This document shows, piece by piece, positions 1 to 64,000 of a stretch of DNA of 64,000 nt. Location: the NCBI GenBank assembly GCA_964017235.1, contig OZ024930.1, positions 24,184,614 to 24,248,613 of the forward strand, written 5' to 3'. The notes beneath the pieces are model-generated. The model was not told where the DNA came from. It did not search any database and saw only the letters and a program-made list of their open reading frames with translations. The stretch is from Sabellastarte sp. h YS-2021. Its lineage: Eukaryota > Annelida > Polychaeta > Sabellida > Sabellidae. Every line of letters begins with the position of its first letter. Positions within the stretch are counted from its first letter, which is position 1. A program made the translations under genes and the position numbers.

Positions 1-1395
1 GAAAATTCACAGGATAAATTTTAATGACATCCTGAATTCTGACTTAATCAAACATCCTCACAAGACAGCAAGTTTACTCAGTCACCAGTAAACACCAGTT
101 AACACCTTGCGCAACATTCTTGACAGGCACCCTCCAGTTAGTAGAAAAGAAGTACCATTGCACTCTGACAAAGGCTTCATGAATTCAGACATCCTGTCAG
201 TAAAGCATCTGAAGCTTAAGTATGAGTGTGTATGGAGCAGGGAAAATTCTGCAATTAACTGCAGTAGATATTGTGTAGAAAGAGAAACGGTACTCCTTAA
301 AATTTGACATAGCTGCTTCTATGGACTCAGGTAAGGCTGTTACTCTCACATTATCGGCATGGAAGGCACTGTGCTGATGTGGATCAAATCTTATCTCACA
401 AATCGCAGACAGAAGGTTAAATTGGGCAATAGCTTTTTGGATGCCTTCTCACTTCCTTATGGGGTACCTCAAGGTTCTGTCCTGGGTCCACTGCTTTTCA
501 CTCTTTACACTACCCTTCCTCAGCGATATAATTTCCAGTTTTAATGTTACCATCATCTTTATGCCAGTGACATCCAAATATACTTAGCACTCAATTCCAG
601 GAACTTTGATTCTAGTATTGCTGAGCTCACTGAATATCTTGCTGGCGTTCAAAAATGGATGGATGGTGTCAGATTGAAACTTAATCCAGAGAAGACAGAA
701 TTTACTGCCATTGGCGATGGACAGGCCAGGGAGTCAATTACGAAAAAATTTCCCACCCAATTTCTTGGAAATTCAATCTGCCGTACTAATGAAGTTAAGA
801 ATTTAGGTGTTACTTTTGATTCTGGAAACACCTTTGTCAGTCATATAACCAAGGTTTGTTTGCTACTACCATCTCAAAGATTTCAGATGCATTTGTAAAT
901 TTCTCAGTGTGGAGACTGCAGCCCCGCTGGCAAACTCAATGATCAGTAGTCGAATTGACTACTGCAATATCCTACTTTAAGGTGTGAATAAATACAATGT
1001 GGCTAAGCTCCAAAAGATTCAAAATGCCCTTTGTAGAATTGTTTTCAGACTTGATAGAACAAGCCATGTTACTTCTTATCTGCAAAAACTACACTGGCTC
1101 CCCATTTCATACAGTATCCTGTTCAAATATAATCTTATTACATTCAAGGCTATCAAATTCTCCCAACCAACATACTTATCATCCTTAATCAAATCCAGTG
1201 GCCTTACTGGTGGAAATCAGCTTTCCTTTCTTCAGTTCGTCCTAAGGAGTCCATTGGTAGGCGAGGTTTTGCAATGGCTTCTCCCACTGAATGGAACAGA
1301 CTCCCGCAATCTGTCCGATCACAGATCACAAAAATAGGGTTTCGAAGCCAGTTAAAGACCTACTTGTTTAGACTTGCATACCCTCCACCATAGTA
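1..1395 (+). pseudogene. CR1/L2-like LINE relic, RT and C-terminal part
   Basis: Broken non-LTR retrotransposon ORF2 read in several frames. At 1-307 the linker upstream of the RT is recognisable (DLIKHPHKTASLL, NILDRHPPV). At 359-540 is the RT segment WIKSYLTNRRQKV...PYGVPQGSVLGPLLF, with the PQGS motif of RT block 4. At 659-898 come LKLNPEKTEF and KNLGVTFD. From 984 onward are the C-terminal segments LQKIQNALCRIVF and LHWLPISY, ending with WNRLPQSVRSQ near 1300 and a TAG at 1335. Several frameshifts and stops separate these pieces, and the 5' part lies outside the window. Family assignment rests on the typical PQGSVLGPLLF and LHWLPI motifs. Confidence 0.8.
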
Positions 1396-2129
1396 TATTT
1401 CCCCTTGTGGGCGCTAAATTTGGATCTTGACCCAGCATGTCCCTCGACTTTCCCTTCTTTGCCTCAAGTGCATTTGAGAATGTTGCGTCAATTTTGCACT
1501 ATATAAATGTTTCTATTCTATTCTTTTCTATCACCAACTACACTAGAATATTACCTAGTTTTACAAAGCTGATCTGTAAACTCTCAAGGCCTGATGCACC
1601 GGACATACCAATAATGCATCAATTTCAGCAGGTTTTGAATGCTTCTGTAAAAAATTTGTGTTTTGAATTTCTGATTATTACGTTTGGATTTTATTTTGCT
1701 ATTACTTTCCCTACCTGAAGTTTCCTGCAAACTTGTAGTTTCTCTGATTCTATTGTTTTTGAATATGACCTGATTCACGTAATGTAGTCAAAGATGGAAA
1801 ATTTCTACTAGTTTCAACCTCAGAGTCGCTCTCAGAACTAGAAACATTGAATTTACTTGGTTTTTTACCACAGGTTTGTAAGAATTCTGTCTAATTAACT
1901 TTGACTGTTTGTATGCTTGATGATGTTCCTTTTTGTGTCCTCCCCTGGTTTCCTTGACTTGCTGCTCCACAATGTCCAAATGCTGATTCACCCATTACAT
2001 ACAAAATTCTAAACCAAGGTCAACCAGCTTACCTATGAGAATTAATTCACCCCTACAGCTCTTCCAGAAATACAAGGCGAAGCACCCCTAAAATTTAATT
2101 CCTTGATATCCCCACTTTTGACCGTAGAG

Positions 2130-2415
2130 TTCATAAATCAAACAAACACTTTTCTAATTCTTTCAGTCACTATGTCCCAGTTCTTTCACCTTCCAAATAC
2201 AAAATGACCCCTCTGTCACATCATTCAGGAAACACCTCAAAACCCACCTCTTCAACTCCAGTATCCCAACTTAATCTTCTTCCCTTTTGGTGACACCCAT
2301 AACTCTGGATCGCTGACCTTGACCGCCCCTCGACTTATGATAAATGAAGTTTGTTAACCAGCACACTGAAGATATTGCGCTAGCAAAGCAGTAGATTAGA
2401 TTAGATTAGAATACA
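2130..2415 (+). pseudogene. 3' end of a second CR1/L2-like LINE with TTAGA tail
   Basis: A frame around 2205-2262 reads like SVTSFRKHLKTHLFNSS, the standard last residues of CR1/L2-type ORF2. About 130 bases later the segment ends in a short ATTAG microsatellite (2393-2411), which is how several such LINE families terminate. No RT domain remains. The 730 bases between it and the preceding relic (1396-2130) hold nothing I recognise. Confidence 0.55.
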
Positions 2416-3727
2416 ACTATAAAAAGGATAACTCTATTGGTAACATTATATTAAACAAATATTAAACCCATATGCCAAAAACATTTCACTTTTTAAAAAA
2501 AATTAAAAACTGCATTTTCCTGATGCAATAATTTTCTTTGAACTAAATAATTTTCACTTCAAGCAAGTTTGAATTTTGTATCTTCAAATATTGTATATAA
2601 AAAGTTCACACACATTCTTTTGTTCAAACTTTGCAGAGGTGTTCACAATAGGGGTTATTATATATGAACTATTGTAAATGGCAACATTTATAGTAGCTAG
2701 TTTTTTGTTGGCATTGTTAAACTATGTTCACATTAAAAAGTGTAATGTTTGATGACAATATTTCAAAAAACTTCTGGTAAAGTTAAAGCTAATTTTATAT
2801 TTAGATGTCCTTAATTGTTTGAATAAAAAAAAGTCATAGTAGTTACATACCTCAGCTTAGCAATTATAGCAGACAAACGTTTTCAGAATTTAGAGTTTAG
2901 CTGTAATGTCGCAATTTACTGAGTTACTTATACTGGAATCGTCTAATATAACTTGATTACATGTCATGATTATTGATTAAGGTAATTGTTTTGGTAGATA
3001 TTAATTGATTAACACTTGTAGTAAATTAAATATTTATGCCCTGTTCATACTACAGGCGGTAGGTTCCAAGGTTATAGGTTTTACTCCACAGTGGAACCAC
3101 CTCCAAATATGCCTCAAACCCGAGGTTAAAGGTGTTGGGCCAAATGCCCTTGTCCTTCAGCTATGTCCATTTATCTTCACTCACCTTGTGTCGCCATGTT
3201 ACTTCGAAAGAAACTTTGTATATGCCTATAACCACGGGTTATAATGTCTGTAGTGTGAATGTCGTGTTAGTCATGAAATCCAAACTTGTTGATTGGTATG
3301 ATTCTATCCATTCTCTGAAAGTGTTGCCCAAACTGATGTAACCTCAAAGCTTGTTGTATTTTAACCAATGCTTCACATTTGCTATTTATAATATACAAAA
3401 CCTTCTAATTAGAATCTTGTGTGAAAGTGATTACCTCCTAGTTGGGCACTGGGGTGCGGCATCTACCTCAGTTGACTTTGATTTAAAACATTTATACATA
3501 ACCTATATAGATATACATAAATTATCACTAATTGGATTATTGATTGAGGTCACCTTTCTTTGGCAACAAGTAAGTTTCATTTGGCATTCTTAAACTCAAA
3601 TATTTTAAGGCCACCCTATGTATTAACTGTAGTAACTTCTGCAACTTCATGTATGGACAGCAAATTCAGTAAATATATGTAAATAAACTTTAGTTGCAAT
3701 CTTGTGTTAAGGGGGCCTTTATACCCT
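2416..3727. other. AT-rich stretch without recognisable gene
   Basis: No coding signal or element ends seen. The 3342-3431 part recurs at 4596-4685 (see the repeat entry). Confidence 0.5.
3342..3431 (+). repeat. 90-bp direct repeat, left copy
   Basis: The stretch beginning CCTCAAAGCTTGTTGTA and ending CTTGTGTGAAAGTGA recurs at 4595-4684 in the same orientation with a few substitutions. The two copies bracket the GC-rich element at 3728-4412 but lie well outside its termini. Confidence 0.8.
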
Positions 3728-4412
3728 TGTTCCACCAAAGGATTAAGCCCCGATCCTGTCGGCGACCCTTAATCGTGGACAGTCGGTGAAAAAAAAACAA
3801 AAATGGGCGGGAAAACTGGATCGGTTTCAAAGTCTGGGATTAAGTACAGATCGTCCTCAGGAAGCCTCAGGACGCCTCAGGCGGCCCCAGACAGTCCCTA
3901 ACTGGTCTGGGACTAAGAACCGACTAAGCCATTTTTCTGGTCGGTTTGAACCACGATCCTGTCGTAGACAAACCGACTGGGTCCCAGGATGCCTCAGGCC
4001 ACCTGGGACTAAGCCCCGACTAACCCACGATTAAGTCCCGACCCCACAAGGTGTCCTGAGGCGTCCCCAGGCGTCCCCAGACCGAGATAGCCGATTCTTG
4101 TTTTGCAATGGGACTAAGGGTCGCAGGAGGCCTGGGACTAAGGGTCGGCGACTAAGGCTCGCAGGCGGCCTGGGACAACATAGGACTGTGTAAATTTGGT
4201 CTGAGGAGGCCTGGGGAAGCCTGGGACTGGACATTTTGTTTATGGCGGGAAAAATAATCAGTTGGGGTCGGGAGAAATATCAAACATGTTTGATTTTTCA
4301 CACAGCCTCAACAGACCACAACCGACCCTTACAGGACGCCTGGGACTAAGCAAATTTTTGAAACCAACCCTCAAAAACCCTTAATCGGGAGCCTTAGTCG
4401 TGTGGTGGAACA
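3728..4412. mobile_element. GC-rich non-autonomous DNA transposon with foldback-like interior
   Basis: The 685-bp segment starts TGTTCCACCA and ends with its exact reverse complement TGGTGGAACA. The inverted similarity extends about 30 bases inward (GATTAAGC against CTTAGTC on the other side). The interior is strikingly G+C-rich against AT-rich flanks. It is packed with variants of CCTGGGACTAAG and GGCGTCC/GGACGCC in both orientations, so it can fold on itself. No protein is encoded: the open frames at 3786-4034 and 4031-4234 are low-complexity products of the repeats. No clear target-site duplication was found, so the superfamily is open. Confidence 0.68.
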
Positions 4413-4594
4413 CCCACATAAGCAGTTTTCTTCCAAATTTAAAGGTGACCTCAAACTCTTAAAAAGATGCCTTTTTAGTATTGTATATAAATTTAGAAAT
4501 TAAAAGAATATTATATCCCATGTGTGCATTTCATTGTTCTGTGTTATCTCTATGCTGTCATATTGTCATGGTTCATCTGAAGGGGCACTGGTCA

Positions 4595-4684
4595 CCTCAA
4601 AGCTTGTTGTACTTTAACCAATACTTCACATTGGCTATTTATAATAATACAAAACCTTCTAATTAGAATCTTGTGTGAAAGTGA
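4595..4684 (+). repeat. 90-bp direct repeat, right copy
   Basis: Second copy of the repeat at 3342-3431, about 1.25 kb downstream. It is too long and too far from the element termini to be a target-site duplication, so an older local duplication is likely. Confidence 0.8.
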
Positions 4685-4689
4685 CAGAT

Positions 4690-5340
4690 ATTTAGCTCTT
4701 AGTCAAACTGAATAACAAGTATAAAATTCAAAGGTGGAAATTAATGTCCATGTCAACAGCTAAGGTCATATCAGGACTGTCTCCTCAATGAACACCATAT
4801 GTCACGAGGTTGAGTACATTCATCATTCCTACAGCACTTGAAGCATTGCTAATGAAATAAAATGCTGTGTAATATCTCTAAATATTTTATTGATCTCAGT
4901 AATTTGAGTTAGAATGCTTTGCTTGAAAATTTTTAGGTTGTTATAAAAGCTTAAAATTTTTTAATTTATTCCGGTTACAAGATCTTATTGACACAAATGT
5001 TATCATAAATTAGACTTTTAATATATGCCAAAAATAATTTACATAAAGGAATAATTCCAATTAAAAATTACAATAAATATTTAAAAAGATATGTTTAAGC
5101 AAAAGTTACAAGCACTTGCGTAAACTTTTTTGATTATTTGCTGAAAATAAGGTCCTTTTTATCAAATTAGCAAATTAATAAAGTACCAAAAGATATAAAG
5201 CTTACACACAATATTGATAATACAGTTTTGCCTAAATAAATTCAGGTTATGAAAATTGTTAAACTTTCAGTTGCAAATAGGTTGAGAAACCATAGAAACC
5301 ATTGCATACTTTGAAATTGATTGTCAAATATTTTTTTCGG
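4690..5340 (-). repeat. Segment shared with 13210-13348 and 19853-20245
   Basis: The order of motifs here (GTCATATCAGGACT, the ATTCATCATT stretch, then GGTTGTTATAAAA and CAAATTCAGGTTATGAAAATT-like text) recurs around both edges of the Penelope-like insertion. It is the upstream part (in plus coordinates) of the older duplicated block that also contains the terminal exon. No gene is seen in it. Confidence 0.7.
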
Positions 5341-5500
5341 GGGGGGGGGGGGATTTCTTAATTAATTTTGAAGAACTAATGCGTATGACTACAAAACTGT
5401 TCCATATCTTTGTAAACACCCTAGAATATTAAAACAGCATAAAATATTAAATGCATTGAAAGTTTTTTAGATTTAAATTCAGTTACAGATCTTTAAGTTC
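5340..5500 (+). repeat. Detached 160-bp fragment of the tandem unit
   Basis: A poly-G run followed by GATTTCTTAATTAATTTTG and the text up to CAGATCTTTAAG repeats 5821-5980. It precedes the tandem array and marks one rearrangement junction. A short second copy of CAGATCTTTAAG sits at 5505-5517, where the array begins. Confidence 0.8.
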
Positions 5501-6330
5501 TGTAACAGATCTTTAAGCTTGAAATTCACTATATTTTGGATTACTTTATATGTGTGTCAAGTGGATATAAATTGCTTTTTACACACATTTTGTGGTAAAT
5601 TCTTATTGGGGTGAACTCAATATAGTGTGTGGATTTGCCATATACTGGATATTGTTCACATCTTGGAGGTAACAGAGTGGGAAATATTTTGAACAGGTGG
5701 ATACATGCATTGAATTGCTGCATATTGGATATTGTTCACATCTTGGAGCAATGCATCACTTTGTATGATGGTGGTGGTGGTAGGGGGTATTTCCAGTGCA
5801 AAATAAATGTAACTAACCTAGGGGGGGATTTCTTAATTAATTTTGAAGAACTAATGCGTATGACTACAAAACTGTTCCATATCTTTGTAAACACCCTAGA
5901 ATATTAAAACAGCACAAAATATTAAATGCATTGAAAGTTTTTTAGATTTAAATTCAGTTACAGATCTTTAAGGTCCACTCAGTAACTATCTATTTTCAAG
6001 AATTTCAAATCCCTTCCTTACCAGATAAAATCATTAACAAATCTTAGCATTTGTTTATCTTTTGAACTTGAAAGATCTATTAACACTCCAACGAAAAAAA
6101 AAACGAAATTACATGTAATTTCAATTTAAGAATGATAAGTTGAAAGAAATTATGAGAGAAAGCTATTCTGAATTAAATGTTAGGAAATAATTTGTTTGAA
6201 ATTCCAAACATCAATTATGTTTCAATTTACATCACTGTCTAAAAGGCAATATATACCCCTGGATATCAGAAAATCATCTTTAAAAATTCATATCTTGTCA
6301 ATGAATGAAACGCCATCTCTACATGTCATC

Positions 6331-6486
6331 TCAACCTCTGAACTTCACGACTACCAGAGCCGCCAGTGTAAACAGCAATATGTTGGATTCAAGCTTGCTT
6401 CCATGATTATTACAGAGCCCTTCTTGGCAGACGCTAACCTCTGATGCTGTGCTAGTCACATCGATTCCTGTAGATCCGACACTGGA
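6331..6486 (-). CDS. Ly6-like gene terminal exon 5C with GPI-type tail (tandem copy 1)
   Basis: Same structure as exon 5B, 3207 bp away: acceptor CTATTTTAG above 6486, 51 codons and a TGA at 6333-6331. It carries CQEGLCNNH and a C-terminal hydrophobic segment suited to GPI attachment. Compared with 5A over the 31 alignable codons, 14 codons change the amino acid and one is synonymous, while framing, acceptor and the LCNNH core are kept. That suggests either rapid adaptive change or relaxed constraint. It is the last recognisable exon of the gene within the window. Confidence 0.7.
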   Translation of the reverse strand, partial: SSVGSTGIDVTSTASEVSVCQEGLCNNHGSKLESNILLFTLAALVVVKFRG

Positions 6487-7792
6487 CTAAAATAGAAAGC
6501 AAACAAGGGATTTATAAGTTGTTGAAATGTGAACTATGTATTACTTAAGTTTATTAGGTAATACTAGTAAATTTAGTTGTTGATCCACATTACGTTATTA
6601 TGATGAACTGTGATTATTAGACTAATTCTTGGTTCTAGCATGACCTGCAATTAATACACTGAAACAGTCACACATCCAAGTACTTAAGTGATGAGATAGG
6701 TACTCGTTACATTGCACCACAAGCCATGAAACTCTGGTGACAAATAAAATGAAAAAGAAAATAAAAACTGATCTCCAGAAGCTTGAGCCTGGCTTGAGCT
6801 CATGCTTAATTATTCCTAAAGCTGTTCTGTGGATGGGCCCATTCCACAATGGTGCTCTTAAAGTGAAATACCTCGACAACTGTTTTAAGAGAAAAAAATA
6901 TACATAGAAAAAGAAATCTTGGTATGTTATAAAATGTGTATTTAATTGCTTTAATATAAACTACATGTTCATTCGAGTGAACATAAAATCAAGCTGTACT
7001 CTGCCGGTGATTTAAAGACAAGTAGGAGGTAAAATGGTCATGAAACAGTCCCTAGATTGTCAAAGTACTAGTTCTTAGCCTGTGTTTCAACACTGGTTTA
7101 TGTTAATTATACTGTTGTACCAAAAGACTGTACTTAAAACATTAATAAAGCACAAGATATTGGACTTCATAGCTTATTCTTCATAATGTATATAGTTTAT
7201 TATTTGACTATAAATTCAAGCTTCAAAACTTTGTATAGATTATTAACATAATACTGTATATACATATTTTATGTTTATTCATTGCTTTTGCCATTGTATT
7301 ATACATGCATGGTGTCTCATCATATTATCATCATTATTAAGCATTGCTTTGGACGCTGGCAGTAACTATCTAATTGATCACATTACAGATATGTTATAAT
7401 ATCAATATTGAACATATTGAACAGATCTGAACATATTTTATCTTCTCTTTTAGGTTATATTGGGTAGTTGGATCTGGTATATTTCTAATTAAATACTTTG
7501 ACAGTCAAGAGCCATATATTACATTGGCCTAGTTATTATCCATACAACCTGGTCCATCTTGACCTGGGGTTCTTCACTGTCCGCTTGAATCTTATGTTTT
7601 TATCTTTTCTTTATTAACTATTACCTTTATTAAATTTAAATTGGTTTTTACATTGTAAATGTGGCAGGTCGCTTTTGAATTATGTTGTTGGCCATTGGTG
7701 GCTGGTGTCCATCGAGGCTCTATGAAATATGGATGTGAACTTGGTTTAAGCTTGAACATGGCTTTTTAATTCACACTGCGAGTCAGCTTTAT

Positions 7793-8122
7793 ATGGGCTC
7801 AGATATGGAGACGTGCCCAATTGCCGGGGTCCCATCTTTGGGACTCATGCGAGTGGCCATGGTTATGTGTCTGCTTCAATTCAAATTCTCTTGGACAGAT
7901 TCCCTCTGTGATATAAACCATATACTGAATCCTGCTGCTGTGGGCATTTCTTCATTGGATCACAGTGGCTGGTTTCGTCGGGTGTCAGATCTTGATCTTA
8001 AAACTATTTTAGTGGGTGCCTCTTTGCATCTTAATCGCCTATTTCATCTCATTTTACTGGTAACTTTTATGCTGTTTAGTCATATTACTCCTAATTTCTC
8101 AATTATGCTTTGCTTCAGATAG
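7793..8122 (+). CDS. Unrecognised 109-residue open frame in tandem copy 1
   Basis: Open frame opening MGSDMETCPIAGV with a hydrophobic C-terminal third (LFHLILLVTFMLF). It is repeated at 11014-11343 with three residue differences in this copy pair. I do not recognise a domain, and no splice or promoter signal was found. Since the copies are recent, conservation of the frame is not evidence of function. It may be a transposon fragment or chance. Confidence 0.15.
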   Translation: MGSDMETCPIAGVPSLGLMRVAMVMCLLQFKFSWTDSLCDINHILNPAAVGISSLDHSGWFRRVSDLDLKTILVGASLHLNRLFHLILLVTFMLFSHITPNFSIMLCFR

Positions 8123-8723
8123 TAAATGGTTTCAAACCAGGCTTCTCTGGGTACATATTGGTCCTTTATTCATAATGTACTCTTCAAAAGCTTCTGGGTT
8201 GGTTTTCAACCAAGTTTTGGCCTTATTTTACTAGTACCTTTACTAGTAGATTTATATAATAAATTACCATTTGCGTTTAAATTATAGACTATTTTAACAT
8301 GTTAAGTTATATACTACCAAACAGTCAATGAATAGTAGAATAAATTATATATTATATATTCATCCTACTTTGGGGTTTTATTACTCTGGTTTTCCCCTGG
8401 GGAATGACAAAATTAAAAATCCAAAAGTTGGGTTCTTACTATCTTCATCTTGTATAAAAAGTGTAAGCAAAATGGCATTGGGTTCCATTGTACTTGTAGT
8501 CCTATGTGATTTCTGTGTGACCCTTTTTTCCTTGTGGGAGATTTTGCCTCGGGCTTAAATCAAGTCATTTATAGCTTTGATTTTTGCTGCAAGTCTGGCA
8601 TCGTTCGTGTGGAGAAAGTTTTCATGGGTTAATATGTGACCTTTATTGTCTTTATCTCATATTGGCTCATAGGTCATATCACTTACTTGGGTAAAATCTG
8701 TTCTTGATATGTTTTTGACTCTT

Positions 8724-11700
8724 GCTTGAAATTCACTATATTTTGGATTACTTTATATGTGTGTCAAGTGGATATAAATTGCTTTTTACACACATTTTGT
8801 GGTAAATTCTTATTGGGGTGAACTCAATATAGTGTGTGGATTTGCCATATACTGGATATTGTTCACATCTTGGAGGTAACAGAGTGGGAAATATTTTGAA
8901 CAGGTGGATACATACATTGAATTGCTGCATATTGGATATTGTTCACATCTTGGAGCAATGCATCACTTTGTATGATGGTGGTGGTGGTAGGGGGTATTTC
9001 CAGTGCAAAATAAATGTAACTAACCTAGGGGGGGATTTCTTAATTAATTTTGAAGAACTAATGCGTATGACTACAAAACTTTTCCATATCTTTGTAAACA
9101 CCCTAGAATATTAAAACAGCGTAAAATATTAAATGCATTGAAAGTTTTTTAGATTTAAATTCAGTTACAGATCTTTAAGGTCCACTCAGTAACTATCTAT
9201 TTTCAAGAATTTCAAATCCCTTCCTTACCAGATAACATCATTAACAAATCTTAGCATTTGTTTATCTTTTGAACTTGAAAGATCTATTAACACTCCAACG
9301 AAAAAAAAAATGAAATTACATGTAATTTCAATTTAAGAATGATAAGTTGAAAGAAATTATGAGAGAAAGCTATTCTGAATTAAATGTTAGGAAATAATTT
9401 GTTTGAAATTCCAAAGATCAATTATGTTTCAATTTACATCACTGTCTAAAAGGCAATATATACCCCTGGATATCAGAAAATCATCTTTAAAAATTCATAT
9501 CTTGTCAATGAATGAAACGCCATCTCTACATGCCATCTCAACCTCTGAACTTCACGACTACCAGAGCCGCCAGTGTAAACAGCAATATGTTGGATTCAAG
9601 CTTGCTTCCATGATTATTACAGAGCCCTTCTTGGCAGACACTAACCTCTGATGCTGTGCTAGTCACATCTATTCCTGTAGATCCGACACTGGACTAAAAT
9701 AGAAAGCAAACAAGGGATTTATAAGTTGTTGAAATGTGAACTATGTATTACTTATTACTTATTACTTAAGTTTATTAGGTAATACTAATAAATTTAGTTG
9801 TTGATCCACATTACATTATTATGATGAACTGTGATTATTAGACTAATTCTTGGTTTTAGCATGACCTGCAATTAATGCACTGAAACAGTCACACATCCAA
9901 GTACTTAAGTGATGAGATAGGTACTCATTACATTGCACCACAAGCCATGAAACTCTGGTGACAAATAAAATGAAAAAGAAAATAAAAACTGATCTCCAGA
10001 AGCTTGAGCCTGGCTTGAGCTCATGCTTAATTATTCCCAAAGCTGTTCTGTGGATGGGCCCATTCTACAATGGTGCTCTTAAAGTGAAATACCTCGACAA
10101 CTGTTTTAAGAGAAATAAATATACATAGAAAAAGAAATCTTGGTATGTTATAAAATGTGTATTTAATTGCTTTAATATAAACTACATGTTCATTCGAGTG
10201 AGCATAAAATCAAGCTGTACTCTGCCGGTGATTTAAAGACAAGTAGGAGGTAAAATGGTCATGAAACAGTCCCTAGATTGTCAAAGTACTAGTTCTTAGC
10301 CTGTGTTTCAACACTGGTTTATGTTAATTATACTGTTGTACCAAAAAACTGTACTTAAAACATCAATAAAGCACAAGATATTGGACTTCATAGCTTATTC
10401 TTCATAATGTATATAGTTTATTATTTGACTATAAATTCAAGCTTCAAAAGTCTGTATAGATTATTAACATAATACTGTATATACATATTTTATGTTTATT
10501 CATTGTTTTTGCCATTGTATTATACATGCATGGTGTCTCATCATATTATCATCATTATTAAGCATTGCTTTGGACGCTGGCAGTAATTATCTAATTGATC
10601 ACATTACAGATATGTTATAATATCAATATTGAACATATTGAACAGATCTGAACATATTTTATCTTCTCTTTTAGGTTATATTGGGTAGTTGGATCTGGTA
10701 TATTTCTAATTAAATACTTTGACAGTCAAGAGCCATATATTACATTGGCCTAGTTATTATCCATACAACCTGGTCCATCTTGACCTGGGGTTCTTCACTG
10801 TCCACTTGAATCTTATGTTTTTATCTTTTCTTTATTAACTATTACCTTTATTAAATTTAAATTGGTTTTTACATTGTAAATGTGGCAGGTCGCTTTTGAA
10901 TTATGTTGTTGGCCATTGGTGGCTGGTGTCCATCGAGGCTCTATGAAATATGGACGTGAACTTGGTTTAAGCTTGAACATGGCTTTTTAATTCACACTGC
11001 GAGTCAGCTTTATATGGGCTCAGATATGGAGACGTGCCCAATTGCCGGGGTCCCATCTTTGGGACTCATGCGAGTGGCCATGGTTATGTGTCTGCTTCAA
11101 TTCAAATTCTCTTGGACAGATTCCCTCTGTGATATAAACCATATACTGAATCCTGCTGCTGTGGGCATTTCTTCATTGGATCACAGTGGCTGGTTTCGTC
11201 GCGTGTCAGATCTTGATCTTAAAACTATTTTAGTGGGTGCCTCTTTGCATCTTAATCGCCTATTTCATCTCATTTTACTGGTAACTTTTATGCTGTTTAG
11301 TCATATTACTCCTAATTTCTCACTTATGCTTTACTTCAGATAGTAAATGGTTTCAAACCAGGCTTCTCTGGGTACATATTGGTCCTTTATTCATAATGTA
11401 CTCTTCAAAAGCTTCTGGGTTGGTTTTCAACCAAGTTTTGGCCTTATTTTACTAGTACCTTTACTAGTAGATTTATATAATAAATTACCATTTGCGTTTA
11501 AATTATAGACTATTTTAACATGTTAAGTTATATACTACCAAACAGTCAATGAATAGTAGAATAAATTATATATTATATATTCATCCTACTTTGGGGTTTT
11601 ATTCCTCTGGTTTTCCCCTGGGGAATGACAAAATTAAAAATCCAAAAGTTGGGTTCTTACTATCTTCATCTTGTATAAAAAGTGTAAGCAAAATGGCATT

Positions 11701-11944
11701 GGGTTCCATTGTACTTGTAGTCCTATGTGATTTCTGTGTGACCCTTTTTTCCTTGTGGGAGATTTTGCCTCGGGCTTAAATCAAGTCATTTATAGCTTTG
11801 ATTTTTGCTGCAAGTCTGGCATCGTTCGTGTGGAGAAAGTTTTCATGGGTTAATGTCTGACCTTTATTGTCTTTATCTCATCTTGGCTCATAGGTCATAT
11901 CACTTACTTGGGTAAAATTTGTTCTTGATAGGTTTTTGACTCTT
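8724..11944. repeat. 3.2-kb tandem repeat, copy 2
   Basis: Second full copy, 3221 bp long. The extra 14 bases come from expansion of a TTACTTA motif near 9750. It contains terminal exon 5B and the second copy of the plus-strand frame at 11014-11343. Confidence 0.95.
9538..9693 (-). CDS. Ly6-like gene terminal exon 5B with GPI-type tail (tandem copy 2)
   Basis: Minus-strand acceptor CTATTTTAG, then 51 codons in phase 0 and TGA at 9540-9538. The peptide contains SVCQEGLCNNH followed by a hydrophobic run (ILLFTLAALVVV) and a short KFRG end, as expected of a GPI-anchor signal. It lies in the second copy of the 3.2-kb tandem repeat and encodes the same protein as 5C; the two exons differ at two positions, both synonymous. 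Relative to 5A the first Cys of the CYC motif is Ser, so a domain using this exon has nine cysteines and an unpaired partner for Cys 7. Whether it is used, or is a pseudo-exon, needs transcripts. Confidence 0.7.
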   Translation of the reverse strand, partial: SSVGSTGIDVTSTASEVSVCQEGLCNNHGSKLESNILLFTLAALVVVKFRG

Positions 11945-12248
11945 GCTTGAAATTCACTATATTTTGGATTACTTTATATGTGTGTCAAGTGGATATAAAT
12001 TGCTTTTTACACACATTTTGTGGTAAATTCTTATTGGGGTGAACTCAATATAGTGTGTGGATTTGCCATATACTGGATATTGTTCACATCTTGGCGGTAA
12101 CAGAGTGGGAAATATTTTGAACAGGTGGATACATACATTGAATTGCTGCATATTGGATATTGTTCACATCTTGGAGCAATGCATCACTTTGTATGATGGT
12201 GGTGGTGGTAGGGGGTATTTCCAGTGCAAAATAAATGTAACTAACCTA
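11945..12248. repeat. 3.2-kb tandem repeat, truncated copy 3
   Basis: The first 304 bases of the unit again. Identity stops at AACTAACCTA, where copies 1 and 2 continue with GGGGGGGATTTC but this copy changes to CCCCAAGC. That fixes the right edge of the array at about 12248. Confidence 0.92.
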
Positions 12249-13348
12249 CCCCAAGCAATTTGTAATAGAGTTCCTACAGTAAATTTGGAAGCTGAGAATA
12301 CAGTGGTGGACTTCAACCTTTGTTAAATTACAATTGCGAGTTTTTTTTTTGTTAAAAGTGTCCAATATCTTTCACTATTGGCCACTTGGTGATTTTGACC
12401 ATATAGGGAAGTCTTTTTAGCACATTACAAAAGAAACCCTTTTACATTTATTTCAACTAAAATGATCATAAAAACCGAAAAAAATTAACACCGGGAATAT
12501 AGAAATGAAAAATAATGTTTTTAAACAACATCTTAAAATAATAATCAAGGAAGAGGTGTAATTTAAATAGGTTAACAGCCTGGTAAGTGTTCAATATAGG
12601 AAAATAATGGGCTCTTGACTCAGTCCCTTCGGGCCCTCGTAGACATTCCGTTATTAAATCAGAAAATTTTATTCTGGTGTGACAATATTACCACAGTGAA
12701 TGCATTTACTTGACATAAATTGAGAGATCCTTGGAGTACAGCCTGTGTTAGGAACATTTGGTATTTCACAAGTGGTTACAGTATTGACCTTAAGGTCAAA
12801 CACCCACAAAGTAAATATCGCTATTAGGATGATCCCTTATCTCGATGGAATGTGTATAATGCTGAAAACTCTAATCCTGTTAAATACGTTCAGTCCTGAG
12901 AGTGGGAAGATGTTTTTTTCTGATACATAATACCCTTTCTTTATTAATTTCTTTCAGGCTATCTCTAAAGATTTTGAAATTGGGCCCACATTAGGACTGC
13001 CAGCAGTGTATATATCGTAATTACTGTCCTCCCTTGCTTTATAATTTTTCAGTGACTCTACCTTGTACTTGGTTAAATAATTTTGCTCCCATCTTAAGAC
13101 CAGGGGCTAATGCATTGGATCTTGATATCTCCCCCCCCCCCTTTCTGGTTTTTATGACCATTGTTTTGCCATACACAGAACAGACAGTAGTGCTGTACAA
13201 AAGCCATCAGAACTCAAATTGAATACCAATGATAAAATTCAAACTTGGGAATTTATGTCCCTGTCAACAACTAAGTTCATATCAGGACTAACTCCTAAAT
13301 GAATAACACATGTTATCACGAGTTCGTGTACATTCATCATTTTCCAAC
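12249..13348. other. Intronic stretch with no recognisable gene
   Basis: AT-rich with a poly-C run at 13131-13141. From about 13210 it matches the older duplicated block (compare 4690-4860), and the match resumes at 19853 on the far side of the Penelope-like insertion. Confidence 0.6.
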
Positions 13349-13366
13349 ACTTTGGGCATTGGTAAT
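13349..13366. repeat. Target-site duplication, left copy
   Basis: ACTTTGGGCATTGGTAAT, repeated exactly at 19835-19852. The related uninterrupted sequence at 4835-4853 shows the target without the insertion. Confidence 0.9.
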
Positions 13367-14791
13367 AAAATAAGTGAATGTGTAAGTGAAATGCAAACTC
13401 CTAGCCTTATAATCTCTCTGTATGATTGATTATTTCGAATCTCTTTGGTATAGTATTCTCATCAGAGGCACAATGGGGGTGGGCCAATTTTCCCCTATAA
13501 GGTGGGAAAAACGGCTCCGTCAAGCTCCTCCGGATAATGGGAGTTGCTCCTGTGCTCCTGCGGAGCAAAGGAATATTTTTTTAATTTTTGAGATTTTTTG
13601 TTTTAATAAAAATCTCTAGGTAAGAAAAGGTAGTTTGTGTAATAAACAGGGGTTAATTTATTTTTTAAAAAGCCCCTTGGTCCTATTTTTTACTCAGGAA
13701 AATCCTAATGGGGATCTACACTGAGAGAGTTGGGGATCGTTAATACACAAATTTCCAGTGGAAAACAGCTAAATATGTGGTTATAATTTGATGAATAAGG
13801 GGATTTAGATTAAAATCCCATGTAGATTAATTATATTTAATCCTAATGACTCCAGTTGCAGAAATGTTTTATTTAAAAAGAAAACATAAGTGTGGTTCAT
13901 AGTGTACTGAATTAGTGCATTATGGCGCATTTAGTCAATAAGTATGAATGCAAAAGTCCACAATATGGGTTTAAAGGTTTGAATAAAGTGTGATTACTGA
14001 ATTCAACTGGAAATACACAAATGTGAGTGTTGCACGTCCAGGGGAGTCTTAGTTGTGGACTGGACACCCACAGTTGTCTCAAACTAGTGGATGGGTAAGT
14101 GTAGTCAAGGAGATTATACACAACTGACTGGCGAATTCCACATGTGTGTAGGAATTGCATGCCCCTGTTGTGTAAGACAGGAGTTGACTATACTGGAGTA
14201 TTTAAAAAAGCTGTTGTGAAATCAAGTTAAGATTCCAGCAAAAATGTTTAGATACAAATAATAACAAAATAAAATAACATGAGTTATAATATAGTGTTTA
14301 ATACCAAAATAAATGGCATAAAAAATGGTTAATGTTCATGCACAACTCAGTTTTAACTACAAATGAGCGAAATATTTACCCCATTATTTATAGGGAAAAA
14401 AAAAGGTTTTTTGTCTGGAGGCAAAATACCTGAGGGAAAATCAGAAAAAATCAGTGAAATAGGTAGGAAATTGTCCTGCCAATTTTAAAATTTACTAAAA
14501 TTGTATAGTTGATCACTTTATATGCTAGAACAACCGGGTTTTCTAAAAGTATGTGTCTTTCAAAAAAAGTCAATTTCAACAGTGAATTGAATGTAAGATT
14601 TATATATCCGACAATACTTTTTTTAAAAAAGTAAGTAATCACAATGTCCAGACAGTATGAGTAGAAGACTGAGAATTGTAGACACAGTCACCATCAGTTC
14701 CAGAATTCTGCACTGGGGGATGGAAGTGGGTCTTCTGAGGACCATACAGAAAGAGTGTCTGGTGGTTCAGCACCTCCATTCTGCTCTATGT
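13363..14791 (-). repeat. Penelope pLTR, left inverted arm
   Basis: About 1.43 kb that is the reverse complement of 14989-16420 with only scattered mismatches and short homopolymer length differences. Its outermost four bases overlap the target duplication. It carries the minus-strand hammerhead at 13404-13469. Confidence 0.96.
13404..13469 (-). ncRNA. Hammerhead ribozyme, minus strand (left arm)
   Basis: Mirror of the motif at 16314-16379, with all core bases kept: on the minus strand CTGATGA at 13465-13459, the GAAA box, and the three stems. Predicted cleavage falls between 13408 and 13407. It would act only in antisense transcripts of the element. Confidence 0.85.
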
Positions 14792-15080
14792 GGAAAAACC
14801 CATCATGGTCTCCACTGGCACATCTCCTCACATCAAGATGCAGGATTACTATGTTATCCCCTTGGAAGAGTCTCCTCTGGCCCACTCGCCAAGAACTCCT
14901 CTCATGACACCAAGAGAGAGCAAGACTGTTTTGTTTGAGGGACTATCGCCAATTCAGTGCTATTACACATCTGAATTCAGACACTCGTACATAGAGCAGA
15001 ATGGAGGTGCTGAACCACCAGACACTCTTTCTGTATGGTCCTCAGAAGACCCACTTCCATCCCCCAGTGCAGAATTCTGA
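14790..15080 (+). CDS. Unrecognised 96-residue frame across the pLTR spacer
   Basis: Open frame that starts at the inner end of the left arm, crosses the 197-bp spacer and ends in the right arm (MEKPIMVSTG near the start, EPPDTLSVWSSEDP in the arm). The spacer is richer in G+C than the flanking arms and reads like protein. No family is recognised. It may be a piece of captured host or element coding sequence, or chance. Confidence 0.3.
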   Translation: MEKPIMVSTGTSPHIKMQDYYVIPLEESPLAHSPRTPLMTPRESKTVLFEGLSPIQCYYTSEFRHSYIEQNGGAEPPDTLSVWSSEDPLPSPSAEF

Positions 15081-16420
15081 AACTGATGGTGACTGTGTCT
15101 ACAATTCTCAGTCTTCTACTCATACTGTCTGGACATTGTGATTACTTACTTTTTAAAAAAAAGTATTGTCGGATATATAAATCTTACATTCAATTCACTG
15201 TTGAAATTGACTTTTTTTGAAAGACACATACTTTTAGAAAATCCGGTTGTTCTAGCATATAAAGTGATCAACTATACAATTTTAGTAAATTTTAAAATTG
15301 GCAGGACAATTTCCTACCTATTTCACTGATTTTTTCTGATTTTCCCTCAGGTATTTTGCCTCCAGACAAAAAAAACTTTTTTTTCCCTATAAATAATGGG
15401 GTAAATATTTCGCTCATTTGTAGTTAAAACTGAGTTGTGCATGAACATTAACCATTTTTTATGCCATTTATTTTGGTATTAAACACTATATTATAACTCA
15501 TTATGTTATTTTATTTTGTTATTATTTGTATCTAAACATTTTTGCTGGAATCTTAACTTGATTTCACAACAGCTTTTTTAAATACTCCAGTATAGTCAAC
15601 TCTTGTCTTACACAACAGGGGCATGCAATTCCTACACACATGTGGAATTCGCCAGTCAGTTGTGTATAATCTCCTTGACTACACTTACCCATCCACTAGT
15701 TTGAGACAACTGTGGGTGTCCAGTCCACAACTAAGACTCCCCTGGACGTGCAACACTCACATTTGTGTATTTCCAGTTGAATTCAGTAATCACACTTTAT
15801 TCAAACCTTTAAACCCATATTGTGGACTTTTGCATTCATACTTATTGACTAAATGCGCCATAATGCACTAATTCAGTACACTATGAACCACACTTATGTT
15901 TTCTTTTTAAATAAAACATTTCTGCAACTGGAGTCATTAGGATTAAATATAATTAATCTACATGGGATTTTAATCTAAATCCCCTTATTCATCAAATTAT
16001 AACCACATATTTAGCTGTTTTCCACTGGAAATTTGTGTATTAACGATCCCCAACTCTCTCAGTGTAGATCCCCATTAGGATTTTCCTGAGTAAAAAATAG
16101 GACCAAGGGGCTTTTTAAAAAATAAATTAACCCCTGTTTATTACACAAACTACCTTTTCTTACCTAGAGATTTTTATTAAAACAAAAAATCTCAAAAATT
16201 CAAAAAATATTCCTTTGCTCCGCAGGAGCACAGGAGCAACTCCCATTATCCGGAGGAGCTTGACGGAGCCGTTTTTCCCACCTTATAGGGGAAAATTGGC
16301 CCACCCCCATTGTGCCTCTGATGAGAATACTATACCAAAGAGATTCGAAATAATCAATCATACAGAGAGATTATAAGGCTAGGAGTTTGCATTTCACTTA
16401 CACATTCACTTATTTTATTA
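14989..16420 (+). repeat. Penelope pLTR, right inverted arm
   Basis: Reverse-complement partner of the left arm. It ends 17 bases before the ORF1 start codon and carries the plus-strand hammerhead at 16314-16379. An RNA through both arms would form a hairpin of more than 1.4 kb. Confidence 0.96.
16314..16379 (+). ncRNA. Hammerhead ribozyme, plus strand (right arm)
   Basis: Complete hammerhead core. Stem I pairs GCCT (16314-16317) with AGGC (16376-16379). The core is CTGATGA (16318-16324). Stem II pairs GAAT (16325-16328) with ATTC (16343-16346). GAAA follows at 16347-16350. Stem III pairs ATAATC (16350-16355) with GATTAT (16369-16374). The cleavage-site nucleotide is A16375, so the predicted cut lies between 16375 and 16376. 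Every invariant position is present. Hammerheads are established features of Penelope-like terminal repeats. The cut would leave a 61-base leader in front of the ORF1 ATG at 16437. Confidence 0.9.
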
Positions 16421-16436
16421 TTTCTACTGGGTAATC

Positions 16437-17213
16437 ATGAGTGCAAGTGAAACAGGCCTCAGCTCTGCCTTGAAGGACCTAGATGTACAATCAGGATCAG
16501 CCTTCAACACTCCTGCATCAGGTACTCCCATACCTGCCCACACTCTGAGCAGTGAAACAGTCAATCTCCTTGATGAAGTCGCTAGTAGACTGAACAAAGA
16601 AAGGATGACTGCCAGCAGATCTGCCAAAAGGAAGAGAACTAGCTCCCCCTCCACTGACAGAGAGAGCTCCAGTAGGGACAGATATCCCCCAGCTGCCAAG
16701 AGCCACTATTTCAAGGCTAAGAACATGTACAGGAAAAAATTAGGAGTAGCCACTAGCCTCCACCATGTGAAGAACCAACTTAAAGAGGGGAACTTCACTC
16801 GTATCTGCAATTTCAGATGCTCCCCACCTCAGTCTGAGAATCAGGATTTCAAGACCAAGTGGACAAAAATAGTCAGCAGCTGCAAGCGAGAACTCACTCT
16901 TCTCTGGGTAGAACAACTGAACCACAAGTACTCTGTTGTCAAAACCAGCCTACAAGCTGAACTAGCAGAACTCCAAAAGATACTCAGCACAGAACAGTTT
17001 TCTGAGATCAAGAACAGCCTTGACAGCAAATACAAAGATGCTGCCAAAACCAAGGTGACCAAAAAGCTTCTATCAAAGGAGAACAACCCACCTCAAAATA
17101 AGAGGAGGAGAGCCCAACCTAGACGCAAACAGCAGAGGTCAGGACCAAACAGGAGACTAACAGAATATAATGAACTCTTAACAGGACTGGCTAAACTTAT
17201 TAAATCGAAATAA
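16437..17213 (+). CDS. Penelope-like element ORF1 (basic protein, unknown function)
   Basis: 258 codons from ATG 16437 to TAA, beginning 17 bases after the right pLTR arm. The N-terminal 90 residues are Ser/Thr-rich with a basic patch SAKRKRTSSP. A central region (about 90-200) has FKTKWTKIVSSCKRELTLLW and predicted helices with regular Leu spacing. The C-terminus carries a strongly basic stretch KRRRAQPRRKQQRSG that looks like a nuclear or RNA-binding signal. No catalytic motif is visible. A similar upstream ORF is known from some Penelope-like elements, where its role is not settled. Confidence 0.75.
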   Translation: MSASETGLSSALKDLDVQSGSAFNTPASGTPIPAHTLSSETVNLLDEVASRLNKERMTASRSAKRKRTSSPSTDRESSSRDRYPPAAKSHYFKAKNMYRKKLGVATSLHHVKNQLKEGNFTRICNFRCSPPQSENQDFKTKWTKIVSSCKRELTLLWVEQLNHKYSVVKTSLQAELAELQKILSTEQFSEIKNSLDSKYKDAAKTKVTKKLLSKENNPPQNKRRRAQPRRKQQRSGPNRRLTEYNELLTGLAKLIKSK

Positions 17214-17368
17214 ATTATGTCAGTCACAGCCAATTAACCCACCATGGTTATACCAATTCAGATATTATTGAAAAAAATAAAATGTTATTCATTCACCTGT
17301 ACTCCTTCACTCCTTAGGAGCCAAGCGGTTCCAAATATCTCACCTTAGCTTATTCCATCCTATCCACA

Positions 17369-17881
17369 TTGTTCATGATGGAAAGGATTAATTACCTTGG
17401 CATCTTGGACACTATCAAAGAGGAAGCCAAATTGGCTCCCCCTGGGATTCTCCCCAAGGGAAAATCTATGGACAGCTATATTGGCCATACAGTGGTTAAC
17501 TTATCTGATATCCAACTTACTCCTGATCAATACTCAGCTCTGGAGAAAGGCCTCACCTTCTGCCCAACCCCTGGTCCACCAGACAAATCAAAAATCTGGT
17601 CTGATTTCAAAGACTTCTATAGAAGACTTTGTCTCAAATACCACTTCCACAAGGATAATGGCCATTTTGATCACCTCACCCCTGAGGAGGCAGATCTGGT
17701 AGGATTCCTAGCCCACAATTTGGATGAAAGTGAAAACCCTTATAAGGATATTCACTCTCAGTTCAAAAACAAGAGCAATCGGAAACCTCCAAACACCCAC
17801 CAGTCCTTAGAAGTCTTTTCAAGAGCCTTCAAAGCAGCCTCCTCAAGGCCCAACCAAAGGCATTTAGGAAAAGCAACTTGA
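17369..17881 (+). CDS. Penelope-like RT, N-terminal part (frameshifted)
   Basis: 170 codons from ATG 17369 (a second ATG follows two codons later). The sequence has the usual Penelope N-terminal region: LSDIQLTPDQYSALEKGLTFCPTP around residues 50-70 and a QSLEVF stretch near 145-150. The true protein should continue into the RT frame that begins before 17878. The present frame instead ends at TGA 17879-17881 after about 20 residues that look out of frame. A one-base loss in the TTTT run at 17816-17819 explains the break. The coding part is therefore the 5' portion of one RT gene, not a separate protein. Confidence 0.85.
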   Translation: MFMMERINYLGILDTIKEEAKLAPPGILPKGKSMDSYIGHTVVNLSDIQLTPDQYSALEKGLTFCPTPGPPDKSKIWSDFKDFYRRLCLKYHFHKDNGHFDHLTPEEADLVGFLAHNLDESENPYKDIHSQFKNKSNRKPPNTHQSLEVFSRAFKAASSRPNQRHLGKAT

Positions 17882-19785
17882 CTAAAAATCAAAAAGAGGG
17901 TCTCAGGACAATATCTCTTAACCCAGAGATTGTCATCAAGAAGGCTGACAAAGGCTCAGCCATTGTAGTCATGAACACTAAGGATTACCTTAGGGAAGGC
18001 TATCGCCAACTAAGTGATCCTGACTTCTATTGTAAGCTGGACCATGACCCAACTCCTACTATAAAGGAAAAAATTGATCAAACCCTGACCCAAATGAGGG
18101 CAAAAGGACTGATCACTGAAGACAATTTTGACTACCTCAGTATTGATAACTTCAGTGAAGGAAGATTTTATCTTCTCCCCAAAATTCATAAAAAGGGTGT
18201 CCCAGGGAGACCCATCTGCAGTTCTGTAAACCACCCCACAAGCAGAATTAGTAGATTTGTTGATGAGCACATCAAAGGATATGTACCTAAAACAAAATCC
18301 TACATTAGGGACACTCAAGATTTTATCACAAAATTGAAATCCCTAGGTAGAATCCCTGAAGGTGCCATATTATGCACCTTGGATGTATCCTCTCTCTACA
18401 CCAACATTCCTAATCAAGAAGGAATATTAGCTGTAGCTGAAAAGTTGAGATCTGACCCAAGTAAAACACCAATTACTAAATTCATTCTTGATCTACTTTC
18501 ACTAGTCCTTCACAATATGAACTTTGAGTTCAATGGAGAACACTACCTCCAAACTGGAGGCACAGCCATGGGTACTTCTGTGGCCCCAAATTATGCCAAT
18601 CTGTTTATGGACAGGTTCGAAACAAAAGCCCTAGAGGGTTACCACCTAAAACCACTAACATGGTTACGGTTCATTGATGATATCTTCATGATATGGACAC
18701 ATGGAGAAGACTCTCTCAAAGAATTTATCACATACCTAAATTCCCTCCACTACTCTATTAAATTCACACATGAATTCAGTAGAACCTCCATTAACTTTCT
18801 GGACACTACAGTGAAATTCGGTGAAAATAGGGAATTAATAACCACCCTATTTAACAAACCCACCGATACTCATTTATACCTCCACTATACTAGTGCCCAT
18901 CAGACTAGCATCCTCACCAAAGGACCGTTTAGTCAATACCTCAGACTGAGACGAATATGCACTTTGGATGAAGACTTTAAACATAATGCCAGAAATCTGA
19001 CTGGATACTATATCAAAAGAGGATACCCCCTCAAATCACTGAAAAACCACTTTCAGAGAGCCCATTCCTTCAGTCAAGACCAACTACTAGAAGTCAAAAC
19101 CAAAACAGATTCAATAAGACCTGTAATGGTTACCAACTTCAGCCCTAAAAATCCTAATGTCACTGCATTAATTCGTGACAATTGGAACATTATCCAAAAT
19201 ACAGAGGAACTTCACACCATTTTCCCTGAATTACCAATTATGGGGTTCAGAAGGCTCCCAAACCTAAGGGACCAACTTACATCAGCGAGGATTAGTTACC
19301 CTCCCATAGAGAGACCCATCAGACAAAGAGTCTTTACACCAGTTTGTACCAGACTGGGGAAATGCACATACTGCCCAAGAATTAAAAGATTGGACTCTAT
19401 CACAAGCTTCTCCACCAAAAGATCTTTTCAGTGCAAGAATCTCCCACCTAAACACCAAATCACATGTGAACTCAGTAATTTGGTGTACCTTATCAACTGT
19501 TCAAAATGTGGCCTCCAATACATAGGGGAGACCAAAAGACCACTGAGACAGAGAATGTATGAACACTCTAGGAGTGTTCAAAACATTAAACTTCAGAGTT
19601 CTACCCCAGTGGCTAGACACTTCTCTAACCATGGCCATTCTGCTAGGAATATGGAGTTCTCAGTGCTCCATTGGATGGGGAGTGATAGTGACCCAAATGA
19701 CACTGTAGGTCGCAGAGACCAAGAATTATTTTACATTTGGGCATTCCCCACCCTCCAACCAGCAGGCATTAATGTATTTGTGTGA
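17821..19785 (+). CDS. Penelope-like reverse transcriptase with GIY-YIG endonuclease
   Basis: Main RT frame, open from the frameshift point near 17820 to TGA 19785; residue numbers are counted from 17878. RT blocks: FYLLPKIHKKGVPGRPI at 97-113, LDVSSLYTNIP at 168-178 (Asp 169), QTGGTAMGTSVAPNYANLFM at 225-244, FIDDIF at 265-270 (Asp 267 and 268), and FLDTTV at 307-312. The C-terminal GIY-YIG nuclease has VYLINC near 536, QYIGET near 548, the RPLRQRM helix with its Arg, and a late Glu in RDQELF. CTYC and the CSKC motif suggest a metal site. These are the hallmarks of endonuclease-bearing Penelope-like elements, which prime reverse transcription at the cut target. The 3' untranslated part is only 49 bases. 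Confidence 0.95.
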   Translation, partial: KSLQSSLLKAQPKAFRKSNLTKNQKEGLRTISLNPEIVIKKADKGSAIVVMNTKDYLREGYRQLSDPDFYCKLDHDPTPTIKEKIDQTLTQMRAKGLITEDNFDYLSIDNFSEGRFYLLPKIHKKGVPGRPICSSVNHPTSRISRFVDEHIKGYVPKTKSYIRDTQDFITKLKSLGRIPEGAILCTLDVSSLYTNIPNQEGILAVAEKLRSDPSKTPITKFILDLLSLVLHNMNFEFNGEHYLQTGGTAMGTSVAPNYANLFMDRFETKALEGYHLKPLTWLRFIDDIFMIWTHGEDSLKEFITYLNSLHYSIKFTHEFSRTSINFLDTTVKFGENRELITTLFNKPTDTHLYLHYTSAHQTSILTKGPFSQYLRLRRICTLDEDFKHNARNLTGYYIKRGYPLKSLKNHFQRAHSFSQDQLLEVKTKTDSIRPVMVTNFSPKNPNVTALIRDNWNIIQNTEELHTIFPELPIMGFRRLPNLRDQLTSARISYPPIERPIRQRVFTPVCTRLGKCTYCPRIKRLDSITSFSTKRSFQCKNLPPKHQITCELSNLVYLINCSKCGLQYIGETKRPLRQRMYEHSRSVQNIKLQSSTPVARHFSNHGHSARNMEFSVLHWMGSDSDPNDTVGRRDQELFYIWAFPTLQPAGINVFV

Positions 19786-19834
19786 GCTGTAGTGTCATCT
19801 TACTGCACCCCGTAACCCAGGTGCCACCAATTTT

Positions 19835-19852
19835 ACTTTGGGCATTGGTAAT
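19835..19852. repeat. Target-site duplication, right copy
   Basis: Exact copy of 13349-13366; it marks the right end of the Penelope-like insertion. Confidence 0.9.
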
Positions 19853-20575
19853 GAAAAACATTGTGTGTAATTTAGCTGAATGTTTTATTGCTATCAGCAG
19901 TTGGATTAAGAATGCATTGCTTGAAAAAAAATAGGTTGTTATAAAACCATAAAATTCAAATTTAATAAAGTTACAATATCTTATTAACACAAATTAAAAC
20001 AAATTTTAAAACGTCTTTTAAGCAAAAAGTTAAAAGCACTTGGTTACACTTTTTCTGATTATCTACTAAAATTTGTTTAAACAAATACGTAAATTAGCAA
20101 GAGACATAAAGCTCACATGCAATAGTGATAATGTAGTTTTAGCAACCAAACAAATTCAGGTTATGAAAATTCTTTAACTTTCCGTTGCAAATAGGTTGAA
20201 AAACCGTTGCGTATTTTGAAATTGATTGTTAAATATTGCTTTTCTGGTTTTCTTAATTAACTTTGAAGAACTGTTGCATAGGATTACAAAACTGTTCACA
20301 TGTATTTGCAAACACCCTAGAATAATGAATGAGCATAAAATATTATAAAATTGGAAGTTACTTAGATTCAAATTCAGTTACACCTTTTAAGGTCCACTCA
20401 ATAACTTTTCCTTTTTCAAGAATTCAAAATTCCTTCCTTACCGAAAAAGGCTGGCTTCTATGATTATTACAGAGGTCGTCTTGACAGTAGCAAATCTCTG
20501 ATTCTATGCGAGTCACATCCATTCCAAGAGATTCGAAACTGGACTAAAATAGAAACTAAACAAATAAGTGATTTA
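19853..20575 (-). repeat. Diverged older copy of the terminal-exon block
   Basis: This matches 4860-5340, then 5340-5500/5821-6025, then 6372-6510, in order but with many substitutions and a deletion of about 345 bases. It holds exon 5A. Together with 13210-13348 it is one duplicated block interrupted by the Penelope-like element. Confidence 0.85.
20424..20543 (-). CDS. Ly6-like gene terminal exon 5A (CYC..DLCN, no GPI tail)
   Basis: Minus-strand acceptor TTCTATTTTAG above 20543, followed in phase 0 by 39 codons and a TGA at 20426-20424. The peptide SEICYCQDDLCNNH is the textbook Ly6 C-terminal signature and supplies Cys 8, 9 and 10, so with exons 1-4 the domain has all ten cysteines. After NNHRS the sequence departs from the other terminal exons. 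About 345 bases present in copy 5C, including the hydrophobic GPI tail, are absent here, and a GGTAAGG follows that could act as a donor. This copy is nearest to exon 4. It is either a secreted isoform end, an internal exon spliced onward, or a decayed copy. Confidence 0.72.
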   Translation of the reverse strand, partial: SSFESLGMDVTRIESEICYCQDDLCNNHRSQPFSVRKEF

Positions 20576-20904
20576 TATTTTAGACTCTGGGGTCAGCTGA
20601 GTTTGGGATCAGGGATAAAAATCAAGAAAACAGCATGGGGAAAAATATGGTTGGATTAAGATCCCAGCCGGACTTGAGATTGGGATGTTTTTCTGTCACA
20701 ACTACACAGGAAACTAGCTGTAAAACCAGACTGACAAGTGTGACAGATCATGCAAGCTTCAGTGACAAAGCGACAAGACTGGAGCAGTTTCCAACCCCGA
20801 CCAGACTCTGCAAAGATGCCAGCTCCACATCAGAGAGACTTTCTACAGAAGTTTAGGACCCTGTGGTATTTTTATTGAGTTAAATATTTTGATTTCATCT
20901 GATT

Positions 20905-21537
20905 TGTAGACATAAAAGGGACAGATCTGATCTTACAATTATAAGCATTTCTTTCCCCTGGTGCTGCTAGTCCTGATCAATATAGACTACATATTCCTCT
21001 GGGTAGATATTGGACCTTCATCGGGTGGTGCAATTTGAAAAAAAGATTGAGGATGACTCCTTGTTGCTTCCACCACCCGAATCCCTGGAGGAAAGAGGGC
21101 CAGATTTGCACTATTTTTTGCTGAGTGACAATATCTTTACCTTAAGGCCATGACATGTTAAACCATACAGCAGAAGGCAACTAACAAGGGAAGAGGGAAT
21201 ATCAAACTACAGGATCTCCAGAGGCTGGAGGGTAGTGGAAAATGCATTTGGAATCCCAGCAAGTAGATTCAGGGTCCTAGTAGGCACAATGGAGCAAAAG
21301 CCAAAGTTTGCAAGAGACATTTTTCACATGTGTTGTGTTACACAACATGCTGAGGACACACCAAGGTGGAGTAACCAGGACTCCTATCTCTGCAGATGAC
21401 GTAGCAGCCATAGCAAATGAAGCAGTAGTATCTGTGCCTGATGAAAACTGCAGGAATCCCTCGATGAAAGTGAAGCAACAGCAAGACCCACTCAAACATT
21501 GCTCCAATCACATTGGTGCATTGGCTGGACAGTAGGA
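20905..21537 (+). pseudogene. PIF/Harbinger (HARBI1-type) transposase fragment
   Basis: In one frame from 20938: NYKHFFPLVLL, then DYIFLWVDIGPSSGGA and a TGA. Next come PPPESLEERGPDLHYFLLSD and, after a further stop, PYSRRQLTREEGISNYRISR and WRVVENAFGI. In another frame TCVVLHNMLRTHQGG follows and ends at 21535. These are the conserved C-terminal blocks of DDE_Tnp_4 transposases, including the RRVVENAFG box and VLHN. Stops at about 21043 and 21150 and a frameshift near 21300 show it is dead. The N-terminal domain is not recognisable. Confidence 0.85.
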
Positions 21538-21639
21538 GAGGACCTGAAATGTAAAAAGGACCCATCCTGGGGACAGAAGAATCCATCAATCCTTTTAAGG
21601 ACTACCCAATTATTCCAAGAACTATATTTAAGCTAGTGT

Positions 21640-22100
21640 TACAATAATGTCCTACAAATTTCCAATAATTTCCAAACAAATCAGAAGTCTCAAAATGTCA
21701 CAATAAAAGCAAGCTTTTTAAAATGACCTACAGTAAATGTCAAAATTTGTAAACCCTCAGATTTAAATTAATTTATTTTAGAAAAATATTTACAACTTTG
21801 AAAGTTTCTGAAGTGTCAAAATATTTTTATAACTTTTAAAGTTTCTTAAAGGTAAATGGTCAAATCTAAAGGTAAAAATCATTTTAGAAATGTCAAAGTT
21901 TCTCAAACAGCAAACTTTTTTCCAATTTTAGAAATTTCTGTTCAAATAGTGTTAAAATATTTCATAGTTATTATAAAAGTCTAAGTTTTTTTCAAATCTG
22001 AGGAATTTCTGTAAGGTCAAATTATTTTTAAAAATTTCCAAATTTCTTAAGATTGTATGTTTTTTAAAGTTTCAAAACTTTTTAAAGGCCAGCTAAAGTT
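21640..22100. repeat. Degenerate AT-rich repeat stretch
   Basis: Loose repetition of text like AAATGTCAAAATTTCT and AAAGTTTCTTAAAG in many variants, with no fixed period. No coding potential. Confidence 0.45.
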
Positions 22101-23067
22101 TCTTTTTTAAATTCAAAGTTTCACTCACTCACTTTCCAGTGTCTTGTCCTGCTGTGTTCTGGGTTTGTTCTGCCGTGTTGAAACTGAATCTGTGATTCGG
22201 AGACTTTTTTTTGACCCGTCAGAGTCAGACATGATCAAGAGTTATAGAGGGTAAGTGAAATATCAAGATGTTTGATATTTTGCCAACCCACCACATCAAG
22301 CCAGGAAAGCATACCCGACCCAAACTGACTGTAAACAATGCAACTGACTCTCCGTAAAACCTTAGCAGCCAAAGAGAGAGCTCCAGTGGAGCAGCCCTAT
22401 TAGAGAGTTTGTATACAACCGATTCACTTCTGAGAAAAATTTGGATGTGCTGTCATGCTGTTATCATGCATTTTACCTTAAATATCTGTGCCAATATAGC
22501 ACATACTTTTATGAAATAAAACTTTAATTAACCTGTCTGCAAAATTTTATGACAAATAATTTTCTTGTAGCTCTACATTTCAGCTGTACCATATAAGTTA
22601 CTTAATTGTACTGTTTTGTATATTTATACTCATTGCAACATCTTGTTATGCTACAGCAACACAAGGCTATTTTACCTAATATCCCAGTCTCTCTTGTGCC
22701 TGACAGTGGTCATCCAAGCGACTGTGTATATATTAAATAATTAAATCTGAAATTATGGGTCTTCGATTTTTTTGTATCCAGAGAGTGGTATAATCAATCT
22801 AAAAATTTAATGGGATCTACGTTAGAGCAAGACCCATCTACTCGTATATTTCATAAAGACCAAACCAATAGTATTTGTGTCATCCTATTAGAAACAAACA
22901 AATAGGCAAAGATTCATGAATTTAATACCTACACGACAGTGGTAATTAGCTTGACAATACTGTCTGTGTCTTTCTGTGTTCATATGGTATTGTGTTTTGT
23001 AGGTACACTGCCAGTAGCTTTTTACATTATTATTCAGTTGCATATAAGTCATTAATATAACCAATAC

Positions 23068-23152
23068 CTTAAGAGCGTCACTGGGGTCAATGCAAGAATC
23101 CAAAGTTACATTTTGACATCCCCTTGCAACCAACTCCACATCAACGGTAATC
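23068..23152 (-). CDS. Ly6-like gene exon 4: RGC finger segment
   Basis: Minus-strand exon of 85 bp with a strong acceptor (TCTCTTTTTTCAG) and a GTATTG donor at 23067-23062. It completes a Gly codon and encodes 28 residues. These include ELVARGCQNVTLDSC, which gives Cys 6 and 7; RGC before the last finger is typical of Ly6/Quiver proteins. NVT is a potential N-glycosylation site. It ends after AAG in phase 0, matching the phase of all three candidate terminal exons downstream at 20.5, 9.7 and 6.5 kb. The alternative frame from the acceptor hits a stop at once. Confidence 0.85.
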
Positions 23153-25650
23153 CTGAAAAAAGAGAGTTACGATCACAACCAAAAAAAACACTACCACAGT
23201 GCTTATCTTCCACCTGGTATAAAGCAGTGTAGGTAGTCTGACCGTGAAACAGTGTTTAAAGCTTAAGGAGCAATAATAAGGGAGATAAAAGACATTTTTA
23301 ATATGATGATGTAACTGAGCCTTGAAGCAGGGGTCAAAGATAAAAATCGACACCTGCAGAATATTCACAGATCATGATTTCATTAGCATTTCGTTGTTAA
23401 CGTGGCCACATGACCTTAAAGAAAAGGTCAAAGGTAAAATTTGACACTTGCTAAACATTTACAGACTATGTTTCCTTGGAGGTTGCTTCAACATGTTGAA
23501 GCTCTAGAACCAATAATAAGAGAGATACAAGGCCTTTCAAACATGACGACCCCCATTTGAAATTAAACATGTGAAATGGGGAGCAAATTTGTTTACAGAC
23601 ATTTTGTGCATAGCCATAAATCTCTGTGCAAATTTGGTGAACACATTTTTATGATGAAAGAGATACAAAAAATGTGTACAATTCTCACTAATGGATGCAC
23701 ACACGCATGCACACATGGAAGGATTTTCATAATCTCCTCATCCAGGTTAGATATTTTTGTCAGTGCTCCAACAACTTGCTGTTTAGTTAGTTGGAATTAC
23801 AAGTGTGAATGTACATTCCCCCAAAAGTAGAGTTTTTTCACAATATAATATGTCAGGCATTACGTTAATTTTATTTGTTAGACTTTGTTCAAATTAATGT
23901 TAGACATGCGTCTGATATAGTCAATCAGTTTTTAAAATTTGGTGACAAAGTTTGTTTTTTTAAGATGACAGCCAGTGGAAAATTTTCTTTTTTTTCAGAA
24001 TTGCTAAATTATTACCAATCACACCATTGGTTATCTTTTTGAAAAGCAGAAACTATTTTGAATTTGGTATGGATATTTACTAACATTATTTGTTTCCAAA
24101 ATATTTATTGATGTTATTTGGCATTTTTTACACAATCAGAAACTATTTTCAAGATAGTAAGGCTATAAATATAAGCTATTTTCAAACTGGTAGACTATTG
24201 ACATTTGGTGATGGCATTTGGTACTTTGTATGAGAACAAACTGTTTTCAAGATGGTAAGGGTGTTTAGTCATTGCGCTTTGCTGATTTCTTTTATAAAGA
24301 AGGACCTTTTCTCAAGGTGGTGTAAGAACATTTGTTGATGATATTTAGTTACTCTTTGCAGGGGAAAAAACATTTTCAAGATGGTAAAAAGATTTGTTTC
24401 GGGTATTTGTGCTTATTCTAGAGGATCAGAAATTAGTTTCAAGATAATATTTTGTTTCTCAAGAGTGATCCAAAATAGTGTCCAGCAGGCAACTGACAAG
24501 TTAGACCAGTTGTCAATAGAATCACTTTATAGTTTAAGTATTTCTGTTACACTACACTGAGGAGAAAAATCAATGAACAAAAATGTAAAATATAGAGTAA
24601 GAAATCAAAAATTCGCCACATATCTGAAATTCGCCACATGTGAAGATACTAATAAAATAAATGAATTGTGCTGAGATTTGTTGAATGTATAGTATATTAA
24701 GGCTTTTTGAACTAAAAAAATACCAATTTTTAGACAAAAACATCATTTTCGTCATAAAATTAACAAAGGTTTTTGAGGTGGCGAATTTTAGATTCCTGGC
24801 GAATTTTAGATTTCTTACTCTACTAGTAATTTAAATATTTAAATACCCACTCTGAACTGGAAAAAATGTTTTAACAAGAATGAAAGTTAAATACTAAACA
24901 GACGTATGCACATATATACACCAAATTCTTTTTCTCCATAATATATAGCCATAGACCTTGGTTCCTGAATCAGACTCGGTGATCGCAACAGCACAAAAAC
25001 AGACCTCAAATTCCAATATACAGTGAAAAAAGGGTCAAGCAACACAGTGAATACCAGGCAATATTGAAACTCAGGTGTGTATGCCTTTGTGGAGAGATTA
25101 ACTTGAACATTCTTTCTGGAAGAAGCAATAGAAGGCACCTTTTAACCTTTTCAATAAGAGCACTGCAAACTGTGAGAGCATCAAAAGGAAAGCTATAACC
25201 AGATATATGAGTATATGTATGAAACATTAGTACAATAAGAAAAACTGCACCTGGTGTCAAAAGAACTACTGTAAGAGAGATGTGAAGCAAAACACATGTG
25301 AAAACCAGTGTGAAGAAAGTTATAAACAAATGTGGCACTTTTAAATGATTAAGGTTCACTTTTCACAGGATTTTCAGCATTTAGGATCAAAGGAATTCTG
25401 AATGTTGCAACCAACTGTAGTCAAAACAAACACAGAAGAAGATTAAATTCTAAACTCAATAACCTCTCCATCACTGAGGCCTCATCAACTAATATACTCC
25501 CGTTCCTGTGTCTGATATTATACAGTGGACTAGTGATTAGTGTAATATTATTATTTGTAAGACTTATTTTTACACTCTTGAATGTTTATTAGTGTTATCA
25601 TGTACAGACTCTGAAAGTATTCAACATGTTTAAAAATCAATTGAATGTTA
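23153..25650. other. Intron with a degenerate tandem repeat
   Basis: Between 24040 and 24450 a motif close to TTTTCAAGATGGTAAGG followed by ATTTGTTGATG-like text recurs four to five times at roughly 65-110 bp intervals with heavy divergence. No other gene is seen. The 25006-25359 minus-strand open frame is hydrophobic low-information sequence and not called. Confidence 0.45.
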
Positions 25651-25699
25651 CTATATCAGTTTTCTAATTCTAATAATATTTTTGTAGCACTTAATCTTC

Positions 25700-27400
25700 A
25701 TCTAAAGACAGACTCCAGATGCACCAAACAGAGAAAGCAGAAAACTATAATCGTTTACCTGAGACATAATAACTTTCAGTACCATGGAGAGAAACCAGTA
25801 AAAGCAGAAATTATGTTGAATATGCTTGTTCAAAGAGATAGGTTTTGAGCATCTTTCTGAATGAGCATCATAAGCAAAGCTAAGGCCAAAATGCTTAGAA
25901 TACTTATATACTGAAGTGGCAAACTGTGGGACCTCAATGAACACACCATAAGCTTGGCTTTTACATTTGTTATATACACTATGTCTAGGTACAACATATT
26001 CTGGATAATCACTATGCAGGAACTTGTACACCAGGAAGACAGTCTCGAACATGGAACCGTGTTCCAGTCACAAAACGGTTAGCAAGACATTCCTGGGACT
26101 CGTGAGAAGGGAGTGCACTTTCGGGATCAGACCATAATGCAAAAAGTAAGACCTGACACAGTTTCTTTGAACCCTGAGCATTTTCACTGACAAGATTTCT
26201 GAAGTAATTAGGTTTATCATTGTTTACTAATTAATTGCAACGGGCAATCTGCTAACACAGTCTAGCTCGATTTTATGGTGATTTATCTTTGCACCATATG
26301 TATTTGAACTGGCGCCTGACAACCTTTGTCAGAACATAAGAATCTGACAGCCATTAAGAAGGGCCGTTGATGAAAGTGAGAGACACCTTAGGAGTGTGTT
26401 TGTCAGGCAAATCATCTGAGAAATTTGTATATTGCTCGTAAGGAAACACTAGCAGTCTTACCAAGGCATTTAACAAATAATCAACTGGCCAGGTCACTCC
26501 ACAATCTATAATTTTTTATCTTGCTATACCTCCGAAAGATAACATTTTATGACCTGGGTACAGAAGGGTTGGTAAAATCAAGCTTACCAAGCACCAGGGC
26601 ATGATCTGAGATAAATTCACTGGCAAGAACATTTAAAACATCACTGGAATCAGCAGGAGTGAGGATGAGATGAAGAATGTGTCAATGTAGGTGGGTTGGT
26701 TTATGAACAACCCTGGAGGTTGTACCAACGTGTATGTTGAGGTCATCGCATATCAAGAAATGTTGGCTCACTGAAGACAGGCACTCAAATAGATTGAAAA
26801 ACTCATCGCAGAATGCATCAGAGCTTAAACCAGGTGGCAGATAAAGACAATCTATAACAAAAGCTGGAGAACCAATGGTAATTGCAATATTTTCTAAGGA
26901 TTTATAGGAAGGACTATCAACTTTTTTAAATGGATGTTATGAGTTACCAAAAAACATCCCCACGAAGACCATAAGAATGAGGTCTGTGACACAATTTATA
27001 TTAAAGTGGTGTTATTGAACGAAGCAAACTATCAGTGTCAGTGGGTTGTATGAGTGTTTCTGCAATCACAAGTTGGTTTAATGACCAAGAAGACACAGTG
27101 TCTGCATAGTGGTGCCTTTATTTCTGACAGAACGACAGTTCATCACACTAAAGGAGACCAAACAAGGATTTAGAGAAACATCTCCACATAATAAAAGTAG
27201 GAATATTTTTCACATTATGGCAACAACTTGCTGCCTGAAAGAATGGGGGAGCAAAGGACTAGAAACACGAGTAATCTTTAAGACATAGACCTCTGTACCT
27301 TGGTGTGATATGTTTATGAAGCAAAGACCAAATAAAATCAGACAATACAAAGAGTACATTTCTGAGCATGGGAAGTGAGCATACTCTGGCAGGACCGCAG
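25700..27400 (-). pseudogene. CR1/L2-like LINE relic with RT deleted
   Basis: On the minus strand an apurinic-type endonuclease remnant lies at about 27350-26560. It reads LYLPPGLSSDAFCDEFFNLF, then FLICDDLNIHV (the GDFN box decayed to DDLN), then LASEFISDHALV. At 26052-25850 the last part of ORF2 appears (VYKFLHSDYPEYV, HFGLSFAYDA). The RT domain that should lie between is missing, so this is an internally deleted copy. Stops and frameshifts are frequent. Confidence 0.75.
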
Positions 27401-28238
27401 GAGTCTTACCAGGTTAGGCATTAAAAGCTCATTCCTCACAGTGTTGACAGTCAAGCCTAAGTCCATTGTTGAATACTTACAACTGATCTATTCACTCACG
27501 AAGCAACTGCAACTTTTCCTTTGGGTATTATAACTCATCATGTTACAATTTGTTATTTCGGTGTTGTTACTAATCATGTTAAGAATATGTGTTGTCCTCT
27601 GATTACTCTACACGAATTTGTTGTGGTCTAACATTATGGTCTATTGTATAACAGTTTGGAACATATTACAATGCTGATACTGTGTGATTTATCTTTTCAG
27701 TCTGGGCAAATCTAATTTCTTTCTTCAGGTTTCTTTTTTTTTCAGTTTTTCCAGTACCACCTGTAAACTGAATACAACAAAAATAAACAAAATCCTGAAC
27801 TAAGAACTCATGCACTACCATATTATACAAAATACCAGCAAAAACACTTTTGAGATAGTTGGGGAGAAAATTGTCAGAGGGTATTGAGTGCATTAAATCT
27901 TGAACAAACAAAGGAATATAAAGGGCTGTACTTCACACTAGATAAATTCCAATTCAGAGTACAATGTTTAAAACAAATTGAACAGGAAATACAACCGGAA
28001 GAAAATTGTCCATAAACAAGATATAGACTATGATCGTACAAACAATTATTAAAGTCAGTTTAATATGTTTATTGCATAAAGCTATGAACATATCTAGGGT
28101 TTCTACATTACAGGGATGCTGCAGATTCGGTGACAATATCTTAGCAACCTTGTCAGCTGAAATAAAATTTAACCCACAAAAATGAAATGTTTAACTGCGC
28201 GACAAAACATTCCATGCAAAAATAAACAAAATACAGAC

Positions 28239-28306
28239 CCTAGATATATGACTGTCATGTCTCCAACCTCTTTGTAGCAGCTGCCAGAACATTCTTCAGT
28301 GGAAAT
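28239..28306 (-). CDS. Ly6-like gene exon 3: CSGSCYK finger segment
   Basis: A 68-bp minus-strand exon: acceptor ATTGTAG just above 28306, then 22 codons and two bases. The peptide ISTEECSGSCYKEVG carries the C-x3-C-x-K motif that Quiver/Sleepless-type Ly6 proteins have between the first and last fingers. It enters in phase 0, as exon 2 requires, and leaves after two bases, as exon 4 requires (GG plus G makes Gly). The donor is the weak sequence GTCTGT rather than GTAAGT. That is the least convincing splice site of the gene, but no other nearby GT keeps the phase. It lies about 1.1 kb from the large tyrosine-recombinase retroelement. Confidence 0.77.
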
Positions 28307-29423
28307 CTACAATATAAAGTGTTCTTTTCTGTTAACACTTGGTTGCATATTCAGAAGTCGTGAGAGAGACCCCTACCTTAAGGTCGAGAAGGACTGGCAT
28401 GTAAACGTGCCAAAAAGGTGGGAAATTTTAAAGGCATCCTGACCCTGGGGATCAGACAAGAGACCACCAGATTAAGCTTATCCCAATCATCTCCCAACCT
28501 CACTTGGAGTGTTCAGGACTTTTGTGTTTGACCTATATGATTTTAACATGATTTTAACAAAATTAGCAGAAACAGCAATAAGATTGCTTGCATTTGCATT
28601 ATTATCCATCTAGATTTCCTCCTAAACTCCACAATTTGAATTAATGGCGGGATCTTGAGGGACAGGGAGCAAAATCTCAAACTTATTTGTTATTCCTGAT
28701 TTTTTATTTTATTTCCAGATATATTTGGTGAAAATTTGATCCTGACATTAAAGTTTGAGAGAGTCAGAACCGAAATCGGGAATTTTTGGAACCTCCAATT
28801 AAGACCTTATCAACTTTGTAAATGTGCTCCAATATTAAGTTCATAAAAGCTGCATTCTAGCAGAATGGTTATGGAAAAAATATCTGCACCACATTGCCAT
28901 ACTGTACTATAATGATATTGGCAACTTCCAAGTGTTGACTTATATCACTCCTTCTTTTGACTTTATGTCTATTATTTTATATGTAATGCAAGCAAGTTAT
29001 TTTAATATTTGTGTTCATGTATGTTAATTATGTCTATATGTAGTTCTGGGTGTACAAGTTTGCTTGATGTGAATTATATTTCTTGCTTTACTAGTTATAA
29101 CTATTAATAGTATCTGTTCTTCAATTATTCTCTTTTAGTAATCTCATTATTTATCACTGAATAACATTAATGATATTGTTAGACCATAAAATGGCCATTT
29201 GTGTCCCTTCATCCTCTGTTGAGCTTGTATTAGTTTCTTTTTGTTTATTTTTGGTAACTTTTTCTCCATAACAAATCAATTAATATTTAATGTATTTTAT
29301 TAAATGTATCTTTTGGGACATAATACCAAGCCTTATATAAAAATTATTATTAATTTTTTTTTTTTTTTTTGGGGGGGGGGGGAATTTGAAGCAGACATTT
29401 CTAAATTTGATATTGGAAAAGAA
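28307..29423. other. Intronic sequence; poly-T/poly-G run at the edge of the YR element
   Basis: AT-rich with no gene seen. A T-run then G-run at about 29355-29383 precedes text that may continue the LINE relic found on the other side of the large insertion (see 45480-46040). Confidence 0.5.
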
Positions 29424-29604
29424 TGGGAAGGTGACATCTTGGGTGCCACCTTATTCAGTGGCAGTATGTTTCAGTAATTCTTGTTGAAAATGTGATTGGT
29501 TACCTTTGACCCAGTTTCCCATAGTTTTCCTGCTAATTCTTATTTAACCTCAGTTTAAAACTATAACTTGAAGAGACTACACGGCATTTTAAACTCAAAC
29601 TGTT
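29424..29604 (+). repeat. Split direct repeat A1 (left end)
   Basis: Begins TGGGAAGGTGACATC and ends at CAAACTGTTTT. About 90% alike to A2 at 43375-43556. Its first base marks the left end of the retroelement. Confidence 0.88.
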
Positions 29605-29709
29605 TTAGCTTTATTTTATACTGGAAACTTTTACAAGTTTTATATCAAAAGATCTGTGCAATGAACAGTGAATGTTCTGGACTATGAATACTGATACGTT
29701 TGTGATGAT

Positions 29710-29854
29710 CCTGTGTTGAGTCTACTCGACAGCTTCATGCTTACTTGCCATAGTTGAAAGGGACGGTCTAACCTAATTCCTTGCATTATAGGCATTCATG
29801 GTCGAGTTTATGGCAAGCATGCATCAAACTGTTTAGCTTAAGCCTCAACACAGG
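29710..29854. promoter_or_regulatory. 145-bp imperfect hairpin in the 5' leader of the YR element
   Basis: CCTGTGTTGAG (29710-29720) pairs with CTCAACACAGG (29844-29854). Inside it, CATGCTTACTTGCCATA pairs with TATGGCAAGCATG (29809-29821) with a four-base bulge. It lies between A1 and the first ATG of gag, so it would be in the leader RNA. Function unknown. Confidence 0.6.
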
Positions 29855-29918
29855 TGCCTATTTATACTTTCAGTTTATAAAACAGTGACTATATTGTGAA
29901 AATATCATGTTATTAATC

Positions 29919-30856
29919 ATGGTTAAGACGTTTGATTGTGTAAAATGCGGAGGAAACCATGCACAACCAATCAACCATAATTGCAAAGAACTAAGATCAC
30001 CTGCTATGGAACCTGAAGGGGACACAAATTCCTTAATTTTAAAAGAACTTAAAAATCTGTCCAGCAGAATGACATAAATGGAAGACAAGGTCCAGTCGTT
30101 GGAAGTCACTAGATCTCCCAGTGTCAGTAACAGCAGCAGATCACCAGCATCCAGTATATCCAGCAGAAGGCACCAGGAAGATCAAGAAGAGGACCTAATA
30201 CTGCCATCATTGCACAGCCTCTGGACCTCCAAAGATATACAGGACCAGGTGGATGCTCGGATCGGGGATCTTCAAGCAGCCCCTGAAAAAGGCAGGTTAA
30301 AGTCCCAACATGCTGGATCTGAAACTGTATTTGTCAAAAGAGAGGTACCTTGGCCTCAAAACTTTATTCTAGGGGGTAGTACTAGGGCCAGAGTTAGTTA
30401 TGACAGTCTTTCCATGGGGCAATGGGTGTCAGGCTTTGCAACTATCATAAAGGACAAAAAAGATCCAAAAATTAAGCAAAACATGTTAGAATACCTCTCC
30501 GAGATAATGGAAGATAGCCATGATTTTGGTTGGGGTGTGGCAAAGCGGGCCCATGCTGTCCTCCTCTGCAGGCGGAGGAGGGCAGGCTGGATTGGTCTGA
30601 TACCATTAAAATTGATAGGGTTCGACGTGCTTATGCCCACAAGGTACAAAACATAAATCCTAGTGTACTTGGCACAAATTTAGGCAAAGACAACCCAACA
30701 CCCTGTAAGTTCTTCCAAAAAGTAACTTGTTCACATAAAGTTGATCACGAAAATAACAATCATTTGTATCTTCATGTTTACAGCTTCTGCTTTGCAACAG
30801 GCAAAAAGTACCCCCATGTACTAAACGACTGCAAAAAGAATGTAAAAAACGAGTAA
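29919..30856 (+). pseudogene. YR retroelement gag-like ORF (broken)
   Basis: Starts at ATG 29919 with MVKTFDCVKCGGNHAQPINH, a short Cys/His knuckle also found at the right end of the window. A TAA at 30075-30077 interrupts it; it reopens at once and runs to about 30570 (WPQNFILGGSTRARVSYDSL, QWVSGFATII, MLEYLSEIMEDSHDFGW). A frameshift in the GGCGGAGGAGGG stretch then moves the frame to one reading WSDTIKIDRVRRAYAHKV. It ends with a Cys/His cluster CKFFQKVTCSHKVDHENNNH...CFATGKKYPHVLNDC at 30856. These blocks are characteristic of gag proteins of YR retroelements. Confidence 0.8.
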
Positions 30857-30919
30857 GGCACTGTTTAGGCTTTGCAGTGCCTAAACAAAAAGTTTAAAGT
30901 GTAAAAATACAAAAGTCGG

Positions 30920-31225
30920 CTTGTTGTAAATAGTATTCTCAAAAATGTACAAAGTTTCAACTGGAAAACAGATTACAAAAGGTTTGCAGGACTGTCTTAT
31001 GCAGATGTTGTTAAAGGAAAAAATAGTGCCATTAGTACTTTGGGTATGTCCAAAAATGACTGGGTTGGTTCTCAAGTAAGGAGTACAACTTCTGCTCGAA
31101 CCTGTGTCCCCAAAACCCAAGTCAGAGCACTTGAACATTCAAAACCCCTGATGAAACCCTCAAATGCACATAGTACCTTAACAATCACAAGTCCTGTTAA
31201 AGGTATGCATGGCAAATCTGCAAAT
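30920..31225 (+). pseudogene. YR retroelement ORF2, N-terminal segment before the LINE insertion
   Basis: Open frame reading FAGLSYADVVKGKNSAIS and WVGSQVRST, stopping where the LINE begins. The remainder resumes at 37911 in the form SANHVDCADIQL. The 12 bases around AAATCTGCAAAT are present on both sides. No catalytic domain lies in this part. Confidence 0.6.
31214..31225. repeat. Target-site duplication of the LINE, left copy
   Basis: AAATCTGCAAAT, repeated at 37908-37919 directly after the LINE poly(A). The first three bases are ambiguous because they merge with the A-run on the right. Confidence 0.7.
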
Positions 31226-31439
31226 TCTGATAAAAATTCTGATAAAAATTTGTGGAATATGCAACAATGGAAAGGACAAAATAAACTTGGAATAGCATTG
31301 ATGAACATACGTAAGTCACTTGCTCACTAACTTCTGCTTTTGATTGAAATAATGAAATCCCTAAATAATGTTATTTCCTTTAACAATGTTTTCTCTTGAC
31401 TATGAAAGGGGCTGAAAATCAAAAATTAGATCACTTATT

Positions 31440-32300
31440 TTGCTATATAACCTATGTTATTATGTATCATGTTAGCATGTAAATTATGGCATTTAGTACT
31501 ATTGTTTTGGTTTTGAAGTATATGATATTAAAACTGCAGACTGTATTCATGCTAGTATTTAAACAACTTTTAATACTATTGTTTAAGTTTTGAGGTACAA
31601 TATATTAATACTGCAGTCTGTAGTTAACATTTAAACTATGGACAATTGTCCTATTGTTTTGGTTTTGAAGTACTTGACATTTAATACTATAATTACAGTT
31701 TTGAGGTACAATATATTAAAACTGCAGACTGTAGTTAGCATTTAAATTATGGATATTTAGTACTATTGTTTTGGTTTGAAGTACATGATATTAAAACTGC
31801 AGACTGTATTCATGTTAGTATTTAAATTATGAACATTTATTACTATAGTACAGTTTTGAGGTAAAATATATTAAAACTGCAGACTGAATTTTAGCAACGT
31901 ATTGCTAGTATAACTTTCTGATATTCATGTCGGCATTTAAATTATAGACATTTAATACTATTGTTTCAGTTTTAAGGAAAAAGATATTAAAACTGCAGAC
32001 TGTAGACAGCATTTAAATTATGGACATTTAGTACTATTGATTTCATTTTGAAGTATATTAAAACTACAGACTGTATTCATTTTAGTATTTAAATTATGGA
32101 CATTAATACTATTGTTACAGTTTTGAGGTACAATATATTAAAATTGCAGACTGTATTTTAGCAATGCATTACTAGTATAACTTTTCGTAGTGTTCTGATA
32201 CTCATGTTGGCACTTAAATTATGGATTTTTAATACTATTGTTTCAGTTTTGAGGAACAAGATACTAAAACTGCAGACTGTATTTTAGCAATGCATTGCTA
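31440..32300 (+). repeat. Higher-order tandem repeat in the LINE 5' region
   Basis: Nine copies of a core near ATATTAAAACTGCAGACTGTA, starting (at CTGCAG or its variant) at 31534, 31611, 31722, 31797, 31877, 31993, 32064, 32144 and 32270. Spacings of 77, 111, 75, 80, 116, 71, 80 and 126 bp show a three-part unit of about 265 bp. The position upstream of ORF2 recalls promoter monomers of L1-type elements; that function is inference. Confidence 0.8.
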
Positions 32301-33674
32301 ACATAATTTTTCGTAGTGATCGGATATTTAGTAGATCTGACATTCTTGTAAAGTGTGATTGATTGTCAAGGGATTGTCTAATGATACACGCTGAAAGTTA
32401 AAGAAAATAGAATACTTAATTTAATATATGTGTTGAGAGGCACTAAATCTTGATATTGGAATTTGTTGCTAATACAAAGTACTTTGGTAATAGATAAAGA
32501 GTAGCGATTTCAAGCCATTTCATTTAGCAACAAATAGTGACAAACATCTTATGCATTTCTACTTATAAACTCTACCTTGCATATGTAATTGAATACAAAG
32601 ATTGCTAGTTGGCCAAATAGAAATAATTAAATGTCTAATATTTTTCAAATGTACATGAATGGTCATTACAGCAAGTGAAATGAATATTGTTACACTCAAA
32701 TTGAAAACTCAAAGGCCAACAAAAGTTTATCTGTACTATATCTAGTGTCCAAATGTATGTGTTAAAATCTTAATTTCCAAATTGAGTATTTTAGCACAAG
32801 CTATCTATGAACTTACTATTACTGTTGAAACTAAATGGGATATAATATGAAACCTTCTGAACAGTCAAAAATTGTGTATGTTGTACATTTGTACATATAA
32901 CCCTTATTACCAATATGTCCTGGTATAAGATATGTAATATGTGTGTCAAACACCTCTACTATTTCTCAATTGTTATATGCTTATATTCCTGAAGAAAAAA
33001 ATATGCGTTCTGAATTGTCTTAAATGTTAATCTCTTGAACAAGAATTGCAGGAGTTATTTTGAATAGTTTATTAACCAATAGATGATTTCTTGTTTAAAG
33101 ATGTAGAATTTCAAGATTCACCTTTTAAGACATTCCTTTGCATTAAAAACAGAGTTGAATCCATAATGTACTCATGTATTAAATCTTAATTACTTTTTTT
33201 AACATCGTAGAATCATTCAACCCGCTCTGACTACTATGTTAAAGTAATGATTATATTTCTGGTTTTGAGTACTGTTACATGTTTTTAAGTTTTAAGTTAG
33301 TTTTAAGTTTGTTTTCAGTTTATGTGAGAAACATTAATTACCTTGAGTCCTAACTGGACTGGACACACATAATCATAAGAATATGGCTAATAAAAATAAA
33401 ATGGTTAAGTAGGTTAGAAACAACAAGTGTTCCACTTTTAGCAATTTATCTCTATGTTCTTTCTATTAAAATAGTTTCATGTCTTTCTTTAGTTCTTGTT
33501 TGTAAATATATTTTTGTTTTTGTTTTTTGTATTTCCTATATAGACACAAGTATAATTTTTTTATAATGTATCAGCTTGCCTCTGAAGTCATACACGCACA
33601 TACTTTTGTCACTCTATGTCAAATATTCAAGAAGAAAAGATTCATATTTTTGAAAATATTCAAATCTTATCAGA
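32301..33674 (+). other. LINE 5' region without ORF
   Basis: AT-rich non-coding sequence between the tandem repeat and ORF2. I find no remnant of an ORF1. Confidence 0.55.
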
Positions 33675-34772
33675 ATGTCAATGATAGGTAATACTTTAAA
33701 GGTGTTGTCTGCAAATTGTCAAGGGTTACAAAATCTATCAAAAAGAACAGATGTATTGTCATACTTCAAGACAAAAAATCCTAATATTCTCTGTCTTCAG
33801 GACACACATTGGACAGACAATGATAGACAAAATGTAAAGAAACTGTGGGGATATGATATCTTTCTAAACGGAATGAAATCAAATGCACGCGGTGTAGCAA
33901 TTCTGCTAAATAAAAACTTTGAGTATGAAGTTGTTGAATCAAATTATGATGATGAAGGAAATTATCTATATGTACAGTTAAAAATAGACAATGAGTTCTT
34001 TAACATTGTTACTATATATGGACCAAATAAAGATGACCCTTTATTCTACACTAAAGTCAAATCATTGCTACAAAATAATACTGCATACACAATTATATGC
34101 GGATATTTTAATCTTGTTTTAGATCCGACCAAGGATACGTACAACTATAAGCATATAAACAATCCAAAAGCAAGACTATCTGTATTAAATTTAATGAAAG
34201 ATTTGAATCTAGTTGACGTATACAGGTGTATACATCCAGATAAAAATAACTTTACTTGGAGAAAACGAAATCCACTAAAGCAAGCTAGATTAGACTACTT
34301 TTTAACTTCCAATAGCCTACTGGATCTAATAACTGATTGTCAAATACGGCCAGGCTATAGATCAGACCATTCTATGATAGAGCTGAACATTCAACTTAAT
34401 AAATTTACTCTGGGCAAAGGTGTCTGGAAATTTAACAATAGCCTATTAAAAAACCCGGACTTTCTCGAACTGATAAATAAAGCAATTTCTGATGAGATCT
34501 TAAAATATGCAATACCTATATATAGTTTTGATTTTATAGAAAAACACCCTGAAGCTTTGGCTTTTACTATTGACGATGATCTTTTGTTAGAAGTGCTTTT
34601 TCTAAGAATAAGAGGGGAGACAATAAAATTTGCATCCGCATTAAAAAAACGAAACAATGAAAGAGAGAGGGAGTTGGAAAAGGATATTGAGTATATTGAA
34701 ATGAGCCCAAATTTATTAAAGTCCAATGAAAAGACACTTAAAGATAAAAAAAATAGAACTGGAAAATCTTAG
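33675..34772 (+). CDS. LINE ORF2 part 1: AP-like endonuclease
   Basis: 365 codons. Endonuclease motifs in order: LSANCQGLQN (10-22), ILCLQDTHW (38-46), VTIYGPN (about 110), IICGYFNLVLD (about 140-150), TWRKRNPLKQARLDYFL (about 193-210), and YRSDHSMIEL (about 228-237). The normally invariant Asp of the GDFN box is Tyr here (GYFN), which should abolish nicking. The frame is lost at the A8 run at 34744-34752, and the continuation is at 34726-35109 in another frame. Confidence 0.9.
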   Translation: MSMIGNTLKVLSANCQGLQNLSKRTDVLSYFKTKNPNILCLQDTHWTDNDRQNVKKLWGYDIFLNGMKSNARGVAILLNKNFEYEVVESNYDDEGNYLYVQLKIDNEFFNIVTIYGPNKDDPLFYTKVKSLLQNNTAYTIICGYFNLVLDPTKDTYNYKHINNPKARLSVLNLMKDLNLVDVYRCIHPDKNNFTWRKRNPLKQARLDYFLTSNSLLDLITDCQIRPGYRSDHSMIELNIQLNKFTLGKGVWKFNNSLLKNPDFLELINKAISDEILKYAIPIYSFDFIEKHPEALAFTIDDDLLLEVLFLRIRGETIKFASALKKRNNERERELEKDIEYIEMSPNLLKSNEKTLKDKKNRTGKS

Positions 34773-35109
34773 AGAAATAAAAGTGAAAGGAGAACTAGTG
34801 CGTTCTAGACTCCAGTGGCTAAATGATGGAGAAAGACCGTCCAAATATTTTTGTAGATTGGAGAACAGGAATTACATCGACAAAACTATTAAGAAGGTAC
34901 AATTACCAGATGGGTCCTTTGTTACTGAACAAAAACAAGTGCTGCATCATACTAGAAATTTTTATTCTGAACTATTTAATGACAAAGAGGTAGAGAATGA
35001 TGAAAATATTTTTGAAATGCTAAATAGTCATGTCACACAAAAGGTTGATAATCCATTACTAGGTGAACCTGTCACAATTGATGAACTAGGTGCAGTATTA
35101 AAAAAATGA
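34726..35109 (+). CDS. LINE ORF2 part 2: linker upstream of the RT
   Basis: Continuation of ORF2 after a one-base shift. It contains the RSRLQWLNDGERPSKYF block typical of L1/Tx1 proteins before the RT, and the connecting TRNFYSELF. It ends at TGA 35107-35109, created by a second shift in the A7 run 35100-35106. It is a fragment of one ORF, not a separate protein. Confidence 0.85.
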   Translation: MKRHLKIKKIELENLREIKVKGELVRSRLQWLNDGERPSKYFCRLENRNYIDKTIKKVQLPDGSFVTEQKQVLHHTRNFYSELFNDKEVENDENIFEMLNSHVTQKVDNPLLGEPVTIDELGAVLKK

Positions 35110-37478
35110 AACCCAACAAATCTCCTGGTATCGATGGTATAACTGCTGAATTTCTTAAAGTCTTTTGGGGAAAATTAAAATATTTCATTGCAAACTCTAT
35201 AAACACTTGTTTCGAAAAGGGCACTTTCTCAACATCCTTTCGGAAATGTTTCATTACATGCCTGCCAAAAGGGAACAAAGATAGAAAGTTATTGAAAAAT
35301 TGGCGTCCAATTTCTCTTCTTTGTGTTATATACAAATTAGCATCAGGAACTATTGCAAACAGAATAAAACCTACACTCAATGGTTTGATTTCAAATTCGC
35401 AATGTGGATTCCTACCTGGTAGACAAATAAGTGATGTTACAAGATTAATATATGATTTAATGGTATACACTGAACAAAAAAATATTCCTGGACTTTTGAT
35501 GTTAGTCGATTTTGAGAAAGCGTTCGATTCAGTGTCATGGAAATTTTTATATAAAACACTTAATTTTTTTGGTTTTGACCATAAGTTTATAAAATGGATA
35601 CAACTTTTTAACAAAGACATCACAGCTCATGTTATACAATGTGGCTTCCTATCACATGAGATTGAAATAAAAAGGGGATGTCGCCAGGGAGACCCCATAG
35701 CAGCATATCTGTTCTTGATCTGTGCTGAAGTATTATCTATATTAATAAAGACAAATCCAAACATTTCGGGAATTCAAATAAAAGATTTTGACTTTAATTT
35801 AACACAATTTGCAGACGACACCACTATAATTTTGGATGGAACCCAACAGTCATTGCAAGCAACCCTAAATACTCTTGAGGTCTTTGGCAATTATTCTGGC
35901 TTAAGAATGAATAAAGAGAAAACTAAAATTGTATGGATAGGTAGAAAGCGATTTTCAAAAGAAAAACTAAAAATAAATCAAAATTTAGATTGGGGTAGTA
36001 CAGAATTCAAACTTTTAGGAATTGAATTTTCAACCAATATTGCTAATATACCGGAATTGAATTGTAAGAGATATATAGAAAGGGCCAAAACAGAAATTAA
36101 AAATTGGAGTAGTAGGAATATAACACCCTTTGGAAAGATAACCGTTATCAAAACATTTGTTATTTCTCCTTTTGTCCATCTATTTTTGACAATACCTACA
36201 TCTCATCAATTTATAAAAGATTTAAATAACTTATTATATAAATTTCTGTGGAATAACAAACCTGATAAAATCAATCGTGAAACAGTATGTTCAGACTACT
36301 TTGAGGGAGGACTTAAAATGGTCAATATTTTTAATTTTGAAAGAGCACTCAAACTTAGCTGGATAAGAAAATTATACACCATGGCAGAAAAGCCATGGTA
36401 CTACCTATTTTTCAGTACTTATGATAACTTTGCTAAGTTTTTTAAATTGGGGGTTGGATGGACAAAATTTCTACTTAAAGCAGGTAAGAATAAGTTTTGG
36501 CAACAAGTTTTTGAAAACTGGATCACTCTAAACAGTTTTCATAAAGTTCAAACAAACACTGATATAATGGAATCTATTATTTGGTACAATACAGATATCT
36601 TTAAGACTGATATATATTACCCTCACTGGTTCAAAAAGGGGATTCATTGTATTGGTGATTTGGTCAAATCCAGTGGCAAATTTTTCAATATGGAAGAAAT
36701 AGAACAAAAATATGATCTTAAGGTAAATTTTCTGTACTACAACAAACTGAAGCATGAAATTGGAGCATTTATTGAAACATATAAGAAGGGAAATAAATTT
36801 CAACATAGAAAACCTTATATTCCATTCCATTTGAAGCTACTCATCCAAAACCTACCCGGATGTAAAGATTTTTATAAAGTATTGAACGATAAAAACAAAG
36901 CAAAACCACCTTTGTGTGAAACAAAGTGGTCAACCGATTTAGATATCCTACAGGAAACCAGTGACTGGTTATATCTATATAAAAGCTGTTTTAAGGCCGT
37001 GTCAGAAATGAGTATAATTTGGTTTCAATATAAAATTTTATTTCGAATTTTAGATACAAAAGATTACCTTTACAAAGTAAAACTAAATGACTGCAATTTA
37101 TGCAGCTTCTGCAAAGAAGTGCGAGAAACTATTATTCACATCTTTACTCAGTGTACAAAGGTACAAGATCTTTGGAAAAATGTCAAATGTTGGATTCAGA
37201 ATAAAATTGGTATGAGCCTTCATATTACAAATATCATGAAAATAATTGGATATCCTAATTTTGATCAAAATTACTGGCCTTTAAATTTTATATTGATATC
37301 AACCAGATACTACATTTACAGATGTGCCAAAACAAACCAAATTTTAAACATTTTCTTCTTGCAAAAAGAAATCAAAAGAAGATATTTAGAGCACAAATAT
37401 TTAGCAAAAATTAAACAAAACAGTGCGATCTTCAACAAAAGATGGGAAAGTTGGAAAAATATCTTTATCGATGTATAA
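35106..37478 (+). CDS. LINE ORF2 part 3: reverse transcriptase and C-terminal Cys/His motif
   Basis: 790 codons. RT: NKSPGIDGITAEFLKVFW (4-21), NWRPISLLCVIYKL (65-78), GFLPGRQ (101-107), LVDFEKAFDSV (133-143, catalytic Asp 135), KRGCRQGDPIAAYLF (189-203), and QFADDTTII (234-242, Asp 237 and 238). A thumb/connection region follows. Near 664-685 is CSFCKEVRETIIHIFTQC, a C-x2-C-x7-H-x4-C knuckle common at the end of L1/Tx1 ORF2. The same C-terminal block is found in the decayed copy at 57930-58350. This RT half is intact. Confidence 0.95.
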   Translation: MKPNKSPGIDGITAEFLKVFWGKLKYFIANSINTCFEKGTFSTSFRKCFITCLPKGNKDRKLLKNWRPISLLCVIYKLASGTIANRIKPTLNGLISNSQCGFLPGRQISDVTRLIYDLMVYTEQKNIPGLLMLVDFEKAFDSVSWKFLYKTLNFFGFDHKFIKWIQLFNKDITAHVIQCGFLSHEIEIKRGCRQGDPIAAYLFLICAEVLSILIKTNPNISGIQIKDFDFNLTQFADDTTIILDGTQQSLQATLNTLEVFGNYSGLRMNKEKTKIVWIGRKRFSKEKLKINQNLDWGSTEFKLLGIEFSTNIANIPELNCKRYIERAKTEIKNWSSRNITPFGKITVIKTFVISPFVHLFLTIPTSHQFIKDLNNLLYKFLWNNKPDKINRETVCSDYFEGGLKMVNIFNFERALKLSWIRKLYTMAEKPWYYLFFSTYDNFAKFFKLGVGWTKFLLKAGKNKFWQQVFENWITLNSFHKVQTNTDIMESIIWYNTDIFKTDIYYPHWFKKGIHCIGDLVKSSGKFFNMEEIEQKYDLKVNFLYYNKLKHEIGAFIETYKKGNKFQHRKPYIPFHLKLLIQNLPGCKDFYKVLNDKNKAKPPLCETKWSTDLDILQETSDWLYLYKSCFKAVSEMSIIWFQYKILFRILDTKDYLYKVKLNDCNLCSFCKEVRETIIHIFTQCTKVQDLWKNVKCWIQNKIGMSLHITNIMKIIGYPNFDQNYWPLNFILISTRYYIYRCAKTNQILNIFFLQKEIKRRYLEHKYLAKIKQNSAIFNKRWESWKNIFIDV

Positions 37479-37910
37479 AAATGTTATTGTAATGACAATG
37501 TGTCTCAGGCATACTATTTGAACATTCAGTTGTTACTCGTTCCAAGGACATCAGTGGCAAATGTAAATGCCTTTTTTCATTTCTTAAAGTAGCTATTAAG
37601 AATCAGAATGTTAAGCTGATTAAAGTTGGCAAGAGGGAATTCCATAACTGTTTTCATTTCTTATTAGTCATTAGTATAAATCTTTGACAGATAGTACAGA
37701 GAAAAATTCTTTTTTGTCAATGTTAACCGACAAACTAGCAACTGTCAAATTTAATTTGTGTTTTGTGTCTATTATTCACCAAATAGTGTAATAGAGTATA
37801 ACATACTAATCAATTTTATATCTTGAAACATATAATTTTTGATAGTTGTGTCTAAAACCTTTGTTTTTTGTTCTTGTGTTATGAAATAAAAAATAAAAAT
37901 AAAAAAAAAA

Positions 37911-39400
37911 TCTGCAAATCACGTTGATTGTGCTGATATTCAATTAACAATAGGTTTGATGTATTGAATAGTATTCATGATATTGATCCGTCTGAGATCA
38001 GTAATATCAGTGATCTTAAATCACACATTACCATGCGTAGTGAACCTAGTATGAAGAGTGTCAATTATGTAAACACTGACAAACAAGGGAAGAAAACCAA
38101 TGATAAAATTGGAGATAAAAGTGGTAACAACGCTCAGTGCAGGGGTGAACATAATACTGCAGAAATCTTAACCAAAAATTGTCAAAAATACAACACAAAA
38201 AATACAGGTAGGAACTTCAGTAAAGAATTTCTGTTAAAAGAACATGAAGACAAGTATGATCTAGAACTCAGGGTCAAGCCAAAATACAGACAACGTATTA
38301 GTGAAGCAAAAAAATATAGGTACTTTTAAAAATTGGGATAACCAGATGGAGGACAAATATGGCTTTGTCCCATTGGGTGATATCCTGGTTCCTTAACGAA
38401 ATGACAAAAATCCAACTATTCAGAATATCAAAACCCTTCATGAAATGGTTAAAAATTCCAAAAAGTTCAACTTTATTGAATCACAAATTCAGGTTAAGTC
38501 CCAATTAAACCCAGATGTTTGGGACAAATATTTAAAGTATTACTGGGATAAACAATTATGTTACCTCGTACGGTACGGCTTTCCTCTGGATCACAAACAA
38601 GAATCACCGTTAAATCATGATTTCAAAAATCATAGTACGGCTACTCAATATGAGGATGACGCTACAGCTTACCTTCAAGAAAAAAAACAATTTGGTGCCA
38701 TATTAGGCCCTTATAATAGCTGTCCATTAGATAACATGCATTTTTCCCCTTTTTTCACATGAGAAAAACCTGGAGCCCCCCATAGAAGAGTGATAGTAGA
38801 CCTAAGCTATCCGGAAGGTTTCTCAGTCAATGCTGGGGTTGATTCTGATAAATATCTCAATACTCCTTTCATTCTCACACTTCGTACTATAAATAACATA
38901 ACTCAGAAAGTTAAGGAAAATGGCACAGGTTCAATGTTATACAAAATTGACCTCAGTAGGGCATTTTGCCATGTAAAAATAGATCCTAAAGACTATAATC
39001 TCCTTGGCTTACAAATTTCTAATGAAATATTCTATGATTTGTGCCTGCCATTCAGATTTAAACATGGTTCAGCCATCTTCCAGTGAATCAGCGACTCCAT
39101 AAGATATATTATGAACTCCTTAGGATTTAAAGTCACAAATTATATTGATGATATTATAGGTCACTCAGTGTGTAGTCAGGCTTCTGATTCATTCCATATC
39201 CTATTCAAAATCCTCACAGATCTAGGTTTTGACATTAGCCAGAAGAAAATTGTCACCCCCTGTACCAAAATCACATGTCTGGGAGTAGATATTGATACCG
39301 AAAACTTCACCATTTCTATATCTAGGGATAAAGGCAATGAAATAATTCACACTTGTCGTATTTGAGGCTCCAAAAAGTGTTGTACCAAGAGAGAATTACA
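37911..39400 (+). pseudogene. YR retroelement ORF2 continued: N-terminal region and RT
   Basis: After the LINE the element resumes with an unplaced acidic/basic region (NSIHDIDPSEISNISDLKSH; FLLKEHEDKYDLELRVKPKY). Then come YGFVPLGDIL, the region WDKYLKYYWDKQLCYLVRYG at 38521-38580, and RT blocks RRVIVDLSYPEGFSVNAGV, LYKIDLSRAFCHVKI (38940-38985) and NYIDDIIG (39138-39161, catalytic DD). Stops at 38394, 38760, 39085 and 39363, together with frameshifts, make it non-functional. At least two stops fit CGA to TGA changes. Confidence 0.85.
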
Positions 39401-39617
39401 ATCACTCCTAGGAAAACTCCTGTATATCACTAAATGTGTGAAATCTTCACAGTTTTTCCTAATAGAATGTTGGAAGTCCTTAGAAATAGTCAAAAAAAGG
39501 GTCAAAATTCAACTAACCCCAGAGTTTGACAGAGATTTGAACTGGTTTATCAATTTTATACCCAAATTTAATGGCAGTGCATTCTTTGTTCATCATAATA
39601 TCATCATAATATCCAGC

Positions 39618-40010
39618 TAAATCGAATTAGACGCTTGCCTTCAGGGTCTAGGAGCAAGATGTGGCGACCAAGTCTATGCCATAGAAATTCCACTTAATTT
39701 CAAAAATATGGGTATACTTCATCTGGATATGATCAATATCCTAGTGGCTATTCGCACCTGGGCCACCTTGTGGCAAGGTAAAAACATTAGAATACATTGT
39801 GACAACCAAGCAGTGGTCAGTGTGTTGACCACTGGTAAGACTAGAGATGTCCTGTTGGCTGCAATTGCTCGTAACATTCTCATGGAAATTGCAGCACATG
39901 ACGTTTGTCTGAGAACTGTGCATATTAGTGGTAAAGACAATCAAATAGCAGATAATCTGTCTAGGTTTTTCTTGGGAAAAATATACAAAGAACGCTTATA
40001 TATCAATTAA
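39618..40010 (+). pseudogene. YR retroelement RNase H domain
   Basis: ELDACLQGLGARCGDQVYAIE, then MGILHLDMINILVAIRTW, IHCDNQAVVSVLTTGKTRD, and HISGKDNQIADNLSRFF. The spacing of the Asp and Glu residues and the final H..N..AD..SR match the RNase H of YR retroelements. It is open over about 100 codons (39708-40010); the upstream stop at 39618 is the only clear damage. Confidence 0.85.
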
Positions 40011-40101
40011 TGAAACACCCCACCTGGGTTCGAGTCCCCCATTATGCCCTCAACATGAACTGGGATATTTAATTTCAGGTACTTCCCCTCAGATTCAAAT
40101 A

Positions 40102-41057
40102 TTGTCATCACAAGCAAAAGCAAGGCTGAATGCTGAATATGCTACATCCACGACCAAAGCTTACGACCACAAGTTCAGAATTTTTGTGGCTTTTTGTTGT
40201 TATGCCTCTGTAAACCTCCACTTCCTCTCTCCTCAAATTATTCTGGCTTTTTTGGAGTTCCTTACTTTCAATAAAGTATCACATTCAGGTATTACTAACT
40301 TCCTGTCTGCTATCAAAACCAAATTGTCAAATTTTGGCATAGACACTACCTGTTTCCAGGATGGACATATCAAGGTCTACAACAAAGCCATATTATGTAA
40401 TTCTCAGTTTAATCCTAATATCAAGTCCATCATTGACATTCGAATGCTCACCAGACTGGTAACCCAATGTGAAAGTATGCATATGGGAATCATATTCAAA
40501 GCTGCTTTTCTCACTTCCTTTTTCAGTTTTCTAAGAATTTCTAATCTAGTTCCTGATTCCATTTCATCTTTTGAATATATGAAGCAACTAGCAAGAGCTG
40601 ATGTGATCTTTGCCCCCCTGGAGCTCACATTCTAATAAAATGGTCAAAAACTATCCAATTTCGTAATAAAATCAGAATAATTAGACTCCCCACCCTCGGG
40701 TCATTCAGCATCTGTCCAGTGGCTGCCCTAAAAGCTATCCTTAAGCTGTACCCTGGTTCCCCTAATTCTCCTCTATTCCAGATAAAATGTTATAGCAGTT
40801 GGGTACCCTTGACTGACACCAGGTTGCGAAAATTCCTAGCCAAAGTCATTTTTTATTTGGCTGGGCACACAAAAATCTTACTTTTCACTCCCTCCGCCAT
40901 TCAGGTGCCACTTGGACATTTAATTCAAATATTCCCCTGCATCACATCGAAAGTCATGGCACCTGGATGTCGGAGGCAGTCTGGTCCTACATTACACAGA
41001 ACCACAGGGCCTCTGATATAGTAGCTACCACCTTTCAGCAATGCCTGTCCTCTTAGC
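40102..41057 (+). pseudogene. YR retroelement tyrosine recombinase
   Basis: The core N-terminal domain is open at 40102-40635 (ATSTTKAYDHKFRIFVAFC; FLEFLTFNKVSHSGITNFLSAI; HMGIIFKAAFLTSFFSFLRI). After one frameshift near 40625 it continues with VAALKAILKLYPGSPNSPLF. After another comes HSLRHSGATWTFNSN (HxxR box, about 40890) and then HGTWMSEAVWSYI, which provides the catalytic Tyr near 40998. The order R, H-x-x-R, H/W, Y is the tyrosine recombinase signature. The protein would integrate the circular DNA copy. It ends at TAG 41055-41057, about 20 bases before B1. Confidence 0.85.
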
Positions 41058-41075
41058 TACTTCTACCTGAGGTTT

Positions 41076-43374
41076 GGGGTTCTCAACAATATAAATATAT
41101 TACCCCAATCTTGTCCTTAACTAAAGTAAAATAACAGTAATCCAGATATTATCTATTGTATGTACAGTATTTGTATTGTTATTATGAAAAAGTACTTTTA
41201 AATAGTAATAGTACTTCATTACAACAGTTAACTCGTGACCTTGTAAAGGTCAAGGTAATTCAACTTTTAGAATGTATTTTTACTAAATGTTATCAGTTTT
41301 AAACATCTTAAAGGTCACAGGAAAAGAATTTTTTTTTTTGCTTTGGTGTTTCAGTAGGGAGGTAACATATCCCAAATATCTATTTAAAAGTAATAAAACA
41401 CACCACAAACAATCGCAGCAGAAAATGTTTAGAAGAACAAGCACATGTGCTTCTCAAGGCCAATCCAGGCCGAAGTCTCTCCGAGTGTCTGCACTTTGAG
41501 TGACCTCAGAGCTATTAAACAGACTCATCTCCACTCCATGCTTTACTATATGTTTATATAGAGATTCACCCAAAGCTTGTCCCAGACACATAACACTTCC
41601 AACTTAATTGACATTTTTAATCTACATTATTATAAAAATAGGCAACTATCATAATCACTAATTATATTTGCAAATGTAAAATGATTTACTTCGTTTTGAA
41701 AATGTTATAATAAAACTAATGAAATAAATCCTAATTGTCATTCTGGTACTTCTGACTGGGATCCTTTTGACTTTGTTTTAATTTTGCTTTGTATTGCATG
41801 TTCTAGTATAGTGTCTGTTGTGATGACCTGTGTTTCATACTACTGACTCTATTTATAGTTTAAGGTACTGCTGGATAGTTTTCCAGTATTATCTGAGATT
41901 TAATCTAAAACACACTCATAAACGTTAGGTATATCTCCTTGGACCCATCATTTATATCATAGTTTGAGGAGTTTGTTGTCATACTTTTAACTTGTGGGAT
42001 TTTGTTTACAGAAGAAATAAGGTATTTCTAAATTTGATAAATAATCATGGCATATGGATAAAATTCTAACTCTAACACAAACAGTGAATGTACAAAGGTT
42101 AATTTGGAATATAAAACAGCCATATTTACATGAGCCATTGAATAGTAAAGTTCTAGTGAAAACCAAAGTGTTTTAATCAATGATGATACAGGAAGGTGGT
42201 TAGTGGTTCACTTGTTATATACATTTAAAGCAGTTTATATCTTTTGAAAATTTTTAAGACATTCACAATTACTATAATTTACCTCAAAATGACATTTTGT
42301 GGACATACATCTCAGTTAGTATACTCTCAGTAAGTGCTTATATGAAATGTCTTTTAACTAATACAGATGGGGGGTCTACCTATGGATATGGCTATTTCCA
42401 TGTAAAAGAGAGCTAGCTTCTTATCTCTCCAGCTCTTTCTAAAGTGGCACTGTGAAATCGTCCTCTAGAAATCAATAATTAGAGGCTGTGAGTTATTATA
42501 GATTCTTTAAAATCTTTACCACCACTTCTTTCTGCTAGTTTGATATGAAATTACATGTAGTTCAACAGTTTTGTGTGTACTTATATCCCAATATTAGTCT
42601 TCAGAATAATCATATTTGAATTTACCACTTGATCAGTGATAGTTAATTATAAGTTCAAAAACTTCCTATATATACTTCCCACACACTACTCATAATTGAT
42701 AAATATATATAAAAATACAAAATCCTTTGTAAAAGCAAAAACCTTCCCACAAGCCTTGTTACAACCCCAAGCAAAACACATAACAATTCTGCCAGATTAT
42801 CATTTATAAAACTATAAAGCTGATACTATAATATATTGTGTGATTAAATTCTAATTATGACAATGACTAGAACACTTTACTGTTGTAGATTTTCAATTTT
42901 ATAAACAACAGCACATGTATGAAAGTTGACTCAGCTCATACAAACTGTGTACATTTGGAGGGAAATGTTTAGTAGCTATGAGGTGGTATTGAAATGCCTC
43001 ACGGAAACCACCAAGTGCAGAGGTTTGTTTACTTAATAATTGAAGAGAACTGGGAAGAGAGAAATCACCACACACAGCAGTGTGTAGGCTTGTAATAGGT
43101 TTTAATGTTTTATTCTGTTTACTGAAGAATATAAGTAAACTTTAGTTTTCTTTTCCTGTGACCTTTAACATGAATTTCAGTAACAGATCTTATCTGTAAG
43201 TAATGGCTTGGTGTTAAGGTCTCCTCTACAACTGTAGTTGTGTGTGTGTGTGTGTAATATAAGTTAAGGTGACCTTAAGTTCAGTATGTAAATAGTCTTA
43301 CAGTTGTAACATAGAATAAACTAATTTCCCCAAGTTGTTGTTTACTTCCCTGCCTTCATAAACTAAGGCCACTG
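41076..43374 (+). repeat. Split direct repeat B1, interrupted
   Basis: Its first part (41076-41311, beginning GGGGTTCTCAACAAT) and last part (43165-43374, ending AAGGCCACTG) match B2 at 44923-45479. A 1853-bp DNA element separates them. Confidence 0.85.
41312..43164. mobile_element. TTAA-flanked non-autonomous DNA transposon (piggyBac-like)
   Basis: The 1853-bp insertion has perfect 17-bp terminal inverted repeats, AGGTCACAGGAAAAGAA at 41312 and its complement ending at 43164. It is flanked on both sides by TTAA (41308-41311 and 43165-43168). The empty site is visible in B2 (GATCTTAACATG near 45273). TTAA duplication with precise insertion is the hallmark of piggyBac-type transposases. No transposase is encoded, so it is a deletion derivative or MITE-like element. 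Confidence 0.88.
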
Positions 43375-43556
43375 TGGGAAGGTGATATCTTTGATGCCAC
43401 CTTATTCAGTGGCAGTATGTTTCAGTAATTCTTGTTGAAAATGTGATTGGTTACTTTTGACCCAGTTTCCCATAGTTTTCCCGCTAATTCTTATTTAACC
43501 TCAGTTTAAAACTATAACTTGAAGAGGCTACATGCCATTTTAAAGTCAAACTGTTT
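43375..43556 (+). repeat. Split direct repeat A2
   Basis: Copy of A1 that starts immediately after B1, reproducing the circle junction of the element. Confidence 0.88.
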
Positions 43557-44922
43557 TGCCTCTCCCCACCCTTTAGCCTAAATGTTAAAAAGTATTATTG
43601 TAGTTTCAGATTATGTGTCAATGCTGGAAAATCTCAGTGCCTGAGATGGTGTACATCCAACATGCAAATGCATCTGAGTGGTAGCCGCTTGACCAGCTTC
43701 TAATTAGGATGATGTCAAGGCTGGTTGCGTCACCTCTGCCTTCAAGTCCTCCAGCTTCCAGATGTTGCCTGTTACTCTCCTTCTTACCTTCCCCAAGTGG
43801 TGGGTCTCTTGCTGCCCTCTGGTGGGGGCCGGGATGGCAGTTTGCTTGCCTGCCTTAGAGACACAATATGTAACTTCAGTAAAATATAAGTATTTATTAG
43901 TTAGTGACCTATCGAGAGTAGCTATGCAGTCTATAGATAGTGAAGCTGTGAAGCTGGAAAGTACATCGGTTTTTGTGGGCTCCAGCTGTAAGCTGTAAGA
44001 TGCGATTGTAATGATAAAGAATTAATTCAAGTGGTACAGTAACACATGTAATTAACAACAGTAATATATATAGGTATGCCAACAATTGGCTAGTACATCA
44101 TGATACATCTTAGTAGATTGTAATGGTTCCAATTCTCTGTGACACTAGTTTACGAATTGAGGTCGCCTTAAGTGCCACAGATGCATAAAAGTGTATTTTA
44201 ACAATGTTTATGACAAATTTTAATTCATAACCTAGTCCTGTCACTATATGTTAGTGTCAATCTTATGATAAACAGGTGTGTATAACATATGCAGTCAGAG
44301 TAAAAAATATCCCCAGTAAAAACCTGCTTTAATTCAAAATGCAAAGCTCAGACTAAGTTATTCTGTAATCCATCTGTATATCTAAATTCTAGAGTCTAGG
44401 TGTAAGTAACATTCAATGGCCTAACAGTATATGAGGCCATAATACAATTACTGCCTCTTAAATAATAGATGTAGCCTTAAATATCATGCAACCATTGGCC
44501 ACTTAATGGGTCAAGAAATAAATAAGTAGGCATGTGTGTTAAACTGATAACTAAAACAGATATACGAATAGGCCTCCTATCATTTTACTTCACGTTTTTT
44601 ATACTTTTTCCAGTAGCTTACAATTTTATAATGTATTTTATTGTGTATTAAATCGGGTGTTAACCAAGATTGGAGATAAGGGGGTCGTATTGCTCGATCC
44701 AATAATGGTAAAACACGTTGAGCTAGATATCTTGGTCCTGATTTTAACTTATGTATATTTTTTACTCAGTTTTAGTGGTTTTCTTTACAAATATTAAATG
44801 TAGACAGTATATAGTAATTTTATGTCGGTAACAGTATTCTATACCACAGTCTCTTTTGTTAAAGTGTGGGTGTGTTAAATATACTTTTAACTCATTAACA
44901 AGTTGTCTTGTAAATATAACAT
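43557..44922. other. Sequence between A2 and B2
   Basis: 1.37 kb not seen elsewhere in the window. It includes a G+C-richer part at 43640-43860. In related elements B2 follows A2 closely, so this may be a further insertion, but no inverted termini or duplication were found. Confidence 0.45.
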
Positions 44923-45479
44923 GGGGTTCTCAACAATGTAAATATATTACCCCAATCTTGTCCTTAACTAAAGTAAAATAACATTAATCTAGATATTATC
45001 TATTGTATGTACAGTATTTGTATTGTTATTATGAAAAAGTGCATTTAAATAATAGTACTTCATTATGACAGTTAACTCGTGACCTTCTAAAGGTCAATAA
45101 CAGTAATTCAGATACTATCTATTGTATGCACAGTATTTGCATTGTTATCATGAAAAAGTACATTTAAGTATTCATAGTACTTCATAATAACAGTTAACTC
45201 GTGACCTTGTAAAGGTCAAGGTAATTGAACTTTTAGAATGTATTTTTACTAAATGTAATCAGTTTCAAAGATCTTAACATGAATTTCAGTAACAGATCTT
45301 ATCTGTAAGTAATGGCTTGGTGTGAAGGTCACCCCTACAACTGTAGTTGTGTGTGTGTGTAATATAAGTTAAGGTGACCTTAAGTTCAGTATGTAAATAG
45401 TCTTATAGTTGTAACATAGAATAAACTAATTTCCCCAAGTTGTCGTTTACTTCCCTGCCTTCATAAACTAAGGCCACTG
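44923..45479 (+). repeat. Split direct repeat B2 (right end)
   Basis: Matches the two parts of B1 without the TTAA element. It has an internal duplication of about 150 bp (the CAGATATTATCTATTGTATG...TGACCTT stretch occurs twice, at about 44985 and 45105). It ends with AAGGCCACTG at 45479. Confidence 0.86.
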
Positions 45480-46040
45480 GATGACTTTTTGAGATGTTCT
45501 GTAGCATTGATGCCAATTAGCCAATTAGTATTATCTCAGTCTAGTCAAAATTGAGTTGTAAGTCTGAGCACTTCAAAAATGCCTGAAATTCTTGAATAGC
45601 TAGTTCAATAGAAGCCTTTTTAAAAGATAAGACTTGTATCATCTGCAAGCATATTTAGGTTGTACTTTGCCCCATTTATAGTTAAGCCTTCAATGTTGTT
45701 CTGTCTTAATTTAATGGTTATTATTTCTGCCAAAGTCAGAAAAAGTAAGGCTAATATTGGGCATCCCAGTCTAATTCCCCCTTGTTATTTTGAAATATTA
45801 ACCATTGTTTCCAATACAAACTGTGGCCCAAAATTAAAAATTTGTGTAACGTTTTATAAAGAAATTTTCATTCTATAAAATCATATTTGAAATTTGTTAT
45901 AAATTATAAGATCTTCGAAGATTCTGACATATTTCCCAATATATCTACCTTGTATGGATCCAACTTGTACTGAACTAATAATTTTTGGTAAAACTGTTTG
46001 CAATCTTAAAGCCAGAGCTTTGGTCAAAATTTTTGGGGGT
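45480..46040 (-). pseudogene. L1/Tx1-like LINE RT relic
   Basis: Minus strand. Read from 46040 down it gives TKALALRLQTVLPKIISSVQ, then GRYIGKYVRIFEDLI, GGIRLGCPILALLFL (RT block with GCP), NIEGLTINGAKYNLNML, ADDTSLIF (catalytic ADD at about 45640) and LQLNFD near 45550. Several frameshifts. It is cut off exactly at the right end of the YR retroelement, so the latter probably inserted into it. Confidence 0.82.
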
Positions 46041-48100
46041 GTATGACCTTAAGTTATACACATCTCATTGCATCAGTCTTTTTATAATAAGATTTGCTTG
46101 TTAATCAAAAGTTTAAGCTAATTGGTTGACCCCTGACCTAGATCCTTAAATTTTCCCGCAAATTTCACTTAAGCTTCACTTTTAAAGTCAAATTCAGAGA
46201 GGCCAGTCGCCATTTTATGAAGCTTAAAAATTTTAAACACACACTCCCCCCTGAAACCTTGTAATTTTTCATTTAGTGTTTTTTCAGATGTCAATCCACA
46301 AGATGACAAAGTATCTATACAGCAATGTCTTCTTACTTATCTTCAAGTAGTGATTGGGAAAAGTAATCTACCTTCTTATCTGAAGTAGTGTGTGATCAGT
46401 AAAAGTATTATGTAACATTAAGGCCATATACACCAGTATATCAAGGACAGCGTCAATTAGAAAGAGTTGTTCAGTTGCCATCTATCTACACTACCCCAAG
46501 GGACAGGAACTGGTGAAGGATGTTAAAGTGGGGGTCTAGGCCCGCCTGCCTCGCTAGTTGTTGTTATGATGGACACAATAGCCTTTAAATCTCAGTAAAA
46601 GCTAGTTTATTTTCATCTGATGGAACTGTAGCAACTCCACTTCACAGAGCGCACTGGTATCACTGTGTTAGGAGGCGAAGCCCCAGGTGAGCCTGGATCA
46701 GCAGTCACAATAGACAGGGCTAGTGGCTGGGAAGCCCTCAATATTAATCAGTATTGTAACCCTCGCGGGTTGAGCTACCGATGAACTAAGACGCAGATGC
46801 ACAGCAGCCTTCACACAACACCATGGACTGTCAGGCGACGGCCATGCACGCGAAGGACAGCACACTGTTCCGACTTCAGGATACTCTAGTTAGGCAGATA
46901 TATCTACCAAGATGAGTGTGTGATGGCGAAAGCCTTGGTTAAACTATTAGTTTGCTGTTATGATGACTCCAAAAATCCAGTCAGTGAAGAATACTCTGCA
47001 TACAATCTGTTTGAATTGGGTACAACTGTCATTAGATATAAAAAATTTCACCATAATACAAAGGCAGCAGGAACTTCAGTTAGGCCTTGGGCCTTAGGAC
47101 ATTACACTCAGTCAGTTAGTATCTCCAGCAGAACTGTGTTATATCCACGATAAACTTGAAGACTTTCTTTTATTATATCTACATTCAGTATATATGTGTT
47201 TTAGTATAAATATTTTACAATTTATTTACATATTAATTTACATGTCTTCGCAAGTTACATATATCAACTAGTCAATGAGAATTAACAGATCTGGTGTATA
47301 TGATATATTATGTATTATTAATGTGTTTTCTTGTTTTACTGATCTGACACACATGTCTCATTTTACCCTGTAACTTTTATTTTGCTTAATCTCTTACCTG
47401 ACCTTTGTTTTTATATTCTTTTATCTGCAACTTTTATACTTGCTTAATCATCTCGCCTTAACCTACCTTGTACCTTCATTTTAACAAGGGGCTTTCATTT
47501 AAAATCTGACCTCCAATCTTAACCTTTCTGACCTTCATTTACAAATTCATCTCAGAATAAATCTAAACAAGTGTAAAGTAATTGTGGAATAAACCTATAC
47601 CAACCTTTGGAAATTAAAATAAAAAATTAATCTATCAATCAAACTTTAAGGCCACCTTAAATCTACTCTTCTTCAAAATTATACTTTCTCCAATCAAACT
47701 TTAAGGTGACCTTAGCTCATGGGAAACTGGAGTTAAGGTCACCCTAATCTCTCATAACATTTGGAACTTTAAGTAGTCCTTCTTTTAAGGTGGCCTTTGT
47801 TATGCATAACTATGCTAATCATGCATGAATATTGATATAATGCATACTACTCCATTACATATTGATGTAAATACCTAGTTAATGGAGTAAATAACCGTGA
47901 ATAAATGTCTTATAGATGTTAGATGACTAGTATATAATATTGAAAATATTAAATGTACGAATGTAAATAAAAAGTAGATTAATAGTGTTATGTATAATAA
48001 AAGTTATAGATTCCCCAAATGGGGTGTTTTCTTTACTTAAAGTCAGACTTGAGGCAATGATAATCTGTCTGCAGGATACTGATAGATCTCCAGTTTGCTA
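46041..48100. other. Intron with a G+C-rich island
   Basis: No gene recognised. The segment 46490-46960 is unusually G+C-rich with CpG-containing words (CCTCGCGGGTTGAGC, GGCGACGGCCATGCACGCG) in an AT-rich setting, and it is bracketed by two similar words TTGTTGTTATGATGG and TTTGCTGTTATGATG. It may be a short unclassified element. Around 47640-47800 several AAGGTGACCTTAA-like words occur. Confidence 0.45.
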
Positions 48101-48600
48101 GGAAACAGAAGTCTTTGTTTTCCTTACGAAGTCAGCTTAGTACACCTCTTTTTTGGTCACTACTTAAACCGTTGTTTTCTAATGAATAGTTAAAGGTCTC
48201 AAAAACAATCTCTTTTATATCAATACAAAAATATGTAAAAATTGGTGGTGAAACCATCAGAACCAGGGGATTTATTGTTTGGTAGGAGTTTAAGTCCCTC
48301 AGTACATTCTGTAATTGTAAGTGATTTATCACAAAACACCTGATCATAGTCATCTGAGGTATATGAGGAGTATTTAAAAATAATTGTCCATTTTTGAATA
48401 CATAGAGTTGTTTGATCGAGATGTATAAATATCTTTCCTCATTAATTATGTCTTGTAGAGTAGTTATTTCCTTGTTTTTCTGTAATAAGCTCTTTAATGT
48501 ATCTGTTATTATAATTCGTTTTAAAATTTGGTGTTCTTTTCTCCATCCAAATCTAAGTTCAGACTGTTCGGACTACTTACTCAAATTTTCCTAGATTCTC
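48100..48600 (-). pseudogene. LINE RT relic (second minus-strand fragment)
   Basis: Minus strand around 48353-48132. The text resembles the L1/Tx1 RT opening: PGSDGFTTNFYIF, then a decayed helix ENNGLSSDQKRGVLS, where intact elements have a PxDGxxxxF motif followed by KRGxxxLIPK. Short and strongly damaged. Confidence 0.55.
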
Positions 48601-49489
48601 ATACAAAATACATTCAGAAAGTTCATACATGGGCGGTTAAAGGATAATCACTAGAAAAGATTTCAACTTTATAATCAATAGTGACACCACATATGTGTGG
48701 CAACTTTTTAAGACTTTATACAATTAGCCTGTTTTTCCTTTTCTGCGACTTTCCAGTCTGGTTTCCCACTCTCAAAAGTTGTATTCTACGCTTTACCAGT
48801 CAGCCAGAGGTAACATCATATTTGCTACTCCAGAAATACACAGTCTTAAAATAGTCTTAAACCCTTCAATGTCGTAAAAATTCTAAAAATTCCATCTCTG
48901 GGAGATAACCCCTTGTATCCAGTCCCAACTATAAGAAATCTCCTAGCAACTACTCCTTGCTCTAAGAACCCTTTCTTTCAATTAAAACCACTCACTCATT
49001 GGGGTAAAGTCACAGATACCCAAGTTAGGAGCCATTTTTAAACTAATTCTCACGAAACTAAACCTTAAAATGCAAAGCTTACTTTACAGGCCTCCAGATG
49101 CTCAGGTACCACCTTTGCTTTTAACTCCAATATACAGTTATAATTATGAGCAATGCAACTGGATATCAGACTGCATCTGAAAATACATCACACTGGAACA
49201 CAAAGCCTTTCTACTATTCTCTAGTTTGGGATGTTTCTTTGCGAAAACCAGTATTTTTACAACTATGTGTATTCCTTTTCATCCATAATTGAGTTAAGGA
49301 TTATCATCCCTTTCACATCACAATTTACATAAACTCATGAAATTAGATTTACCCTCACTTGGAGTCAGAGTTAATGATGAACAATAAAATTAACCTCAGT
49401 CGTTGTTATTCCACCTCAAACTTTAGCTTCAACTAAATCTGAACATTGATTTCCTGTTGTCTACTTTAGCTTATAGCTAAACTATCCTT

Positions 49490-50410
49490 TTTGATGGATC
49501 TTGAGAAGTCGAGGAGATACAGTGAAATTTGCAAGCAACATAAAGCATGGGGACTACAGAGAAGAAAATCTCATTGAACAATTAATGACTAAGAAAAAAA
49601 TCATAATATTAATGAAATCAGTTAAAAGAAAAAAAGAAAGAGTTAGAAAGTTTAAGGGAGGAGAAAACGAAAGGTCATGTGGTCAGATCTCACCAGCAAC
49701 TTCTACAAAATAACGAGAAAAAATGTAATTTTTGGCTCCTTAGGAATAAGTATTACACGGAGAAAAAAGACAATTAAATGTATTATAGCTATAACTTGTA
49801 AAGCCATTAATGAACAGTCGGCTATTTTAAAAGAAGTCAAAGAGCTTTGCAAATATTTGTTTGATCCTAATGAAGCAAATTTTGATGAGGTTGAATTCAA
49901 AACCATATTTTATGAACTCTAAGATTAGTACTTTTAGTAATATAAAAAATCTATCTCGAGAGGGTTTACTTACTATTTGAGAACTGGGTCAAGCTTTAAA
50001 AGGCATGAAAATTGGAAGAAAACACCAGGAATTGATGGTTTTCCTTCCAAAATTTTCTGGCCAAACCTGAAGTATTTTATTCAGTGGACAATCTATTTTA
50101 GTTTACAGAATGGAGAATAGTCTTTAAGCCTGAGACATTGTATAATAACATGTCTCCCAAAGGACAACAATGATCGTAAATTTTTACAAAACTGGCACGC
50201 CATTTCACTTTTGTCTGTCATCTACAAACTTGCATCATCTGTTATAGTTAATAGACTTAAAACAGTTTAACTGATAAACGATAAACAGGTTTTATTCCTG
50301 GAAGATGCATAGGACACACCAATCACCTTGCATCTTACAGAAAAATACAGAAAAGATAGACTATTACGGCTTATTGACTTCACCGAAAAATTTTGAGTTC
50401 CATACTTTTT
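49490..50410 (+). pseudogene. Decayed copy of the L1/Tx1-like LINE (linker and RT start)
   Basis: Plus strand. RSRGDTVKFASNIKHG at 49501 parallels a segment near the end of the intact LINE's endonuclease part. From 49990 the text KTPGIDGFPSKIFWPNLKYFI, CIITCLPKDNNDRKFLQNW, ISLLSVIYKLASSVIVNRLK and a decayed LIDF block follow the RT of the element at 35106 residue by residue. Multiple stops. Confidence 0.8.
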
Positions 50411-50917
50411 CCTGGAAAGATAAATTATAAACTGAGATTAATTTGGACTCTAAGCAAATATTATTAGGTTATACAAATTTGGGTAAAAAATCTAAATTAA
50501 TCTGATGATTTCAGTTGCTAAATAATATGTTTTCCATTGTAAAACAAGCTATAAAAATGTAAAGATATGTGTTTTAAAAAAAATTAAGTGTCATTTATGG
50601 AACAGTTAACACAGTTTGCAGGGTAAACATGATATTCTTAATAATTATTGGCTACACTGGGAGCCATTAGTTGAAAATAATGAAATTAAAATACTAGTTT
50701 CTGAAAGGTATGTCTCTGTTTTTGTTTGTGTTTTTATATATTCTTCCCTGTGTATAAGAGATAAAAACATTGAAATGTGAATGTTTTGTAGAGTACAAAT
50801 ACAAAAAAGTATCCTTAAACTGTAATAAACCTTAAATTACATATGTGTTGTAATTGTATATAAAACATTGATTAGTTGTTTTGTATGTAATACAATATAT
50901 TGTCTCCACAGGGGTAT

Positions 50918-51560
50918 TCATCTGACATCATCTTGACCTGACTTGACCTGAGTAGTGTTTTGGGTAATGCAACAAAATTGCACCTGTGATCCTATCCTAG
51001 TCAAACAATAAGTAAATTTTTCCAGTGCCAACATCAAAACTGTATTTAAAGTTGCAAGGCGATGGGTGCAGGGTTCCATTGTAAGTCTGAATGTTCTGTT
51101 GCAAGATGGCATACCTTTTTCTCATTATCTTGTGCAGAATATCACAAGTAGTGGCTCTGGTGGATCATATTGCATGGTTGACAGCTGTGCTCTAAACCTC
51201 TTGATAATGCCAATTGCATCTCCACCATCATTCTTTTTTGGATGAGCTATTGTTGTATAATCATTGATTAATGTATCTTCCTCTGTTTGGTGGTAGTCTA
51301 AGAGTCTTGCCCTGAGAGGAAGCAGTCAATTGGTGAATGACATCTGACATAAGGGGTTCTGAGGGTGGGATGCCAGCAGATTCATCTTGAATGTAGCCCT
51401 TCAATTCAGACTGGATGAATACCTGGCCATCTGTTACAGAAACACTGGGGTCAATGTACGGCCCCATGAACTTGTAGTCACCATCAATCATTGATAGAAA
51501 TACAAATGAGTGGCAATCGTTGTAATTAAATAAAGCAACAAACATGTACCTGTGATCCTA
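50918..51560 (-). pseudogene. PIF/Harbinger transposase fragment, minus strand
   Basis: Minus-strand open frame 51545-51261. It contains FNYNDCHSFVFLSMIDGDYKF, SVTDGQVFIQSELKGYI and AGIPPSEPL, which line up with the central DDE_Tnp_4 region (YKG.HS..L..V.DADYKF...G..SDA.IF..S.L). The frame is open for 94 codons; the downstream part to 50918 is not recognisable. The words CCTGTGATCCTATC near 50985 and 51547 are a short direct repeat at its edges. It differs from the relic at 20905-21537 in strand and sequence. Confidence 0.7.
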
Positions 51561-52872
51561 TCAGAAGAATTGATCAAACAATCAGTACATTTTCTCAATA
51601 TGAACATGCAAGACAGTGGGGGCTAATCCAGATTCTGGGTATTTCTTCCCTGGGTCTATGTTTTTCTCTCTTCCCTTCTTACATCGGTCTGAGCCTTGAA
51701 CCCATGCATGAAGTTTCATGACAGCCTCAATATATACATTTTCTTAGCTGTAATTATAAGTTTAAAACTCTTGTCTTGGCACCTAACTGGATTTTATATA
51801 GTGTCTGGATGCAGTCCATAAATAAACCTTTCTGTGAGCAATAGATGTTGCCATGTCATCCATGAGTGTATTTCAGAAAGACTGCGTCATCCCTGTTGTA
51901 TAAATTCATCAGGTCTGTCTTTGCTTGATGCTGCTTTGATGATTGTATCCACTTAATAACTGGAGCATATGCTGATGTTTGCAGTTACCTTCTTGGAGTG
52001 TGAAAGTTAGATGTAAATCGACAACTCATCATTCTGCCTACTCAGTCCAGTCAAGATCATATCATTAATGTTATCATTCATGAAGCAATACATGTTTAAC
52101 TGGAATGTCAAAATTTTCCACATGTTTGCGTGTATCTCAGCAAAAAAATCTCTTTAAATTTGAGAAAACCCAATGCGACTCATAATGGAACGAATAGGTT
52201 TTGATCCAAAGAATGTCAAATGATAAATCTTTCCTTGTACTTTATGGTTACATGACTGTTCTTATTCAGCTTTAGGTTCTATTGATTTATGTTTGAAATA
52301 TGATGCTACGTGTTATGTTGTATTATATCATGTTGTGGTGTGCACTATTTGAACAGACATGTTTTTTTGGGAATAGGTCTGCTGATACACAGACATATGA
52401 AAACTCCATTACAGTCCAATAACCATTAACTCACTATCCAATAAGAATAAGATAAGATATACCTAATGTGTCTAATTTCACACTGTTAACACTTGCTTTT
52501 TAACACATGTGCATATAAAGTTTGTAAATATGTAAATATTAGATAAGGTCTTGATTCAAACAAACAAACAACTGAGTTGAAGACAAGGTATAAAAGTTTC
52601 TTTATTGTCATGAATTATTCCTTATCTTTAAGACCTTGCCTTTTTGTTGTTTTTTTATATCTAGAGATTAATGTCAATTGAGGAATTATTTATTTTTATG
52701 CTAATATCATTAAAAAGTTTTAAAACGTGTTTCAAATTATGAAGTCTTATTAATTGGTTTTCCTGAATACAAAACAAGGAATTTATAGAAAAATAAAGAA
52801 AACCTCGGTAGATCAAAGCAAATTCTTCAGAATTGAAAGAAAATGTTTGTGAATACAATCCAGGATACTTAC
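51561..52872. other. Intron, nothing recognised
   Basis: AT-rich sequence between the Harbinger relic and exon 2. No motifs or element ends noticed. Confidence 0.5.
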
Positions 52873-53003
52873 TGTTTTGAAGTCATCGCCATGTTTGTTG
52901 CAGTTGGGGTCACTGTCAAATTGCCTATTGAGAATAGAATCGATACTTGGATATTCAGTGTCATAATTGACGTACTGACATGAATGGCACGTCACAGCTT
53001 CAG
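52873..53003 (-). CDS. Ly6-like gene exon 2: N-terminal half of the three-finger domain
   Basis: On the minus strand a clean acceptor (pyrimidine-rich tract ending TTTTAG, adjacent to 53003) precedes 131 coding bases, and a consensus donor GTAAGT follows at 52872. The exon completes an Ala codon and adds 43 residues. These start EAVTCHSCQY and include DPNCN, giving Cys 1, 2 and 3 of the Ly6 fold with the standard C-x2-C opening. No frame other than this one fits the splice phases. The flanks are intronic on both sides. This is one of the best supported coding segments in the window because domain motif, acceptor, donor and phase all agree. Confidence 0.87.
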
Positions 53004-53574
53004 CTAAAATAGAAACATAACATTGAACAAATATTACTTATATCTGGAATATTAGAATTCTCTTGTTTGTCGTTTTGATGTCATTTGGGTGCAAGTTATC
53101 AGGACAAACAGGATTGGAAAATAAAAATTTCCAAAAAATAAATCCGTATTGTTGATAATATTGTTACAATAGTGGAAAACCAAACTCAAACATGACAGAC
53201 TCTATCACTTATGCAGGTTTGAAGAGCATGTCCTGCCAGGGGCCTGCTATGGCAGTTTCTGTCTTCTACCTTAATGTTAAAACTTTCACCCCTACCTTAT
53301 TTCAATACTTTGTACCCTATTGCCAGGAATTTGAACCCCTATCAATTCTTGTCTTCCAATTTGGTGCCAATACCCATTGTTTTTACTTGGACTCTAGATT
53401 TTGAAGAAGCAACAACTGCATTTTACCCACCTCCCACCTCTGGTACATACTACCATTCCTCCTACAGCTTATCCCCACTGTAGTGTAGTGATTCGGGGAT
53501 TATAGGTGGGCCAAATTCAGATTTGGTACCCCCTCTCGGCTAGACTTGTTGGGGCTTTGATCCTCCTCCAGCAA

Positions 53575-54000
53575 TACTTTGGATCACTGGCAGCTGAGTT
53601 TCCTTGAGCTGGGTATCCTCAGGTTGATTATCTCTGTCTTTTATTTTACCCTCTTTGACCTCGACCCCTATCCCCTGTCCCAGGGATAGGGAGGTCTCCA
53701 CTGGGATTGATGTGGGTCTTAGAGTAAAGGGATAGGCTGGCCCAAGCTGACCTTGGTGTCCCCCTCTTGATTTGATTTCGATTTCGAGCTCCTTTCCCTG
53801 ATCAGGAAGTGAGTGGATGTTTGATCACTGGTATTTGAGTTCTCCTGATCTTGGTATCATCAGGCTAACATATCTTTACTTTCCTTGACCCTGACCCCTC
53901 CCTTTGTCCCTGGGGTACGGAGGTCTCCACTATGATTGATGTGGGTCTAGGTAATCTTAGGGATAGGCTGGCCCAGGCTGATCCTGGTGTCCCCCTATAC
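53575..54000. repeat. Tandem duplication, period about 240 bp
   Basis: Two diverged copies (about 53575-53770 and 53817-54000). Both contain GGATCACTGG or TGATCACTGG, ACGGAGGTCTCCACT-like text, GATTGATGTGGGTCT, and GGGATAGGCTGGCCCA at corresponding places. More G+C-rich than the surroundings; no coding signal. Confidence 0.8.
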
Positions 54001-56620
54001 TTATTCTATGTCGCATTTCGAATATTCACAAACCACTACCCTTTACTGACTTTGACTGAATACAGTAGTATTAGCAGTAGCATGTATACAGTAGCATTGC
54101 ACTTTGATTGGATAAAATATCTAGAGGTTGTACGTTTTGATACATAAATGTTTGTAGTCATAAAGTGTAGCATTTAATATTAACGAATGTGTTTGTCGTA
54201 CCTGTATAATTTTATATTTTCTATGCCTTTTGGCTGGGGCTTTTGCCTCTTTTATGCATGGTGCTTTAAAATTTTGTCCATTTATTCTTGAAAAATTTTA
54301 ACTATTTTACTAACATGTAAATAAAAAACCTCAAACTTGTGTTTTATTGTCTTCTATGTATTATTCTCGGTCTTTGGCAATTAGCTCACCTTATTTTGGG
54401 GTTTTAACCCAACATCACTTATTGTCATACTTTTATAGCTTGATCTCGGTTTGACCTTCATTTGACCTCTTGCATTATTTGCGGAGACGAGAAACTGATA
54501 CTGACACTATAAAATATGTATCATGGGTTTGAATTTATTATTGTTAATGAATAAGGAATTAGAACTTTTAGATAGTAGAATTTCTAATGTAAAGATTGTA
54601 CATAAGGTAACTGTTCCACACTACAACGGCCTGGTTACACAGTAGCAATGTTTAAAGGTGGCTAGTTACAGTCAATATTGATGTTTTGGTTAAATTTTTC
54701 TCCTCTTCACTCCTCTTAATCTGTTGCTGTCCTCCTATAACAAGAAACTGCTGTTACAACTGATGTTGGGATTCTTACTTGTCCTAACCGGTTGTCACAT
54801 TCAATACTACCTTCTTCAAAACCCCAAACCTCGCCAGAGTAGCTACCACTATGTCATGCTTAATCTATTTTGAAACTGGCAGTTCATTCTTTGTATTTGC
54901 TGTTTGTTCTTCACCAGTTCTTCCTTGTTGTATGTATGTCTTATCTCCATATTATGTTTAGCCAAAAAGGTCCTCAAAGGTCATTCAGCCTTCTCTCACA
55001 TCAGTAGCGAGTTTGTTTGTATTGTATATTTCATACATGACCTGTGCACTTTCTGGCATCAAAATTACCAAAACTCAATAAAGATCGTAGTTTAGCGACA
55101 AAGTAGAGATTGATTTTATTGTTGTCAGTAATATATAAATTGACTTAAGGGGTAACAGGATTAAAAATGTTTTTGGATATCATTATTTTAAAATGTGTAA
55201 ATGGTTTTGTGCCAGGTAGACACAAAAGTGAAAGTAAGAGAAGGAAGACTGGCTATCATACTACGCAATATCACTGTACATTCAATAATATCACTTTTTT
55301 AAGTTATAATTTATTGTCCCTTTTTAAAACATTTTAAACAAAAGTAGACTCCTTGGTGGGGGAGGGTATCAAACTCAACCATCAAGCCTGTACATTATGA
55401 AAACATGCACATTTGATATCGAACATTATTTATTATTATTTTATTACATAACACCACAATGACAAGATTTTATTGCAATTACAAATATTACAAACACAAT
55501 GACAAGATTTTATTGCAATTACAAATATTGAACCAAGGCCACTTTCTTTTACATGCTTGAAATATACAATTGTAATGGTATATGTAATGTTTTACACTCT
55601 GGTTAAGACTAATTAATTTATAAGACTGTTTGAATCCTCACATTTAACCCATGTACAATATATCAGAAGAAAGGGAGGGGGGACTAATGAGTGCTAGATA
55701 GTCCAATAATATCCATAAAGAATCACACAAATTGGTTGATGCCAATTGGGGCCAGAGTGTGTAATTTGGGTGTCCAGCCCAACTCAGTTCACATGCGCCT
55801 GGTTGTATTGGATGCCTCAAATTATGGTGTACACTACTCTAGCACAGAGAACTACATGTATCTGTGATTGTGTCCATCATTCTTGGAATGAAATGAAACT
55901 GGGTTAGTTGTCCATCCTTTAAGACTGTCATTATGTTCATGTTCTTCTCCTAAATGCCCTTTTTATTTATTGGTATATGTTGCATTTAGTGTCGGTTATC
56001 AGGTATATTGCATTTGATTTCGGACCTGTGCATAAATAAGTTAACACAGTTTGGTGCTAATGATGTGCCCATGGCAGCATGTTGTGATGTTTTGGTCTCA
56101 GCTTTGAGGGTGTGCCAGAAATATACAATATATCCCACAAGCAATAACTGGTATGACATTTTATCTTGTGTTTATGTTTTGCACACCATCCTAATCTGAT
56201 CCCAAAACAAAGTGTTTATATGTTAAGCTGAATTTTAGAGCAGAAATAATATCTTCCCAAATTAGTTTGTATGATTACAGTATGTTCAGGGGTGTCATTT
56301 TCATGGATACATGTGCATGTAGATGATATATTTTTATTCCACTTACTTAGAATATATCCCATTATGAATTAATTTTGAAGGAATTTGTAATTAAACTCAG
56401 CAATCTTTTTACAGGGAATTTGACCTTCCTAAATAAACATTTTGCCAATTTTAGGAAATTATTTTTAAATTTTTGATTCAAGGTGTTTTTCCATATAATG
56501 TCTTGTTCCTACGGTTTGCACTAATATACTATAAAACACAGTACGTTTTACATTTTATATATCAAAAATAATGTTATTTTAGGAATTTTTATATAATTAG
56601 CCATTTCCTAGTACTAAACA
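54001..56620. other. Intron 1, nothing recognised apart from a short repeat
   Basis: AT-rich. A 35-bp word CACAATGACAAGATTTTATT and its continuation is duplicated in tandem at 55455-55489 and 55495-55529 (period 40). Confidence 0.55.
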
Positions 56621-56626
56621 GTAGTA

Positions 56627-57545
56627 CTAAACATTTTCGCTAATGGAAAAAAAAACAGTTTTAACTATACTATATTCTGATATCCAACTTCTCTTCACTG
56701 GAGGAATTGAAAATAAATCATTTTCGGACAGAAAACATCCTTCATAATTAAAGAGATCTTTAAACATAAACACTTCCAGCATTAATCCAGTTTTTAAAAT
56801 ACAAACATTGTCTCTTAAATTGAAAAAAGAAATTGCCCCATATGATACTACTTGAGAAATTATAAGGGGATAGGTCTTGTATTTCGGTTTTAGGTTTATA
56901 TGAGTAATAGGAAAGCCAAACATCTATGTAGAATCATGGCAAATGTTTTAATATGATGTCATCACTGTCAAATATATATATATATCCAACAACATATTCA
57001 TACTTACACTCAGTGCATTGCAAAAAAAAAAAGTTCCTAAAGCTACCCAAGGTACTTCATTTGACCACCAACATATCCATGATGCCTTTATATACAAGCT
57101 TTAATATACACAATGTATTTACAACGACAGTCGTTTCTGAATATGGTTGAGTTTTTTTAACACTTAACTTCAAAATATTTTGTATTTTGTTTAATTTGTC
57201 CATTTCAGTTAAGTTCTTCACAATGTATTCAGGTATTACCATTATAGAAACACCCATAAAATCCTCAATGTTACTGTTTTTCAGGTTTGCCAATAAGCAA
57301 ACTTTCTGTTTTACCTAAGTTTGGTCCAGCAAACATTTAGAATTGCTTAATTGTATTTATACTTCATGTAATAGATTGATTCATCAGCATAATAATATAA
57401 TTTAAATGAAGTATCTTGAATTGATGGCATCATTGCTCCAAATTTTCATTGCTAATATTTCAACAACTACGGTGAACAACAAGGTTGATATTGGACAACC
57501 TTGTCTCAGTAGCCTGGTTAATTTGATTTTTTATACATTTTTTTT
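56627..57545 (-). pseudogene. LINE RT and C-terminal relic, minus strand
   Basis: Read from 57545 down: RLRQGCPISTLLFTVVVEIL (RT block), then a damaged YADD region. Then INTIKQF, GKTESLLIGK, and a frame at 57293-57057 (KNSNIEDFMGVSIMV, DKLNKIQNILKL). At 56923-56627 is a segment of the post-RT domain with DLFNYEGCFLSENDLF and EYSIVKT. The order is right for one element, with deletions between blocks. Confidence 0.72.
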
Positions 57546-57929
57546 ATTTCTTTTTCATAGCAGTAAATATATACAAAATCAACAATAATATTTTGTCAAG
57601 ACATACATTATATGTATAACATGTAAACATTTAGAAAAACTGTCAAATTACATTAGTTTGCACAGTGAATCTATAATAAGTAGCAACTAAGCTAGTGTTC
57701 ATTACATTGGCCTGAAAAATAGATAAACATGTTTGTCAGGAGTTTTTCAAAGTAAGGTGGCTGGCCCTCAAATGTGTGTTCAGGATCTTTACACCATAAA
57801 CATCAGGAATTGATACAAACAAAATAACCGAGAAAGAGCAAATACATATACTCTGTTGTGAATAATCTAACCTTAGATATAAGTAAAGTGGTTTCTTGCC
57901 AGAAACTCCAACTCTTTTTAAAAGAAGTT

Positions 57930-58350
57930 GGTTGGAATTGTTCATGTATGATGAAATTTTCTGTTCATAAAACCTTTTTATATTTCCCTCTGAAGATGGA
58001 CAATGTTCAATTTAAGGTGTTTTAATACACAATTAACTATAATATCTACTTATTATCTGCACATAATTTAGTGGCCAAAAGTTTTCATTATTGTCTGTGT
58101 ACCCAAATATTTTACTAAATTAGCAAAATCTAGATTCAGATTCCTAATCTAGTGAAAACCCAATGCTTGACATTTCTCCATAATTCTGAGGATTTTGTGC
58201 ATTCTACGAAAAGTTGACTACATAATCTACGAGTGTTATCGTCCGTGATTTTAATTTTACAATGATGATACTGCGTATCTAATATATTATTTAAAATTTT
58301 ATACTGGAACCACATGAACTTATTGTCTTTGATAGATTTTGTTTGCATTT
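57930..58350 (-). pseudogene. C-terminal relic of the same L1/Tx1-like LINE family
   Basis: The minus frame at 58348-58136 reads NKFMWFQYKILNNILDTQY, then LFVECTKSSELWRNVKHWV. After a shift, NENFWPLNYVQ and IKRFYEQKI follow down to about 57930. Block by block it parallels the intact element at 35106-37478 (IIWFQYKILFRILDT; FTQCTKVQDLWKNVKCW; NYWPLNFI). It lies upstream, in minus orientation, of the RT relic at 57545, so it is a separate insertion. Confidence 0.82.
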
Positions 58351-59894
58351 ATGCTTCAGTAGGTCTTTCATAACTGATAGGTGCTCAGTTTTCTAGCTGC
58401 TGTTGTATGGGAGCCTCTTTGTGGTTTGCTTTACAAATAAGCTGTTGGAGTGTCTTTTATCATTTTTGCCATATCAAAGTTCATCTCCCGATTGTCTTCA
58501 CATATTGATAAGTGTGTTCACTTGATTTTGCAGTGACACAATGACTGACAGTTGATTTCACATATGTAGAAGTTGCTGAGGACTTCATTTCTGCCTTGGA
58601 ATACAGTATTTTTATTGTATAGGCTCAGGACAAGGGGCATCACATTTTGTATCTCCTGTCACAATATCCGGGGATCTGCGTTTTTTACTGTCTTATTGGA
58701 GCACCTTGACTTGTGGTGATCAGTGGCTGGTCAGTGTAGAACAGTCTCACATGGATATTTCCAATATAAACTATTCTGGGTATGCCTTTTTGGAAGGGCT
58801 TAACATATATGATCCTTCGCCAGAATAACAGCTTGTAAGTTCTTTTGTGTCTGGCTTACGGATCTGACCATACTGTATAGGTTTCGTAAGGGTTAACCCT
58901 GATTTTGAAGATAGGACTGAACAGCATCATTTTTTGTTGACAGTGGGTAATATTTAAAGCAATCAGTTTAACTTTATTCTCTATTGTTTTGAGGTATAAC
59001 CTGCACAAACCACAAATTCTCTGACACCCCAAAATATTTTCATCACCAACAATAGATTTCACACAAGGTAGACTTCTCCAAAATGTCGGCTTATTCTGTG
59101 TCTCCAAAGTGTCAACTCACTGGTATTATGCATGCTTTATATAAAAACATATGTTTTGAATATTATGTCAATATGTTTGAACCTAAATATATAAGTTTTT
59201 TTGTGAAAGCCTGGTACCCATGGACCAGTAATAAATTACAAACACTCTTCACAAGACATAGATACATGAAAAGTAAAATATTGGTAATCAGAGTAACGGA
59301 ACAGAACAACTTACAGAAGAAAGAAGCATTTCTACCCTAGAAGTTGGGAAGTTTGGCATTATAGACCAGTAAGTTCTTCAATACAGATAATGAGTCAACA
59401 AATAGAGATATGTGACACAAAATATTGAGATATTAAGTTTAATAAATCAAGATATCTATCATTCTGCAAGTTTTGTGAACTTAATATCATATTTTTTTTT
59501 CTTATTTACATTCAGATCTGTTATAGGACAATTTAACCATATATTGTACTTACATTTTTACTCATTTAACTTTTATAATCACCATAGACAACAGCAAAAT
59601 GCCTGTCAAGTTGGATAAACATCCACCTCTGTTATACAAAATTTTCATATAGTATAACGTAATATACTTCTTTTTCTTCTCCGCCATACAATTAGACTTG
59701 TACTTTTAACTTATATCCCTGTTCACTTTGATTACTGGTAACAGGTTTTTAGTAATATCTTATCATCCAATGGATGTTAGAGAAGCAAGTAGCTAATTAG
59801 AGAATATAACAGATAAGGATGGTATAAATTTAAGATGGACTAAATAATAGCATTATAAACAGGAGTCAAAAAATAATAGAAAAATAAGGCTCAC
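58351..59894. other. Intron 1 near exon 1, nothing recognised
   Basis: Short open frames occur on both strands but show no family motif or splice context. Confidence 0.45.
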
Positions 59895-59952
59895 CATTAT
59901 AAACCGTCAGCAACAACACAAAAACAAAAGCACACAGAGTATTGAGTAACAT
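59895..59952 (-). CDS. Ly6-like gene exon 1: signal peptide
   Basis: The minus strand reads ATG at 59952-59950, then 19 codons starting MLLNTLCAFVFVLLL and one extra base. A donor GTGAGC follows at 59894-59889. The segment is a typical short hydrophobic signal peptide with an A at position -3 of the ATG. The leftover G joins CT at the start of exon 2 to form an Ala codon, so the cleavage region reads VYN-AEA-VTC, a plausible signal peptidase site just before the first domain cysteine. The link to exon 2 crosses a 6.9-kb intron and rests on phase and protein logic only. The true transcription start was not identified. Confidence 0.74.
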
Positions 59953-61720
59953 AATGTTTCTTAAAATTTCTCTCTGCACAATTGATTATGAAAAATAGAT
60001 TTTTAAAAATCTTGCAACTGTTTCTGTGGCTATTCTATAACCGACTTCACACCAAATGTATCAAAACACGTAGGAATAGGCGCTGCAACCACAATTAATA
60101 TCACATGCGATTTTTTACATGAAATGGTCCAAAAGAGGCCTTCATACTTCTACAGACTATGAGGCATGTAATTTCAACTATCAAATTAAATTGAGCTGGG
60201 AAACTATTTTAAAAAATTAGTATAATTTACCATCTTAAGCTATGACGTCACAATTCAACATCATTCTACGTTTTCTAGTGTGATGTTTAAATTTTTTTTA
60301 ATAAATGTCATTGTAGGGGAGATAAAGGCCTAACATGGTTTATTATTTAAAAGCACCTTCCTTGAGCAGAATTTTTGTCAGCTAAAAATTTTTACCGGTC
60401 ACATTAGGATCAACAGGAATGAGGGGGTTAGATGTTAAAAAATATAAAAATTTGATTTCTGGTGGTGATATGTAAAGATGTGTTTTGGGAATCCATGAAG
60501 TATGCAGTCGATAACTCATATTCTACTAGTGAGTATGCTACTTTGATTTCTACTTTCAGAGACCTAGAGAGATCAAAATGTCTTTGGGGAAATATGAACA
60601 AAATTTCTAGAAAGCTAGACTGAGTCAGATCTACACCAACTACTCTATGTTGGATTTAACCAGACCATTTTTAGCCGTTCTTGTTTCATCCATAACAATG
60701 TGATATCTGTTACTGGTCATAACAAATCCCAAAAGCCTTTTACCATGTGTCTCATGTGTGACCAACAAACTTTACACAAATATTTTTACAATCAGAAGTA
60801 GCCAGTTTATTAGTGAGTCACAGGAAGAATCTCTGGTTTCTGATTTAGCAAAGAAAACTTTCTGGGGAAACACAAACATCGGTGGTAACTTTATCATAAA
60901 TTTTCTACTGAGATGACTAAGCACACAGTATTCTTGTTTAAATATAGGTTGCTACTCATACATGGGGCAAAACATTTTAAATTGATGAGGATAGACTTCA
61001 GCTTTCAGCATCTCTTATACTTATATGGCTTGTTATTACTTACTTATAAAACAGGAATATAGGGCCTTCTGTGTACTGTATCAGCTGATACTTGTTAGAC
61101 AAAATTTCAATAGTTTTCTTGCATAAATATCAGTTCAAAGTCCAGTGAGGAGGAGGAAGATAAAGATAACAGTAATTAAACACAGACAAGCATAAATAAT
61201 CTGAAAAAAAAATACACTTGTTTATTTAAATTTTTAATTAGTAATCTTAGACATAGACCAGTATACCCAAGTTGTTTTAAAGTACACACATAAAGTCATT
61301 GGAGATGGCATTGACCTTCAAATGTCACCTCAAGTTAATTTTAGTTACAATGAAATGTATAAATTTTACTATACAATAAAAAGTATTTATTGATGTATTT
61401 GTAATTGCAAATTGTACATGCGAATTTCGATTGTAATTTGTACATATACAAACTTTAATATTATTTTACTGAATGAAAAAGAAAGTTACTTTGACAATAG
61501 TAACACCAAAATATAAATACAGTATAATAAAATAAATGTTACATCAAGGGTGCATAATGTACTCTTAGTCTAATTCTAATAGAAACTTTATAGTGCTTGA
61601 TCTCCATCTATTGACAGAGTCTAAAATGCATATTTTCATAAAGCACAAATCCAAAATCATAAAGCCAGAGACATTGCATGGGTCAGAGACAAGACAAGAC
61701 TCCTACATGTGCTAACTTGA
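59953..61720. other. Upstream region of the Ly6-like gene
   Basis: Presumed promoter side of the minus-strand gene. AT-rich; no TATA box or conserved element could be assigned with confidence. Confidence 0.4.
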
Positions 61721-61724
61721 AGTG

Positions 61725-62107
61725 CCAATGGTGTCCTTATTGCACATTTGAGATTTAAACTAGTGCAGAAATGCGGCTGCTAATATTTTTCCTCTGCCAA
61801 AACAGAAAAATTATTACCCTGGTGGACAGGAACTAAACTAACCATATGTTAACCTTAAATTAATATTACGTACTGTGTGCCTTGACCTTTTGCAAATTTG
61901 ACCAGACCAAAGGAACCAATGGTGTCCTTATTGCACAACTGAGATATTAAACTAGTGCAGAAATACGGCTGCGAATATTTCTCCTCTGCCAAAACAGAAA
62001 TATTATTACCCTGGTGGACAGGAACTAAACTAACCATACGTTAACCCTAAACTAATATTACGTACTGTGTGCCTTAACGTTTTGCAAATTTGACCAGACC
62101 AAAGGAA
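61725..62107. repeat. 191-bp tandem duplication
   Basis: Two adjacent copies starting CCAATGGTGTCCTTATTGCA (61725-61915 and 61916-62107) and ending ACCAGACCAAAGGAA, with only a few differences. No coding role is evident. Confidence 0.92.
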
Positions 62108-63780
62108 CATGCGGAAATTATGAAATTTAACATCTAAGCCCAGCCCAGCCCAGCAAAACTAACAATTCCATATGATAAGTGGCAGCTATTAATTGATTTA
62201 CAGGAATACTATTTATAACAAACGCGGGTGATTGCAGCTAGATAATGTTGATGTATTTCAATAAAGCATTTGGTAGGGACGAGTGGAAAATTACCCAAGT
62301 TTGGAATCAGGATGAAAGAGTCCTGGTTTGAGGCCTGTGATGTTTTGCTCAATTTAATCAACACAACTGCATGTGAAAAGAGCGATGACTGAATGACAAG
62401 AGAGTGGGGAATGGGAGTACAAGAGTAAACATTTTAGAAGACTTGAAATGTCAACAATACCTGACCAATGTATAAAGTTCAGTAAAATTTTTGTGTTGGT
62501 ACCTGCTGCTGTTACAATGGTACAATGTGATAAAAAAATTTGGCAATTTTGAAAACACCTTTTTTAAGTCTCCACAATTGACCTCATACTGTACACATTC
62601 AAAGTAAGTGTCTATGGCGATCAGTATTGTGGAATCTATGTGGTAATAGGATTGTGAACCCACACATAATGGCATGAAAACAGGCTCCATCTTGTTTAAT
62701 GTCGTTACTAACTTTTATTTGGTAACTGTAAGTCTGGCATAAACCATTTAAAAATCTTTTGGTAAAAACCCGAGAAATATGAACACGCTTGTCTACAAAC
62801 ATAATGCCACCTAGAATGGATTGCAAATGCTTGTTAGTGAAACCTTCAGACTTAGTAAAATTATTGCAGCAATGTAACTTATTTCTGTTTGTCTTAAGTC
62901 AGATACAGAATGGCTCATGGGTATATGACTTGACCACACTAATGGGAAAACCTAAGTCTTAAAAAGACAAAGTAAAAAATAATATTTAATGTCAGCATCA
63001 TCACTCAAAAAGCAACCAATCATCCCATCTATGTGGCTGAATATGACATGATCATGTTTTTGCATCAAATATTGGAAGAAATCGGTTATATACTCCAACT
63101 TTGATAGCTGAATGGACAGAATGGATCACTGAAATAACAATCACCTGGATCGATTTAGTTGGCTTGAATAGACAGCAATAGGAACTAACTTTTTGAGACA
63201 TAGAGTGACATTATCCTTTGTTGTCATCCTCAAGTCACTTTGTATAATGTACGCTTATGTATAATGTATATAACATTAATCGCATTAATCACATAAGATA
63301 CTAAAGCATACTTGTAAAATCCGTATAAGAGCTAGAAGTCTAAAAGAAATGCAAATTCTATCAAAGCCTTCATAAATGGTAAGTGTTTTGAAAAGTTACA
63401 TTGTTTCCCTCAAAAAATTCCAGAAGTAAGGCCAAAGGTCACAGTTTGGGATTTTACACACCCTTCACCATTCAGGGCAAGTCAAAAGGAGGAGGAAGTC
63501 TGCATATGAACAGGTTAGAGTATGAAATAGTGCCTAGTGAATACTAACTTACAAAAAAGGAAATAGGCCAGTGTCTGAAATACCCTTCCCTATTAAGGTA
63601 AAGTAACTAAACTCTTGAGTACTCTTTGGGGTAGAATATGACTGTAGCATTACAGTATTACAGTTTTCCAGGTAGCCTCACTTATGGAAAAGGACTTGGA
63701 AGCAGTGAGCCTGTGACCAGATACGGGGCAAAGGTCTCAGTTCTGGGACCAGACCAGAATATTGCATTGTGGGTGGTCAT
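62108..63780. other. No recognisable gene
   Basis: AT-rich sequence. The short minus-strand frames at 62451-62826 show no family motif. Confidence 0.45.
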
Positions 63781-63796
63781 GCTTAAATAATTTCAC

Positions 63797-63804
63797 TATA
63801 AAAG
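63797..63804 (+). promoter_or_regulatory. TATA box of the right-edge retroelement
   Basis: TATAAAAG about 150 bases before the gag-like ATG at 63951, in a G+C-richer patch ending in GGCGCC. It is a good fit to an RNA polymerase II core promoter in the left end of the element. Confidence 0.5.
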
Positions 63805-63950
63805 CCAGCCTTTGTTTAATATTGGCGCCACACTCGTTTGAAAGTTGAAGAAGTAACATGTTTTTGATCTGAGCATTGATTTTATACTTTATTTTACAAC
63901 TTACATTTTATATTTTACATTGTTTTACGTAGCTCAGATCAACAACAAAA

Positions 63951-64000
63951 ATGCCAAAAATATTTTATTGTTCCAAATGTCAGGATGAACATGAGCGGCC
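63951..64000 (+). CDS. Start of a second YR-retroelement gag-like ORF (cut by window end)
   Basis: The ATG opens MPKIFYCSKCQDEHER, matching MVKTFDCVKCGGNHAQ at the start of the gag-like ORF at 29919, including both Cys of the knuckle and the following His. It continues beyond the window. The leader contains a GATCTGAGC (63866-63874) / GCTCAGATC (63932-63940) hairpin. The element is a relative, not a copy, of the one at 29424-45479. Confidence 0.65.
   Translation, partial: MPKIFYCSKCQDEHER

Follow-up and report, generated by a model that had tools for sequence, protein, structure and literature searches.

Secreted three-finger proteins, including snake toxins, are thought to have derived from membrane-anchored LY6 proteins, perhaps by duplication of the last exon and loss of the anchor. 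Such a route has been put forward before: for the secreted three-finger toxins of snakes, duplication of the C-terminal exon followed by anchor loss is presented as the likelier origin in the passages on gene history in Koludarov et al. 2023 (PMC10421932). The sections of a review of LU domains (PMC6600238) that treat gene structure and disulfides describe a three-exon gene as typical of the family, not required, and call the 7–8 disulfide bond indispensable in single LU domains, where its deletion gave recombinant protein that was invariably unstable and aggregated. The LU domains named in these sections as lacking the 7–8 bond are that of the TGF-beta type II receptor and, in proteins with several LU domains, the N-terminal ones.

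Here we describe an LU gene, M, on the minus strand of an annelid genome (Sabellastarte sp.), in a stretch of 64,000 nucleotides that we call the window. M has five exons, the last of which is present in three copies, 5A, 5B and 5C. The locus would represent a step from anchored to secreted protein caught part-way, with duplicate exons, a deletion, a common poly(A) signal and paralogs with an undivided exon close by; because these lie together, the order of events is readable and testable.

Gene M and its paralogs

M and its paralogs U, D and E form a tandem cluster of four genes on the same strand, spanning ~325 kb. Five exons are present in M, U and D, and exons 2–5 were found in E. In M, exon 1 (59895..59952, minus strand, like all exons below) carries the start codon and the signal peptide MLLNTLCAFVFVLLLTVYN, and exons 2 (52873..53003), 3 (28239..28306) and 4 (23068..23152) encode Cys 1–3, Cys 4–5 and Cys 6–7 of the LU domain, exon 4 ending in phase 0. 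Exon 1 has a paralogous exon 1 in U and D, and in all three of these genes the hydrophobic leader constitutes exon 1, which places the signal sequence on a separate exon; exons 2–4 have counterparts in U, D and E. Exons 1–4 of M are intact: they are free of stops and frameshifts, all their splice sites are retained and 7 of 7 cysteines are kept.

Outside leader and tail, the mature proteins of U, D and M ending in 5A have ten cysteines in LU order, and exons 2–5 of E also encode ten; from this order we infer bonds 1–5, 2–3, 4–6, 7–8 and 9–10. Asn directly follows the tenth Cys (LCN or RCN) in U, D, E and all three terminal exons of M. The best Pfam match of M-5A, U and D is QVR (Quiver, PF17064), at 22.8, 23.0 and 17.4 bits, respectively, none of which reaches the gathering score of 27.3; the 5A form matches it with an E value of 2e-4, whereas the 5B form matches neither it nor any other family at E values up to 1. 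Comparison with solved structures gave one match, at E 1.1, which we attribute to chance.

Three terminal exons with complementary losses

The preliminary description held that the three terminal exons all begin after a TTTTAG acceptor in phase 0, and all three do follow TTTTAG and continue exon 4 in phase 0. Exon 5A (coding part, 20424..20543) reads CYC..LCN (Cys 8–10) up to a new TGA stop and, in agreement with its earlier portrayal as CYC..DLCN without a tail, encodes no hydrophobic GPI tail. Exons 5B (9538..9693) and 5C (6331..6486) encode identical protein, SVC..GLCN followed by a GPI-type tail, as expected from the report that they keep the tail and replace the first Cys of CYC with Ser; the residue replaced is LU Cys-8. 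The ten- and nine-cysteine products that had been predicted are likewise found, with ten mature cysteines when M ends in 5A and nine when it ends in 5B or 5C (the raw counts of 11 and 10 include one signal-peptide Cys), so that the 5B and 5C forms, with nine, fall outside the ten-Cys definition of an LU domain. Because Cys-8 is lost, the nine-Cys form orphans Cys-7 from exon 4. The size of the deletion in 5A needs correction from about 345 bases: compared with 5C, a net 363 bases are missing, as position 94 of 5A aligns with position 94 of 5C and position 102 of 5A with position 465 of 5C. The deletion removed the tail codons, the stop and ~300 bases of 3′UTR. In 5B and 5C, the alignment shows that the old stop codon differs by two bases, which extends the protein by two residues (RG) beyond the tail.

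The terminal exons are not chance reading frames, because they can be aligned to the exon 5 of U, D and E. In each of these three paralogs, the sole exon 5 detected has both the CYC motif and the tail, with sequence read downstream to ~7 kb past D and 3 kb past E. Because the paralogous exon 5 has both parts, the losses in M are complementary ones that followed duplication of its last exon and 3′UTR. By these alignments, the terminal exon and 3′UTR of M are shown to have been duplicated. A deletion took the tail from 5A, where Cys 8-9-10 remain, and 5C, later copied as 5B, kept the tail and lost Cys-8. Exons 5A and 5C share an extra derived codon (LCNNH against LCNH). Their grouping has a support of 0.993 when only the exon is used and of 1.000 when the UTR block is included. 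Exons 5B and 5C are not independent: they lie in adjacent units of a 3.2-kb tandem duplication, 98.4% identical, at 9028..12248 (5B) and 5821..9027 (5C). Separate origins of the three exons are rejected by this tandem copy, by the codon common to 5A and 5C and by the Jukes–Cantor (JC) distance of 0.19 between the 3′ flanks of the latter two. Intron homology to U stops ~33 bases upstream of 5A and ~41 bases upstream of 5B and 5C, an extent that gives a weak hint that 5C may be the original copy.

Searches with tblastn across 264 kb (the window and 100 kb to either side of it) gave no additional clear exon 5 beyond those of U and D, either with the exons of M or with those of U and D as queries. 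No spliced retrocopy was seen in a genome-wide search with the 5A protein (of 25 candidates, 7 matched, and no match covered more than 52 of 123 residues). A Penelope-like retroelement, with a reverse transcriptase (RT), a sub-cut-off GIY-YIG match and a long inverted repeat, is inserted on the plus strand at 13349..19852, beyond the poly(A) signal of 5A, and has a direct repeat of 18 bases at its flanks.

Processing signals and rates of change

The poly(A) signal AATAAA of 5A (19884..19889, minus strand) has its counterpart at the homologous place in 5C (4886..4891, minus strand), U, D and E. It is absent from 5B, as the 5B tandem unit starts inside the 3′UTR and the conserved signal was not copied; other AATAAA occur in 5B from +1047 onward. 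That 5A might be dead through deletion of its signal was considered and rejected, the signal being found at +655. Upstream of 5A, an additional AG (20556..20557, minus strand) lies 12 bases 5′ of the acceptor AG and would read FLF-stop if used; of the 14 acceptors listed, that of 5A is the sole one with another AG fewer than 18 bases away, the runner-up being exon 3 of M, at −19.

A donor-like GTAAGG in phase 0 (TCG|GTAAGG; 20436..20441, minus strand) lies 102 bases into 5A. Its score of 8.78 exceeds those of 10 of the 12 real donors in M, U and D. Donors as good as this one, which was found after the fact, occur at 0.57 per kb on the same strand, so that ~0.024 would be expected by chance in the interval from the last Cys to the stop of 5A, one third of them in phase 0. 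GTAAGG also occurs in 5B and 5C, at +465 with a score of 10.57, and was probably already present in the ancestral 3′UTR, from which it follows that its in-phase position in 5A may be a one-in-three accident.

Rates of change were compared after polarising differences against U, D and E. First, 7 differences in the finger fall on the 5A branch and 10 on the 5C branch, with 2 unclear. The ICYCQ motif, chosen for the test on the ground of its invariance in U, D and E, has 0 changes on 5A and 5 on 5C, 4 of which alter the protein. The Cys-8 motif of 5C changed faster than the 5C UTR, the changed sites being 5 of 15 in the motif and 28 of 453 in the UTR (Poisson P 0.003). A local template for this clustered change was sought in the window, where exact words of 8–14 bases recur only at 5B and 5C themselves. 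Second, the 3′UTR of 5A accumulated 55 polarised changes against 28 for that of 5C (binomial P 0.004). Within 5A, the finger shows no significant slowing relative to the UTR (7/90 against 55/453, P 0.28), and dN/dS between the 5A and 5C fingers is 1.8, near neutral with a bootstrap range of 0.62–8.6. Third, the frame and hydrophobic tail of 5C are still open; at the 5C-branch rate, a neutral exon would be stop-free with a probability of 0.75, indels ignored. Finally, exons 2–4 of M have dN/dS values of 0.37–0.61 against the paralogs, with their seven cysteines all kept. Unique changes in these exons number 10 in M to 5 in U with one outgroup and 11 to 5 with another (P 0.13 for the larger), and exons 1–4 show no significant acceleration relative to the paralogs.

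Interpretation of the locus

We tentatively favour exon duplication with complementary loss, caught part-way, in which M acts mainly via 5A, over a settled two-way switch. The ancestor in the LU tandem cluster would have had a single terminal exon coding for finger 3 and the GPI tail. The last exon and 3′UTR of M were then copied, after which 5A came to be without the tail and 5C without Cys-8, with 5C later copied as 5B. M would now work, most likely, mainly through the proximal 5A, which has a conserved poly(A) signal of its own, yielding a secreted ten-Cys protein. Were 5A skipped, with transcripts ending in 5B or 5C, the product would be a GPI-tailed protein with an unpaired Cys-7, expected to fold poorly; both of these exons are probably in decay or little used. 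A main product from 5A is supported because the ICYCQ motif is unchanged there, the conserved AATAAA is kept and exons 2–4 are constrained. Several observations count against it: the faster change of the 5A 3′UTR than that of 5C runs in the wrong direction if 5A is the copy in use, the extra AG upstream could divert splicing to a stop, the 5A finger is not significantly slowed, the 5C frame and hydrophobic tail are still open, and some LU domains exist that lack the 7–8 bond. The constraint on exons 1–4, moreover, may predate the losses.

The preliminary description offered two readings, a real switch between isoforms or the breakage of a gene through duplication. The comparison with three paralogs upholds duplication, with complementary loss, and a choice of last exon would indeed switch anchoring and disulfide pattern in the encoded proteins. 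A clean two-way functional switch is weakened, because Cys-7 is unpaired, 5B is without the conserved poly(A) signal and an extra AG precedes 5A. The in-phase donor inside 5A, which does not figure in that description, would permit a third transcript type. We consider it possible, though rather unlikely, that exon 4 joins either 5A (secreted, ten Cys) or 5B/5C (GPI-anchored, nine Cys) with both proteins functional. Such a switch would fit the three in-phase acceptors, the conserved poly(A) signal kept by both 5A and 5C, the slower 5C 3′UTR and the still hydrophobic tail of 5B and 5C. Precedents are given in the relevant passages of the sources, for human lynx1, with GPI and secreted forms made by alternative splicing (PMC4971505), for human LY6K, with a duplicated third exon and isoforms called apparently functional (PMC10421932), and for certain LU domains that manage without the 7–8 bond (PMC6600238). 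Against it, Cys-7 is left partnerless in the nine-Cys form, and the 5B form is without a Pfam family where the 5A form finds QVR.

It is unlikely that M is instead dying, with every terminal exon defective in a different way, no useful isoform and the intactness of exons 1–4 a matter of time lag. The tail lost from 5A and the extra AG ahead of it, the lost Cys-8 and shifted stop of 5B and 5C, the missing conserved signal of 5B and the near-neutral finger dN/dS are all consistent with such decay, as are the somewhat greater number of unique changes in M than in U and the pseudogenised redundant third exons of snake toxin genes, described in the part of PMC10421932 that deals with them. The undamaged exons 1–4, with their full set of cysteines and without significant acceleration, argue against it.

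Quite unlikely, in our estimate, is that 5A has turned internal, exon 4 being spliced to 5A and the 5A donor, in phase 0, to 5B or 5C; the chained product would have the full ten-Cys domain from 5A, a linker and the GPI tail, making 12 Cys with none orphaned, and SVCQEGLC in the linker could form one additional bond. Serial use would account for the motif kept in 5A, for the tail and open frame kept in 5B and 5C and, the 5A 3′UTR being intron, for the faster change of that UTR; the strength of the donor and the few expected by chance also speak for it. The loss of Cys-8 would then be no defect, because Cys-7 is already paired by 5A, and might be tolerated or even favoured, because mispairing with Cys-7 is prevented. 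It is likewise quite unlikely, however, that the losses reflect such a new exon order, with a 12-Cys GPI-anchored form bearing an extra small loop and a secreted ten-Cys form ending at 5A: 5A retains its own poly(A) signal, and GTAAGG is probably an ancestral 3′UTR element whose phase may be accidental. If true, a membrane/secreted switch would have been made from one duplicated exon, used in series.

Comparison with known systems

With the anchor and a core disulfide on separate exon copies, M offers a clear test for the function of an LU domain that is one bond short. The likenesses and differences that follow are to known systems as presented in the passages on gene structure, isoforms and disulfides of the papers cited. 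As in the snake toxin and LY6 genes (PMC10421932), the exon for the C terminus was duplicated and the membrane anchor lost in one copy; unlike them, M has five exons, lost its anchor by a 363-base deletion and not by a new stop, and has anchored copies without Cys-8. In the snake genes, the extra exon copies precede the original (PMC10421932). The five exons of M, U and D also differ from the three-exon gene given as typical of the family (PMC6600238). Human LY6K resembles M in a third exon duplicated twice, with several isoforms, of which only some are secreted, but all three of its isoforms are called apparently functional (PMC10421932), whereas the anchored forms of M are without a core Cys. 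Human LYNX1 and SLURP2 similarly provide a GPI-anchored and a secreted LU protein from one locus by alternative splicing; these two proteins are ~32% alike, differing far beyond one terminal exon, and have ten invariant cysteines (PMC4971505). Domain I of uPAR and other N-terminal LU domains are likewise without the 7–8 bond, but within multi-LU proteins (PMC6600238); the 5B and 5C forms of M would each be a lone LU domain, in which Cys-7 is kept and Cys-8 is absent.

Gene M and its candidate last exons

Within the 64-kb window (contig positions 24184614–24248613 of a 1.79-Gb genome), gene M occupies the minus strand as exon 1 (59952–59895), exon 2 (53003–52873), exon 3 (28306–28239) and exon 4 (23152–23068), followed by three candidate last exons on the same strand, 5A, 5B and 5C, which start at 20543, 9693 and 6486, respectively. 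Every junction is GT-AG and the reading frame is unbroken. The encoded protein carries a signal peptide, and its cysteines follow the order seen in an LU (Ly6/uPAR, three-finger) domain. As the preliminary description held, M joined to 5A has 10 mature cysteines without a hydrophobic tail, and M joined to 5B or 5C has 9 with the tail ILLFTLAALVVVKFRG; the deletion in 5A, put there at about 345 bases, amounts to a net 363. The serine substitution in 5B and 5C hits the eighth LU cysteine (Cys-8), whose partner, Cys-7, is encoded by exon 4; the disulfide scheme in the excerpted text of PMC6600238 is 1–5, 2–3, 4–6, 7–8 and 9–10.

In 5C and 5B (6331–6345 and 9538–9552, minus strand), the ancestral stop codon is gone through an apparent two-base deletion, which adds Arg-Gly past the tail and leaves four residues after the hydrophobic run versus two in the neighbouring paralogs U, D and E. 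Intron 2 holds a 98-aa open frame (51261–51557, minus strand) with no Pfam match at E 0.01.

Origin of the exon copies

U, D and E share the contig and strand of M, with exon 5 at window coordinates 100337 (U) and −92824 (D) and at contig position 24010546 (E). All five exons were located in U and D, with splice phases identical to those of M, and exons 2–5 in E, exon 1 being absent from the stretches read. The sole exon 5 detected in each of the three, with sequence read past it for about 7 kb in D and 3 kb in E, carries both the tail and CYC, the motif containing Cys-8; a single two-part exon is therefore very probably ancestral.

An extra codon (LCNNH), not in U, D or E, is common to exons 5A and 5C, which form a clade with support of 0.993 for the exon and 1.000 when the UTR block is added. 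The duplication begins about 33 bases upstream of the exon and extends to about 1.8 kb past its start, with a 5A–5C flank divergence of 0.19, compared with synonymous distances of 0.54–0.79 among M, U, D and E in exons 2–4. Over 3.2 kb, 36 substitutions and a single 14-base gap separate 5B from 5C, and their coding parts have two differences, both synonymous. The paralogs settle the history: the last exon was duplicated, 5A lost its tail and 5C its Cys-8, in either order, and the 5B/5C duplication followed. The locus combines duplication and complementary loss with intact upstream exons. The short stretch 12249–13213, which separates the 5A duplicon from the 5B unit, matched none of the intron segments compared.

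The window also carries mobile elements. A Penelope-like element (13349–19852) lies in the downstream flank of 5A, with a reverse transcriptase frame (17746–19785), a below-cut-off GIY-YIG match, a 1.43-kb inverted repeat ahead of the frame (13363–14791 and 14989–16420, 99.2% identical) and a flanking 18-base direct repeat, ACTTTGGGCATTGGTAAT, at 13349 and 19835. Intron 2 contains, on the opposite strand, a LINE-type retroelement (33654–37478) with endonuclease and reverse transcriptase domains, which by eye seems to interrupt another element, with parts of it on either side. Retroelement pieces at 29870–31330 and 37937–41021 match RNase H and integrase (SAM-like) weakly, short of the cut-off; our guess is a DIRS/tyrosine-recombinase type. 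A frame start resembling theirs by eye occurs near 63900–64000.

Processing signals

An AATAAA stands at the homologous place of a conserved block downstream of U (+1535 from exon start), D (+1090), E (+1729), 5A (+655) and 5C (+1596); the poly(A) signals of 5A and 5C are conserved. The block is absent downstream of 5B because the tandem unit starts inside the 3′ UTR, which makes A and C two complete terminal units with B between them.

Among 14 acceptors compared (exons 2–4 of M, U and D, and U5, D5, 5A, 5B and 5C), only that of 5A has a second AG less than 18 bases away. It precedes the real AG by 12 bases, and splicing to it would encode FLF and then a stop. Exon 5A also contains a candidate donor, TCG/GTAAGG, at +102 in phase 0, which outscores 10 of the 12 bona fide donors in M, U and D under a hand-entered scoring matrix. 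GTAAGG recurs at +465 in 5B and 5C, within the 3′ UTR, and thus probably predates the 5A deletion that moved it near. The predicted exon 4–5A–5B (or 5C) product keeps the frame, has 12 cysteines and combines a complete LU motif with a GPI tail.

Rates and competing readings

Compared with U, D and E, exons 2–4 of M show dN/dS of 0.37 to 0.61, with 7 of 7 cysteines kept. M exceeds U in unique changes (10 to 5 and 11 to 5) and stands at 7 to 7 and 10 to 13 against D, none of these relative-rate tests being significant (chi-square ≤ 2.25, P 0.13). For the exon 5 finger, 5A and 5C differ by dS 0.15 and dN 0.27, a ratio of 1.8 (bootstrap range 0.62 to 8.6), so the pair, taken together, shows no visible constraint.

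Polarised against U, D and E, finger changes number 7 in 5A and 10 in 5C (2 ambiguous), compared with 55 and 28 (13 ambiguous) in the UTR block (Fisher P 0.06). The ICYCQ motif has five changes, all on the 5C branch (5/15 sites versus 28/453 in the 5C UTR, Poisson P 0.003; motif versus UTR split, Fisher P 0.006): 5A has kept the motif and 5C has lost it. The 5C finger outside it matches its own UTR rate (5/75 sites, P 0.80), and the whole 5A finger is not significantly slowed (7/90 versus 55/453 in its UTR, P 0.28); selection on the whole of either exon is not proved. The open 5C frame is little proof, since it would stay open by chance with probability 0.75, indels ignored.

Tentatively, we favour the reading that M works mainly through 5A, transcripts ending there yielding a secreted 10-cysteine protein as the main product; 5B or 5C used without 5A would leave Cys-7 unpaired. 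According to PMC6600238, single LU domains deleted for the 7–8 bond are invariably unstable and aggregated; as exceptions it names some multi-LU proteins as well as the TGF-beta type II receptor. The roughly twofold excess of polarised changes in the 5A 3′ UTR (19842–20424) over the homologous 5C block (4842–6330; 55 versus 28, binomial P 0.004) speaks against 5A as the main terminal exon and points to the UTR of the 5C unit as the one that would be in use. This split would be expected under a true two-way switch between 5A and 5B/5C endings, which we consider rather unlikely. That M is a dying gene is unlikely. Chained splicing, with 5A as an internal exon ahead of 5B or 5C, fits the same UTR split, because of which we moved it from very unlikely to distinctly unlikely and the favoured 5A reading from nearly even to tentative.

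Comparison with known systems

The nearest Pfam family is Quiver (PF17064), with a match below the Pfam cut-off. This match and the Penelope-like element give the impression that the animal may be an invertebrate. Among the open-licence papers listed in our searches, we found no description of this locus or of an LU gene splitting anchor and Cys-8 between exon copies. According to PMC4971505, alternative splicing of human lynx1 yields both a GPI and a secreted form. In human LY6K, the third exon is duplicated and the isoforms are apparently functional, only some being secreted (Koludarov et al., PMC10421932, in part). Of two scenarios for the origin of secreted three-finger toxins, the same authors consider likelier the one in which the C-terminal exon was duplicated and one copy lost the anchoring region, a route that M, with its duplicated C-terminal exon and the anchor lost from one copy, fits.
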